From assembly GCA_903813345.2 (NCBI GenBank), contig CAIIXF020000012.1:5499318-5563317 (forward strand): a stretch of 64,000 nucleotides of DNA. Reading direction: 5' to 3'. This document shows positions 1-64,000 of the stretch, in pieces (the first letter of the stretch is position 1; each line of letters starts with the position of its first letter). The DNA is from Owenia fusiformis. Taxonomy: Eukaryota; Annelida; Polychaeta; Sabellida; Oweniidae. The position numbers and the translations under genes are program-made. Below the pieces are notes generated by a model. The model was not told the DNA's origin. It made no database searches and saw nothing but the letters and a program-made list of their open reading frames with translations.

Positions 1-545
1 TAGTATCTACAACTATTTTTGATGTTATGAGTATTGGCTATCAATTTTTCTTCAAAATGTATTGAAATGACTTTAGTATGAATGAAATGTCCCTTGGTGT
101 TCTGGTCCTGGATTGTGATATTGGTTCTCGATTGGAGGGGGATGTTAGACATTGTTTCTTTTCACGTTAGATCATGGTTTTGGGATATATAGGGTCTACT
201 TTTCTTATGACAGATTTACACTTACAGTTTGCTTTTCCTGTTGGGTTTCCCTAACGTTTTTAGTCACCCTTCCCTTTTGGCATTCAATGCACAAGTTGTG
301 CATATATATTTACTAATGACTGGGGAATAATATATGAAAATACAGTAATACATAGTTCTCAATAGTACACACAAATTAAATTCTGAAATGAAATTTTGAA
401 ATAATTGGGGTTTTTAAACCCTTATGATATGACTACTGAAATTAGACTATCACATTCCCTGTAAAGCTCACTTTCAGATTCTAAATAGATTCAACATCTC
501 TATTACCAGTATCACAGAATATGAACATTTAAAACTTTTTTCCAG
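1..545. other. Intron or 5' flank, no feature recognised
   Basis: AT-rich single-copy-looking DNA. Because the first exon seen begins inside a codon, this is most likely intron. I see no exon, promoter or repeat here. Confidence 0.5.
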
Positions 546-1006
546 AGCTGCGGGTTGATATAAATGGCAAGGATTTTCAATCCGATCGCGGGTCATCTGT
601 TCCTCATCGAAAACTGCCCCGACATCGAACCCCTCGCATACAAAATAAACAGAGACACTCAAAGGAGCAATTCCAGAATTATACAAAAGTTTACAGCCAC
701 CAGAATGGTAAAACAGAGTACCTCAATAATGGATACATACATCTTAATGACTTCAGTGCAGAAAAGTCTAGTCAACAGGGACGATCACTTGACGAAATAC
801 CTGCTCAGAACCGTCAACAATTACTTCCCATTAAAAAGGTTCCCGCACCAAGGACTTCTGATTCACCAGTGTCAACTTGTTCACAGAAACTGTCTGAGCC
901 CTCTTACTGCAGCTCGATATCAGAAATTGGCATCAAGAGTGGCTATCAAGATGTATCAAGTAAACAAAACCATGTTGTAGTATATGAAGATTTTGGAGAA
1001 TATATT
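546..1006 (+). CDS. Formin exon A (N-terminal linker, first exon in window)
   Basis: A ccag acceptor lies before 546 and a GTAAGT donor follows 1006. The exon begins with two bases of a split codon, so at least one more exon lies upstream. It encodes about 153 polar residues rich in Ser, Gln, Arg and His with no domain I recognise, which fits the variable region before the GBD. Two other frames are also partly open here, but only this one continues in phase into exon B. Confidence 0.7.
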
Positions 1007-4000
1007 GTAAGTAAATTCTCAGTTTTTAATAGTTTTGGAAATATTATTTCCGATGATTTAACAATTTCTCAAAAATAGTTTTGTATTTTTTCTCAGCCGT
1101 GGCTATGGTCTTACATAATCGTAGAAAATGTTTTCTCCATATTGTATCATGTTATCAACATATTTCTACAGGAAATAAATATAATATATATATATAAATA
1201 TATAATATAAATATAATTTTCCAAATTGCATTTTGTTTAATTTTAGGAGATGACATCTCCAATGTCAGTACAGAAAGAAAACACCCTAAGACGTTTACCA
1301 ATAGAAAAGAGAGAGATCTTAAGAAAACAGGTATAGCCTACTACAATGTACAATCTTATCATCGCCCATGACTTATTTTTCTGATTACAAAAAGACGAGA
1401 TAGTTGAAGAGGATAACTAAATAAAATCAATTTACCTAATTATTCTGTCAATACCACATGCATCTAAAACTTCCAAAACTAAAATTGATTGTTTTTAATT
1501 CAAGCGGCCTAAAGAATCCGGATTCGCAGTACAGTATTACGTACAACAGTTAAAGACGGTCATACAGACACCAACGCTAGAGTCACTGACCCCGCTCACT
1601 GAACTACTGCGGCAACTAAAAACAGACCTGAAGAATTCCCCTGCCAGGTATTATAGTCCAGGGTTACGTAGTTTTACTGAATCTGACTGATCATACCTCT
1701 GCCTCTTTGTCGACATCTTGTCATCATTGAACAAATTCTTATGTCACCATCAAAGGTTGTGACATTTTTTGTGACGGGGGTAGGTGTCCGGCGGTCAGCG
1801 TCTGTAACAAATGTATTACAATTTTCAATCACTTTACAAATACTGTTTAGACTGACTTCAAAATCATCTAAAAGTTCTCAGAAGTCCAAATCTGACTTTA
1901 GAATTGAGATTTGACCTTCAATGACTATCTCAAGGTCACAAAAAGGTAAAACGGGTATTTTTCCAACTTGCTTCAAATTCACCAAATTTTCATTTCAAAA
2001 GCATCTCAGTTCTCAGAAGTTCGAATCTGACTCTAGATTTGATCTCCAGTGACCTTCTAAAGGTAAATAAGGTAAAAAGGATTTTTTCAACTTGCTTAAA
2101 ATTGACCATTTTTCAAAATCATCTACAAGTTCTCTGAAGTTCAAATCCGACTTGAGATTTGACCTCTAATGACCTTCTCAGGGAAAATTGGGTAAAAAGG
2201 TATTTTCTAAACTTGCTTCTTTGCCATTTATTCAAAATCATGTACAAGATCTTAAGAGATTTGACCTTCATTGCCCTTGAATTTGCCCAAATACCCAAAA
2301 GGTCAAAAAAGGTCAAAAGTGTATTTTTCAACTAGCTTTAAATTGACTCAATTTTCGAGATCAGCTTCAAACTCTCAGAAGTTCAAATCCGACTTGAAAT
2401 TTGAACAATATTGTGAGCAACTAGGTGGTGACATTTTGTCATGTTAATGCCTTGTTATCATTGTTACAAACTTCCTAATTTCCACATCTCTTATCATTGC
2501 CACAGTTTTAATGATTGTCACAGATTCCACTATCGTCAGACTTGGCAAACTAGTCGGTCAAAGATATTGTTACAAATATCATAACTCTCTTCTTCAAAAC
2601 AACTATCATTGACTTAGTCTATGGTGTTTAAACTGCTTCTTTATTCGGTACATTAATATTCCATAAATACCAAATAAATCAAACAATTTACCAAACCTTT
2701 ACCCAATCTATCGAATTTTTTTTTATTTTATCAAATGTAATAATCTATACAATTTATATTCGCTATATAGTTTCACTTGTTCTTTGCATTGACATTCACA
2801 TTTGATATGTATACATGTATTTGTGTGATGCAGCGAATCAATTTGTTTTCCTTAACGCACGTATAATTCAATTAATTATTTGTACATTCGGTATTTAAAT
2901 TATTTATATTCGGTAAATACCGAATGCCACATTCGATAAATTTCGTTATTTTTCGATAATTTACGAGACTTTCAGTCACGTGATATATTTGTACGATGTA
3001 GAATAGCTGCGCGGCCATTTTGCAAATTTCGAAATCACGTGACAAAATATCGAACAACAACGCAAGTTATCGAATATTACTTTATTGCATTCGGTAAATA
3101 GCAAATTAGCTTTCGGTAAATAGCAAATTAGTTTCGGTAAAATGCATTAACTATGTCATAGAAAAATAAACCATTTGGTAAATATAGGCAAACTTATTTC
3201 GGTAGGGTTCAAATAGAAATTCAATATTGTGCATATAATGTGTTACTCTTAAGGAATGCCATAACAATTTACGCAAAAAATATCATTTAACGAATGAAAT
3301 ATGTAATTTAATGCACATAGTATTAAGTGATTGGCTATTTTGAAAACTTAATTTGCTGTAACAAACATATAAACGTTTTTACCGAATGGAAAATGATTTA
3401 GCGAATATGAATGTTTCATATATCGAATATATTTGAATTTAATGAATAAAGAAGCAAAAATAATGCCATATTAGTCAAGATCATTTGAATCGTCGTAGGG
3501 TATAACTTCCGGTTGGACCCCCCCCCCCCCCATTTGGTACTTAGGCGAGGTCTACTTTATATGATTTTTTGATTGGGAGTTACATTTTAAATTGCATGTA
3601 ATGTAATTTTTGAATACATTTTCCATACAGTTTTGGTTGATATATATGTTCGTAATGTTACATGACTTGAAGAGATTATTTTATTCTATTATCGGCATTT
3701 GTTTAATTTTTATTTAGCTTCATCCAAGAGTTTATATTTTCCCCAAATGATGGTATTGCGATATTAGCTGATGTGTTAAATGTGCTCACACAGGACACCT
3801 CTCTCGATTCGCTCTCAGTAAGCAGCAACATGAAAAGAGCTTCGGTACGTATTATTGAAATATATTACAACTTAACGAATAATATTGAATTTATTAGAGA
3901 GGTTTCGCAAAACGTTTTTTAGCTCAACGGATCCGTTTCCGTAACGTATTTACCAGACTTAGGTGTCACTATATGAACAAGCAAAGTGTGTTGTGTATAC

Positions 4001-7000
4001 TATTTGCACTTTCCAAAGAATTCTTTATTTGTGTTCAAAGTTTTGAGGTAAATATTAACCATTTGTCCTGATATTCACAGATATTATGTGAATTATTATG
4101 TTCGGCTAGCATGGAAAGTTGTATGTGTTTACGATGGAACAAATTCACAAGAACTCGTGTATTTGAAAAAACTAAACTCAGTACCCCAGTAAGAAACTGG
4201 ATTATTTATCTCTGGAGAATGAAAAATGGGAAAATTTGGAGTTATAAGAATGAATTCAAGTAGCATGTCTTATCATGTCTTATATACAAGTTACTCCCCC
4301 CTCCATCCACTCCCCCCCCCCTCCATCCAATATTAATTTATTTCGATTATTTTTTGTATAATGCGTGGAATCTAACTTTAAAAAGTGAGCAATGTCATTA
4401 GTATTGTGATAATAACGTCTCTTATACCTATTTATTACAGGTCGTGTAGACCATTGTTGCCTGATTTATAGCAAAAACATTGACTACTTGAAGAACTAAT
4501 ATATTTTTCCATGTACTGCGCCTATTCATTTGGCAATTGTAAATTTTCTCTTGAAAAAATAAATCTTCCAAATTTGTTGAGTTTTCTTGCAGAAATCGCC
4601 TACTCCCCCTCCATTCATTTTGTACGATCACCGGGCGTAATATTGTCACTACATAATATAGCAGCCTAGTAGTATTATGCCTGTATAATGGCAGATGTGA
4701 GAAATTTCAAGGAATGTTATAGTCATTGCAAATACGATTTGAATAAATGCTTAAACAAATTTCAAAGGACACCAGTCCAGCGTAAAGATTAATATTTCAA
4801 ATCTTGGGTTCACCTTTTCCAATTTTTAGAATGTACGTAAGTACATGTTAGAGTGTACACGGGTGTCCGCAGGGGGAGGGGTACGTTGGGTGCAATTGGC
4901 GCCCCTCCTTTTGAGCCAACCCCGTGAGATTTCGTTCATGTGACCGGGACTCGGTGGAAAGAACTATCTACTCCTTGGGACGCTCATGGTGTATATTATG
5001 TAAAACAGATTCGAAAATTTGTAAAATACAAAATTATCATATCAACACAAAATGATTCATAGCTATAACAAAAACGCATCGTATTCGATACTTTGTGGAT
5101 CGGGTCAGACATACCGATACCTAATGCAAATGGCTTTCGATATTTTTTCTAAATTTCGACATTAGGTCAAAGTGATCGAGCAAAGTTCAGGCAATATAAC
5201 CAATATGTCAACTATATCACCACACTTTGAAACATCAAAATATAAATTACAATCTAAAGAATCTAAAGTATTTATTTATTTGACGATTGGATATAATATA
5301 GCTATTAATAAATAATCATTTGAACGAAAGGTGAGGAAAGTCATGTTACGTGCCTGTCAAGAAGTAGAACTGATTTATTTCAATGTTATTTCAATGATAT
5401 CTCTTAAGTTTAAAAACAAATCTATGTTTTTTGAAGTAGAAATACAAATGAAAATGACAGTATTGCTCCATATCTACATGCAGACCTTTTGAATTATCGA
5501 GCAATACTACATAATGTAGGTTGTATGAGAAATACCACCATTCCGATTAAAACAAAAAACAATGAATAAAATATTAACAAAACATAAAACATAAATGTTA
5601 TATTATACATTTGGAACAAGTATCCGGTCTTTAGTCCCCATCTGAGTTTTCAGGACAAAAATACACACACATACATGTACTCCAGGTACTATCATGGCTA
5701 GGCAGGTGTAAAAGGGTAGGTGGTCCTATCAACTTTTGGTCCTACTCTCTATTGATTTATATGGTGACCTAATTACAATTATTTTCCTTATTATTTATAC
5801 ACAGTCAGGGCCAGTAAGGGCCGTAAGGAAAAGGGACCATTATCCCCAGGGGACCATAATTTCTTTTACACCGGGTCAATTTTTACCACTTTTTACTATC
5901 TGAATTGATTTTCAGACCGAAGAGCTAAACTGTCTCCTCTGCATCAAGTTTGCGTGTAAAGTCAAGGTAAGTTTTTGGCACACACACTTTAAATTATCTA
6001 ACATCGGTAGTTCCCTTCTGACCTTTTGAAATAAATCGGCAGAATTAAAATACAAACGGGCGACAGATTTACGGAGGATTGTACATGTATTTGGGGCGGG
6101 CTAAATCATTTGACATTTTCATTAATTTTCAATATTCACACTTGTATATATTTATTAATTTTTATTATTTTTTAAATAAAATATGCAATAAAATAAAAAC
6201 ATACATTATATCACTGTTTTCCTAACAAATTTGGTGATACATTATCGGATTATACGTAGATCTAGAGCAGTGTATATTGTTACAGGGTGGTTCGCAAAAG
6301 GTAATTCGCGCCAATGGTGCAGTTGCAGCTATAACTAATTGTCTGTTCAGCAATCTGACTAAAGAAAAAACTGTGGCAATACAGGTCAGGCAACAATATA
6401 TACCTTTGATAATAATTATCATATTGTTTCAGCTTTTCAGAATTTAACATGCTGTAAATATATACATTTCATTAAATGGAAAATAGGAGATCGTTGAACA
6501 TGTCGTAATCACCATTACAACATCGTGTTACTTTTTGACAAAATAATTGTAATAGTACAATGTCACCACATGAGAGTTCTTACTAAGAACCAGTAATTTA
6601 TCCTGTTCCCGGACTATGGTCCTGTACGGAGCCCATACATTTGCCTGTACGATTACAACTTGGGAGAATTATCTACGCCCCTTCCACTTAAGAAACCTAC
6701 CTCAATGCATTCTAGAACTCAAAATGTAACTTCTAATATATTGGAACCGCCGATTGTCTGGGTTAGTTGGCAGAACGAGGTCTTTTTGTTTCTTATGGCT
6801 CTTTTGGTTTTTCGTTACTTCACTTCCATGTAAAATGGATTTGTTTCCGGTAAGAAACATTGTTTAACCATTCGGTATACAGTTAAGAGCATAGGATGTC
6901 GACATGGCAGTAAATATTGAAAATATTGTCCGAAATTTTCGAAATTCCCTCTTACCCGAAACAAATCCATTTTACACGGAAGTGACGTAACGAAAAACCA

Positions 7001-10000
7001 AGTTCGTGCTATTACGGAAGAGTTCGGGAAATTCCGTTATAACCGCCATCTTAATCGAACTTCGACCAAAAGAGCCATAAGAAACAAAAAGACCTCGTTC
7101 TGCCAACTAACCCAGACAATCGGCGGTTCCAATATATTAGAAGTTACATTTTGAGTTCTAGAATGCATTGAGGTAGGTTTCTTAAGTGGAAGGGGCGTAG
7201 ATAATTCTCCCAAGTTGTAATCGTACAGGCAAATGTATGGGCTCCGTACAGGACCAAAGTCCTGGAACGGGATAACCAGTAATAGTACAATACCGTCATT
7301 TCTTAGGGCGATATTAAACAAATACTGGATGACCATGAGGTGGATATGCCAGAATACCTATCCGAGGAAAAAATACTAGGCGAAGCGAAGCTGAGCCTAG
7401 TATTTCTTTTCGGAGGATAGGTATTCTGGCATATCCACCTCATGGTCATCCAGTATTTATTTTATTATGCACCTCCCCTCAAAACCCTGGTGTTCGACAA
7501 TCAAAAATTCCATTTATTCTCTCATTTGGCCATATTCTTACGTATTCCCTCCATATATAATAAGTTTGGCCGATCCCGTATCTAGCGCCACCTACCTTTT
7601 GTCAGTTAATCACAGGAAATTGAATAGAAATCCCCTTCTCTCATATCACGCAAATCTTTTCTCCCTCGCATTCATCTCAAATTCAACATGGAAGAGATTC
7701 TAAGAAAATGACGTCATCGACAATTGGACTCGTCGAAAGTATTTTTCCGAGGATAGGTATTCTGGTATACGGGATGGTTGGAGATCTCGTTGCTTCAATA
7801 CTGGATAGAACGAGATCTTGCTGCCACGTATGGCAATAGACCCCGCAGCTCTTAACCAATCAGATTTGAGTATTTTAATGAGGTGCATAATAAAGTGAAA
7901 TATTGGACCAAGGGCCGAAGGCCCAAGGTCCAATATTTCACTATATCGCTCGCAGAAATGACGTTATTAGTATTATTACCACCGTTAACGACCAGGACTG
8001 AAACAGCAAGAAAATCTTACGCATTGAACGATATCTAATTTCCCGGGGAAAATTGCCGGTCCAGAATATATTCTAGACCGGTCCATATTGACCACCACTA
8101 TGACGTCACACATTTCTCAGGTCGATATAGTAAAATAATCGCCTTCTAAACTAGCACTAAAACCCCAAGAACTGGCCCGGCAAGGTGGTAATAATATAAT
8201 TTATTACATTCTGAAAATGTCAAATATTCTTTTAAAATTCCACGGTGATACTTTTCCAGCTGCTTACAATGTTTTGTGACTCAAAGGAAGGTTACGATGT
8301 GGTCCTGGACGCCATGACAAAAATGAAAGCAGAGTACTGCGAACCATTTAGATTCAAACTGCTAATTGGATTGCTACACAACAGGGACTTGGTCCATGTC
8401 CCTTTTCAGGTATACACCCATCTACTATATCTAGTACCCATTGTCCAAATTGAATGTCATAATGAGCTTGTCCTTTCTAGACAGCTTTTCCTTGTCATAT
8501 CACTATAATATCTTCTAGCTGGGAGACATTACATTTCCCTGCAAGCCGCCATAATAATAAACGCAGGACACCAACGAACCACAAGCTACCCTTCAACCAT
8601 ACAATCATAATGATGTCTCTTTACAGACTGAATGTATGAAGTTTTTGAATAAGTTGGTATCTATGACAGAGGGAGCAAATGCCATAATATTCCTGCAACA
8701 AGAGATGACACATGCAGGATTTGACGTAGATGCCTTACAAAAGGTTAGATAACACATGTCTGATTGAACGATGATCATTTTGACTGACGAATTGGTTCAA
8801 CATATTGGGTATACTGTTTTTTATCCAATATTCACATTATTCTTGATACGATGTATTTTAGCGTTCTACACTAACACTTTTCGCTCAACAATAAAATTGA
8901 CAAAAGAATTTCATAATTCTTGATGTATCATTTATCCCAGAATGCAATAGGAGATGGGTATGAATTTGATGCACTTCAAACTGAAATTGATCAATGGAAG
9001 AAGCATTATATGAATGTAGACACGATCCAAGTTGATCTGATGACTATGGAAGGCAGAAGCAAACTTCTAAGAGATGAAGTAAATCTGCTGCAGAAGAAAC
9101 TAAAGACAGCAGAAAAAAAGATCGCAACGATAGAGAAATCTAATAAGGAGGTAAGTGAGAAAACGTACAACAACAACAAACATCTAAGTGAACGACATGT
9201 CGTTGGGAAAACTCTTTCTTACAAATATCACAAACTACGCAGAAAGAACGTCTCACACCCAGGCTATATAAGTTAGCGACTAATGAAAATGTGTATAATA
9301 TAAATAAATAAATAAATAAATAAAAGATATAACAGTCATGTTCAAGGTAACACAAAAGAATGTCAAATGGCAAAACAGATTTATATCAAATAAATGATAT
9401 AACAAACATGTTGTAGGTAACACAAAAGAACGCCAAATGGCAAAACAGAGCATCAGAACTTCAAAGCACAGTGGAACGTCTACAGGTATGTCGATATATT
9501 GGAGTAGCTACAGGTAGCTACTGTCAGTATAGAGAATACGTCTAAAGGTATGGCTTCAAAGGTATGTCAATATGAAGAAACATCTTCGGGGATATCAATA
9601 TCCAAGGATGTCTTCATGTATACAAAAACTCTCGTATAAGATATTTCAGTAATTATCAACGTCTAAATCCTAGTCTATGATTGATAGTTATAATAATATG
9701 ATGAATATCAAGGAAGGTATCAACATTTCAGAAACTATACGATGAGAAAGCCGGTGGTCAGAAACAACGAGAAGTCAAGGAACTGGTAGATAATGCGATG
9801 AAACCAATTTACATTGATATAGAACACGAGGGCACTGGTGAATCATCAGAGACTCTCTCAAATGCTGGCACTCTTTCTCGCAAACGTTTTTTACGTAGGT
9901 GCTATCAATCCATATACGAGAGAATTCTCTAAGAACCTGTTTATTGAATTATTGATCATACATCTTACATCTAGACATTGCTTGAGCTTCACATGACCTC

Positions 10001-13000
10001 ATGAAATAGCAAACATTTAACAAAGAACTATGTGCTTCAACAAGAAATGGTTAAGCCTGTTCCAACGTTGCACTATTTCAGAACCACCTCCTGTTCCTCC
10101 CATAGTCCCACCACCGTCGAACAGTACTAAGGTCATTAATCCTAAAGTTAATCTCCCGATGCTAAACTGGAGCCCTATTTACCATCCTGGTAATACGATG
10201 TTTAAGGTAAACTTTTTCTTAGGTAACATTTCTCGAATTGCTTAAAATCACTTTGCTATGGAATAGGCAAACCTTATCCCGTGCCAGGACTATGGTCCTG
10301 AGAACGTCTCAATCGTTTGCCTGTACGATTACATTATGGGAGAACAATTCACGCCTCATACACTTAAAATATCTACCTCGATAATTTCTGAGTATTTTAG
10401 CATTTTTTATGTAGCTATAGTTGAATCTCCAGTCGTCTGGGTTAGACGGCAGAACGAGGACATTTTCTTTATTCATCGAGAGATTGCGCCACTTTTCAAG
10501 ATGACCGGTGATGCAGAGCCAGGGTGTACTTATGTATGAAGGAATTTTAACACGCAAAAATTGGGATTAAAAACGAAACTTTCTTTGTTATGCCGATAAA
10601 CTACGGAAAGCGATAGGGGACATGCGCATAATTCAAAATCGAATGGAGTTTTAACATGGGAGTGATATCACACACCGCGGCCCAGTCAGATAGATTTCAT
10701 CGCGCACTGAATGAATTACAGGGGCCGCGTTGTGCAAAGTTAATTAAAATAAAGTGCGCAGAAATTCCGGCATTCAGTGCGCGATGAAAAAATGATTATC
10801 TGTGAATAAAAAACGAATAAAAATTCGTGGCACCACGAATTTGATTTTTTTCGAAAGACTGCGGAGTGAACCAGCGAAATGACAATTTTGGATAATATTG
10901 ATGGCTCTAACGAGGAGAACTTTGAGATTTCCCGATTCTAGCGCGCAGCACATCCAGGACATGCGCACTTTTATCAGATTCGATTCTAATATGGTTTCAA
11001 AGATAATGTTCATTAAAAGAGGGCGTATGCATACAGATTACACGTGGCGTTATGTTGAAGTGACCCTTGCAAAGGGTTCCATTGAAAATATATTATTTTG
11101 GGCCATTTCATATCTTTTAATTGATATTGTATAAAATATTTTCAATGTTTGAAAATTATAATCTTATAAATAACATTTTATGTAATAAAACTGTAACGAA
11201 ATGGTAAATACGGAATATGATGCAATACAATGCAGTGCAATATGATGTTATACAATGTAGTGCAATATGATGCAATACAATGTGGTGCAATATGATGTAA
11301 TACAATGCGGTGCAATATGATGCAATACAATGCAGAGCAATATGATGCAATACAATGCAGTGCAATATGATGCAATACAATGTAGTGTAATATGATGCAA
11401 TACAAAGCAGTGTTATATTATGCAAAAAAATGCAGTGCAATATGATACAATACAATGTAGTGCAATATAATACAATAAAATGCAGTGCAATACGATGCAA
11501 TACAATACAGTGCAATATAATGCAATACAATGCCGTGCAGTGCAATACAATGTAGTTCATTTCAATACAATGCAGTGCAATACAATGTGGTACAGTGCAA
11601 TACAATGCAGTGCAATACAATACATTGCAGTTCAATACAGTGCAATACAATGTAGTGCAATGCAGTGCAATAAAATACAATACAGTGCAATTCAATACAA
11701 TGCAATACAACACAGTGCAATACATACAATGCTGTGCAATACAATACATTACACTGCAATAAAATACAATGCAGTGTAATAAAATGCAGTGTAAATCAAG
11801 ACAATGCAATACAATACTGTGCAATACAATACAGTGCAATATAATACAATGCAGTCCATTGCAATGCAGTGCAATACAATATGGTGCAGTGCAATATATT
11901 GCTGTGCAATACAAAGCAATGTAGTGTAATACAATACAGTGCGACACAATGTGGTACAGTGCAATACAATGCAGTGCAATACAATACATCGCAGTTCAAT
12001 ACAGTGCATTGCAATACAATACAGTGCAATACAATACATCGCAGTGCAATACAATACAGTGCAATACAATACATCGCAGTTCAATACAGTGCAATACAAT
12101 GTAGTGCAATGCAGTGCAATAAAATACAATACAGTGCAATGCAATACAATACAGTGCAATACCAAAAAATACTGTGCAATAGAATACAGTACACTGCAGT
12201 ACAATACAATGCAGTGCAATAAAATACAATGCAGTGTAATGAAATGCAGTGTAATTCAAGACAATGCAATACAATACTGTGCTATACAAAACAGTGCAAT
12301 ATAATACAATGCAGTGCACTGCAATGCAATGCAATACAATATGGTGCAGTGCAATATATTGCAGGGCAATTCAAAACAATGCAGTGTAATTCAATGCAGT
12401 GCAACACAATGTGGTACAGTGCAATACATTATAATGCAGTGCAATACAATACAATGCAGTGCAATACAATGTAGTACACTGCAGTACAATACAATGCAGT
12501 GCAATAAAGTACAATGCAGTGCAATATAATATAATACAGTGCAATACAGTACAATATAATGCAATAGAATACAATGCAGTGCAATACAATACAATGCAGT
12601 GAAATACAATAAAATGCAGTACAATACAATACAATGATGTGCTATACAATACAATACAATGCAATGAAATGCAATTCAATGCTATGAATGTACACCTTCT
12701 ACAGTCAAATAAACACAGATAAAATTGTAATAGTATGTTAGTGTATGGAGTTTGAAGTGGGTGGGGGATACAATTACCAGTCTGCTGATTGATGACTTAA
12801 TAACTTAGAAAAGATCTCCTAGCTTTTAACAGGTGGCACTTATGTCTACCTTATGTTCTTGAACAATCTCGTCTAAGAATACAGACCCGTATCCTGGATT
12901 AACCTGGTGGAGTGGTTTTACCAAGGGGGAGATTTTGCCAAGAGGGGGGGGGGGGAGCTTTTTGACAGTTATGGCAAAAAAATCATGCGAAAAGTGCTAA

Positions 13001-16000
13001 GAATGGTGAAAAACTGCATGATTTTGAACGAATATTTGGCAAGGGGTAGGGGGGTGAGGCCCTCTGTCTACGGCCATGGAATACATATAGGAACTTTCCT
13101 TCTCCCAGAAGAAATGGTATACAGGTATTACATCAATCATTCTGGTATTTTGTATACGAAGGTCTGTAGTTACTTTATTGAAAGATGGCAGTGTACACTG
13201 TGAACTACCATTTTGAGGTCAGTTTGACTTTATAATTCTGCGCACTATAATCTGTAATTCTCATAGATATCCTCTCTAGAGGCATCACTGTGATCCAAAA
13301 TTACAATTTCGCAGGTCAGGTCTGCAGTCTTTCGAAAAAAGTTGAATTTGTTGTGCTACCGTTTCTTGTTGGGCATTTATTAACAGAAAACTATAATTAC
13401 ATCGCGCCAGCATATACAAGCTTCAGCGCGATATTTTCAGTGTGTTAATAAATAAAGTGCGCAGCTCGATCTTACTGGGCCGCGGTGTGCGATATCACTC
13501 ATAAATAATTTTTAATTGCGCACTGAATGAATTACAGGGGGAGCGTTGTGCAAAGTGAATTAAATAAATAAAGTGCGCAGAAATATATCTGACTGGGCCA
13601 CGGTGTGTGATATTAATCCCATGTTAAAACTCCATTGAATTTTAAATTCTGCGGTATATCCCCTTTCGCTTTCCGTAATAAACTACGCACTTTATTTATT
13701 AACACACTCAAAATATTGCGCTGAAGCTTGTATATGCTGGCGCGATGTAATTATAGTTTTCTGTTAATAAATGCCCAACAAGAAACGGTAGCACAACGAA
13801 TTCAACTTTTTTCGAAAGACTGCAGACTTGACCTGCGAAATTGTAATTTTGGATCACAGTGATGCCTCTAGAGAGAATATCTATGAGAATTACAGATTAT
13901 AGTGCGCAGAATTATAAAGTCAAACTGACCTCAAAATGGTAGTACACAGTGTACACTGCCATCTTTCAATAAAGTAACTACAGACCTTCGTATACAAAAT
14001 ACCAGAATGATTGATGTAATACCTGTATACCATTTCTTCTGGGAGAAGGAAAGTTCCTATATGTATTCCATGGCCGTAGCCAGGGGGCCTCACCCCCCTC
14101 CCCCTTGCCAAATATTCGTTCAAAATCATTCAGTTTTTCACCATTCTTAGCACTTTTCGCATGATTTTTTTGCCATAACTGTCAAAAAGCTCCCCCCTCT
14201 TGGCAAAATCTCCCCCTTGGTAAAACCACTCCCCCAGGTTAATCCAGGATACGGGTCTGTATTCTTAGACGAGATTGTTTAAGAACATAAGGTAGACATA
14301 AGTGCCACCTGTTAAAAGCTAGGAGATCTTTTTTAAGTTATTAAGTCATCAATCAGCAGACTGGTAATTGTATCCCCCACCCAATTCAAACTCCATACAC
14401 TAACATACTATTACAATTTTATCTGTGTTTATTTGACTGTAGAAGGTGTACATTCATAGCATTGAATTGCATTTCATTGCATTGTATTGTATTGTATTGT
14501 ATAGCACATCATTGTATTGTATTGTACTGCATTTTATTGTATTGCGCTGCATTGTATTGTATTGCACTGCATTGTATTCTATTGCATTATATTGTACTGT
14601 ATTGCACTGTATTATATTATATTGCACTGCATTGTATTTTATTGCACTGCATTGTATTGTACTGCAGTGTACTACATTGTATTGCGCTGCATTATATTGT
14701 ATTGCACTGCATTATAATGTATTGCACTGTACCACATTGTGTTGCACTGCATTGTATTACACTGCATTGTTTTGAATTGCACTGCAATATATTGCACTGC
14801 ACCATGTTGTATTGCATTGCATTGCAGTGCACGGCATTGTATTATATTGCACTGTATTGTATTGCACAGTATTGTATTGCATTGTCTTGCATTACACTGC
14901 ATTTTATTACACTGCATTGTATTTTATTGCACTGCATTGTATTGTACTGCAGTGTACTGTATTCTATTGCACAGCATTGTTTTGTATTGCACTGTATTGT
15001 ATTGCATTTTATTGAATTGCACTGTATTGTATTTTATTGCACTACATTGTATTGCACTGTATTGAACTGCGATGTATTGTGTTGCACTGTATTGTATTGC
15101 ACTGCACTGAACTGCGATGTATTGTATTGCACTGTATTGTATTGCACTGCACTGTATTGAACTGCGATGTATTGTATTGCACTGCATTGTATTGCACTGT
15201 ACCACATTGTATTGCACTGCATTGTATTGAAATGAACTACATTGTAACTGTATTGCATTTTATTGCACTGCATTGCACTACATTGTATTGCACTGTATTG
15301 AACTGCGATGTATTGTATTGCACTGCATTGTATTGCACTGTACCACATTGTGTTGCACTGTATTGTATTACACTGCATTGTTTTGTATTGCACAGCAATA
15401 TATTGCACTGCACCATATTGTATTGCACTGCATTGCATTATATTGCACTGTATTGTATTGCACTGCATTGTATTGCACTGTACCACATTGTATTGCACTG
15501 CATTGTATTGAAATAAACTACATTGTATTGCACTGCACGGCATTGTTTTGCATTGTATTGCACTGCATTGTATTGCATTATATTGCACTGTATTGTATTG
15601 CATCGTATTGCACTGCATTTTATTGTATTATATTGCACTACATTGTATTGTATCATATTGCACTGCATTTTTTGCATCATATAACACTGCTTTGTATTGC
15701 ATCATATTACACTACATTCTATTGCATCATATTGCACTGCATTGTATTGCATCATATTGCTCTGCATTGTATTGCATCATATTGCACCGTATTGTATAAC
15801 ATCATATTGCACCACATTGTATTGCATCATATTGCACTGCATTGTATAACATCATATTGCACTGCATTGTATTGCATCATATTCCGTATCTACCATTTCG
15901 TTATAGCTTTATCACATTAAATGTTATTTATAAGATTATAATTTTCAAACATTGAAAATATTTTATACAATATCAATTAAAAGATATGAAATGGCCCAAA

Positions 16001-19000
16001 ATAATATATTTTCAATGGAACCCTTTGCAAGGGTCACTTCAACACAACGCCACGTGTAATCTGTATGCATACGCCCTCTTTTAATGAACATTATCTTTGA
16101 AACCATATTAGAATCGAATCTGATAAAAGTGCGCATGTCCTGGATGTGCTGCGCGCTAGAATCGGGAAATCTCAAAGTTCTCCTCGTTAGAGCCATCAAT
16201 ATTATCCAAAATTGTCATTTCGCTGGTTCACTCCGCAGTCTTTCGAAAAAAATCAAATTCGTGGTGCCACGAATTTTTATTCGTTATTTATTCACAGATA
16301 ATCATTTTTTCATCGCGCACTGAATGCCGGAATATCTGCGCACTTTATTTTAATTAACTTTGCACAACGCGGCCCCTGTAATTCATTAAGTGCGCGATGA
16401 AATCTATCTGACTGGGCCGCAGTGTGTGATATCACTCCCATGTTAAAACTCCATTCGATTTTGAATTATGCGCATGTCCCCTATCGCTTTCCGTATTAAT
16501 TAACTTTGCACAACGCGGCCCCTGTAATTCATTCAGTGCGAGATGAAATCTATCTGACTGGGCCGCGGTGTGTGATATCACTCCCATGTTAAAACTCCAT
16601 TCGATTTTGAATTATGCGCATGTCCCCTATCGCTTTCCGTAATAAACCGATACGATTGGGGATTCAACAACAGAAAAGGAATCCTAAAATATTCATTGAG
16701 GGAGGTATTTAAAGTGCAAGAGGTGTGGATTATTCCCCCATGTTGTAATAATACATACAAAAGATTGGGACGTTCTAAGGACTATAGTTGTTTATTAAAT
16801 AAACTATAGTCCTTATGGAACGGGATGAGACAACGAAAACCTATTTGAGGCATTGTTCTCTCTATATCATTGAATGCTCGCAACATGTGGTATATATTCA
16901 CATATACAGGGTGTCCCAAAAAAAAGGAAACCAGCAATAGATTGCTTATTTCTCATATATGAATAATGATAGGAAAATTTCACAGCGTCCATCTGATAGA
17001 TTATGATGTCCTCTTTCTTATGATACCAAAGTTGTCTATTTTCCTTCACGGATGATTGAGTTATAAGGGATTTAAGTGACCATGTCAGAAATGAGTTTGT
17101 ACCACTTTCAGCCAAGTCAATTTCACCATCATAACAAAGTGATAAGTAACAACAAACATCAGGATATCACTCTTTTACTCATTTATTCCACTTAAGATTA
17201 CGCATATCATATTTAACACCCCTTTTAAATCCCAATGTCCATTCAAAGTTGTTTTAACCCCAGTGTCCTTCAACATGACCCCCATTCCTTTCAATGCAAA
17301 TGTCTGCCCTTGATCTCATCGCAAGTATTGCATCCCTGATGATGTCTCTCTGTCCCCTTAGATCCTCCACTGCTGCGACAATCCTGGCCCTTAGATCATC
17401 AACGTCTCTTGGTGGTGTTGTGAAGAATTTACCCTTGATTGAGACTTGTTCCTTCTCTCTGATACTTCTTGATATTCTTCCAGATTGTCTACTTAGCAGG
17501 TACATTTCTATCTGGGAAGCGTACTCTAAACTGATCAGCAACCTGCTGAAGGCTCCCACTTCTGAGCCACTCACGTACTACGAATACTCTTTGATCTTGG
17601 GTCAGCTGCATGAACTTGCTATGTTGAATGCTTGTTCATAAATGTGTATTTCGAATAGGACATGGTCTTGCATAGCCATTTTAATCCCTCATTGATCAGC
17701 CATTCATGACAGAAAAAGTGGCACAAACCAATTTCTGACATGGTCACTTAAATCTCTTAGAACTCAGTCATCCACGAAGAAAAATAAACACCTATGGTAT
17801 CATAAGAAAAAGGACATCATAACCTATCAAATGGTAGCTGTGAAATTTTCCTATTATTATTCATATTTGAGAAATAAGCAATCTATTGCCGGTTTCCTTT
17901 TTTTTGGGACACACTGTAGTAGGGCTTCTTTAGTATCATTTTCGATTCATACAACATAACTGTTTCAGAAACATACAGATGAACAGATCCTTGAGGAGGT
18001 TAACTTTGATGAGTTTGAAGCGGAGTTTCAAATCGCTGAATTAAGTAGCATTTCAAAAGCTAAGAGAGACCAAGGTAAGGTGTACCATTGTCTCTACGCT
18101 TCGACTAATCATACTATAATGATCGAAAACTTGCATTAACTGAATGGATTGAAAGAAGATCATATGGCTGAACATGTTTCCATGGTGATCCAGAAGGAAT
18201 ATCAGGTCAAAGATATTGCAATTCCAATACATGTACATGAACTTCATTGGTCTCTCTTTGGTTTGTCTGTCTTCTTTAATGTCTTTATGTACTTGGATCT
18301 GCAACTTTTGGAAATTATTTGTGTTCTTTATCATGTGTTGTGATGACTTCAATATATATGAATTATTCTATGATTTTTGGAACGTGAACACGCTCCAATG
18401 ATTTTGCACTGTATGATGTAATACTTTTAACAGCCGAACATCAATGCCCTCTAAGTCAATTGGTAGTATTAAAATCCAGTAAGGAACTACTATTTCTCCG
18501 CGGAAGGACACCACAAACTACGCAGGCAATTGAAATACGGAGGCTAGCTGTTCGACTGTTCGGAACGTGTATTTACAAACTAGTATTTAACTCTACCATG
18601 TCTTTTCCAGTCCTCAAGAGAAATTCAGGAAATATAACATTTGTGGAAACTGACAGAGCAAGGAATCTACGTAAGAAATATGCATTACAAACATCAATGT
18701 AAAGAAATAATACACGACACGTTTTGTCAAAAATCATATATGAAAATGCTTAAGATACTAAAGTAATTTCAAATATATGGAATGATGAATTACTAAATCC
18801 ACTGAATAGTCAAATGATTATGAATTGACACAATCGAGCCAAAAAAGTCCCGATACAAATGTAAATGAACCGTTAAATCTACCATACATGATTCTGTTTA
18901 CAATATGACATATTGAAGAACCTTTGTTCATTTCAGTTATAACAAGAAGAATCATTGAGTTCCCACTTGAGAGAATTGCGGAGTATTTGGATAAATGTGA

Positions 19001-22000
19001 CATCCAAAAGATTTCTGGCGATTGTGCTGAACTGTTATTGAAATATGTACCAACACAGGAAGAGCGTAAAGCTTTGGTGAGACATAGTAAAGACTATGCA
19101 AAGTTTGGTGAAGCAGAACTTTACATTCATGAAGTAAGCAGGGATAGGTGATCTATTATTTCATGTATTTTATGGCGTAATTCCATCAAATGTTGTGTTC
19201 TCTGTTACAAATATCCATTATACGAGTACTATGCTGTTTAACGTATTTTATATGTCAAATGTAAATGGGAAAGGACAAATGAATAAACGATTCCACCATT
19301 CCAAATAATGATATATCATGCAATGTTCAACATTCCTCACATTCAAAAACAATCCATGTTATTTATAGATGAGCAAAATTGAGAGGCTGGAGTCTAAACT
19401 GGGAGTAATGGGATTTATGGGAAAGTTTGAGGAGCTGATAACCACAGTAACATCAGTAAGATATTCCTCATCAATACAATCACGTGATAAAACAGAACTA
19501 GCCTGGACTCGGGGATGTTTGGGAACCTTACCAAAACACAAAATATCATAACATTTAAAGCTAATATCCTTCATTTTCCTTTGTATTTGTATACCTTTAT
19601 ATATTTGGTACTAACTTCATTTTAAATCTTTAGCTGGTTTGTGTTGTAGCAAATTGAGGCAGTGACAGTAGGATCTGCTTCTGTCTATAAAAGTAGGAAA
19701 CTTGTCAAATTGTTTCAGGTAAGTAAGATTTTTATCGCAGTTTGAAAAAGTGATACGTAGTTTTCGTCATGAGCCGATGATAGGCGTGCGTTTGTGCGCC
19801 TGAGAAAACGATAAATAAATTTTATCGTCAAAATTCTTGCTTATTTGTTCGTCTTAAAATTTTTACAGATACAAAAACAGACTTATGCCATCGTGTGGTT
19901 AGGTTTTTGGGCAAGATAAGTAAATATACGGACCTGAAATAGTCCGTGGTAAATCATATGGCGACCATTTTAATTTTTTTCGATAAAACTTGAAATCAAA
20001 ATTCCAGGAAAAACTTGAATTTTTATAGGCACAAGAGCAGACTATTTTTGTAGCTTTTCCTTTATATTTTCCTTGCAATTTTTATATAATCTCTTTCCAT
20101 TTGTAGATTATCCTTGCGTTTGGCAACTACATGAACAGCAGTAAGAGGGGATATGCCAGCGGATTCAAACTGGATTCCTTGCCGAAAGTACGTAATGTAT
20201 AATATTATATCATGCTAGGCTTCATACTTTTATGATATATAGTATATTACATTATATCATATAAAAAAATATTTGTAATGTTATACTGTTATGACGTGCA
20301 CTGGACCTGGGCTGGGGACAATTCGGGAAACACGGGCTTATCTCAGCTTTAAGTGATAATCTCTGCCTTATTTAAAAAGCTAACTGTTTGTTTTATATCA
20401 TATTGAAGTATTTTTTATTCGCATTTCAGTGAAATTATTTTATCTTGAAAAGTTTGATGGGATCTACCATATTTTTAAAGTTGAAATACCCCGACATCGT
20501 CAAATACGCAGTAAGACGTAACACTTCACGCTTGCACGGTTCGTTGAAATAGGGATAACTTTTAAATACTGATCAGAATCCCACTAAAATTTAACATTTT
20601 ATTCAATGGGACATGTGAATTTATGACGTCACAATTGCGTAACGGCTCCGTTTAAATTGTTTTAAATGGATGCTCTTAAAATTTTCGAAATTGTGTAAGG
20701 GATTGAAGACAAAAGGGACGAGCAAAAGTTTACCCTCATTTTACCTTCTTATTTAGGTCTGATTTGAAAAAAAAGAATTAACTGCACAATATTGTCACGG
20801 CGAAATTTACAAAACAATAACCGGTTTGTTTATTTTGCAAATCATAAGAGCTGATTTTTACATATCAATCATTACTAACGCCCCAAATGTTTCCTGGCCG
20901 TTTTTCGAAATGCAAAAACATTTTAGAAATATTGTCCTCGAGATCTTGCTACCCTGTGAATTTAATCATGATTAGATAAGGATAAAGTATTTTGTTTCTA
21001 GGTTGACTAAACTTGATAAAATGTAACGCTCGTCGTTTTTGACGTTGTAAGGCGGTTTGTGCCCTCACGCGCATGGCCGTCGCCAGGGTTTTTTTCTTCA
21101 AACGTGTTCCATTCAAAGCAAAACAAAATTGCCTTTCTGTTGGTGCATTGCTCGATTGTAAAAAGTCCCCTCGTTTTAGCAGCGTTTTGGTCCCCAGCAA
21201 TGAGAAGCCCTTCTCACAGCTAGGGACCCAAATGCCGCTGAAAGTAGGGTCTCTGTATAGCAGAATAATGTACCAACAGAAAGGCATTTTTGTTATGCTT
21301 TGAATGGAACAAGTTTGAAGAAAAACAGTGCAGTATGAGACTCGCAATCCTTGATTTTCAAACATCTGGTAGGTCAAAAATTCAAATTAACGGTCGAAGT
21401 TAGTACCGCGTGGCCCTATACTGCTCATTGTTTTGTTTAGGTATTTTGACACCATAATGCTAATTGTCCCCAGTTTCGTGCGACGTGTATGTATATCTAA
21501 TATCGCATATGCCAAATTTGGCCGAATAAAAATGAAGAATGGAAGCTACAGAAAAAATATAATTTTTTTCTTTTTTTATCTTACAATACTTGAAAACTTA
21601 CAATGGTGAAATTCCTCTTTGTCAGTTGTTGGAAGTAACATCCCCTCGAGACAGATCTGTCACTGTATTACACCATATCGCTCAGCTGATCGCGACCAAA
21701 TACACCGAGCTTCTGAATACTGATAAAGAACTTATCATCAATGTGGGAAGAGGAGGTGAGCTTAAACAAAATAGTGAAGACATTTTCCAGGTCGTTCAAT
21801 AAGTTCACGGAAAGTGCTATAATTTCAAGGATTTTTGATATTTTCTCATGAAATGTTTACACAATGTGTAAAAAATCGTAACTATTCTTAAAATATCAGC
21901 ATCTCCTATTTGATTGGTTAAAAATAATGGTTACTATGGTAACTTGACTTTTGGGGAGGCAGGGCACTTTTTACGTCACATAATTTATCATTACAGAAAA

Positions 22001-25000
22001 ATATCAATATGTGAAAATCAAGGATCCCTATGCTGATATTAAAAGAATCAATAAAAAGTGTTTTTACACGTTATGTGAAAATTTCATGGGAAAATGTCAA
22101 AAACCTTTTAAACGAGAGCATTTTTCCGTGAACTTATTGAACGACCTGGTATATGTGATATATATAAGTTTTATCCTACACTTAGTGTACTAAATGTATA
22201 ATAACATTAAAAAATAAATTTGATATTTATTGGCAAAATGAATAACCGAAGGATATCGTTACGATATACTCCGGGCGGAGGATATCGTGACGATATACTC
22301 CGGAAACCCCAATATGCGGAGGATATTGTTACGATATACTCCGCTTGTTGATTTCCCGCCAAAATGACTCTATTTGGCATGAAATTCGTAAATTTGCCCA
22401 TAAACACGATATATACGGAATCAATCATTATATAACCTCATAATATAGAATAATATCAGGCCAAATTAAATAATGTCAGTTTCTATAGATAATTTAATGT
22501 TTATTAAATAAATGTTTATTGCTTTAGAACGAAAAACGTATATATTTATAGGCAATGCTACAGACATGCCTCTAAAAAGCAGTTGTATGGCAAACACACG
22601 GTTCTTATTTCAGTATCCTACCATGCAATAATGCAGGACGTCCATGATTTGAGGAAGGGAATGCATATGGTCAGAACAGAAATGGACAGGCAAGAGCAGA
22701 ATAATAAAATCTTACAAGTATCCTTTGCAAAAAAAGGTTAGCTCATCCCCGCGGCATTTCCGGAACCATAATTACAAACCAAAAACACGTCAATGGGATA
22801 GTTCAAGCAAAGAGCATTTAGTACACAGGTACATGTACATATGTATCGAACAAATCCGTATAATAGGGCACTCTTGTAGGTTAGCCTGTCAACCCAATGT
22901 ATTTTTTTGGAATCTTGTAACCATGACAACCTATAAAATGGGACTTAAAAACGTATTGATTCTGACGGAGTATATCATATGCTTTAAAATGATATATAAC
23001 ACTACATATTTATGTCCATGTATATATTTTATATATTATCTCATAGGTACCATATATAGGAATTTTCAAAAATTCTTCAGTATATTAGTGCTTTTTGCCC
23101 CAGTATTGAATGAGTTCCCTCACTAAATTTAGTAACACAATAGAACGAGCTGTAATTTATCTTAAAGAATGTGCAGCTGTAACAAAAGACGAGTTTATTC
23201 TTTTCCTTTTGTTTTTAAAGATCAGACACTTGATAAGCTATCCAAAACCAGTTGTGCACAAACAACGATTGACAGTTTTTGACAGCTTCCATAATTTAAA
23301 AGCAATAAACATAATTAATATAATATGTACTCTTCGTTTGTGACCGTGCATTCTTTAAAATAAATAATTTTTATTATTTTGTGTTGCTACCTGTAGTATT
23401 GAGCTAAGCTTAGTTAGACTATGGATCATTTACCATTCATAAGAGTCAGTGTGGGTTTTGAGTAGTATAAACAATTTATACTAGTTCTTATGAGAAATAA
23501 TGGCCTAAGGCTCTCGGCAATCATTTCACCTAATCATGCTAATACAGGGTGACCCAAAAAAATGCAACCCTCCATTTCTTCAATATTTTTCTTAAATGGA
23601 GGTAAATTGCTCTGAGATTTGGCACACAAGAACTTCATTCAATGTGGGATCCTCTGGCAAAGTTTTAATAACGATAGTCTTATATTGATCGAGTTATGGT
23701 TGTTTCAAAATATGCTCCATATATCGTCAATTTCGCTGAAAACAAACTTGCAATGTTCAAGGAAAACTTTTCATAACACGGATGCATTCTTCCCCATGGG
23801 TATGGCTCAAATTTTTGCAGGAATGCTTGTTGGAGTTCTGCAATTGCAGTAGGGTAATATTTCCATACACATTATCCTTTAAATAACCCCATATATAGAA
23901 GTCAGGGGCATAGAGATCAAGACTGTGGGATGACCATGGGTTCTCCATCCTAGGAGAGATAATCTCATCATAGAAATGACTAGTGAGCCAGGCTATGCTA
24001 TCATAAGAAGTGTGAGGAGTAGCCCCATCCTTCTAGAATCACTGTTCTTGTCTATTGAAGCCTGTATGTCATTCTAGAACTGCCTAGAACTTCCTGGGAA
24101 TGCCAATATTGCGCTGTGTGTTAACAGTAACAGTGTTGCCATTATCAACCTCAAACCAAAAGGGGCTGATGATTTCATGTTTGGAAATTGGCAGCCCAAG
24201 CTGTGCATTTAACAGAATGAAGGGGCCTTCGAAGCACTTCATCTTGAATTTGTGATCCCAGAACACATTATTTCTTGAGTTTACATGTTCAGAAAGAAGG
24301 GAATGTGATTCTTCCGAAAACCTAACATTGGAAATGGACGACATTTGGAGCATATTTTGGAACGACCATAACTCTATCAATATAAGACTCTGATTATTGA
24401 AACTTTGCCAGAGGATCCCACATTGAATGAAGTCAGTGTGTGCCAAATTTCAGAGCAATTCACCTCCATTTAAGAAAAATATTGAAGAAATGGAGGGTTG
24501 CATTTTTTGGGTCACCCTGTAGAAAGTACGAATGGTTTATACATTACAAATAGGTCTCAAGAAGAAATAAAACCTTAATATTAAGGTCCATAAAAAGTAA
24601 GATAAAGGTAACCCAATGCAAAAGGGGACATAATTTACTTTTTTGAAGTCCTTAACTGTTTCAAGAGGTTTTATAACAACTCTACAGAACCTGTGAGAAG
24701 AGTAGGCGAAAGCTTTAAGAAGATGGAGGAGGCTTATAGGGAAGTCTGCATCAAATATGGAGAAGACTGGAAACATATTGAACCAGATGATTTTTTTCAA
24801 TATTTCACATCACTGCTATTGAATTTGAAGGCTAGTACTATTTTCTGATTGACTGATGCACATACATGACATAAATTAAGTAGTTTCCTAGAATTGTTCA
24901 AAATAAGATTGACGAATGTAATGGACATTCCGCCTTTTAAATTTTTCTTACTTTGATCTTTATGCTATTTATTACAGAACTGTCACAAAGATAATCAAAC

Positions 25001-27920
25001 TAGAGACAGTTTACCAGTAGTGGCATTGTCACGAAAACTACGGCCCAGTACTACACGACGTGTAAAATTATTGGGAGCTAACACACGACAACCGCTTGTG
25101 ACAAAAGAAAGTCTTTTACAAGCCATATCCAACCTGAAGCAAACAAGATCCCAGACTATAAATACAACAGAGCCAATGCATATGCAGATACCAATGAAGA
25201 GAGCAAGCACAATGGAGGAAGAGAGGCTTCTTGTCATTGAAAATGAAGAAGTAGAAAAGAAGAATAGAAAGAAGAAAGCGAAGGAAGGAAATATGCTTGG
25301 TTTCGGTAAGACTTTAAACGTACTAGGCGATGTTAAATATGTGAGGAAAGAGGCAGAAGACAAAGACGACAAAAAAGACACAAATAATAAGAAAGAAAAG
25401 AAAAAGAAGAATGTGTTGAAATCATGGGGAAAAATTGGAGTTGACGAAAAAGAACAAATTAACAAAAAGAAGGGCAAAAAGAGTAACCTGTCTAGTTTTG
25501 GTAAAGCTTTAAACACAGTAAGAGACGTAAAAAATGTGGACGACGTTTTATTAGACGATGAAGGAGGAAAAGAAGATGATGTAAATGAAGAGGAACAAAA
25601 AGAAACAGAAGAGAAACACAATCAACAGGGGAAACATAGCTCAACAAAGCTCGAGAAAAAGAAGAAAAACAAAAATAAGAAAAAGAACAAGAGAGAAGAG
25701 AACAAAAAGGAGAAGAAAAAAAGAAAGATTAAAAAAAGGAGAAAGGCAGAGAGAGAGAAAGATGCGGGGGATGAAGAGGAAGAAACAGATGAAGATGAGG
25801 AGATAGAAAGTGTCGAAAACACAGATGGAGAGGAGCAAGAAAAAGATAACAACGAAAAAGTTGAAGACAGTGAGGAAGATGATAATAAGAAAGAAGACGA
25901 AGAGGAAGCTTTAAACGTAGTAAGAGACGTAATAGATGTGGTTCATGTCGTACTAGGCGACAATGCAGGGAAGAAGAAAAAGAGGAAGGTGAAGAGTGGG
26001 AAGACAAAGCAGAAAATGAAGAGGATAAGGAGGAGGACAAAGAGAAAGAAAGAGGATGAAGAAGAGGAGGAAGACAAAGAGGACTATGATTACGAAAATG
26101 AGGAGGAGGAAGATGACGAAGACGATGAAGAAGACACAGAAGAAGATGAGGAGGAAGGCGAAGAGAAAGAAAATACAAAAGAGGATGCGGACGACAAAGA
26201 GGAGGATGAGGAAGGCATAGAGGAAGATGAAGATGATGAGGAAAAAGATGAAGACGAGGAAGCTGAAGAAAGCACAGATGAAGATAGTGACGAGACGGAG
26301 GAGGGCACAGAGGAAGAAAACACACAGCAAGAAGAGGACGAGAAAGAGGAGGATGAGGAAGGCATAGAGGAAGATGATGAGGAAAAAGATGATGATGATG
26401 TAGACGAAGAAGCTGAAGAAGACACAGATAAAGATAGTGACGAGACGGAGGAAGGCACAGAGGAAGAAAACACAGAGCAAGAAGAGGACGAGAAAGAGGA
26501 GGATGAGGAAGTCATAAAGGAAGATGATGAGGAAAAAGATGATGATGATGATGAAGACGAAGAAGCTGAAGAAGACGGAGGTGAAGATAGTGACGAGACG
26601 GAGGAAGGCACAGAGGAAGAAAACACAGAGCAAGAAGAGGACGACAAGGAGGAGGATGAGAAAGGAATGGAGGAAGATGAAGATGATGAGGAAAAAGATG
26701 AAGATGATGAAGACAAAGAAGCTGAAGAAGACACAGATGAAGATAGTGACGAGACGGAGGAAGGCACAGAGGAAGAAAACACAGAGCAAGAAGAGGACGA
26801 GAAAGAAGAGGATGAGGAAGGCATAGAGGAAGATGAAGATGATGAGGAAAAAGATGATGATGATGATGAAGACGAAGAAGCTGAAGAAGACGCAGATGAA
26901 GATAGTGACGAGACGGAGGAAGGCACAGAGGAAGAAAACACAGAGCAAGAAGAGGACGACAAGGAGGAGGATGAGGAAGGCATAGAGGAAGATGAGGAAA
27001 AAGATGATGATGATGAAGACGAAGAAGTTGAAGAAGACGCAGATGAAGATAGTGACGAGAAGGAGGAAGGCACAGAGGAAGAAAACATAGAGCAAGAAGA
27101 GGACAACAAAGAGGAGGATGAGGAAGGCATAGAGGAAGATGATGATGATGATGAGGAAAAAGAGGAAGATGAAGACAAAGAAGCTGACACAGATGAAGAT
27201 GATGACACAGAAAGCACAGAGGAAGAAAACACAGAACAAGGGAAGGACGACAAAGAGGAGGAGGAGGAGGAAGAAGAAGAAGATGATGAAGACGAACCAG
27301 CTCAAGAAGACACATATAAAGATGATGACGAGACGGAGGAAGGTACAGAGGAAGAAAACACAGAGCAAGAAGAGGATGACAAAGAGGAGGATGTGGAAGG
27401 CATAGAGGAAGATGATAAGGAAAAAGATGAATATGATCAAGAGGAAGAAGCTGGAGATGAAGACGATAAAGAGGAAGGCACAGAGGAAGAAAACATTGAG
27501 GAAGAGGAGGAAGACAAAGACCCGCATGAGGAATATTTAGATGATGAAGAAAAACAAGAGGAGGAAGACAAAGAGGAAGATGATGATGAAAAGGATGAGA
27601 AAGAAGATGACAGTGCGGAAGAGGAGAGGGAAGATGAAGAATACACTGGGGAGTTTGTAGAGGAAAAAGATGAGGAAGACGGATATGAGGAAGGCATAGG
27701 GGAAGAACAAAAGAGGGAAGATGAAGAATATACAGAGGAACTTGAAGAGCTGAAAAATGAAGGGGATGAGGATGACAGACATGAGGAGGAAGACATAGAG
27801 GAGCAAGATGACGAGGAAAAGAAAGACAATGAGGAACATAATGAAGATGAGGAGGGCATTGAAGACAAAGAGGAATACGAGGAGGAAGAGGAGGAGATAG
27901 ACCAAGATGAAAATGACTGA
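546..27920 (+). CDS. Formin, FMNL-like / diaphanous-related type, 22 exons seen, 5' end outside window
   Basis: Formins nucleate and elongate unbranched actin filaments under Rho-GTPase control at the cell cortex. I joined exons 546-1006, 1247-1330, 1505-1647, 3718-3844, 5916-5966, 6286-6384, 8260-8409, 8627-8743, 8941-9150, 9417-9485, 9732-9894, 10082-10206, 17969-18074, 18434-18670, 18937-19133, 19369-19455, 19650-19718, 20107-20187, 21626-21755, 22614-22717, 24666-24830 and 24978-27920. Phases close exactly, giving 1971 residues after the first partial codon. Order: unstructured N-terminus (1-153), GBD/FH3 (about 155-410), coiled coil (about 420-505), minimal FH1 (about 558-570), FH2 (about 580-991), basic/acidic tail (992-1971). 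FH2 marks include [39 protein letters not shown] and [10 protein letters not shown], the last two closest to FMNL proteins. The formin call is strong. The subfamily is inferred from remembered family patterns, not from an alignment. Confidence 0.9.
1247..1330 (+). CDS. Formin exon B (start of GBD)
   Basis: The acceptor is ttttag and the donor CAG|GTATAG, phase 0 at both ends. Residues [15 protein letters not shown] resemble the LP..KR..L.. segment that opens the GTPase-binding domain of diaphanous-related formins. In these proteins this region binds Rho-family GTPases and contributes to autoinhibition. Confidence 0.8.
1505..1647 (+). CDS. Formin exon C (GBD)
   Basis: The acceptor is ttcaag and the donor CCAG|GTATTA, ending two bases into a codon. 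The product begins [17 protein letters not shown], followed by a leucine-rich helix ([20 protein letters not shown]). This matches the P..YV..L.......L..LL..LR..L...P pattern of the formin GBD. Confidence 0.85.
1850..2420. repeat. Degenerate tandem repeat, about 130-bp unit, about four copies
   Basis: The words AAAATCATCTAAAAGTTCTC, AGAAGTTCAAATC.GACTT, GAGATTTGACCTC and AAAAAGGTAAA recur in order about every 130 bp. This type of ACCTTGACC-rich intron repeat is common in marine invertebrates. Confidence 0.7.
2634..3456. mobile_element. AT-rich MITE-like element with short terminal inverted repeats
   Basis: The left end TGCTTCTTTATTCGG.ACATTAA pairs with the right end TTTAATGAATAAAGAAGCA. The interior is full of TTCGGTAAAT and its complement ATTTACCGAA, including two direct copies of TTCGGTAAATAGCAAATTAG near 3093-3140. 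No coding capacity. Confidence 0.5.
3718..3844 (+). CDS. Formin exon D (GBD/FH3 armadillo helix)
   Basis: The acceptor is tatttag and the donor TCG|GTACGT. The split serine codon joins to [20 protein letters not shown], equivalent to the SWV.EF...GGL..LLD.L motif of the DRF GBD/FH3 fold. It follows exon C after a 2.07-kb intron filled with repeats. Confidence 0.85.
3845..5915. other. Formin intron D, mostly unremarkable
   Basis: Contains C-rich runs near 4308-4330 and a GC-richer stretch near 4860-4980, but no coding exon I can support. A small inverted-repeat element at its 3' end is listed separately. Confidence 0.5.
5704..5876. mobile_element. Small inverted-repeat element (about 170 bp)
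   Basis: GGTGTAAAAGGGTAGGTGGTCC on the left pairs imperfectly with GGACCATAATTTCTTTTACACC on the right. The interior has further self-complementary GGTCC/GGACC words. MITE-like, family unknown. Confidence 0.4.
5916..5966 (+). CDS. Formin exon E (FH3 micro-exon)
   Basis: A 51-bp exon between ttttcag and AAG|GTAAGT, phase 0 on both sides. It encodes [17 protein letters not shown], aligned with the family's H..I.CLKA.MN...G helix. It is short, and its support is phase, splice sites and position in the FH3. Confidence 0.75.
6286..6384 (+). CDS. Formin exon F (FH3)
   Basis: The acceptor is gttacag and the donor CAG|GTCAGG, 99 bp, phase 0. The product [20 protein letters not shown] and following helix matches the G...(V/I)....GA...I...L.......K..A..LL repeat of DRF FH3 and leads directly into exon G. 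Confidence 0.85.
6598..7275. mobile_element. 678-bp foldback MITE with 8-bp target site duplication
   Basis: The left end TTATCCTGTTCCCGGACTAT is the reverse complement, with few changes, of the right end (...GTCCTGGAACGGGATAA). Arms extend about 215 bp. An inner nested inverted repeat (about 6806-6855 against 6950-7003, word AACAAATCCATTTTACA) sits in the loop. CCAGTAAT occurs at 6590-6597 and again at 7276-7283, a clean 8-bp target duplication. The terminal 180 bp are homologous to the ends of the giant foldback at 10274-16828. An 8-bp duplication suggests hAT- or P-type transposition, but no transposase is present. Confidence 0.85.
7321..7457. repeat. Near-perfect hairpin, arms about 41 bp
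   Basis: ACTGGATGACCATGAGGTGG and following bases on the left reappear inverted at 7415-7457. The loop contains a second dyad, ATACTAGGC.../...GCCTAGTAT. The hairpin ends beside the element at 7461. Confidence 0.75.
7461..7894. mobile_element. 434-bp MITE with 15-bp perfect terminal inverted repeats
   Basis: TTTATTATGCACCTC at the left end and GAGGTGCATAATAAA at the right end are exact complements. The interior contains another copy of the GAGGATAGGTATTCTGG word from the neighbouring hairpin. No coding capacity. Confidence 0.6.
7894..7942. repeat. Perfect 49-bp hairpin
   Basis: AGTGAAATATTGGACC pairs exactly with GGTCCAATATTTCACT around a loop that is itself dyadic (GGGCCGAAGGCCC). It directly abuts the preceding MITE. 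Confidence 0.8.
7967..8199. mobile_element. Possible MITE with ATTATTACCACC ends
   Basis: ATTATTACCACC near the left end pairs with GGTGGTAATAAT near the right end. The interior contains GACCGGT dyads and a TGACGT...ACGTCA pair. Weak evidence. Confidence 0.35.
8260..8409 (+). CDS. Formin exon G (FH3)
   Basis: The acceptor is tttccag and the donor CAG|GTATAC, 150 bp, phase 0. [19 protein letters not shown] followed by [12 protein letters not shown] is the most recognisable FH3 segment here (family pattern LL.ALC....G...VL.A.......E..RF..L...L). Confidence 0.92.
8627..8743 (+). CDS. Formin exon H (FH3 end)
   Basis: The acceptor is ctttacag and the donor AAG|GTTAGA, 117 bp, phase 0. [20 protein letters not shown] then [12 protein letters not shown] fits the ACM.FIN......D...R..L..EF...GL helix pair that closes the DRF FH3 domain. 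Confidence 0.92.
8941..9150 (+). CDS. Formin exon I (FH3 to coiled coil)
   Basis: The acceptor is tatcccag and the donor GAG|GTAAGT, 210 bp. After [20 protein letters not shown] come charged heptads ([20 protein letters not shown]) typical of the coiled coil that follows FH3 in FMNL and DAAM/DIAPH proteins. Confidence 0.85.
9299..9448. repeat. (AAAT)n tract and 70-bp tandem duplication spanning a splice acceptor
   Basis: AAATAAATAAAT-type repeats run to about 9324. From about 9309, GTAACACAAAAGAA and flanking bases occur twice with an exact 70-bp offset (9347 and 9417). The second copy carries the functional ttgtag acceptor and the start of exon J. Confidence 0.75.
9417..9485 (+). CDS. Formin exon J (coiled coil)
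   Basis: A 69-bp exon between ttgtag and CAG|GTATGT. It encodes [20 protein letters not shown] and then RLQ, continuing the helix. Its 3' splice site and first bases lie in the second copy of a 70-bp tandem duplication, whose first copy has lost the AG acceptor (ttcaag). Confidence 0.8.
9732..9894 (+). CDS. Formin exon K (linker before FH1)
   Basis: The acceptor is atttcag. The donor TTAC|GTAGGT leaves one base that completes a Gln codon with exon L. The product is charged and then Ser/Thr-rich, ending SRKRFL. The in-frame alternative reads on to a stop, so the donor at 9895 is required. Confidence 0.75.
10082..10206 (+). CDS. Formin exon L (FH1 and FH2 lasso)
   Basis: The acceptor is atttcag and the donor AAG|GTAAAC. 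It encodes a single short polyproline run ([11 protein letters not shown]), which is the whole FH1, and then [19 protein letters not shown]. The lasso Trp of FH2 is in LNW. The second hydrophobic lasso position is Phe, as in FMNL-type formins. The next intron (10207-17968) holds the giant foldback. Confidence 0.92.
11218..12690. repeat. Minisatellite in left foldback arm (AATACAATGCAGTGC-type)
   Basis: About 1.45 kb built from AATACAATGCAGTGC variants with units of roughly 10-15 bp. TAC/TGC/AAT/CAG words leave all frames open, producing long Cys/Ile/Leu/His or Gln/Asn/Cys reading frames on both strands. These are compositional artefacts, not genes. Confidence 0.9.
13464..13682. other. Loop of the giant foldback
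   Basis: About 220 bp between the arms, made of the same GTGCGCA / ACTGGGCCGCGGTGTG words seen in the outer arms. The loop is therefore probably derived from arm sequence rather than from a coding core. Confidence 0.6.
14455..15888. repeat. Minisatellite in right foldback arm (inverted copy)
   Basis: Reverse-complement counterpart of the left-arm minisatellite (GCACTGCATTGTATT variants). Copy order differs in places from the left arm, suggesting unequal exchange or repeat slippage after the inverted duplication. Confidence 0.9.
16351..16642. repeat. 146-bp tandem duplication present only in the right arm
   Basis: TAATTAACTTTGCACAACGC begins at 16351 and again at 16497, and each copy runs through TCCCCTATCGCTTTCCGTA. 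The left arm has a single copy (about 10590-10745). Confidence 0.8.
16907..17916. mobile_element. Deleted Tc1/mariner-type element with TA duplication
   Basis: CAGGGTGTCCCAAAAAAAAG at the left end matches the complement of the right end, and inverted homology continues for about 200 bp. The element is flanked by TA on both sides. It carries a shrunken transposase pseudogene on the minus strand and lies 78 bp beyond the giant foldback. Confidence 0.85.
17254..17611 (-). pseudogene. Mariner-like transposase remnant lacking the DDE core
   Basis: Reading from 17611 on the minus strand, [25 protein letters not shown], an internal stop, [19 protein letters not shown] and another stop form a helix-turn-helix DNA-binding N-terminus of the DUF4817 type. 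It is fused after a frame change to a typical transposase C-terminus ([20 protein letters not shown] ... [14 protein letters not shown]). The DDE catalytic centre is missing, so it cannot encode an active enzyme. Confidence 0.8.
17969..18074 (+). CDS. Formin exon M (FH2)
   Basis: The acceptor is gtttcag and the donor CAAG|GTAAGG, ending one base into a codon. [19 protein letters not shown] matches the FMNL-type FH2 pattern D(D/E).ILE.LN.(D/E).FE..F. This confirms that the 7.76-kb intron with the foldback is spliced within the FH2 domain. Confidence 0.92.
18434..18670 (+). CDS. Formin exon N (FH2 knob/linker)
   Basis: The acceptor is ttttaacag and the donor CTAC|GTAAGA. The exon ends with DRARNL, the family's (K/R)RA.N(L/V) motif before the actin-binding Ile. 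The first 65 residues are diverged from typical FH2 linker sequence, so the acceptor is less secure than the donor. Confidence 0.8.
18937..19133 (+). CDS. Formin exon O (FH2)
   Basis: The acceptor is catttcag and the donor GAA|GTAAGC. The product starts [20 protein letters not shown] and contains [16 protein letters not shown], which corresponds to the canonical L..LL..LPT..E...L helix. The Ile after RARNL sits at the position critical for actin binding in characterised formins. Confidence 0.93.
19369..19455 (+). CDS. Formin exon P (FH2)
   Basis: The acceptor is atttatag and the donor TCA|GTAAGA, 87 bp. [20 protein letters not shown] resembles the FMNL FH2 segment F.KIERL..K...M.F..NF. Confidence 0.92.
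19650..19718 (+). CDS. Formin exon Q (FH2)
   Basis: The acceptor is gttgtag and the donor CAG|GTAAGT, 69 bp. [20 protein letters not shown] fits the Q...I..AS..V..S.KL.K.L. helix of FH2. Confidence 0.9.
20107..20187 (+). CDS. Formin exon R (FH2 GNYMN motif)
   Basis: The acceptor is atttgtag and the donor AAA|GTACGT, 81 bp. [15 protein letters not shown] followed by GFKLDSLPK is the signature FH2 motif and is nearly identical to the FMNL form. Confidence 0.96.
21092..21324. mobile_element. Inverted-repeat element of about 233 bp
   Basis: TTCTTCAAACGTGTTCCATT through TTTCTGTTGGT is mirrored by ACCAACAGAAAGGC through AATGGAACAAGTTTGAAGAA, arms about 50 bp. It lies in the intron after formin exon R. 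Confidence 0.65.
21626..21755 (+). CDS. Formin exon S (FH2)
   Basis: The acceptor is tttgtcag and the donor [30 protein letters not shown] matches the L.(D/E).KS.D....LLH.(I/V) helix that follows GNYMN in FH2. It then ends in a Gly-rich turn (VGRGG). Confidence 0.9.
21787..22149. mobile_element. Palindromic MITE of about 363 bp
   Basis: CCAGGTCGTTCAATAAGTTC at the left end is exactly complementary to GAACTTATTGAACGACCTGG at the right end. Arms extend inward with mismatches (TTTTTGATATTTTCTCATGA against TCATGGGAAAATGTCAAAAA). The interior includes TGACTT and ACGTCA. No coding capacity. Confidence 0.8.
22247..22344. repeat. Three direct copies of a near-palindromic GGATATCGTTACGATATACTC... unit
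   Basis: GGATATCG(T/G)(T/A)ACGATATACTCCG occurs at about 22251, 22280 and 22321. Each unit is self-complementary (GGATATCG against CGATATAC). Confidence 0.8.
22614..22717 (+). CDS. Formin exon T (FH2)
   Basis: The acceptor is tatttcag and the donor CAA|GTATCC, phase 0. [20 protein letters not shown] matches the family's D(V/I)..L..GM......E helix. A later donor (after 22736) is possible but would add a non-family Lys run. Confidence 0.88.
23545..24519. mobile_element. Second deleted mariner-type element (CAGGGTGACCC ends)
   Basis: CAGGGTGACCCAAAAAAATG pairs with the complement at 24500-24519, followed inward by about 190 bp of inverted homology. It is flanked by TA. The right arm is part of the transposase remnant on the minus strand. 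It is a different family from the element at 16907. Confidence 0.85.
23757..24330 (-). pseudogene. Mariner-like DDE transposase fragment
   Basis: On the minus strand, [14 protein letters not shown], then [19 protein letters not shown], then after stops and frame changes [16 protein letters not shown] and [20 protein letters not shown] with [12 protein letters not shown]. These are the central and C-terminal blocks of the Tc1/mariner transposases whose hallmarks are QDGATPHTS and SPDL.P.DFFLWGYLK. The N-terminus is missing and there are several disruptions. Confidence 0.8.
24666..24830 (+). CDS. Formin exon U (FH2 C-terminal subdomain)
   Basis: The acceptor is tttcaag. The exon ends AAG|GCTAGT, a GC donor. 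[23 protein letters not shown] and [12 protein letters not shown] reproduce the FH2 end pattern (A...F..(V/L)..YFGE.P....P..FF..F..F). Using the GT four bases later instead gives a stop six residues into the next exon. Confidence 0.9.
24978..27920 (+). CDS. Formin last exon: DAD-like stretch, Lys-rich then Glu/Asp-rich repeat tail
   Basis: The acceptor is attacag and the stop TGA is at 27918-27920. The first 60 residues are basic and include [13 protein letters not shown], which faintly resembles the diaphanous autoregulatory (DAD) helix MD.LLEAL. Next come Lys-rich blocks with three copies of an FGKALN/VRDV motif. From about 25770 there are near-continuous Glu/Asp/Lys repeats of roughly 50 residues ([20 protein letters not shown] core, about seven copies). 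Purine-only codons (GAA, GAC, GAT, AAA) explain the long Ser-rich frames on the other strand. It could instead be a separate gene or isoform starting at an internal ATG, but the open frame reaches the splice acceptor with no stop. Confidence 0.7.
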   Translation, partial: NCHKDNQTRDSLPVVALSRKLRPSTTRRVKLLGANTRQPLVTKESLLQAISNLKQTRSQTINTTEPMHMQIPMKRASTMEEERLLVIENEEVEKKNRKKKAKEGNMLGFGKTLNVLGDVKYVRKEAEDKDDKKDTNNKKEKKKKNVLKSWGKIGVDEKEQINKKKGKKSNLSSFGKALNTVRDVKNVDDVLLDDEGGKEDDVNEEEQKETEEKHNQQGKHSSTKLEKKKKNKNKKKNKREENKKEKKKRKIKKRRKAEREKDAGDEEEETDEDEEIESVENTDGEEQEKDNNEKVEDSEEDDNKKEDEEEALNVVRDVIDVVHVVLGDNAGKKKKRKVKSGKTKQKMKRIRRRTKRKKEDEEEEEDKEDYDYENEEEEDDEDDEEDTEEDEEEGEEKENTKEDADDKEEDEEGIEEDEDDEEKDEDEEAEESTDEDSDETEEGTEEENTQQEEDEKEEDEEGIEEDDEEKDDDDVDEEAEEDTDKDSDETEEGTEEENTEQEEDEKEEDEEVIKEDDEEKDDDDDEDEEAEEDGGEDSDETEEGTEEENTEQEEDDKEEDEKGMEEDEDDEEKDEDDEDKEAEEDTDEDSDETEEGTEEENTEQEEDEKEEDEEGIEEDEDDEEKDDDDDEDEEAEEDADEDSDETEEGTEEENTEQEEDDKEEDEEGIEEDEEKDDDDEDEEVEEDADEDSDEKEEGTEEENIEQEEDNKEEDEEGIEEDDDDDEEKEEDEDKEADTDEDDDTESTEEENTEQGKDDKEEEEEEEEEDDEDEPAQEDTYKDDDETEEGTEEENTEQEEDDKEEDVEGIEEDDKEKDEYDQEEEAGDEDDKEEGTEEENIEEEEEDKDPHEEYLDDEEKQEEEDKEEDDDEKDEKEDDSAEEEREDEEYTGEFVEEKDEEDGYEEGIGEEQKREDEEYTEELEELKNEGDEDDRHEEEDIEEQDDEEKKDNEEHNEDEEGIEDKEEYEEEEEEIDQDEND

Positions 27921-27931
27921 GACACCAACGA

Positions 27932-27937
27932 AATAAA
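27932..27937 (+). promoter_or_regulatory. Polyadenylation signal AATAAA for the formin gene
   Basis: A canonical AATAAA lies only 12 bases after the stop codon and is followed by an A-run. This would make a very short 3' UTR. Confidence 0.55.
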
Positions 27938-28468
27938 AAAAAATAGCATTATATTAGTGCAGCAATTAGACAATTTAAAACTATAACAATTACAAAAACT
28001 CTAATGGGATATATTATCAAAGGGCCTACACTTCTTGGCCTAATAGAGATTTTACATTTTGGCATGCCAACCTAAGGTCCTTACCATGGCATGGGTGCAC
28101 TAAGGTTCTATCACTTTTGGAAGAGTTTATTTTCATTCAAAAGGTAGTATAGGAGTCGATACATTTTATAAGCACAAAATTTGAATACACACTCAGTGGA
28201 GTCAGTTACTGGAATAAAACCTAGACATTGCAAATCTATATAGTAATGTATTAGTTTAGTATATAATTTATCAATTGTGCAAAAGACCCCATGCAGAACA
28301 GTTCTAGCGATAAAGACAATCTTCCCATTACAAACCAAAGGCTTTACCAAATTGCCCAAAAAATCACTATTGATTTTTCTATTATTGCAGACATTTATGG
28401 TTAGTTTATTGACTAAATTTCACAAACAGGCACAGTTCTAAAAGATCTTACTTGAATATTCAAATTAA

Positions 28469-29212
28469 GGTGCTATGGAAGTTAACAGGAAATGACAAAA
28501 CAAAAAATGTCAAAACCATGCTGGATTTTGAAAATTTTTTGAATCAAGATAGCAGAGTTCTGTTTGGACCTCCAGTCAGTTTAATTAGTTCCACATATCA
28601 TTTACATGACTGGGAACACAAGGAAAATGGTCAGAATGACCATAAACATGATGAAATAACCTTGTCAGCCCTCTGAAAATGTGACTGAAAAATAGCTAAG
28701 AGTAGGTGCTCAGGAAAGGTCACTGAAGAGAATCTTTTGACTTTTTCAGAAAATGTGCCCAATCTATTACTCTAAATGATACAATTTTGAAAAAAATCAT
28801 ATCATTCTCAGAAAAAGAAAAAAAATGAATTCAAAATCGATCTATTTTCCTTTTAACTACAGCAATTATTGTTTCAGACAATTTTTTAAAATTTCAAAGA
28901 TTGTATCATTAAGAGCAATATATTAGACACATTTTCTGAAAAAATCAAGGGATTCTGTTCATTGACCTTTCCTGAGCCCTACTTTTAGCTATTTTTCAGT
29001 CACATTTTCAGAGGGCAGAAAAGGTTATTTCATCATGTTAATGGTCATTCTGACCATTTTCCTTGTGTTCCCGGTCGTTTAAATATGTTGAACTAGTTAA
29101 ACTGACTGGAGGTCCAAACAGAACTCTGTTATCTTGGTTCAAAAAAAATTCAGAATCGAGCATGGTTTTGACATTTTTTGTTTTGTCATTTCTGTTAACT
29201 TACATAGCACCT
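28469..29212. mobile_element. Foldback element of about 744 bp flanked by TTAA
   Basis: TTAA at 28465-28468 and 29213-29216 flanks GGTGCTATG... and its complement ...CATAGCACCT. The arms pair for about 320 bp (for example CTGGAGGTCCAAACAGAACT against its complement at 28560-28580), with a loop near 28780-28900. TTAA targets are typical of piggyBac and Kolobok elements. No transposase here. Confidence 0.75.
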
Positions 29213-29219
29213 TTAATTA

Positions 29220-29430
29220 CAAATTAAAATGTGTTGCATGAAACACATTGATGAATTTGTTCATACAAACTGGAGAAAGTATATAATCTGGGTTCTCCAC
29301 TTTCAATGAACACATTTTTTGTACTTTCTCCTGCATGTCTGAACAAATATTTTGTGTCCATTCTCCAACATGCATAAGCAAATGATTTGTACTTTCTCCA
29401 TTGTGCATGAACCAAAACGCTGTCCATTCT
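29220..29430. repeat. Minisatellite of about 34 bp reading H-x-G-E on the minus strand
   Basis: On the minus strand, CATGCA..(A/T)GGAGAAAGTACAAA-type units repeat about every 34 bp (29270-29420). A related word, CATACTGGAGAAAGTATATA, reappears at about 37240 on the far side of the LINE. Confidence 0.5.
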
Positions 29431-29453
29431 CTTCCGTGATTTCAATATCAGAG

Positions 29454-30637
29454 CTGTCAAGTGTCCCGCGAATGGCGGGATTATCCCGCGAATTTGACCA
29501 AAATTTGGCTTATTCGCGTGTCCCGCAATGTCCCGCGAATTCCCGCAAATGACGGCTTTGACCTCCGCGAATTTTCAAAATTGTAACAATCCCCGAGGCT
29601 AAATAATTGTGATTATCTTGTGATATAAGAAGCTAAGCTTTTTGCACTTTTGAGGAGTCAAGTTTACCTAATTTGAAAAGTGCTGCCGAACTCCCAGTGC
29701 ATCAGATCATCGGAGACTGTTTTTGGAAAGAGCATAGTACACTTAACTTGTAAAACTATGATTTTGATCCAAATAACACCATAGTTGGCTTCTAGCATGC
29801 CGTTTGGTATCAAAATAAAGAGGAAGAGTGCAAATTTCATTTTAATTACGGAAATAGGGATGTATGTCACAATTAGTTCCAACGTTGGCCTTTTTACTAC
29901 GCGTGTCACGGCCTTCATCTCAGAACTGAAAAATTTTAGCAAACGCGAGTTCCAATAAATGGACACTGATATCTCGAAAAGAAACCTGACTCCCTATAAT
30001 TTGATGTAGAATAATCGAACCCCTATATGAATAGGTACATTTTGATATATAACACTATGGGGGTAAATGTTTCATAGTTGGTCACGAACGCCATAAGTGC
30101 AAAGTATTCACAAGAATAAGTTTTTGAATTTCGTGTCGGATTACGGTACTCACACCTAAAGCGTGGTTTTTTGATAGTTTAATAATAGTTCTATGCGTAT
30201 TGTGTGGAATCGTGTTGACGTTTACTTAAGTTAAGTGCATTATATTTGATAAATCAGTATCTGAAAGTTTGATTCAAGAGTACTTTTACATAAAAAATCC
30301 CTTGAATGTCCTGCGACATCCCGCAAAAGGTGGATGTCCCGCAAAATCCCGCGAATTTAAGGCACTTTGTCTAAAAAAATTATCCCTCTATGAAGTCTTT
30401 GCAATTGGTGGTTAACCTGTTAACTGTCCCGCAAGTAACGTGTTTGTCCCTCGAATGGTCCCGCGAAATCCCGCGAATATTTGATCAAAATTTGACCTTT
30501 TTAGCGCAATCACGCAAATCCCTTAAATGTCCCGCGAAATCCCGCGAATTTAGGTGGATGTCCCGCAAAATCCCGCGAATTTTTGGCACAGGGTCTTAAA
30601 AATCTGTCCCGCGAGAAAATCTTTGGGGGTTGACAGT
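29454..30637. mobile_element. CCCGCGAAT-rich element with CTGTCAA / TTGACAG ends
   Basis: Both ends are dense in TCCCGCGAAT, CCCGCAAAT and relatives (29468-29570 and 30305-30615), while the centre (29580-30300) is ordinary AT-rich DNA. Outermost CTGTCAA and TTGACAG are complementary. The GC-rich words stand out sharply from the surroundings. Confidence 0.45.
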
Positions 30638-31043
30638 ACTGCAATATTTTGTTAATTAATCAATGTGTCAGAACGAATAAAATGTACTTAAACCAGTGAG
30701 CGTGAACGAATTTAATGTACAATATCTATAATTAGGTCAACTAATTAGGTAACTAGGTCAACATGTAAGCAAGTAGGTGTAATTCAACCAGTGAGCAAAA
30801 ATTCAAATATCATTGTCAAAATTGACAGTGACTGATGTATAACTCTACTGGATTACTTATGAATGTCTAGTGCATGTATTTACTGGATTATAGTAGCAGA
30901 TACTGGATCATATCTCCATATTTGAGTGACTTTTAGATGTAAAATATTTTGAGGATAAAATCAGCACCTGAGGGATCGATCATTCTCAACATAGTGTAAC
31001 AGATAATATTTATTCAACTTCTGAAGGTGAACTATCCTTTGTT

Positions 31044-32210
31044 ATGCAAAGATATCTCACCCCAGTGCAAACATCTGTCAAGCGCAAGGCACCAAAGAAG
31101 ACAAAATCACCTATTAGCCCCAGTATGACGAGTCCTCCTACTAAAAATCAAAAACCTCTCTCAACTGTTGAAAAACTTGAGGAACTATCTCAGAAGGTAG
31201 AACTTTTGTCAACCAAACAAGAGGAGTCTGACCGTCGTGTTCATGAGCTTGAACTGGAGAATGCCTACCTTTATCACATTGTTGCAATGCTTGATGGGCG
31301 CATAGCTAATAACGATGATAGAATTGGATCCCTTAAGGATGGTCTTACTGACATACGTTTCCGTTCAATGAAGCAGAACGTTATTATAAGAAACCTGCCC
31401 CAGTCTAAGGATGAGGTTTGCTGCAATGTAGTCAGAGATTTTCTGAAAACCAACCTGAAGGTACCAAACGAGCTTATTGAATCTCCTGAAAATCCAAATG
31501 GATCCACAAAGCTTGACGTTGCTCACAGATTCGGCCCAAAGTTTAACAATACACAAATGATGGTTGCCAAATTTGTTAACCGTAAAAGCAAAATCAACGT
31601 CATGTCATATGCTCGTAATCTGGCTGGGTCAAATATCTCCATCTCTGATCAACTACCTCCTGAAATGCTCCAGAAGAGGAACGCACAGTATCCCCATTTC
31701 AAGGAACTCAAGCTTAAAGGGGAACATGCAACACTGAGACAAGATGTTCTCAAGGTAGATGGTGAAATAGTCGATCCCCAGTTCTGCAAGAACAAACTAC
31801 CCCTTGACATTCACCTGGACCCCTCTATGATAACCAAGTCTCTGAGTCAATCAAAAACTCATTTTGAGCAGGGAACAAAGATCTTGGCTCATGCTTCAGT
31901 CGTGGAGAACCAGCAAGAAGCTAAAACTGCTTTGTGCAAGGTATATGAGAACCGTGATTATGCTACCGCGTCTCACAATATATACGCCTACAGAGTGAAA
32001 CTTAATGATACGATTGTCGAAGGGCATAACGATGATGGAGAGTACGGATCAAGCAAGGATATCCTTAAGCTTCTACAAGACAAGGGAATCAGCAATGGGA
32101 TTGTCATTATTACAAAATGGGATGGTGTCCGAGGTCTTGGCCGCAAGACCAAGGAGCTTTTGCTAGCCACTGCCACTGAGGCTCTCATACAAAGTGGCCA
32201 CACTCCTTAG
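31044..32210 (+). CDS. LINE ORF1: coiled coil + L1-ORF1p-like RNA-binding region + IMPACT/YigZ (UPF0029) domain
   Basis: ORF1 proteins coat the element's RNA. Residues 1-45 are basic and Ser/Pro-rich. Residues 50-110 are heptad-rich (EKLEELSQKVELLSTKQEES). Residues 110-245 match the Transposase_22/L1 ORF1p pattern: KQNVIIRNLPQS, LDVAHRFGP, MMVAKFVNRKSKINVMSYAR, GSNISISDQLPPEMLQKRNA and GEHATLRQDVLKVDG. Residues about 280-385 then match IMPACT/YigZ: ILAHASVVENQQEAKTALCK, YENRDYATASHNIYAYR, NDDGE at 329-333, ISNGIVIITKWDG and GLGRK. IMPACT proteins in animals restrain the GCN2 kinase pathway, and YigZ is a bacterial homologue of unclear role. The domain assignment is by motif recall. The fusion itself is a single uninterrupted frame. 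Confidence 0.88.
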   Translation: MQRYLTPVQTSVKRKAPKKTKSPISPSMTSPPTKNQKPLSTVEKLEELSQKVELLSTKQEESDRRVHELELENAYLYHIVAMLDGRIANNDDRIGSLKDGLTDIRFRSMKQNVIIRNLPQSKDEVCCNVVRDFLKTNLKVPNELIESPENPNGSTKLDVAHRFGPKFNNTQMMVAKFVNRKSKINVMSYARNLAGSNISISDQLPPEMLQKRNAQYPHFKELKLKGEHATLRQDVLKVDGEIVDPQFCKNKLPLDIHLDPSMITKSLSQSKTHFEQGTKILAHASVVENQQEAKTALCKVYENRDYATASHNIYAYRVKLNDTIVEGHNDDGEYGSSKDILKLLQDKGISNGIVIITKWDGVRGLGRKTKELLLATATEALIQSGHTP

Positions 32211-33282
32211 CCTGTGTGATTCTACTTCAAGTAGACATTGACAGGTCCCCAATACACAAGGCTATGTACAAGTCCTAACTATTAACCTTTCATGTACTAT
32301 AGGTTCCTGTACTTTTACAGTGCTATATACCGCATAGGAGAGACCTATAAACCATACTTTTAATCCCGATGTTTGATATTTAAGCTGATTGCCTCATATG
32401 ATGATTGCCAGAGAGTGAATTTATTATCTGGGTTATTGGACGATTGCCATATTACTGGTCTAAGCTATTATATAGATGATTATGATTAGGAATATCCACT
32501 TCATTGACTTTATACTTTTTCATAAAATGACCATGGCATTTAAATCTTGAGTATATGTGAGCATCTATGTATAATATAATTGTTTACTCTGTATATAGTT
32601 CTTTGCGAGGTCAAGATTGAGGATCTGTGCATATGACTGAAATATTTTTGTGTTTACTTTCCTATATATAACTGCCATCTATATTTGAATTTTACTCTTC
32701 AGTTACTTATCATATTGTGCTGTGCTGCGCTATTATACCAAGTGTAGATAGCTACTGAATCTTGAATGGATTGAAATAGTCCACTTATATAGATGATTAC
32801 GACTAGGAATATCCACTTCATTGACTTCATACTTTTTCATGAAATGACCATGGCATTTAAATTTTGATTGAATGTGAGCATCTATGTATAATATAATTGT
32901 TTACTCTGTATATAGTTCTCTGCGAGGTCAAGATCGAGGATCTGTGCATATGACTGTAAATATTTTTGTGTTTAATTTTCCTATATAACTGCCATCTATA
33001 TTTGAATTTTACTCATCAGTTACTTATCATATTGTGCTGTGCTCTATGATTGGGTTCCACTTTATGTTTTATGTGTATAAAGACCATTTGTTTGTTGCAA
33101 GGGGTTAACCTTGTTACACGTGTAGCTAGGTTTCAGGAGTCCACTGCCTGGGGTCGGGCAACCACAGGTTTCCAATAGGGTATAACTTTTCTTCAATTAA
33201 AATTTCTCGATTTGTATATAAATTGTTAACTGCTACTTGTTCTTTGTTAACACACTGATAAACATGCACTAAATTAAACGCA
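32211..33282 (+). repeat. LINE inter-ORF spacer with about 320-bp tandem duplication
   Basis: The block from ATATAGATGATTA(T/C)GA(T/C)TAG to CATATTGTGCTGTGCT occurs at about 32470-32727 and again at about 32790-33044 with a few per cent divergence. A 1.07-kb spacer between ORF1 and ORF2 is unusually long, because these frames usually touch or lie within a few hundred bases. Confidence 0.8.
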
Positions 33283-36200
33283 ATGGGTATCGACGTTACA
33301 GCGTGGCGAAGATCCATTGGGTACTTTAATTGTACTGGAATTCCAAGGAAAAGTAAACCTTTACCTAATGATATCTTTATTATGGGCTTATTAAAGTTGT
33401 GCATGAAGTTCTTACATGGAAAGTGTGCTCAATTTACCAACTATTTTAAGTTGATTTTTATCCTAATCATTTTAATAGTCACTTTGAGCTTGTTAGATGT
33501 TTGTATCAGTCTGGTGATTATCTATCTAATCACAACATTAGCTTTTTTCTATTCACTTATTGTCTCATGCTTACTGCCACTAGGTATAAAAGCATGCATG
33601 AGCCCATTGGATTATACCAATGAGCTATTAAGATTTAGAGTTATGCGATGTATGTGTTGTTCTATCATGTTTATCTTATGGTTTGGTTGTATCGTATGTT
33701 TTGTGCCCAGTACAATCCAAACACTTTTAGCCATGTGTGGAGATATTGAGCCTAACCCTGGGCCTGATATAGACAAAGATGTTCCATTAAAATTTATGTT
33801 TTCAAACATTAATAGTATTGGAGCGAGGTACATGTCCAGATTTAATGCACTTAAAGAACGAATTGAAATAGGTAACTTTAAAATTGTTGGTTTATGTGAA
33901 GTCGGGAATTACTCACAGCATGATATTAAGAACAAATTTAATATTGATGGGTTTCATCCACCAATTTACATAAATGAAAATAGAGGTTTGCTTATCTATG
34001 TAAGTGAAGATATCCCTCAACCTAAACTTAGACATGATCTAATGAATGATAATAATGATGCTATTTGGCTTGACTTAAGACTTAATCATAGAGTAATTAC
34101 ATATGGGCTTTATTACCGTTCACCATCATTAACACGTCCTGAAACGGATTCTTTTTTTGACCGCTTTAATACAAGCTGCACATTGGCCAAATCAAAATCA
34201 TCATGTTTTCTAGTAGTTAATGGTGATTTCAATGCTCGAAATAAGCATTGGTGGAGCGAAAAAAATAAATATGAAGGTGAGTCTCTTCTAGAATTATGTC
34301 AAAATCTAGGTCTTATACAGTTGATTAATGAACCAACACGTGTAACTTTGACAAGCAGGTCATGCATTGATCTACTTATTACCAATATTCCAAACTTGAT
34401 CACATCTTCCATGGTGACGCCACCAGTAGGTAATACTGACCACAGCACGCTGGTTTTTGAGACCCTTATTGGGATTACAAAAAATCCATCTTTTCTACGT
34501 AGGGTATGGAAATACGACAATGTTAATGTTTCCACTCTGAATAACTCAATTCGTCACTCGCGACTTTGTAATATAATTGAAGACTCAAATGACTTGAACA
34601 ACATTGGGAAAGAGTTCGCCAGTTCATTATTCGATATTTTTTGTTCTTGCATTCCAAATAAACAAATAAGAGTAAAATCAAATGACAAGCCATGGTTTAC
34701 TGACAAAATCAGAACATTAATCAACAAAAGGAACAAATGTCACTATGCATTTCGCCATTCTAACAAACCTGAACAATTTGATAGATATCTTGCCCAGTGC
34801 ACAATTGTAGATAATGCCATTACTCAAGCGAAACTCGAACATGAAAAGCGGATAATTAGTAAAATGGAAACACAACATTTTGGTTCAAAATCTTACTGGA
34901 ACATCACATCTAAATTATTTTCAAACAGTCGATCTAGTTCAATACCTATTCTTGTTGACGATCTGGGTAATACTGTCAGGTCAGGCAAAGATAAAGCCAA
35001 TATTTTCCTGAATCATTTTATTAAAAGTTTTCATTTTGAAGGGCCTGTTGATAATGCTTTTTTACATCTTCGTACAAATGAGTCAATCAACATGCTGTCA
35101 ACAAATTACAATGAAGTTTTCGAAACGTTGATGAATTTAAATGTAAATAAGGCCTCTGGACCAGACCAAATTAGTAATAAAATGCTAAAACTGGCAGCTC
35201 CCGCTCTCTCTCAACCATTATCTAAACTTATCAACAAGATTTTTGCAACAAACTGTTTCCCTCAATGCTGGAAACTTGGTAACATTGTTCCCATTCATAA
35301 GAAAAGTGACAAAAATACTCCATCAAATTATAGGCCAATTACACTTTTAAGCTGTCTTTCAAAAGTTACTGAGAGAATCATATTTAATAAGGTTTTTAAA
35401 TTTCTTGTGGATCAGAATTTATTATATAATCTACAAAGTGGGTTTTTACCTGGCCACAGTACTCAATTTCAGTTACTGACAATAATTGATTACTTGACTG
35501 AGCATTTAGATGCAGGATTTAATGTAAAAGCGGCATTTTTGGACATCTCGGCCGCGTTTGACACAATTCCTCATAACCTTCTTTTGAATAAACTTCCTAG
35601 TTATGGTTTCGGTCCTGATGTATGCTCTTTGTTGAGATCATACTTAACTAATCGCAGGGTCAAAGTTGTCATCGATGGCCAAAGTTCTGAATGGTCAAAA
35701 GAAAGTTACATCAACTCTGGAGTTCCCCAAGGATCAATATTAGGCCCTCTTCTTTTTCTTATCTATATCAATGACATAACTGACCATATTGACTCTAGAT
35801 GTTATCTCTATGCGGACGATACGTCCATCTACCAGCCATTTCAAGCTGGTGATATAGATATAAAGATGACTGAATTACAAAATGATCTAGATGCAATTTA
35901 CAATTGGTCTGACAAATGGAAATTAAAGTTCAAAGCGAGTAAAAGTGCTGAGTTAAATTTCTTTGACCCTAGGAAAGCAGAATTGCTTACTCCTTCTTTG
36001 TCTTTGGGTGGTGACATTATTCCAAAGGTAAATAACCACAAGCATCTTGGTTTAGTTTTTGATAGCCAGCTTACCTTTGAACCACATATTATCGAATCAG
36101 CTAATAAAATTGATAAGTTGCTAAACCACTTGAAAAGTATATCAAGAAAATTGGGTGGTAAACATCTGAAGCTTATGTTCAACTCTTATATTCTGCCTCA

Positions 36201-37023
36201 TTTTGATTTATATGATATTTTGTACGGATGTGCAAACCTAACAACTCTGAAGAGCCTAGATAGGCTTTATTATAAAGCTGCAACAATATGTGCAGGTACA
36301 ATTGCTGGAACCTCGTCTACTAAACTGTTCCATGTATTGAATTGGCCAAGCTTGGAGATTCGTAGAAAGATACATAGACTTACATTTATGTTCAAAGTGC
36401 AATGTGGAAATGTACCTCATTATGTTTCAACAATTTTTGACAAATACAAAAAAACAAATATCAGAGATGTTCGTAATGTAATACCTTTTCAAGTTCCACT
36501 ACGTCGCTCAAGAATACGCTCTAGATCTCCCACCTTCTTGTGTATGACTGAGTTCAACGGATTGAGCTCCAAGATTAGAAACTGTGATACAATCAAGACT
36601 TTTAAGAATAATATTAGTCAATTGTTCTTAAATAATGATATTATATTGGCATCAGAGTTGGGCATTAATAGGGCTGACGAGATATATTTGAATAGAATAA
36701 GAGTTGACCTCATATTTAATGCTCACCTTCATGCCCATAACTTTGTCAATGTAAACTCACCTGAATGTATATGTGGTGACAAAAGTGAAACAACAAAACA
36801 TGTAATATTTTCTTGTCCTATTCGACAACCATTCTACATAAGCTTTGAACAGAAGCTTTTTGATTTACTTCCGAACTACAGGCATTTATGCAAAAATAGA
36901 CAAGATAAACTTGACTTATTTCTCTTTGGTCACCCATCTCTTTCTCTTAGTAAGAACCATGAAATACTTGCATCCAGTGCTCTGTTTATCAGACAGTGTT
37001 TCGAAAGACCCCAGGCAGTTTAA
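33283..37023 (+). CDS. LINE ORF2: hydrophobic leader, 2A-like motif, APE endonuclease, reverse transcriptase
   Basis: Makes the nick and copies element RNA by target-primed reverse transcription in the nucleus. Residues 1-155 contain hydrophobic segments (LIFILIILIVTLSLLDVCIS and others). GDIEPNPGP follows at 153-161, a 2A-like sequence predicted to break the peptide at Gly160/Pro161. The APE endonuclease shows FSNINS, GLCEVG, NGDFNARN, CIDLLITN and NTDHSTL. The reverse transcriptase shows NKASGPDQI, SNYRPI, FLDISAAFDT, SGVPQGSILGPLLF and YADD at 843-846. The C-terminus has a Cys/His knuckle (CICGDKSETTKHVIFSC). All catalytic motifs are present and the frame is intact. The clade call CR1/Jockey-like is an inference. 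Confidence 0.93.
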   Translation: MGIDVTAWRRSIGYFNCTGIPRKSKPLPNDIFIMGLLKLCMKFLHGKCAQFTNYFKLIFILIILIVTLSLLDVCISLVIIYLITTLAFFYSLIVSCLLPLGIKACMSPLDYTNELLRFRVMRCMCCSIMFILWFGCIVCFVPSTIQTLLAMCGDIEPNPGPDIDKDVPLKFMFSNINSIGARYMSRFNALKERIEIGNFKIVGLCEVGNYSQHDIKNKFNIDGFHPPIYINENRGLLIYVSEDIPQPKLRHDLMNDNNDAIWLDLRLNHRVITYGLYYRSPSLTRPETDSFFDRFNTSCTLAKSKSSCFLVVNGDFNARNKHWWSEKNKYEGESLLELCQNLGLIQLINEPTRVTLTSRSCIDLLITNIPNLITSSMVTPPVGNTDHSTLVFETLIGITKNPSFLRRVWKYDNVNVSTLNNSIRHSRLCNIIEDSNDLNNIGKEFASSLFDIFCSCIPNKQIRVKSNDKPWFTDKIRTLINKRNKCHYAFRHSNKPEQFDRYLAQCTIVDNAITQAKLEHEKRIISKMETQHFGSKSYWNITSKLFSNSRSSSIPILVDDLGNTVRSGKDKANIFLNHFIKSFHFEGPVDNAFLHLRTNESINMLSTNYNEVFETLMNLNVNKASGPDQISNKMLKLAAPALSQPLSKLINKIFATNCFPQCWKLGNIVPIHKKSDKNTPSNYRPITLLSCLSKVTERIIFNKVFKFLVDQNLLYNLQSGFLPGHSTQFQLLTIIDYLTEHLDAGFNVKAAFLDISAAFDTIPHNLLLNKLPSYGFGPDVCSLLRSYLTNRRVKVVIDGQSSEWSKESYINSGVPQGSILGPLLFLIYINDITDHIDSRCYLYADDTSIYQPFQAGDIDIKMTELQNDLDAIYNWSDKWKLKFKASKSAELNFFDPRKAELLTPSLSLGGDIIPKVNNHKHLGLVFDSQLTFEPHIIESANKIDKLLNHLKSISRKLGGKHLKLMFNSYILPHFDLYDILYGCANLTTLKSLDRLYYKAATICAGTIAGTSSTKLFHVLNWPSLEIRRKIHRLTFMFKVQCGNVPHYVSTIFDKYKKTNIRDVRNVIPFQVPLRRSRIRSRSPTFLCMTEFNGLSSKIRNCDTIKTFKNNISQLFLNNDIILASELGINRADEIYLNRIRVDLIFNAHLHAHNFVNVNSPECICGDKSETTKHVIFSCPIRQPFYISFEQKLFDLLPNYRHLCKNRQDKLDLFLFGHPSLSLSKNHEILASSALFIRQCFERPQAV

Positions 37024-37164
37024 GCCTTTTACCATTTAGGCTTACAATTTTTATTTTTTACCCCTTTATATAAGTATTCTAGATGTGGCTAATAATGCTT
37101 TAAGCCCAGCCGCAGGACTATATTGTACTGTTATATTATATAAATGAATAAATAAATAAATAAA

Positions 37165-38215
37165 AAAAATATATATATATCTATAATGCGTATGAAGAGA
37201 CATTACGCTCTTTCTTCAGTATGGACATGTATATGAACCAACACGCCTGTGTATATACTTTCTCCAGTATGTTCTCATATACTCATGATATACATGATAT
37301 GATATGATATGATATACATATATACTCATATACTCATGATATATATCATGTACTCCATTGTTTATGAACACACATTTATTATGGCACATTTTCTGAAAAG
37401 TCTTTCACATGATGTTTAGGGTCATTCATTCATACAAACTAGAGAGAGTATGAGAATATTGATTAATCCAATCTGAGTGATATGATAGATAGTTGGTTAT
37501 TCAAAAAGAGAGGTTTACTTAGAATTTGAATATCAAATAGATTTGGATCAAGTGTTATAAAGAATCTGATCTTCTTAACTTACTTAACTTCGAGCACGCA
37601 GATAAATATTCAATGGATTTACATAAAATACAGAGTTCCTGTGACAATGGCATTTATTTTTAATAATCAAGAAAGTACTTTGCACCCTCCCGCCAATCAT
37701 TCTAGTACACATCGCATCTAGAAACATGTCTGTGTCTATCATGTAAGAAGAGAGGGTCAAGGTATTCCATGATGGAGCATTTTGGAAACCCTTCTATCTT
37801 AGAGATTGCTATGCTGAAAATGGGCTATTGGTATACACTGTATACAAGTAATGCAGATTGCTCCGATATTCACTACGGTGCCATGCCGATTGAGTATTTT
37901 GTTCAAAATTAAATACAATATTGAACAAACGGAGCAAATGTGACCCAGACATCAATGTAGTATGAATTTATTTTGTTAGGATGCCAGTCAGAGCTCTTGG
38001 TGCAAGTATTAAGTTTGCGAACATGCTTGTCAACCATGGCAAATTAGAAAAGTGCACCCCTTCTATATGATAATATAAACCCTTCCTACACCTTGGTTTA
38101 GCTTTGGATCACTATGCTATCACTATGTGGCAGAAATGCATTCTGATTGGATATAAATGATCACATGACTTAGTTCACCAAGGTATCAGGAGATGACATG
38201 CCAAAATGTAAAATC
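37165..38215. other. LINE 3' flank, no gene seen
   Basis: Contains the AT dinucleotide run and (GATAT)n/CATATACTCAT-type simple repeats near 37260-37345, then ordinary AT-rich DNA. A HTGE-like minisatellite word near 37240 echoes the array on the other side of the LINE. Confidence 0.5.
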
Positions 38216-39240
38216 TCTACTAACATTGACTTTGACCTCAGGTCAGCTAATCATGAGTCGCCAAAGGTAACAGTATCGTTCAAGTGCCTTAAACATCAAA
38301 TACATAGATATTGACCTTTGACAATATAACGTTTACATAGACCTTAGTTCACCTAATCATGGGACGCCAAAGGTCACAGCAGACCCTAGGGTCTTAAAAC
38401 GCCAAGTACCTACATATTGAAATGAATGAAGTTGACTTCAGGTCACCTAATCATCGGTTGCCAAGAGTCACAGCAGCCCCCAACGTTCTTAAAACGCCAA
38501 ATACTAAGATACTGACTTTTTTACCTTGAGATTTCCTTAGAGGAGGATTAACATCAGAGTTCACAGATGACATACGCTTATAATGTAAACCTGTATTGAG
38601 ATGACATGCACCTCTGATTGGTCCAAATCGATAAACAAAAATTGCGGGTTCAAAATTTTCTAACGCTAACGCTTCGAATATTATGTTGATTCCTGGCGTA
38701 TTAACCAATATCATAGCTTGGTTTTTCACATCTAGATAAAGAAATATGTAAGGATTATGTTTACTTCGATTAAAATATCACGACGACGCGCTTTATTCGA
38801 ATATTAACTGGTGAGAATTTGCGCAAACGAAGGTGGTACGCAAGAGACGTATTATGTCACTCATCGCTAAAGCTCTGGGGCTTTCCCTCCTCTTAGATTT
38901 CCTTGGCCAATAAACATTGACCTTGACCTAAGGTCACCTGATCATTGGTTGCAAAGGGTCACAGCAGCCCCCAAAGTCCTTAAACGCCAAATACTTAGAT
39001 ATTAACCTTGAGTCGAGATGATGTTGACACATAAACATTAACCCTGACCTCACCTTATCATTAATCAACATCACCAAATACCTTGCTACTGATCTTTGAC
39101 CTAGGGATGACTTTAACCTCAGGTTATCATTGGTTGCCATTGGTCAAAACAGCCCCTAAATGCATTAAAAAGCCAGATACCTAGATACTGACCTTTGGCC
39201 TTGAGATGACCTTGACCTCTGACCTTCGTAGAATGCCCAT
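38216..39240. repeat. Tandem repeat of TGACCT..AGGTCACCTAATCAT..TTGCCA units, about 100 bp
   Basis: Units with ACCTCAGGTCACCTAATCAT, GCCAAAGGTCACAG and TTAAAACGCCAAATAC recur at about 38240, 38350, 38440, 38930 and 39110. The series is interrupted by an insertion at 38541-38894. Confidence 0.7.
38541..38894. mobile_element. Insertion of about 354 bp in the tandem repeat, with 12-bp flanking duplication
   Basis: AGATTTCCTTAG (38529-38540) precedes and AGATTTCCTTGG (38895-38906) follows. The insert ends are complementary (TTAGAGGAGG against CCTCCTCTTA). It interrupts the array, which supports an insertion event. No coding capacity. Confidence 0.5.
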
Positions 39241-39803
39241 CAACCCATTTAGTATGCTGACTAAGGGCTGTATGAGGGCCCAAGGTCAAATGGTCTACGA
39301 GGAGATGTCTGGACAGACAGACCACTGTGCTTTATAGTAAGAAGAGTATTAACAATTTGAGTCAATGATCTCATTTTAGCATCCATCTTTGCTATCCTGG
39401 TATACATGCAAACAAATTTTCTAATTCAAATATCGTACAGTATTTTACTTTTATTTACAGTATTCATATATACAATTTCATTTTACACATTATGTACAAT
39501 TAAGTACATAAAATTAAAAATAAACAATATAATACACATTAAATTATAGGACTTTACATCACCAATTTTAGCATATCCTAATCCTATATTATCAATTGCA
39601 AACCAACAGCAAAATATCTGTAAGTGGAGCATCTTTGATGTCTAAAAATAATGTTCCACTATAAAGGCGTTCCACTTACAAAGGTTCATTCAAAATTATA
39701 TCCATAAGTCGAAGGACTTTTAAAGCTGAACAACTTATCACTGTAATTGTATACATTGACAATAAATATTAAACTAGATAACGGCAACTCCGCGGAGTAG
39801 CAA

Positions 39804-40556
39804 ATCCCAACGAACAAAATATCAATTACCGAATTCCAATCAATTATACTCATTACTTTGGTTGAAAATGAAAAAATTAGATTTTAGAATTGCGAATTCC
39901 TGCAAAGCAGCCATTTTGAATTTTCTGAGGTAAAAATCTGAAAAATAATACCATAATTGTGATCTACTCCAAAATTCCTTCAATTTGAGTATAATATAGC
40001 CATACTTTGAAGGGATCAAAAAATTATTGCGAAATCGTACATTAGACGGCCATTTTGAATTTTACGAGGCTCGAATCAGAAAAAGATACAATATTTGCAA
40101 TCTACTCTTAATTGCCTTTCATTTGAGTATAATAAAGCTATACTTCAGAAAGATCTAAAAATTAGCGAAAATTTCTGTTTTCCTGTCCCCCCATACATGG
40201 CCCCTGGGGGTCAGGATGAAAACACGGAATATATGTGAAATAGATAAATGTTGTGAATACACTACCAAAATTTCAAACAATAATATTAATTACTTTGGTT
40301 TAGAATGAAAAATTTATGATTTTTGCGAAAAAGTCCCGTCATTTTTAAAGCGGCGGCCATCTTGAAAAAAAAATTTTTTGCGTAAAACTATTTACCAATA
40401 TACATCTTTCCACTAAATATGAAGAAAATCTGTCTACTAGTATTTGAGTTATCTTCTGGACAGACGGACGGACTGACTGACTGACTGACGGACTGACGGA
40501 CAGACGGACGGACGGAGGGCTTCACTATATCCCTAACGAACTTCGTTCGTTGGGAT
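39804..40556. mobile_element. 753-bp repeat element with ATCCCAACGAAC inverted ends
   Basis: ATCCCAACGAAC at the left end and GTTCGTTGGGAT at the right are exact complements. The interior repeats a module (CCATTTTGAATTTT..GAG, TTTGAGTATAATA.AGC.ATACTT) at about 39910 and 40050. The right part has (GGAC)n-type simple sequence at 40459-40517. Confidence 0.6.
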
Positions 40557-40650
40557 AATAAGGTAGAAAACATAAATAATGATACTTCTGTACTTAGTAC
40601 TCATTACTTAAATTGAGAAATTTCGCAAGTCGCAACTCATAGCATGTTTA

Positions 40651-40848
40651 TTATTCCCGTATAACGTATATTTGATTATGAAGCTTTTGATTACGTCATC
40701 ATTTATTGTGCAGCTATATGCGTACATTAGTGTGTATAGTCTTATAAATTGTCGTCTATACATAATATCACACTTATGGATGTATAGAGCTGCACAATAA
40801 ATGATGACGTAATAAAACGCGTCATAAATTATACGTTATCTGGAATAA
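40651..40848. mobile_element. 198-bp palindromic MITE
   Basis: TTATTCCCGTATAACGTATA pairs with the complement of the right end (TATACGTTATCTGGAATAA). The inner dyad ATTACGTCATCATTTATTGT with its complement at 40791-40812 extends the arms to about 95 bp. Confidence 0.75.
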
Positions 40849-40879
40849 CTAGACATGTAAATTGAACAAGTTCAATTTA

Positions 40880-42647
40880 AGACTCCAGATTTCACACTTT
40901 TTTTAAGCTGGGTCATCCAGAACTTGTAAGCTGAGTCATTCAGAATAAGCTGAGTCAGCTAGAATATAGACATTTAGACAACTTTTAAGAAGGCTATCTT
41001 CGACTCTATTAGCTTAACATGGGGATATCATCATATCGACTTTTCGAGACTTCAAACCGCTATAACTATCTAACCAGAAGTTAGATCGAAATTTGGTTTA
41101 AAGATTCTGATTCCTGAGAAAATTCTACCCTTAATTCATAACTCATACGTTAAATTTGGAGAATTTTTTATTTTGACCTACATTTCGGACACCATATCTC
41201 AAAAGTGGGTCAAAAAACTTTCTGACGGCAGAAGGCTAACACTATAAGCACACTCTTTGCTACCTGTATACAAAATTTTGAAGCAAATCCTTAAAGTGTA
41301 ATGTCAGAATCGCAAAAATAAGGAAAAACTATGAATTTGACCTAGATTTTGACCAAGGCATTTTTGCGTCCAAATTTTAAAGCTAGATAGTCTTCGAGGT
41401 CCCCTCCTTTTATAGGCTTTCAGAATGTTAAGCTGTACTCAGTCTATATCTGGTATTTTACACTTCAAAAAATCCTTTTTCTCATTGACATAACATGGGG
41501 CACCAAATTTAGCGATTTTTGAGCTTTCAAAACGCCATAACTTTCGAACCGGAAGTCGGATCGAAATTTGGTTTGCAGATTCGGATTCCTGACAAAATTC
41601 TACCCCTAATTCATAACTCACACGTTTAATTTGGAAATTTTTTATTTTGACCTACTTTTTGGACACGCCATAACTTCCGAACCGGAAGTCGGATCGAAAT
41701 TTAATTTGCAGATTTGGATTCCTGAGAAAATTCTACTCTTAATTCATAACTCATACGTTGGATCTGGAGAACCTTTTATTTTGACCTACTTTTCGGACAC
41801 CATATCTCAAAAGTGGGTCAAAATACTTTCTGACGGCAAAAGGCTAACACTATAAGCACAATCTTTGCTACCTGTATACAAAATTTGGAAGTAAGTTATT
41901 CAAGTGTAGTGTCAGAATCGTAAAAATAAGGAAACACTATGAATTTGACCTAGATTTTGACCTAGGCATTTTGGTGTCCAAATTTTGAAACTATGTAGCT
42001 TTTGAGGTCCCCTTCTTTTATAAGCATTCATTATGTTAAGCTGTACTCAGTCTATATCCTGTATTTTACACTTCGAAAAAGTCTTTTTTCCCATTGACTT
42101 AACATAGGCACCAAATTTAGCGATTTTTGAGCTTTCAAAACGCCATAACTTCCGAACCAGAAGTCCGATCAAAATTTGGTTTGCAGATTTGGATTCCTGA
42201 GAAAATTCTACATCTTTTTCATAGCTCACACATTCGATTTGGAGCATGTTTAGGCGTGACCTACATTTCGGACGCCATATCTCAAAATCGGTAAGAGTAA
42301 TCAAAATTCTGATGTCATATCTTTGATTCGCCTTTTTCTTAGCTACACGATGAAAAAAAGATGAAGGAGTTACGAAGAATATTGACGAAGATATGATGAA
42401 GAATGTTGAAAATGTAAGATTTGACCTAGTTCTTGACCTTTGACCTAGATAAAAATTTGACCTAATTTCCTAGAAAGCCGGTTTCAGTCTTTAGTTAACC
42501 ATGTAAGTTGGATTAAGTAAGCTGTTATAGTTGACGAGAAATTTGGTGAGGAGGAAGAAAAAAGAAAGAAAAATAATAATAATAATAATAATAATAATAA
42601 AGAAAACAGGCAAAAACAATAGACTCCAGATTTTCAATCTGGAGTCT
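40880..42647. repeat. Repeat domain of three diverged units, 500-600 bp each, bounded by AGACTCCAGATTT
   Basis: Words such as CGCCATAACT(T/A)(T/C)CGAACC.GAAGT, GATTCCTGAGAAAATTCTAC, CGGACACCATATCTCAAAAG and CTACCTGTATACAAAATTT recur around 41060-41330, 41530-41890 and 42140-42300. The domain starts with AGACTCCAGATTT and ends with a hairpin (AGACTCCAGATTTTCAATCT then GGAGTCT). (AAT)n runs at 42570-42600. Confidence 0.6.
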
Positions 42648-43020
42648 AATAAATATGCTTGCGATATCTCTGTAACAATATCTATATAAAAGTTACTTAA
42701 TAAAAGTGCTGAACATAGAATATATGTAGTTAGAAGTTAGTTTCATTATTTTTCAGCATTTTTACAGAATTAAAATTTAAAACATAATTATTAATATACT
42801 GCATCTTCCCATATGATATGAAACATAAATAATGATACTTCTGTACTATTAATATATTACTATTAATATTTTATCATCCCGTCACTAATGCTCAAAATAT
42901 AGATCTAAAATGTCAAATATTGCTGCTGTAACATTCTTTTAAAGGTCACAGATAACTGTTGTCACTCTGAAGACAGGTCCACACTTTCTCATATGAATTA
43001 ACATAGTTAAATGTTAACGT

Positions 43021-44190
43021 TTATCCTTCCATATTATGACAATATCCATAACACTTGCAAAGTTCGGTGCATAAAAGTCCACTTTTGTGGCATGAGCATC
43101 TGGCTCCACATCCTTTTAAGCATCCACACTTTACAAGGACCTGACATGCCTTAGATGCCTGAGGAAGGTCTGTCCACTTTGGCACTACAACAGTATGGCT
43201 AATTTTCCAACCCCATTGAAGATAGGACTGAAGGTGATCTGGTCTAGGATTTAAATACTGGCCCCACACAATGCCACCCTGGAAGGCCACCCTAAGAATA
43301 TGCTGTCTAAGAGCAGCTCTAGTTGGGGGGATTTCTTTCCTTTGTTGCAAAACAATTCTTTTCTGGCCTTATTGATGTCTACCTGTTCACTTGTACGGTC
43401 ATATAATTTTGATCATGTATCATCAATATACTCAAGAAGGGCCATCAAAGCTACTGCTTCATTTTCCTCTTGGCTATTGTCAGCATTTCTAGCAAAGAGT
43501 ATAGACCTGCCACGATTGTAGAAGGTTACTAAGCAAGATAGGTGATATTTTGCCTCCTGTGCAACTAGATCTGTAGTATTAAGTTTGACTAGGATCTTTA
43601 GATCTCACACAATGTTTGCATATTCACGGATTTTTTCCTCAAGGGCAAATGTAGATACAGAACATAGTTTTAATATCAGTTTGCTGTTCACAAAATAAAC
43701 ATTTTCGTTCATCGCTCGAACCTCTATTCATGCTTCTATGATACATGTTTTGTGTTTCTGGGAGTATATCATCATTCATCTTTCTCTTGCTAGATACACG
43801 TTTTCTAGCACGTTCAAGTTCACTACTGCTGAATCGTCTGTGACAGCTATGGTGAAATTTTGCTTCATTTTTTAGCAGTGAAGCAAATAGTCCCGAGCCA
43901 TCATTTAACTTGCTTTAAGTCTACTTTCATAGGCAAACAGTTCAATTCATGGAACTCCTCAAGATTGGTAGCCAGTACCTCATACGTATGTCCTTTACTT
44001 TGTATGGGATTGTTTGCAAACAGTTCAATTCATGGTACTCCTCAAGATTGGTAGCCAGTACCTCATACGTATGTCCTTTACTTTGTATTGGATTGTTTAC
44101 TGGACATCTTAGAGGTTCATCTTTTACTTCCTGACATAAAACACATCTGTTCCAGATAATGTCTTTCTCAGATTTATTTGCAGTCTCCAT
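43021..44190 (-). pseudogene. Broken Cys-rich (CXC/tesmin-like) repetitive-protein gene
   Basis: From 44190 downward on the minus strand: IIWNRCVLCQEVKDEPLRCP with EVLATNLEEYHELNC, an interrupted middle, KYHLSCLVTFYNRGRS, INKARKELFCNK, a frame change, then KEIPPTRAALRQHILRVAFQ. It ends with a Cys-rich tail (CGCLKGCGARCSCHKSGLLC then CTELCKC). This arrangement resembles a multicopy invertebrate protein family I have seen but cannot name. Function is unknown, and the tail looks metal-binding. Several stops, at least one frameshift and an 83-bp tandem duplication make it a pseudogene. Confidence 0.65.
43934..44099. repeat. 83-bp tandem duplication inside the Cys-rich pseudogene
   Basis: CAAACAGTTCAATTCATGG starts at 43934 and 44017, and both copies run through TACGTATGTCCTTTACTTTG with few differences. 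Confidence 0.9.
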
Positions 44191-44367
44191 GGTCTTAGCA
44201 AGATATAGTCCTAACAGATCACCACATTTACTTATGAAGCACTTGTCATTCTTTTATAATCATAGTTCATTACTTTACAAAAGTATTCACACTACTTGGG
44301 TCAAATCAAGAAATTAAAACTACTAAAACCACTGCCTCACAGACTTTTTAGCAGTATTGAAAAATGC

Positions 44368-44975
44368 TTAAAGGAATATTCCTTGCCAGACCCTTTCTCT
44401 CTTGATATGGTAGCTATAATCATATATATAGTTTCCATATTTAGCAAAACATGGGAACATGTTTTAATATGGTCAATATTGATCATTTAAAAATCTAGTG
44501 CTTATTTCCAGTGAGCTGCCATCTTTTAAGATTTCTTGCAGGAAGTGATGTCATCAACTCTCAACTTCTATAACCTTGCCCATAACAGTATAGGAAAGTA
44601 GCACAAAATCACTTCTAGACAAGTGATCATTACTTTCTTTGCAAAAAATATTTTTTTACTTAGAATAAAAGAAGAGATTTTCAGAAGGATTAAATAAGAT
44701 ACAAAGTTGAAAAATAATATTTAGCTGGTTTTGTAATTCTTAATAGCTCCTCATCTAATGCTACATGTATATGCAAAGTTGAGAGTCAATGACATCACTT
44801 CCTGTGTGAAATTTTAAGAGATGGCAGCTTATAGGAATTGAGCATCACATTTCTAAGTGATCAAATTTGACCATATCAAAACATTTTTGCGTGTTTTGCT
44901 AAACATGGTAAGCATATATATGGTTATAGCTACCATATGAGGAGAGAGATGGTTTGGCAAGGAATATTCCTTTAA
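44368..44975. mobile_element. Foldback MITE of about 600 bp at a TTAA target
   Basis: TTAA then AGGAATATTCCTTGCCA at the left end, exact complement at the right end, TTAA at both borders. Arms pair for roughly 200 bp (AGTGATGTCATCAACTCTCA against TGAGAGTCAATGACATCACT). The terminal GGAATATTCC is itself a palindrome. TTAA suggests piggyBac- or Kolobok-driven movement. Confidence 0.85.
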
Positions 44976-44979
44976 AGAT

Positions 44980-46055
44980 GAAGAGAATTTCCCAGTGCTA
45001 AAACATCTGGTATAGGCTAATCATTTAATAACAAATATAACTTTTTAGATGCAGTGTTTAGAGTATACATATTTCTTGATGTGTATTAAGTAATGTGATA
45101 CTTTGGTAATATACATTTTGCAGTTAGATTGACAAAATAGATTTTAGATTCATAATTCACAGTTTCTCAACTTTTCCTATCTCCTTACTGGAGAACTCTG
45201 TGACACACCACATATTCAATTAATGAAACTTCATCAAACTCAGAGTTATAGTAAAAGTTGTTCAACTGGTTCATTGTTGGTTTAATTTAAATAGGAAAGT
45301 CTGAACAACCAAAATTGTAATAAAATCATCAAAATAGAAAATAATGTCTGTTAATTGCTATCAGATTCATACAGTCCACTCAAAAGCACACACCATTTAT
45401 TCATTTATGGATACATTAATATCATTTCAATTCCAAATGAAGTTTTTTCTGAAGAAAGAATGCATATTAAGGTGAATAAAGTCAATGAATCACAACAGTA
45501 GCAGTAGTTCTCTTAAAACTAAGAATTGCGTTGATTGTGCCAGCACAATCTGGAGCACAACCAGTGACACATGCTATGTTTTCTTCTATTAAGCAACTGA
45601 TATTGAATTCACACCCTTATATATGTTTGAACATATGTGATTGAGAGAGAATCTGATCTACAACATAACCATCTAAGCATAATATGAACTTTTTTATGTT
45701 AATTCGCATAAAAAACATAATGGTAATAGTGCCGATCCTTGTTTTACACCTATTTTCTTCCCTTAGTGGGCACATAATGCATCTAAAATGATTGCTGAGG
45801 TTCAAGAGACATAAAAGTTTCATTTGAACTTAAATCTAGCACTTGTAGCTCAATACATGATTATATTTTTCATTTGTATTAACATTTGGAAAGATCGTTG
45901 GATATATTGGCGGCCATCTTGAATTTTGGGACCAAAAAGTGAAAATTTTTCTTGCGGCCACGGATCAATTTTTTTAAAACTCTCTAAAGAAACTCTGTAC
46001 CAAAATTCACGCTTCTATCACAATTTGAAACGTTCTGGTGGTATTTTCCCTAAAT
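44980..46055. other. Stretch without recognised gene
   Basis: AT-rich DNA. I see no exon, inverted repeat or array that I can support up to the truncated LINE. Confidence 0.5.
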
Positions 46056-46059
46056 CTGT

Positions 46060-47470
46060 CTCACTAATAGTACTTTTAGGCAATTCTGAAAATGATCTCA
46101 ATAAGATGCTCAATGTCACTAATGATTTTGCTATTAAATATGGTTTTAGGTTTAGTGAGAAAAAATCAAAAGTCATGGTTATAGGCAAGAAGATTGATAA
46201 GAACAAGTTATGGAAATTAGGTGATCTCAACTTAAATGAAGTCCAAACCTATAAATATTTAGGTATTCATATTGATCGATCCTTGAAAGATAATTTCCAC
46301 ATAATTGATCAACAAATTCAAAAGTCAAAGACTCTGAAGAACTTTATTACATTTATACTGAGCAAACATTTAAATGCTAAACGTATTGAATTTGGTAATA
46401 CGCTTTATACAACAAAATTCCTCTCGGGGCTGTTACATGGCTGTGGTGTTTGGGTTACGAATACCAAGACCATCCTTGATAAACTCCGGACAATGCAATA
46501 TGACATGGCCAGGGGTATTTTCAATATAAAAAGTACCCCTGCATATGTTGCTATCATTAATGAACTTGGTTGGACACCAATTAAGTACATAGTCCTCAAG
46601 CGACAAATCCAATATTTTCTCCATTTACAGACTCTTGATCAGGGGTCATTCATAAGATTACTACTAACTAGAATGCAAGAACGATTTGCATGTAACAAAT
46701 CAAATAGTTGGAAATATGTCGAGCACATAAATGATATCTTTAAACTGATTGACCTTGAAGGCATTGACAATAACTTAAATACTTTGACAGAAAATTATGA
46801 ATCTTCTATTCAGAAGACATGCGACTCCGAGATACAAACTGAAATGAATGGAAAGTCTTCCTTGACACTGTATAGACAGCTTATTGATCTTAAACATGAA
46901 GGTTTACAGTACTATTTAAGAAATGATTTTGATTTTGCAAGCGCACGATTAAAATTTCTTGCCCGGACCGGGAAACTAGGTCTTAAAGGTGAAACATATA
47001 AATGGGCAAATGTACAAGTTAATAGCCCATTCTGTGATTTTTGCTCTGATAAAGAAGAGAATATAGAACATAGATTACTATTTTGCTCTAATTTTGCAGG
47101 GGAAAGATCCAAATTTTATAAAATACTTGAGGATAAAATTCCCATACATTTAACAGGGATATTCTTTAGCGCCCCAACTGACACAAAATTGAAATGGTTA
47201 CTGGGAGATGAGGCATACATCTTTGGGGGGCACGAATATGGTGTTTTATTCGACTCTTTAGTAAAAAGCTTTTTAAATAAGATTTTAAGTAAATATTAAC
47301 ATACCTGTACCTATGTTTTAATCCTTTTTAAGACTCATTTTAGTTTGATAAAATGTTGTTTTTAACCAACATGGCATTTTGGATATTTTCGATTAGATGC
47401 ACCTTAATGTAAGAGTGCCACTGTTAAAAAAGTGTATATCTAAATAAATAAATAAATAAAATAAATAAAT
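46060..47470 (+). pseudogene. 5'-truncated LINE: reverse transcriptase C-terminal part to 3' tail
   Basis: The frame 45926-47299 becomes family-like from about 46060: LGNSENDLNKMLNVTNDFA and KYGFRFSEKKSKVMVIGKK are the RT thumb-side blocks that follow the catalytic YADD, which is missing. YKYLGIHID and a C-terminal zinc knuckle (CDFCSDKEENIEHRLLFC) follow, and the element ends in an AAATAAATAAAT tail at about 47442-47470. The upstream part of the frame is genomic flank. It is a different lineage from the complete LINE at 31044. Confidence 0.85.
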
Positions 47471-47609
47471 ATGCAATATGGAATATTTTATACCTAATCA
47501 AATGGCATTTTGCTAAATGATTTTTAAAAATCAGTTTGAGAACATTAACATGAAAATTGGTACAAAACAAGTTAAATTCAAACTACTCATTAACACATAC
47601 AATGGGCTA

Positions 47610-47922
47610 ATTGTATTGTATTGTATTTACCACCAATTAAGGGGAGTCATACCTCTTATCCCGTATATATACGGTCGTAATTTAATGGGCTTTTAGATAG
47701 ACCAAGAAACCCCTCCTTGAAGGAGCCCTGTATTCTTTTATGTGCACTTATACATAAATATACAAGTACACACCACAGCCTTTTGTACGAGTTGTGGACC
47801 ACTCAGTCAAACACCCTGAAGTACTCTACACAAACAAATTAAGTCTTGCTTGAACCGGGGATCGAATCCGGGACGTATTGCGTAAGAGGTACAAGCGCTA
47901 TCGCTGAGCTATAAGGGTGGAC
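47610..47922 (-). mobile_element. tRNA-derived SINE
   Basis: On the minus strand the head contains an A-box-like TAGCTCAGCGATAG (47898-47911) and a B-box-like GGATTCGATCC (47859-47869), spaced as in a tRNA gene. A body of about 200 bp unrelated to tRNA follows, with an AATACAATACAAT 3' tail ending near 47610. The promoter boxes would serve RNA polymerase III, while movement depends on a partner LINE. Confidence 0.85.
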
Positions 47923-48029
47923 TAATATGGCTAATATGATAATGAAATATCAACTCCATCTGATGCATCAAATGATGTAATGCTAAATACCGCAATAATG
48001 TTCACATGTATACTGTTATGTATTCAACA

Positions 48030-48440
48030 AATCTGAATTCAAATCTCAAATCAACAAATCTTTACCTTAGCACACGCAATGGTCTAGAAATAGCAATTTC
48101 ACTGTGCTTTTATTGTACTGTATATTCACTTTTGTATTGCATTTTAGCTCAATGGATCAGAAATAGCACAAGGAAATATCAATTCTGTATACAAGGCAAT
48201 AGTATTGTACCTTTATTGTACTACATATTTCATTATTTACTATTGCGCTGCACACTAGCTCGATGGTTTAGATATGGCATAGAGTCCAATGATAAATAAC
48301 AATGCTAAGCATGTCAAATGCCCTTGTTATACTCTGAAGTTGTATACTAGCTCCATGGTTTAGAGATGGCATAGAGTCCAATGATAAATAACAATGCTGT
48401 GCAAGACAAAGCAATGGTGTAGTGTCTTTGTTGACTATTG
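48030..48440. repeat. Degenerate tandem repeat, about 100-bp unit
   Basis: TAGCTC.ATGGTTTAGA.ATGGCATAGAG and AATGATAAATAACAATGC occur twice (about 48250 and 48340), with more diverged relatives at 48060-48240. Confidence 0.65.
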
Positions 48441-48764
48441 TAGCTGGGGCTTAGAGGATAGAGGATCTCAGCAATACAATAATCAGAGTCACAAATCCCT
48501 GAATCATGATCAACTGAATATCTGAAAGAGGAATTTAGAAGATTACTTCACTGCAATAGTATTACAGACAGACTTCCTTCAAATGACAATACTCTTATAA
48601 CATTACCGTATCACTACATTTAAATTCAGTGAATAAATAATTAAACAAGTCAAGTGAATATGTCCACTTAAACAGTCATATTGTAAACTAAATACAAAAA
48701 TTTACATGACAAAATGTTAACACAATGTCAAAGAATGGAATGTTGATAGCTGTGACTTTAACTC

Positions 48765-48832
48765 TCTTAGTGCCGGTGCGACTTTTTGTTCGTTTGACGT
48801 CTCAGTGCCGGTGCGACTTTTAGGTCGTTTTT
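48765..48832. repeat. Short direct repeat of AGTGCCGGTGCGACTTTT
   Basis: The 18-mer occurs at about 48769 and 48805, each followed by (T)GTTCGTTT or GGTCGTTT. A two-unit repeat of higher GC than its surroundings. Confidence 0.7.
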
Positions 48833-49479
48833 GAAGGAAAATTGTGTAAAACTCAAATATGTTCGTATTTCCAATTCAGACGTGATTGAAAACACAATAA
48901 AACTATCTGATTACATACTTCAGTACTATACCTTATGTAAATGCTTCATATTGAGCCACTGGAATAGTGATAAGAGGAGAAATTAGAGTGAAACTCGACA
49001 TATTCCTCAACGTCTTGGAAATATTTTCAATATGGCGCCATTGGGGAAATCCCTGGGGAAATCCATTTGACATGTCATTTTGAAACGTATGATAATTGAT
49101 TAATAATTGATAAAAACTTCAATAATGTTTGCAAACGAAAAAGTTAACGATAATTTATAATCTTATTTGAAGTATTACTCAATTCTAAATGCATATTATT
49201 ACAAAATGATACATATAAAGAAGTGTAACTAAAATATATATATCTTGAGAATGATCAGTTCATAGATTTACCTACTTTTCAAATGAAGATCATCCCCCGA
49301 TCTCTGCCCGATCTTCATGTATGTCAGGGGTACGATTACTCCCGGGAAATCCTTCGACCACCATGTTGCCCACATGACACAACCCCCAAGTTTGATGGCC
49401 GATCATTTTTTCAATTTTTTATTTTTGCGCAAAATTCGTTTTGCACCTTCATTCCAAGATACCCGGGTTTAGCGCGCGC

Positions 49480-49613
49480 GTACTATAACGTCACTATAGC
49501 AACGTTTTGACCTTGAACTAACAGGATAGAGGAACGCGCTGCAGTGTCTGAACGGGTCACGACAATGCAGCCTTTTTGCACGTTTCATGGACAATCTTCG
49601 GTATTATTAAGGT
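49480..49613 (+). promoter_or_regulatory. CpG-rich putative promoter and first exon
   Basis: GCGCGCGTAC, ACGTCAC, CAACG and CGCGCTGCAG are clustered in an otherwise CpG-poor AT-rich area. They are followed by ATG (49565) and a good donor AAG|GTAAGT at about 49612. A possible exon with matching acceptor lies at about 51626. The spliced reading frame ends after about 42 codons, so a noncoding transcript is as likely as a protein. Confidence 0.25.
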
Positions 49614-49974
49614 AAGTTTAAAACGAGGAATGCCACTGGAATCCTGAGATTCACAGCTTTGACGTGGTATGAAAAAGGATCCATAAATATTGCGATTTCT
49701 TACTGATCGAGACTCTCAAACTTTGATGAATAAAAACAGGTGCTTTTCCTGAGACCCAGCGTCTTCTTAATTTTCAGTAATTTGCTAGAAGGTTAGAAAT
49801 TTTTTCTTTGGTACACATTTGGAGCACATAACAGGTGTACATTTGAGCAACTTTGAAAATTATTCATCAAATTTTGACGGAATTATCAACCAAAGTGTTG
49901 GTGGATTTTGGTGTCATTTGCAGTTCAAATTGTTAGTTTTCAGCGTCTCTAGATAAGGGATTTTGAGGAAAAGT

Positions 49975-51400
49975 TGTGAAAAGCTTATTTCTGAGGGTTC
50001 ATGAATACAGGTCAATGTGTGTGTAATATCTAAGCATAACTCCTGGTAGATTTTCTCATCCATCGCCATTTGTACCCCCCGAGACCTCAAATGTGGGTCC
50101 CTAGTCCAGTTCGAATTGTTCGATTTCCTTATATGGTGTTTAGACACCATATGAACGATTATTTCCGAAGGTTCATATATTCAGCTTAATGTGTGTTAAA
50201 TAGCTAAGCATAACTCCTGATAGATTTTCTCATCCATGGCCATTTGTACCCCCGAGACCTCAAATGTGGGTCCCAAGTCCAATTCGGATAGTTCGATTTC
50301 ATTATATGGTGTTTATACACCATATGAAAGATTATTTCTGAAGTTTCATATATTCAGCTTAATGTGTGTGTAATATCTAAGCATAACTCCTGGTAGATTT
50401 TCTCATCCATGGCCATTTGTACCCCCCGAGACCTCAAATGTGGGTCCCTAGTCCAATTCGGATAGTTCGATTTTATTATATGGTGTTTATACACCATATG
50501 AAAGATTATTTCTGAAGGTTCAATCATATATTCAGCTTAATGTGTGTTAAATAGCTAAGCATAACTCCTGGTAGATTTTCTGATCCATCGCCAGTTTTAC
50601 CCCTGAGACCTCAAATGTGAGTCCCTAGTCCAATTCGGATAGTTCGATTTCCTTATATGGTGTTTATACACCATATGAAAGATTATTTCTGAAGGTTCAT
50701 ATATTCAGCTTAATGTGTGTTAAATAGCTAAGCATAACTCCTGGTAGATTTTCTCATCCATGGCCATTTGTACCCCACGAGACCTCAAATGTGGGTCCCT
50801 AGTCCAATTCGGATAGTTCGATTTCATTATATGGTGTTTATACACCATATGAAAGATTATTTCTGAAGGTTCATATATTCATCTTAATGTGTGTTAAATA
50901 GCTAAGCATAACTCCTGGTATATTTTCATATCCATCGCCAGTTTTACCCCTGAGACCTCAAATGTGGGTCCCTAATCCATGTAATCTGGTTTGGATTGTT
51001 CGATTTCCTTAAATGGTGTTCAGACACCACTTGAAAAGTTTATTTCTGAAGGTTCATATAATCAGCTTAGTATGTGTGTATTAGCTAAGCATAACTCCTA
51101 GTATATTTTCTCACCTATCGCCATTTGTACCCCCGAGATCTCAAATGTGGGTCCCCGACTCCCCAGTCTGGTTTGGATTGTTCGATTTCCTTATATGGTG
51201 TTCAGAGTTCAGACATGCACCACTTGAAAAGTTTATTTCTGAAGGTTCATGTATTCAGCTTAATGTGTATGTAATAGCTAAGATAAACTCCAAGTAGATT
51301 TTCTCATCCATCAACATTTGTACCCCCAAGACCTCAAATGTGGGTCTGGAGTCCGGTTCGGATTATTTGATTTCCTTATATGGCGTTTAAATACCACATG
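49975..51400. repeat. Satellite-like array, about 173-193 bp unit, eight copies
   Basis: GAGACCTCAAATGTG recurs at about 50081, 50254, 50428, 50605, 50779, 50952, 51135 and 51328. Each unit also holds AAGCATAACTCCTGGTAGAT and a dyad TATGGTGTTTATACACCATA. Spacing drifts upward toward the right end. Confidence 0.9.
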
Positions 51401-51909
51401 AAAAGATATAATAATACAATATATGACAATACATGTATTATATGATCTCAAGCTCATTTTATTTACCAGTTCACTAGTTTTATTTTGTATTTTATTGGGT
51501 CTAAATTGATGGGTGCAACATTGATGGGTGCAACATTCATTCAAATTACACATATAAAAGCTTTTTATACCTTCTAAATGATCAATATTATTCATTATCA
51601 ATAATGTACACTTATTTTCTTCCAGCTACCGAGTGAGAATGGACATGACTAGCAACCATGCCTCTTTACCTGTTGACTCCATCTTTGAATGTTATGCGAA
51701 TGATTGAGATCTGCCATGTTGCAGAAAAATGTGATTTTCGAGGTATGTACACAATGTTAGATAAATCGAATGTACAGAGTGTCAAATAAATATGATAGAT
51801 AGTTTTACTGTGCTAAGGAACAATTCAGATATCATGCAGACAAAAAGTTACCCAACATTATGTGGATCATAAAGTTAAGGGGGAGAACATATTTATTTGA
51901 TACCCTGTA

Positions 51910-52533
51910 CAGGGTGTCCCGAAAGTATGGGGGCCCCCTAGGCGGACATATACCAATGTCTTCATAGTATGTGTCATATATCATTTTAAAGCTTATCCAA
52001 ACTTACATTAATTTGCCAAGTATCATGGTTCAACTCACAAAAGGTAAATAGTTACAGGCATTTCAAAACTAAGTGTTTAGCTAAACATATAGTTCATTTC
52101 AGTATCCTGGTAACAGCCCTGACCTGAATATGACCGAAAATATGAGAGCTATTGTCGACAAAAGGATGGATATTGAGTTCTAAAAAGAGGAAGTTGGGGG
52201 TAGATACTCCAGGGAAACTCTTCTAGAATGCTTTAAAAAAGTTTTATTAGGATAAAAAAATGCCAAATCCCTATTTGAAGCACGTTTAAGGTCATATATG
52301 GAAAGCATTGCTGCCATTAACATGGCTTAGGGACTCCGGGAGACACACCGACTATTATTTTGGTGTAAAACTGACTTTAATTTTTTTTAAACTTTTTCCC
52401 ATTTTGAGTTCAACCGTGATACTTGGCAGATCGGTGTAATTTTGGATGATCTTTCAAATGATATATGGCACATACTATGGAGACATTGAAAAATGTCTGC
52501 CTAGGGGGGCCCCCATACTTTCTGGACACCCTG
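51910..52533. mobile_element. Third deleted mariner-type element (CAGGGTGTCCCGAAAG ends)
   Basis: CAGGGTGTCCCGAAAGTATG and GGGGGCCCCCTAG are mirrored at the right end (CTAGGGGGGCCCCC ... TCTGGACACCCTG). TA flanks both ends. It contains a transposase C-terminal fragment on the plus strand. Confidence 0.88.
52103..52331 (+). pseudogene. Tc1/mariner-like transposase C-terminal fragment
   Basis: YPGNSPDLNMTENMRAIVDK, a stop, then KEEVGGRYSRETLLECFKK and ARLRSYMESIAAIN correspond to the WP.NSPDLNPIEN.W...K block and following C-terminus of Tc1-like transposases. It has in-frame stops, and the catalytic N-terminal two-thirds are gone. Confidence 0.75.
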
Positions 52534-54288
52534 TATATTAAATGCCCATATAAAGTTCCAGTCACTTTGGCTTAGAGCTTAGGCTTTATTATGCGTGTAG
52601 TACTCCAATAGTAGACCAATGTTTTCGAAATGCGGTATGTGAGGCCTTTCAATTTAATTTCAAGAAGACTTACTAAATACATGTACTAAATCCTGCTCTT
52701 GTGTATGTTTCATGAGATTTTATCCAAATTTTGGACAGATTTTATTTTTTTACTGTGACACCTGAATACTGCCACAACATCATTATTAAACATTATTTGT
52801 ATACATTTACTAGTAGAATATGTAATTTCTTATATCAAATTCAATTTATTTCAGTAATGCTGACATCTACGTGCGTACTCTATACATCTGTGTGAGTGGG
52901 AATGTATGAGACTGACTCCTGAGGGAAATGCCACTGTTGTAGAGCTGCATCTCAGTCTTCTACTGACTACTATGCGGTAATTTCAAGCTTATATTTTATT
53001 TGACAACATGGCATCTCTTGGACTCCAAAGCTGTTTGAAGCTATGAAACTTGATAATATTGTATAATTTAAAAATAATAACATGAACACTCCTTGTAATC
53101 ATCGGTAGAATTTTGGTAAATAATGATGTTTTACTTATATAACCAAGCTTAACTGAGATTTTAAATGGCAAACAATGCAATTATATGCTCCAGAAGAGGA
53201 AATAATGGAAATGTATTCAATATATTACGGGTTATGGAAAAATTTCAATTGATTTTCTTTGCAAATATCAATGTCTCTAACAATCTATTTAATAACAAAC
53301 TGCAATGCATAAAAATTGATTCTATGATTATTTTAAAGCTATACAATGTCTGATAACAAACAACCCCGATACTTTTTCTTGGTATATAAAAACCTAAAAA
53401 TGTTGATTAAGCAATATAATATTATGAAACAAGTTCAACACATCTAGAAATTATCATAGAGTCACCAATAGCCATTCATATTTTAGGAATCATTTTGTTG
53501 GAAATTCTATTATCTTCCTAATGATATATAATTTATGGATTTATGGAACACAACAGCAGATATTACAAAATCAAAAATGTGGACTTTTTTGGTCTACCCT
53601 GTACATGTGTGAGATGTGTACTATATTTACGAGTGTGCCATAAAACTATTTTAAATCCTGTAACTTCAATTTTGTACCTGTAATGTGTACTAGGCCTGAG
53701 GAATGAACCAAGTCAGCTGCTAATGCTGACACACCATCCTTAATAAATGTTCTTATTTAGAATATATAATTTCTAATATTAAATTGCATTAATTTCCCAG
53801 CAAATTATTTAAAGCTATAAAATATGTAATAAAATACTGATGATTACAAGGAACTTCATGTTTTGATTTTTTAACCATAAATATAAAGGGGCTACCACTA
53901 AAAATCACTAAAAACAATAATTTCTAGATTATATTTAATAAATTAAATGAAAAATCTTGGTCTGTTTTACTTGGTCTTCCAATATTTTCTATGACTTTCT
54001 TTTACCCTACATGTGTTAAATAATCCTCATTTGCTTTCAGATAACAACACATTATGCTCCATTATCCCTCATCGCTCAGGTATCAGGGAACTGGGGAATG
54101 AATAGATGACAGGAATCTCCCGAAAATCAAGAAGAAACATATTCACAGTATCTTCCTAAATACACCTTGGATAAAAAAAATATCATCTACTAGTGTAGTA
54201 TATGTAACACTTGGACTTAAAACAACATGATTTAAAATAAACATCAAAGTGACAAAGAAGAGACGTAGAACTGAAAAAAGAGCTCTAA
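52534..54288. other. Stretch without recognised gene
   Basis: AT-rich. Splice-like segments at about 52856-52976 (ttatttcag ... GCG|GTAATT) and 54042-54080 (ctttcag ... CAG|GTATCA) could be exons of the candidate transcript starting near 49546, but they carry no long reading frame. Confidence 0.3.
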
Positions 54289-54290
54289 TA

Positions 54291-56018
54291 CAGGGTGAGC
54301 CAAAAAAGGTAACCAAAACAAATCTCAATAACTCAGTCACCTTGCATGGGTTTAGTGTCATATTTTGCACAACAAGCCTTGTCCAATGTATTAGTATACC
54401 AAGTTTTCAGTGGTTATCCCATCCAACAAAGTTCGGAGGGATATAGGGAGCGCCTCCGTCCGTCTGTCCGTCCGTCCGTACGTACATACGTCCGGGCAAT
54501 AACTCAAATACCGTTGGCCCGATTTTGTTCATATTTTGTACACATATACCCTATGGGAGTAGAATGTCTGCTTGAAAGCCGATTTTCAAAATGGCGGCCA
54601 TTTTAGTGCCGAATTGACAGTAATTTAGGTGCAATATGTAAAATTTTAAAAAATGGCCACCATTTAAACGTATTTTACTATAACTCAAAAAGTAGTGGAG
54701 CCATTTTGTTCATATTTGGTATGTGAATACTATAAGCATGACACACTGTCCTATGACACTTTTGGTAGATGGTGGCCATTTTGAAAAATGGCCACCATTT
54801 TAACGTATTTTACTATTACTCGAAAAGTAGTAAAGCGATTTTGTTCATATTTGGTATGTGAATACTATAAGCATGGCACACTGTTAAATGACACTTTTGG
54901 TAGAAGGCGGCCATTTTTCAAAATGGCCGCCATTTTAACGTATTTTACTATAACTCGAAAAGTAGTGGAGCGATTTTGTTCATATTTGGTATGTGAATAG
55001 TACTGAATACTATAAGCATGACACACTGTCCTATTACACTTTTGGTAGAAGGCGGTCATTTTTCAAAATGGCCGCCATTTTAACATATTTTACTATAACT
55101 CGAAAAGCAGTGGAGCGATTTTGTTTATATTTGGTATGTTGGACAGTTGATTATTACATTATAAAGACACTCTTGAAAGAACCAATGTCCTATAAAACAT
55201 AAACAGTATTCATCCATTTAAAATGGAAGCTTTTTATTTAATTGTGTGATGTTACCAAATGTAAATATGTTTGTAAAACCACTCTGTTTAAATACAGGTA
55301 AATAAATAATTAAATTAAATATAAGCACGGCACACTGTCTAATGGCACTTTTGGTAGAAGGTGGCCATTTTGAAAAATGGCCACCATTTTAAAGTATTAC
55401 TATAACTTGAAAAGTAGTGGAGTGATTTTGTTCATATTTGGTATGTGAATACTATAAGTATGGCACATGGTCTAATGACACTTTTGGTAGAAGGCGGCCA
55501 TTTTGAAAAATGGCTGCCATTTTTGCTATATACTTTGTTTGTAAAAATGCCATCCATGGGTGTTCGATGGTATTCGCTACGCTTTGGCGTTGCCGTTGTT
55601 CTGGTTGTATCTCTAGTGGTCATGATTTTATGGCCATTTTACAAAACATGCCATAGAATATGGGCGTCAAGTCTGGAGGCCAACTTGAACGTATTGGGCG
55701 TAGTCTTGTTCACAACACAAGCATAAACATTTTGTGTTATGGCTCTCATCTTCCTTCTTATCTCTTGTTTCAATGTTTCAAGGGTTGTTAGTGTAGAAAA
55801 AATAGACCCAAAGATAAAAAGCTGGTGGGATTTATGTCCAGTCAGTCATTTCGGCATTTGGACCATGTTTTGTAGATGACCATAAAATCGTGACTCTAAG
55901 GGACAGACCAATGACATTGATTAAGGTTTAGTTGTGCCAAATATGATTTTGAACCCATGCTGAATGACTGAGTTATTTACATACATTTGTTTGGGTTACC
56001 TTTTTTTGGCTCACTCTG
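54291..56018. mobile_element. Fourth mariner-type element (CAGGGTGAGCC ends) carrying a nested tandem array
   Basis: CAGGGTGAGCCAAAAAAGGT is mirrored at 55998-56018 (GGTTACCTTTTTTTGGCTCA...), with TA on both sides. On the minus strand (about 55631-55840), TLETLKQEIRRKMRAIT begins a transposase C-terminal remnant. About 1.1 kb in the middle is an unrelated tandem repeat, so the element was expanded after deletion. Confidence 0.85.
54430..55540. repeat. Tandem repeat of AAAATGGC(C/G)(A/G)CCATTTTAACG units, about 127-138 bp
   Basis: Units contain TATTTTACTATAACTCGAAA, AGTAGTGGAGCGATTTTGTT, CATATTTGGTATGTGAATAC, GACACTTTTGGTAGAAGGCG and the small palindrome AAAATGGCCGCCATTTT. There are about seven copies, broken around 55150-55330. 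Its left border has (GTCC)n simple sequence at 54457-54485. Confidence 0.8.
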
Positions 56019-56998
56019 TATGTAATAATCTTAGTTTTCCTTGAATAAAGTGTGAGATACATATGCAACCCAAATATATTCTAGAATTGAAACAATATAA
56101 GTAAAGATTGTTTGTTGCTTGATCTGATTCTACCTTTACCTATGTGAGGAATAATCAAAATAAAGAAAAATAAAGAAGTGGAACTTTAACCTTAAAAACT
56201 TGTAAAATGATTGTTTTTACACTTACATCATTATAACAGAGATATAGTGACAATGACAACTGACAAGATAGTAAAATCAGCTTGTAAAATCAGATGATAA
56301 TCAAAACCAAAGTGCTGCCAAGACTTACACTCCCCTTCAAAAGTTTGGCTTTAATTTGAACAACTGCTTGGGCTGGAAATCTAAACTGATATAATTTCCT
56401 AGTATAACTTCATTTTTTCTCATTTTATATACAAAAGATTGCAAATTGATGGCAAATTAAATTCATTTTTAAAAATTGTCATCCAGATGTAAACCAAAAA
56501 TGTTTTAACAAACTTTATTTTTTAAAAAAATTGATATAATTTTTCAGGTTTTATAAAGTTATATGTCTCCAAAGTCAAAACTATGCTTTTTCAAGAAACA
56601 TATCCCTTAAGATAACATATGAGGTATGAGAATATCCACAAATTGAACTGAAGACTTAGCTAGTAAACAATGGCACCCTTATTTAAAGTGTTCGCATTGC
56701 TTATTTAAAGTGTTCATTGCATGTTATGTTAAAAATCAACCATAGAGTAATCTAATAGGGAAGTTTGCAAAACTTGGAGTGGAGTGTAGATGGATATTGG
56801 ATAACCTGAGAATAAAGGGCGGATCAGTTAAATATAGAAAAACTCAGCATATACTCATCCAGAATAGTAATAAGTTACATCATTTGATATTTCACTTTTC
56901 ATTCAAAAGACTGGAGAGACCAATGGATCCATCTAGTTCATACTCCTTGTTTATCCCCGGTAAAAACGTCATATACACACTAGACGAAAACGCATCCA

Positions 56999-57080
56999 AT
57001 GGACAACCCTATTGTGAAAAACGAACCTGACGGCAAACGAAAAGTGTGTCCGATAATGTACGAAATTGATATTTTTCGTC
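56999..57080 (+). CDS. Possible first exon of a small gene
   Basis: ATG at 56999 opens MDNPIVKNEPDGKRKVCPIM and then YEIDIFR. A weak donor C|GTGTAC at 57081 gives the exact phase needed to enter the exon at 57960. The donor is poor, so this exon is speculative. Confidence 0.3.
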
Positions 57081-57959
57081 GTGTACCTTGAATATTATGA
57101 TGAATTTCATTCATGTTATCTGGATTGTGATTGTTTCCAATGTATTACAGTATGTTTTGGCCGATTCAACCTAAAGAAGGTACTTCTAATTCTCCGTCAA
57201 AGACCAATACAAAATGCCGGAAAATCGAAAAATAATTTTGTTATTGGCTGGATGAAGAAAACTAGGAGACGAATACTATTATTATTTAGCGAAAAAATAA
57301 GCTTATGATGTGGGCTTTCTGAATCAAAAAAGATTGAAATTATTTTTTCATGTTAAAGGGGTCTAATTTATCGTTAAAGTAAGTGTTGTCAATGTAAACA
57401 AACATGTCGGCGAATTTGATTTCTCGTCTTTAAACAATGATATTTGTGTAATAGTTGAATACTATATTACGAATGTTAATGATTTAGAAACCCAATTTCA
57501 ATAGCTCCATGCTCGTATATAACATTCTATACATCTCCCAATAATAATGAAATAAGAAGTAATTTTCTCAAGGGTAGTACAATTTTTTTCGAGAATCCAA
57601 TGGATCAATCTTGATACGCGCGAGGTTATCACGCCACATCTTGGTGGGCAGTATCGTGGGCGAAAGCTCATTGTCCAAATCGCTCTAGTTTGCGACGTTA
57701 AACACAGAAGAAAACTCACCCCTGATGTATGTTTAGCAGATTTTATGACTTATGAGTGCATTCTGTATGCTATCAATACAAAGTAATCTGATTTGGAGCT
57801 ATGTTCATCAAGAACCTCGCGTGTGTCATTGCTGAAGCAGATTGGAAGTTTTTGTTTCACTTTCATTTTACAGCATACACTGCCACAAATCAGTCGTTTT
57901 TTGTTTTTGAGAAAAACATGTGAGATTTTGATTTTGGAGTAAAAAAGACTTAAATTCAG

Positions 57960-58175
57960 ACTTATCAAGCAAATACCCTGATGAAAATGTTGAAGAGGAT
58001 GTCATGGATTCGATTTATTCAGATATAATCACATCCAATGTTGTCAGTTCACCGGAAAAGGAGGTTTCCTGTACAATGAATTTTTTTACTGAATTTTCCC
58101 CAGTTGTTTACATTGATTCAGTACATGTACATGTGAAATTGGGCCTTGTGGTGTATCCAATGGCATCTTTGATAG
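57960..58175 (+). CDS. Putative internal exon, unknown protein
   Basis: The acceptor is aattcag and the donor ATAG|GTAAGC. The open product begins LSSKYPDENVEEDVMDSIYS and ends VKLGLVVYPMASLIG, acidic at first and then hydrophobic. I do not recognise the family. Support is the good splice sites, a continuous frame and phase agreement with the next exon. Confidence 0.5.
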
Positions 58176-58439
58176 GTAAGCATGATATCTATATTCCTTG
58201 TAAAAACTGAAATCGTAACGACTATCCAAGTAGTTCATTGTTTATGTACTTTTACTCTCAGCAGACTACATGTACATAATCTTAGTGTACCAGAAGTACT
58301 GCATGATTTTAATGACATACAATAACAGAGCACTGTAATACCAATGGTGGCGGAATATCAGATAGAAATTCTTTTGATCACCACGGTAAGGTATTCTGTA
58401 CTCATTCATTTATTATTGAATGCATTTGATTCTTTCTAG

Positions 58440-58651
58440 GCATTCTAGGAAAATACGTATGTTGCGGCAAAGTAGCAAAATGTTGGTTTGTCAACAAAGA
58501 AAGTAGGGGAAGGATGAGTGGACCGATGCTAACACACCCGAGAAAGCTTTGGTTGGACTCCTGCTGTATATCTGGTGTCATCAGAAAGACATACTGGATG
58601 CTAGTCCATAGATACCATGAACATTGGAAAGTAATGACCAGAAATAGATAA
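58440..58651 (+). CDS. Putative last exon, unknown Cys/Trp-containing protein
   Basis: The acceptor is tttctag and the stop TAA is at 58649-58651. The product is basic, with GKYVCCGKVAKCWFVNKESR, THPRKLWLDSCC and YHEHWKVMTRNR. With the two upstream exons it would make a 169-residue protein. The LTR element begins 13 bp after the stop, so its normal 3' UTR is displaced. Confidence 0.5.
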
Positions 58652-59229
58652 AGGAGGTACATATTGTAACAAATTTTTAATTTTTCAATTTTTTATCTTT
58701 GGAGTCCAGTACCATTTTCTAGCAGTTCAGACAGTTTTGACAGTAGGAAAGTGTTTCCCAGTCAAGGTTGATAGGTGTTATACTTACATTAAGGTATGGA
58801 ACACTTTAGATGTACAGGGAGTCGTTTTAACTGCTATTTTCTGTGAGATTCATTTTTGTTTTTATCTGTACATTTTTCTCACTTCCTGTAGAAGAACTCT
58901 GCTGACCTACATTCACTTACTCGTTTTTCCTTGCAATTTCACCATAATTAGAGCCAATGATGATTGGTTTTTGTTATATTTATCTAGTTTATATCTTAAT
59001 CTAGCTAATAAATTACAAGATATGTGTTCGTTTTGTGTTAAACAGCAGAAATCGTGATTGCTAGGCAAAGCCATTTATTTTGCAAAAGTTATTTCCTCAT
59101 TGCACCATGGTTGTTTATTTTGCACTAGTGATATCCTGCCTGGGATTCTAGTGGCTGACTAGGTATTGCATCAGCCCATTAGTCACGTGAAAGCCATGTG
59201 CCTAGTACATGCTACATACATGTCTGGGG

Positions 59230-59237
59230 TATAAAAG
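59230..59237 (+). promoter_or_regulatory. TATA box in the LTR
   Basis: TATAAAAG in the context GGGGTATAAAAGCAGAGCAC, upstream of the satellite. A weaker TAATATAAAC at about 62192 lies just after the array and could be an alternative start. Confidence 0.55.
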
Positions 59238-59335
59238 CAGAGCACTGATCGCTCCTAGCAGACACGTACACCACTTTTGAAGAGGAAGGAGCTCCTATGT
59301 CAGTGTCTCATCTACAGACGAGGGACTAAGAGGCT

Positions 59336-62165
59336 GAGAAACTTAGAATATTTACGACATCCCAGAAAGATAGAATATTCTCGACAATTGATGTCCAGAA
59401 ACTTAGAATATTTCGATTACTGATGTCAGAAAGATAGAATATTCCGGCAACTGATGTCCAGAAACTTAGAATATTTACGACATCCCAGAAAGATAGAATA
59501 TTCTCGACAATTGATGTCCAGAAACTTAGAAGATATAACTGATGTCAGAAAGATAGAATATTCCCGGCAACTGATGTCCAGAAACTTAGAATATTTACGA
59601 CATCCCAGAAAGATAGAATATTCTCGACAATTGATGTCCAGAAACTTAGAAGATATAACTGATGTCAGAAAGATAGAATATTCCCGGCAACTGATGTCCA
59701 GAAACTTAGAATATTTCAACGACTGATGTCTAGAAACTTGGAATATTTCGTGTTACTGATGTCCAGAAACTTAGAAGATATAACTGATGTCAGAAAGATA
59801 GAATATTCTCGACCAATGATGTCCAGAAACTTAGAATATTTCGATTACTGATGTCCAGAAACTTAGAATATTTCAACGACTGATGTCTAGAAACTTGGAA
59901 TATTTCGTGTAACTGATGTCCAGAAACTTAGAATATTTCGATTACTGATATTCAGAAAGATAGAATATTCTCGACCAATGATGTCCAGAAACTTAGAATA
60001 TTTCGATTACTGATGTCCAGAAACTTAGAATATTTCAACGACTGATGTCTAGAAACTTGGAATATTTCGTGTAACTGATGTCCAGAAACTTAGAATATTT
60101 CGATTACTGATATCCAGAAAGATAGAATATTTCAACGACTGATGTCTAGAAACTTGGAATATTTCGTTTAACTGATGTCCAGAAACTTAGAAGATATAAC
60201 TGATGTCAGAAAGATAGAATATTCTCGACCAATGATGTCCAGAAACTTAGAATATTTCGATTACTGATGTCCAGAAACTTAGAATATTTCAACGACTGAT
60301 GTCTAGAAACTTGGAATATTTCATGTAACTGATGTCCAGAAACTTAGAAGATATAACTGATGTCAGAAAGATAGAATATTCTCGACCAATGATGTCCAGA
60401 AACTTAGAATATTTCGATTACTGATGTCCAGAAACTTAGAATATTTACTGATGTCAGAAAGATAGAATATTCCCGGCAACTGATGTCCAGAAACTTAGAA
60501 TATTTACGACATCCCAGAAAGATAGAATATTCCCGGCAACTGATGTCCAGAAACTTAGAATATTTACGACATCCCAGAAAGATAGAATATTCTCGACAAT
60601 TGATGTCCAGAAACTTAGAAGATATAACTGATGTCAGAAAGATAGAATATTCCCGGCAACTGATGTCCAGAAACTTAGAATATTTCAACGACTGATGTCT
60701 AGAAACTTGGAATATTTCGTGTTACTGATGTCCAGAAACTTAGAAGATATAACTGATGTCAGAAAGATAGAATATTCTCGACCAATGATGTCCAGAAACT
60801 TAGAATATTTCGATTACTGATGTCCAGAAACTTAGAATATTTCAACGACTGATGTCTAGAAACTTGGAATATTTCGTGTAACTGATGTCCAGAAACTTAG
60901 AATATTTCGATTACTGATATCCAGAAAGATAGAATATTTCAACGACTGATGTCTAGAAACTTGGAATATTTCGTTTAACTGATGTCCAGAAACTTAGAAG
61001 ATATAACTGATGTCAGAAAGATAGAATATTCTCGACCAATGATGTCCAGAAACTTAGAATATTTCGATTACTGATGTCCAGAAACTTAGAATATTTCAAC
61101 GACTGATGTCTAGAAACTTGGAATATTTCGTGTAACTGATGTCCAGAAACTTAGAATATTTCGATTACTGATATCCAGAAAGATAGAATATTTCAACGAC
61201 TGATGTCTAGAAACTTGGAATATTTCGTTTAACTGATGTCCAGAAACTTAGAAGATATAACTGATGTCAGAAAGATAGAATATTCTCGACCAATGATGTC
61301 CAGAAACTTAGAATATTTCGATTACTGATGTCCAGAAACTTAGAATATTTACTGATGTCAGAAAGATAGAATATTCCCGGCAACTGATGTCCAGAAACTT
61401 AGAATATTTACGACATCCCAGAAAGATAGAATATTCCCGGCAACTGATGTCCAGAAACTTAGAATATTTACGACATCCCAGAAAGATAGAATATTCTCGA
61501 CAATTGATGTCCAGAAACTTAGAAGATATAACTGATGTCAGAAAGATAGAATATTCCCGGCAACTGATGTCCAGAAACTTAGAATATTTCAACGACTGAT
61601 GTCTAGAAACTTGGAATATTTCGTGTTACTGATGTCCAGAAACTTAGAAGATATAACTGATGTCAGAAAGATAGAATATTCTCGACCAATGATGTCCAGA
61701 AACTTAGAATATTTCGATTACTGATGTCCAGAAACTTAGAATATTTCAACGACTGATGTCTAGAAACTTGGAATATTTCGTGTAACTGATGTCCAGAAAC
61801 TTAGAATATTTCGATTACTGATATCCAGAAAGATAGAATATTTCAACGACTGATGTCTAGAAACTTGGAATATTTCGTTTAACTGATGTCCAGAAACTTA
61901 GAAGATATAACTGATGTCAGAAAGATAGAATATTCTCGACCAATGATGTCCAGAAACTTAGAATATTTCGATTACTGATGTCCAGAAACTTGGAATATTT
62001 CAACGACTGATGTCTAGAAACTTGGAATATTTCATGTAACTGATGTCCAGAAACTTAGAAGATATAACTGATGTCTAGAAAGATAGAATATTCTCGACCA
62101 ATGATGTCCAGAAACTTAGAATATTCTCGATAACTGATGTCAGAAAGATAGCAATTTTCGACAAC
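59336..62165. repeat. 2.8-kb satellite with higher-order structure (about 32-36-bp monomers, 904-bp superunit)
   Basis: Two monomer types alternate: GATGTCCAGAAACTTAGAAT...(ATTTCGATTACT) and GATGTCAGAAAGATAGAATA...(TTCTCGACCAAT). A block near 60404-60695 recurs at 61308-61599 with an exact 904-bp shift, showing a higher-order repeat. Frames such as MSRNLEYLRHPRKIEYSRQL are repeat artefacts. Confidence 0.95.
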
Positions 62166-62447
62166 TGATAGTGAGAAATGGATAGACACTCTTTAATATA
62201 AACTTTGATATTTCACATAAACAAAGGACTTTCAAGTAGCCTTTTACAACTTAATTTACACCGATTTATTCTGTATACATTTTTGGGCTGGATAAGCAAC
62301 AATATATGTGTGTTTATTTTATATTCGATGTTGTGTCGCTATATCATCACGTGCATTTAATGTGCACCAAGTATCCCTCGAAGTGACTTAGCCTAATAAA
62401 ATAAATAACAACCATCCACACTACCCAAATTAGGCTAGTTGTTACAT

Positions 62448-62465
62448 TGGTGGCAGCGGTGGGAT
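62448..62465 (+). promoter_or_regulatory. Retrotransposon primer binding site, tRNA-Leu type
   Basis: TGGTGGCAGCGGTGGGAT is complementary to a tRNA 3' end ATCCCACCGCTGCCA plus CCA, which is the acceptor end of common animal tRNA-Leu genes. It sits one base after the LTR, as expected for minus-strand priming. Confidence 0.8.
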
Positions 62466-62494
62466 TGTGTTGATTAGTAATACAATATTCGAAT

Positions 62495-64000
62495 ATGGAA
62501 CAAGGACTTGACCTTCCACCTCCTCCAGCTTTTGAGGACCTAACTGAGGGGGACCTGGAGAAAACAGTGTTTTTCAAGTCAGATGATATGGAAATCGATA
62601 ATCCAACAGCTGCTGATGAGACAGCACCAGTGATAGAAGATAATGCGGAACAGGAACAGTCCCCTGGGAAGGTCACCCTGGCAGAAGGAGCCAGACCCAA
62701 AATGACTGAGATTAATACTGAGCAGAGAGGGTTGCCCAGTTTATCGAGTACAGGATATTGGACAGGAGGTGTAATGTCAGAACTTGAGACACCATTTGAC
62801 CCCATCTCTAAAAGAAGAGATCCCCAAGGAAAACAAAGATTTCCTTTAACTTCTTCTGTTGTTGGCGGATCAACCAGGAGGTTTAGAGAAGAGGATCCAA
62901 GGAGACCAGACTTAAAAGTAATAGAAAGCAAGATTGAGAGAAGGATTGAGATGTTTAGTGAATCTTTGGTGGCTCAACAAAGACAGATGCAAAAATTGGC
63001 TGAAACCCAACAGAAGTGTATGAAGCAAGTATTTGAGACTCAAAGTACTCAAGTACACAACATTACTCAGATCGCAGAGCAAGTTCGACGTTGTCAGGAT
63101 CAACAAAAGACAAAACTACAAGGTATAAAGAGCCAGATAGAAACTATTCAAGAGACAATGGAGAGTTCCATCATTGAGAAAATTCAGAATAATTTTTCTT
63201 GTGAGATTGGCACTCAGGAACTCTCGAGAAAGACACCATCACATGATTACACCAGTCATATAGAGCATGTCGCCAGAATGCAGACTCCCTTGATCGAGGG
63301 TAGCCAACACCAACCTACAATGCCGACATTTACACCCGCCCCATTGGCTTCAGATGTGACAAAGCCTTGGCAGCTGCGTAGGCAAGATAAAGTTTTGCTG
63401 AGTCCCGGTTCAAATTTGATGGAGGATAAAAGCCAGGAATTCAATCAGCAGCAACCTGAAGATTTAGAGGGTTTTGGTCCAATTGGGGACAAGTCAGGGG
63501 ATGAGCATGCTGATTCCACCTCTTTTCAACGCTTTTCTCCATTCCGGAAGGAAGAGCCACTTAATCAACCTAAAGATTCACCAACGAAGAGATCTCCTAG
63601 TCCAAAGCCAGCTGGTTCAGTGGACAGATCGGAAAATGATGATAGCCTTCATGGTTCAAATCTATCAGCAGAGCTTGTCAAAATGTGCTCCAAGTTATGT
63701 GATAAGCTTGTAAAAGGAACTTCTGAACAATCCAGCAAAAGCAAAATCAAACCTGACGTTTATTCTGGAACTACACCATGGCAAGATTACAGAGCATATT
63801 TCGAGATTTGTGGGGAGGCTAATAAATGGTCGGAAGAGGAGAAGAGGAGGTTCTTAGCAACAAGTCTGAGAGGACCTGCCCAACAAATAGTGCTAGAGAT
63901 GGGACATGATTATAGCTACGATCAACTCCTCCTAGCCCTGGAGAAGCGTTTTGGCCCTGGGGGTAAAGCTGACGTCTATGAGGCAGAGTTAGTTGGCCGA
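62495..64000 (+). CDS. Gag polyprotein of the Ty3/Gypsy-type element (3' part outside window)
   Basis: Gag forms the particle that packages element RNA. From ATG 62495 the frame is open for 502 codons to the window end. Residues 1-150 are acidic, with PPPP near the start. Residues about 140-260 are coiled-coil-like (SKIERRIEMFSESLVAQQRQ). Residues 260-420 are Pro/Ser-rich and disordered. From about residue 422 comes a retrotransposon-gag core: YSGTTPWQDYRAYFEICGE, EEKRRFLATSLRGPA and LLLALEKRFGPGG. No stop is seen. Protease, RT and integrase should follow beyond the window. Confidence 0.88.
   Translation, partial: MEQGLDLPPPPAFEDLTEGDLEKTVFFKSDDMEIDNPTAADETAPVIEDNAEQEQSPGKVTLAEGARPKMTEINTEQRGLPSLSSTGYWTGGVMSELETPFDPISKRRDPQGKQRFPLTSSVVGGSTRRFREEDPRRPDLKVIESKIERRIEMFSESLVAQQRQMQKLAETQQKCMKQVFETQSTQVHNITQIAEQVRRCQDQQKTKLQGIKSQIETIQETMESSIIEKIQNNFSCEIGTQELSRKTPSHDYTSHIEHVARMQTPLIEGSQHQPTMPTFTPAPLASDVTKPWQLRRQDKVLLSPGSNLMEDKSQEFNQQQPEDLEGFGPIGDKSGDEHADSTSFQRFSPFRKEEPLNQPKDSPTKRSPSPKPAGSVDRSENDDSLHGSNLSAELVKMCSKLCDKLVKGTSEQSSKSKIKPDVYSGTTPWQDYRAYFEICGEANKWSEEEKRRFLATSLRGPAQQIVLEMGHDYSYDQLLLALEKRFGPGGKADVYEAELVGR

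What the first reader, a model, noticed from the sequence alone, without database searches (positions are those of the whole stretch)
31044..32210. LINE ORF1 protein fused to an IMPACT/YigZ (UPF0029) domain
Seen: one uninterrupted 388-codon frame that runs from a coiled coil and an L1-ORF1p-like RNA-binding region into a C-terminal block with ATASHNIYAYR, NDDGE and GIVIITKWDG...GLGRK. Known: animal IMPACT proteins carry ASATHNIYAYR-like, DDGE and VVVSRW.GG..LG motifs in this order and act on the GCN1/GCN2 translation-stress pathway. Inferred: the retrotransposon captured a host stress-response domain. It could help its RNA escape translational shut-down or bind ribosomes. I know of no described LINE ORF1 with this domain.
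Basis: partly seen in the sequence, partly recalled or inferred. Interest (0 to 1): 0.85.

Follow-up and report, generated by a model that had tools for sequence, protein, structure and literature searches.

The report
LINE ORF1 with captured IMPACT domain
A group of jumping genes in an animal genome carries, at the end of its RNA-coating protein, a domain otherwise known from the translation regulator IMPACT; many old, diverged copies keep it under selection, so it probably does something for the element, but what it does is unknown.

Summary
Window 31044-32210 encodes 388 aa: coiled coil, L1-ORF1p-like RRM-CTD, then a UPF0029 (IMPACT/YigZ "ancient") domain (Pfam E=1.4e-14; AlphaFold2 pLDDT 85; Foldseek finds human LINE-1 ORF1p and Yih1/YigZ). 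It is ORF1 of an APE-type LINE whose ORF2 carries a 2A-like motif. It is no one-off: of 39 PF01205 matches in the 498-Mb genome, 2 are exons of the host IMPACT gene and 37 (window included) are LINE ORF1s or fragments; 22 full-length ORF1s cluster into 14 families at 80% identity. UPF0029 is under purifying selection (omega 0.08-0.13). On an RT tree UPF0029-bearing elements are not one clade (AU p=0.002), yet their ORF1 cores split from plain ORF1s (100/100): ORF1 and ORF2 have been reshuffled. Best guess: an accessory RNA- or ribosome-docking module of the LINE RNP, derived from a eukaryotic IMPACT-type domain; whether fused once or more is open. No paper in the searched library pairs UPF0029 with retrotransposons. 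Function and occurrence in other species are untested.

The parts
30751..37169 (+). LINE element; approximate bounds (5' limit of similarity to copy L002; 3' A-rich/ATAA tail)
   Evidence: similarity to L002 starts at 30751; similarity to two further copies (L089, L090) ends at 37169 and 37168. The true 5' end and target-site duplications are not established
31044..32210 (+). ORF1, 388 aa
31164..31367 (+). coiled coil, residues 41-108
   Evidence: AlphaFold2 model, one helix 41-108; that it coils with other chains is inferred
31377..31649 (+). RRM-like domain, residues 112-202
   Evidence: b-a-b-b-a-b order; Foldseek hits to LINE-1 ORF1p and RRMs
31659..31778 (+). CTD-like region, residues 206-245
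   Evidence: profile match to 2yko runs through it
31815..32207 (+). UPF0029 (IMPACT/YigZ ancient) domain, residues 258-388
   Evidence: PF01205 E=1.4e-14; domain model pLDDT 91.1; Foldseek 6bqi Yih1 E=2.1e-8, 2cve E=3.7e-7, 1vi7 YigZ E=1.5e-5
32468..33043 (+). spacer with a 317-bp period tandem duplication, 1.8 copies
   Evidence: copy L002 has one unit
33262..37023 (+). ORF2, stop-to-stop 1253 aa
   Evidence: PF14529 and PF00078
33742..33765 (+). 2A-like motif DIEPNPGP after a hydrophobic N-terminal region of ORF2
   Evidence: sequence
34111..34446 (+). AP-endonuclease-like domain (PF14529)
   Evidence: E=2.9e-13
35293..35955 (+). reverse transcriptase (PF00078)
   Evidence: E=4.8e-32

Best explanation
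SHOWN: the locus is an APE-type LINE whose ORF1p is an L1-ORF1p-like protein (coiled coil, RRM, CTD) with a C-terminal UPF0029 domain of the IMPACT/YigZ family. The combination is old, present in at least 14 families of this genome, and under purifying selection. The ORF1 module carrying it has been reshuffled relative to ORF2 among LINE lineages. INFERRED: a eukaryotic IMPACT-type domain was fused to an L1-type ORF1, once or a few times, probably through an mRNA, since no intron remains. INFERRED mechanism: the coiled coil oligomerises ORF1p, RRM-CTD coats the LINE RNA, and UPF0029 is an accessory docking module that holds the ribonucleoprotein on RNA or on the translation machinery, through the DDG face that cellular relatives share.
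For: Domains. Family-wide: 39 PF01205 matches at E<=0.01, of which 2 are host IMPACT exons and 37 LINE ORF1s or fragments; 36 of the 37 were read as protein and one (L002) compared as DNA only; all 18 loci re-checked by blastp hit ORF1s. 22 of the 37 lie in an open frame of 373 codons or more, one of the 22 with a TGA. 23 of 23 aligned members match PF01205 at E<=0.1 and 22 of 23 at E<=0.003; 3 of the 23 (L019-L021) had been picked by ORF1 similarity, not by that model. 22 full-length rows form 14 clusters at 80% identity. Selection: omega of UPF0029 0.082 (8 rows), 0.133 (8 rows), 0.093 (5 rows, a subset), log-likelihood 79-130 worse at omega=1; pair L025/L029 dN/dS 0.06 at dS 1.0. Reshuffling. 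Conserved face: DDG kept in 15, 14 and 13 of 15 rows. Docking: 9 of 15 LINE domains have pI 8.7 or more against 4.9-6.2 in 4 cellular rows, two of them partial; Yih1 is reported in complex with ribosomes, and its invariant residues shared with YigZ lie on one side (passages and reference list of PMC4503747).
Against: The docking role rests on analogy. Of 15 columns invariant in four cellular rows, several are mostly lost: E of DDGE kept in 4 of 15, H of HN in 8, R of RW in 4, the two G of GG in 3 and 10, the last G in 1. L019 and L021 domains are acidic (pI 4.6, 4.4) and lack HN. The Yih1 region reported as the major binding stretch, overlapping that enough for ribosomes, takes in the linker between RWD and ancient domain, so ribosome binding need not lie in UPF0029. 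Near relatives by RT do without the domain, so it is not needed by this kind of LINE in general. One fusion is not shown: L088, an L1-type ORF1 without the domain, groups with seven UPF0029 rows at 100/99, which asks for a loss or a second fusion; the tree holding UPF0029 rows together is worse by 10.5 log units but not rejected (AU p=0.099). The UPF0029 tree cannot decide either, since two LINE groups and one cellular group always meet this way. Activity, expression and occurrence in other species were not tested.
Confidence: 0.6

Rival explanations
1. UPF0029 lets ORF1p interfere with the GCN1/GCN2 stress pathway, as IMPACT does, so that LINE RNA is translated under stress.
For: Family relation to IMPACT/Yih1.
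Against: GCN1 binding lies in the RWD domain (PMC5054600 passages; PMC7140605 passages); RWD is not among the four families that 23 members match at E<=0.003; the host IMPACT has an RWD exon.
Confidence: 0.1
2. The domain is only a folding or oligomerisation add-on, or an extra RNA-binding surface like the CTD, with no link to the ribosome.
For: ORF1 types with extra modules (PHD, esterase, CCHC) are known (PMC4120745); the LINE domains are often basic; one cellular loop is mostly lost.
Against: The DDG run typical of cellular relatives is kept in 13-15 of 15 rows.
Confidence: 0.3
3. Several independent fusions of UPF0029 to LINE ORF1s rather than one fusion followed by reshuffling.
For: UPF0029 elements are scattered on the RT tree (AU p=0.002); an L1-type ORF1 without the domain (L088) groups with seven UPF0029 rows at 100/99.
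Against: The RRM-CTD cores of all 15 UPF0029 ORF1s lie on one side of a 100/100 branch, away from 9 plain ORF1s. The UPF0029 tree (90/83 between 15 LINE and 4 cellular rows) excludes only captures from different branches among those 4 rows.
Confidence: 0.25
4. Chance open frame or a single chimera from an IMPACT retrocopy fused to a LINE fragment.
For: One copy alone would look like this.
Against: 37 non-host matches, 14 families, omega 0.08-0.13.
Confidence: 0.01

Closest known systems
LINE-1 ORF1p and type II ORF1s (coiled coil, RRM, CTD)
   Same: coiled coil, RRM and CTD by profile and fold
   Different: extra C-terminal UPF0029; the RT is only 24% identical to that of the L1-type element L088 (the L1 label of L088 is my own reading)
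IMPACT/Yih1 and YigZ (UPF0029, PF01205)
   Same: UPF0029 fold and DDG motif
   Different: no RWD; RW.GG..LG loop degraded; 21-31% identical to the host IMPACT domain; intron-less and inside a LINE
Type II ORF1s of CR1/L2 elements, with or without PHD (Metcalfe and Casane 2014, PMC4120745: abstract, part 1 of 2 of Results and whole Discussion read)
   Same: modular, reticulate ORF1 with a Tnp22-like core
   Different: PHD, esterase, CCHC, RRM and Tnp22 are the main domains tabulated for the 448 elements analysed; UPF0029, IMPACT and YigZ occur 0 times in its text
2A-bearing APE-type LINEs (known to me here through passages of PMC11512398, and PMC4981915)
   Same: NPGP motif near the ORF2 N-terminus
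   Different: UPF0029 in ORF1; 2A-like motif in 8 of 20 UPF0029 elements examined

Membership tests
L1-ORF1p-like (type II) ORF1 | long coiled coil | tested here: met
   one helix 41-108, ten-residue blocks at pLDDT 83-93; assembly of chains not modelled
L1-ORF1p-like (type II) ORF1 | RRM followed by CTD | tested here: met
   profile to 2yko E=2.2e-6; Foldseek 2yko E=2.5e-7
L1-ORF1p-like (type II) ORF1 | match of the single protein to Pfam Transposase_22 (PF02994) | tested here: not met
   no match at E<=1
L1-ORF1p-like (type II) ORF1 | trimer and nucleic-acid chaperone activity | not testable with these tools
   needs biochemistry
UPF0029 (PF01205) | gathering score | tested here: met
   54.4 bits against 27
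UPF0029 (PF01205) | fold of YigZ/Yih1 ancient domain | tested here: met
   the only three Foldseek matches at E<=0.001 are Yih1, TT1547 and YigZ, TMq 0.67-0.70
UPF0029 (PF01205) | residues invariant in 4 cellular rows | tested here: inconclusive
   15 columns: 5 kept in 13-15 of 15 LINE rows, 3 in 8-10, 7 in 1-5
IMPACT/Yih1 protein | N-terminal RWD domain | tested here: not met
   not among the four families matched by 23 members at E<=0.003
YigZ (TIGR00257) full-length protein | curated cut-off 167.95 bits | tested here: not met
   29 bits
APE-type LINE | endonuclease and RT in ORF2 | tested here: met
   PF14529 and PF00078
APE-type LINE | target-site duplication | not tested
   empty site not sought
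CR1/L2 clade | placement with named reference RTs | not tested
   no named LINE references in the collections used

The most novel reading that the evidence does not exclude
LINEs of this animal took over the ancient domain of a conserved translation regulator and have kept it for a long time as a working part of their RNA-coating protein, passing it between LINE lineages as an ORF1 module. With it the element tethers its ribonucleoprotein to ribosomes, which would favour cis-acting translation and escape from stalled or repressed states.
Probability: 0.25. Interest if true: 0.85.

Novelty: new variant of a known kind. Interest (0 to 1): 0.72.

Why it matters
ORF1 proteins are the least understood LINE parts. 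A selected ORF1 domain shared with a translation regulator gives a direct handle on what ORF1p does besides coat RNA. It also gives natural pairs, RT lineages up to 67% identical with and without the domain, that make its contribution testable. And it offers the UPF0029 domain, whose own function is called unknown, in a setting without its RWD partner.

Tried and rejected
Chance or one-off chimera: rejected. GCN1/GCN2 role: set low because the RWD is missing. Origin from a bacterial YigZ: disfavoured by the missing two-residue insert (two bacterial fragments only). Relatives in IMG/VR and GTDB contigs: none; these are virus and prokaryote collections, so this says nothing about other animals. 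Near-identical copies (L013/L014, L019/L020, L027/L028, L022/L033, L022/L034) have too few differences for dN/dS, with ratios from 0 to 1.1 or undefined. ORF1s upstream of RT relatives: of 20 stretches fetched, 3 showed an ORF1 (L057, L065, L069) among the two longest same-strand frames of 100 codons or more; 17 showed none, among them two relatives of 72-75% RT identity and a 100% copy, which are probably 5' truncated. Ten plain ORF1s scanned (L057, L065, L069, L082-L088) give no UPF0029 at E<=0.001. Dropped rows: the RT tree leaves out L017, L023, L027 (no RT match), L030, L031 (partial) and L020 (near copy of L019). The ORF1 tree leaves out L014, L020, L023, L027, L033, L034, L037, L038 (near copies), L031 (partial) and the fragments. 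One search was given all 150 RT rows but only 68 of the 129 matches and 31 of the 73, so its counts (19 plain and 3 UPF0029 ORF1s) are lower bounds. Two places that match P0001 over both halves (C358, C34) were not fetched. Codon-model runs failed (one search named a thread setting) and were repeated; one search printed one omega, read all from the logs. Literature searches gave nothing on UPF0029 in their listings (one search did list the ORF1 survey PMC4120745); one search was set too loosely and one search listed no YigZ paper.

Full report
What is there. Window 31044-32210(+) is one open frame of 388 codons. Residues 279-369 match Pfam PF01205 (UPF0029) at E=1.4e-14, twice the gathering score; the nearest solved protein by sequence is the IMPACT homolog 6bqi, titled Yih1. 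A 23-row alignment of homologous ORF1s (A1) used as a profile finds 6bqi at E=2.8e-15 over positions 237-377 and human LINE-1 ORF1p 2yko at E=2.2e-6 over 51-276. The AlphaFold2 model (mean pLDDT 84.9, pTM 0.72) has a helix 41-108, an RRM-like b-a-b-b-a-b unit 112-202, a CTD-like piece to about 238, and the UPF0029 fold to 384. Foldseek matches human LINE-1 ORF1p (E=2.5e-7), Yih1 (6.8e-7), the Thermus protein 2cve (3.7e-5) and 1vi7, named YigZ (5.2e-4). The domain alone (pLDDT 91.1) has three matches at E<=0.001: Yih1, 2cve and 1vi7, TMq 0.67-0.70.

Surroundings. ORF2 (33262-37023, 1253 aa stop to stop) has an AP-endonuclease-like domain and an RT, and a 2A-like DIEPNPGP after a hydrophobic stretch (33742-33765). 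Similarity to another copy starts at 30751, and similarity to two more ends in an A-rich tail at about 37169. Both frames are open, so the element looks complete; its true 5' end and target-site duplications were not established.

Not a one-off. The genome (498 Mb, 525 contigs) gives 39 PF01205 matches at E<=0.01, 38 flagged over the cut-off. Two are exons of the host IMPACT gene at C2:17.29 Mb: joined exon translations match Yih1 at E=1.9e-30, and an upstream exon matches RWD at E=1.5e-5. The other 37, the window among them, were all fetched or lie in the window; 36 were read as protein and L002 compared as DNA. All are LINE ORF1s or fragments; blastp of 18 loci finds ORF1 hits in 18 of 18. 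In that run host IMPACT was the top hit for one short fragment (L048, 29% identity), because its own family was not in the small database; by eye it is nearly identical to L031 and L043. 22 of the 37 lie in an open frame of at least 373 codons, one of them with a TGA. With P0001 as query 73 places match at E<=0.001, and 30 of these run from the core into the UPF0029 part (query start 142 or less, end 320 or more), at 100 to 23% identity. 22 full-length rows form 14 clusters at 80% and 11 at 50% identity. PF01205 is matched by 23 of 23 rows of A1 at E<=0.1 and by 22 of 23 at E<=0.003; 3 of the 23 (L019-L021) had not been chosen by that model.

Selection. Under an MG codon model omega of UPF0029 is 0.082 in eight rows of one group, 0.133 in eight rows of the other, and 0.093 in a five-row subset of the first. 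Forcing omega=1 costs 130, 84 and 79 log-likelihood units. RRM-CTD gives 0.041-0.072 and the coiled coil 0.044-0.088. Deep rows are saturated at synonymous sites. The best-behaved pair, L025/L029, has dS 1.02 and dN/dS 0.06 in UPF0029, 0.04 in RRM-CTD and 0.12 in the coiled coil. The domain is thus constrained, somewhat less than RRM-CTD.

ORF1 and ORF2 are reshuffled. A search with the window RT scored 150 of 3,966 candidates. By coordinates, and from partial lists (68 of 129 plain ORF1 matches, 31 of 73 P0001 matches), 19 of the 150 RTs have a plain ORF1 upstream and 3 a UPF0029 ORF1. On an RT tree of 24 rows the window RT pairs with L079 (67% identical, 95/90), whose ORF1 (L057) gives no UPF0029 match. 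Holding the 14 UPF0029 rows together is rejected (AU p=0.002), as is holding the 9 plain rows together (p=0.003). Closer RTs (71-75%) exist, but at the two examined no ORF1 was found. The RRM-CTD tree of 25 rows, in contrast, splits 9 plain ORF1s from 15 UPF0029 ORF1s plus one L1-type ORF1 without the domain (L088) at 100/100. L088 groups with seven of the UPF0029 rows at 100/99, so the tree as found needs a loss in L088 or a second fusion; a tree with the 15 rows together is 10.5 log units worse but not rejected (p=0.099). I read this as an early fusion to an L1-type ORF1, then exchange of ORF1 modules between LINE lineages, in line with reticulate ORF1 evolution described for CR1 and L2 (PMC4120745). 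An exchange of ORF2 fits as well, and more than one fusion is possible.

Origin of the domain. LINE domains are 21-31% identical to the host IMPACT domain. In a 19-row tree 15 LINE domains are split from host IMPACT, Yih1, TTHA1053 and YigZ at 90/83. With two LINE groups and one cellular group this split tells only that the LINE groups did not come from different branches among those four rows. LINE domains share with IMPACT/Yih1 the absence of the two-residue insert after DDGE seen in the two bacterial fragments. A eukaryotic source is inferred; the bacterial rows are short and few, so this is not firm.

How it may work. Of 15 columns invariant in four cellular rows, DDG is kept in 15, 14 and 13 of 15 LINE rows and two alanines in 13 each; H of HN is kept in 8, E of DDGE in 4, and the RW.GG..LG loop is mostly lost (R 4, G 3, G 10, last G 1). 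Nine of 15 LINE domains have pI 8.7 or more, against 4.9-6.2 for the cellular rows; L019 and L021 are acidic. The function of the cellular ancient domain is called unknown; its residues invariant between Yih1 and YigZ are reported on one side of the molecule, and Yih1 in a complex with ribosomes (passages and reference list). The mapped Yih1 stretch takes in the linker, so ribosome binding need not lie in UPF0029. I favour an accessory RNA- or ribosome-docking role in the ORF1p ribonucleoprotein, as inference. The GCN1-binding RWD is absent, so an IMPACT-like block of GCN2 is unlikely. 2A and UPF0029 do not go together: 2A-like motifs are in 8 of 20 UPF0029 elements examined (window and L013-L031).

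Novelty. Of 5.39 million open-licence papers, none holds UPF0029 with retrotransposon or with transposable, and four hold UPF0029 at all (listing with starts of abstracts, one of them, PMC5054600, also in passages). YIH1 with IMPACT and retrotransposon gives two papers, on other subjects by their titles (listing). A survey of Jockey-superfamily ORF1s (448 elements) names PHD, RRM, CCHC, esterase and Tnp22 but not UPF0029 (the second part of its Results was not read, only searched for the terms). Subscription papers, Repbase notes and preprints were not searched, so an earlier report is possible. I rate it a new variant of a known kind: a new ORF1 architecture. The species is not given; contigs C1-C12 sum to about 477 Mb, which would suit the annelid Owenia fusiformis from memory; I did not test this.

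Noticed in passing
33742-33765: 2A-like DIEPNPGP in ORF2 downstream of a strongly hydrophobic stretch; N-terminal 2A-like sequences of sea urchin NLR proteins are reported to act also as signal sequences (PMC4981915 passages).
   Followed up: partly
32468-33043: 317-bp period tandem duplication in the ORF1-ORF2 spacer of the window copy; copy L002 has one unit.
   Followed up: partly
24957-27920: 987-codon open frame, extremely rich in E, D and K, low complexity.
   Followed up: no
11156-15920: Simple-repeat regions giving long, probably spurious frames of the type ALHCIVLYC on both strands.
   Followed up: no
45923-47299: 458-codon open frame that looks like the 3' half of another LINE ORF2 (RVT_1 E=0.00025, zf-RVT 0.037, both below the curated cut-offs).
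   Followed up: no
L088:1-4501: LINE with an L1-like ORF2 (my reading) and an ORF1 that ends after the CTD, without UPF0029, whose ORF1 core groups with UPF0029 ORF1s.
   Followed up: partly
L019, L020, L021, L052: ORF1 family whose UPF0029 domain is degenerate and lacks the HN of HN.YAYR; the domains of L019 and L021 are acidic.
   Followed up: partly
L032:2531-6520: Host IMPACT gene with introns, RWD and UPF0029 exons.
   Followed up: yes
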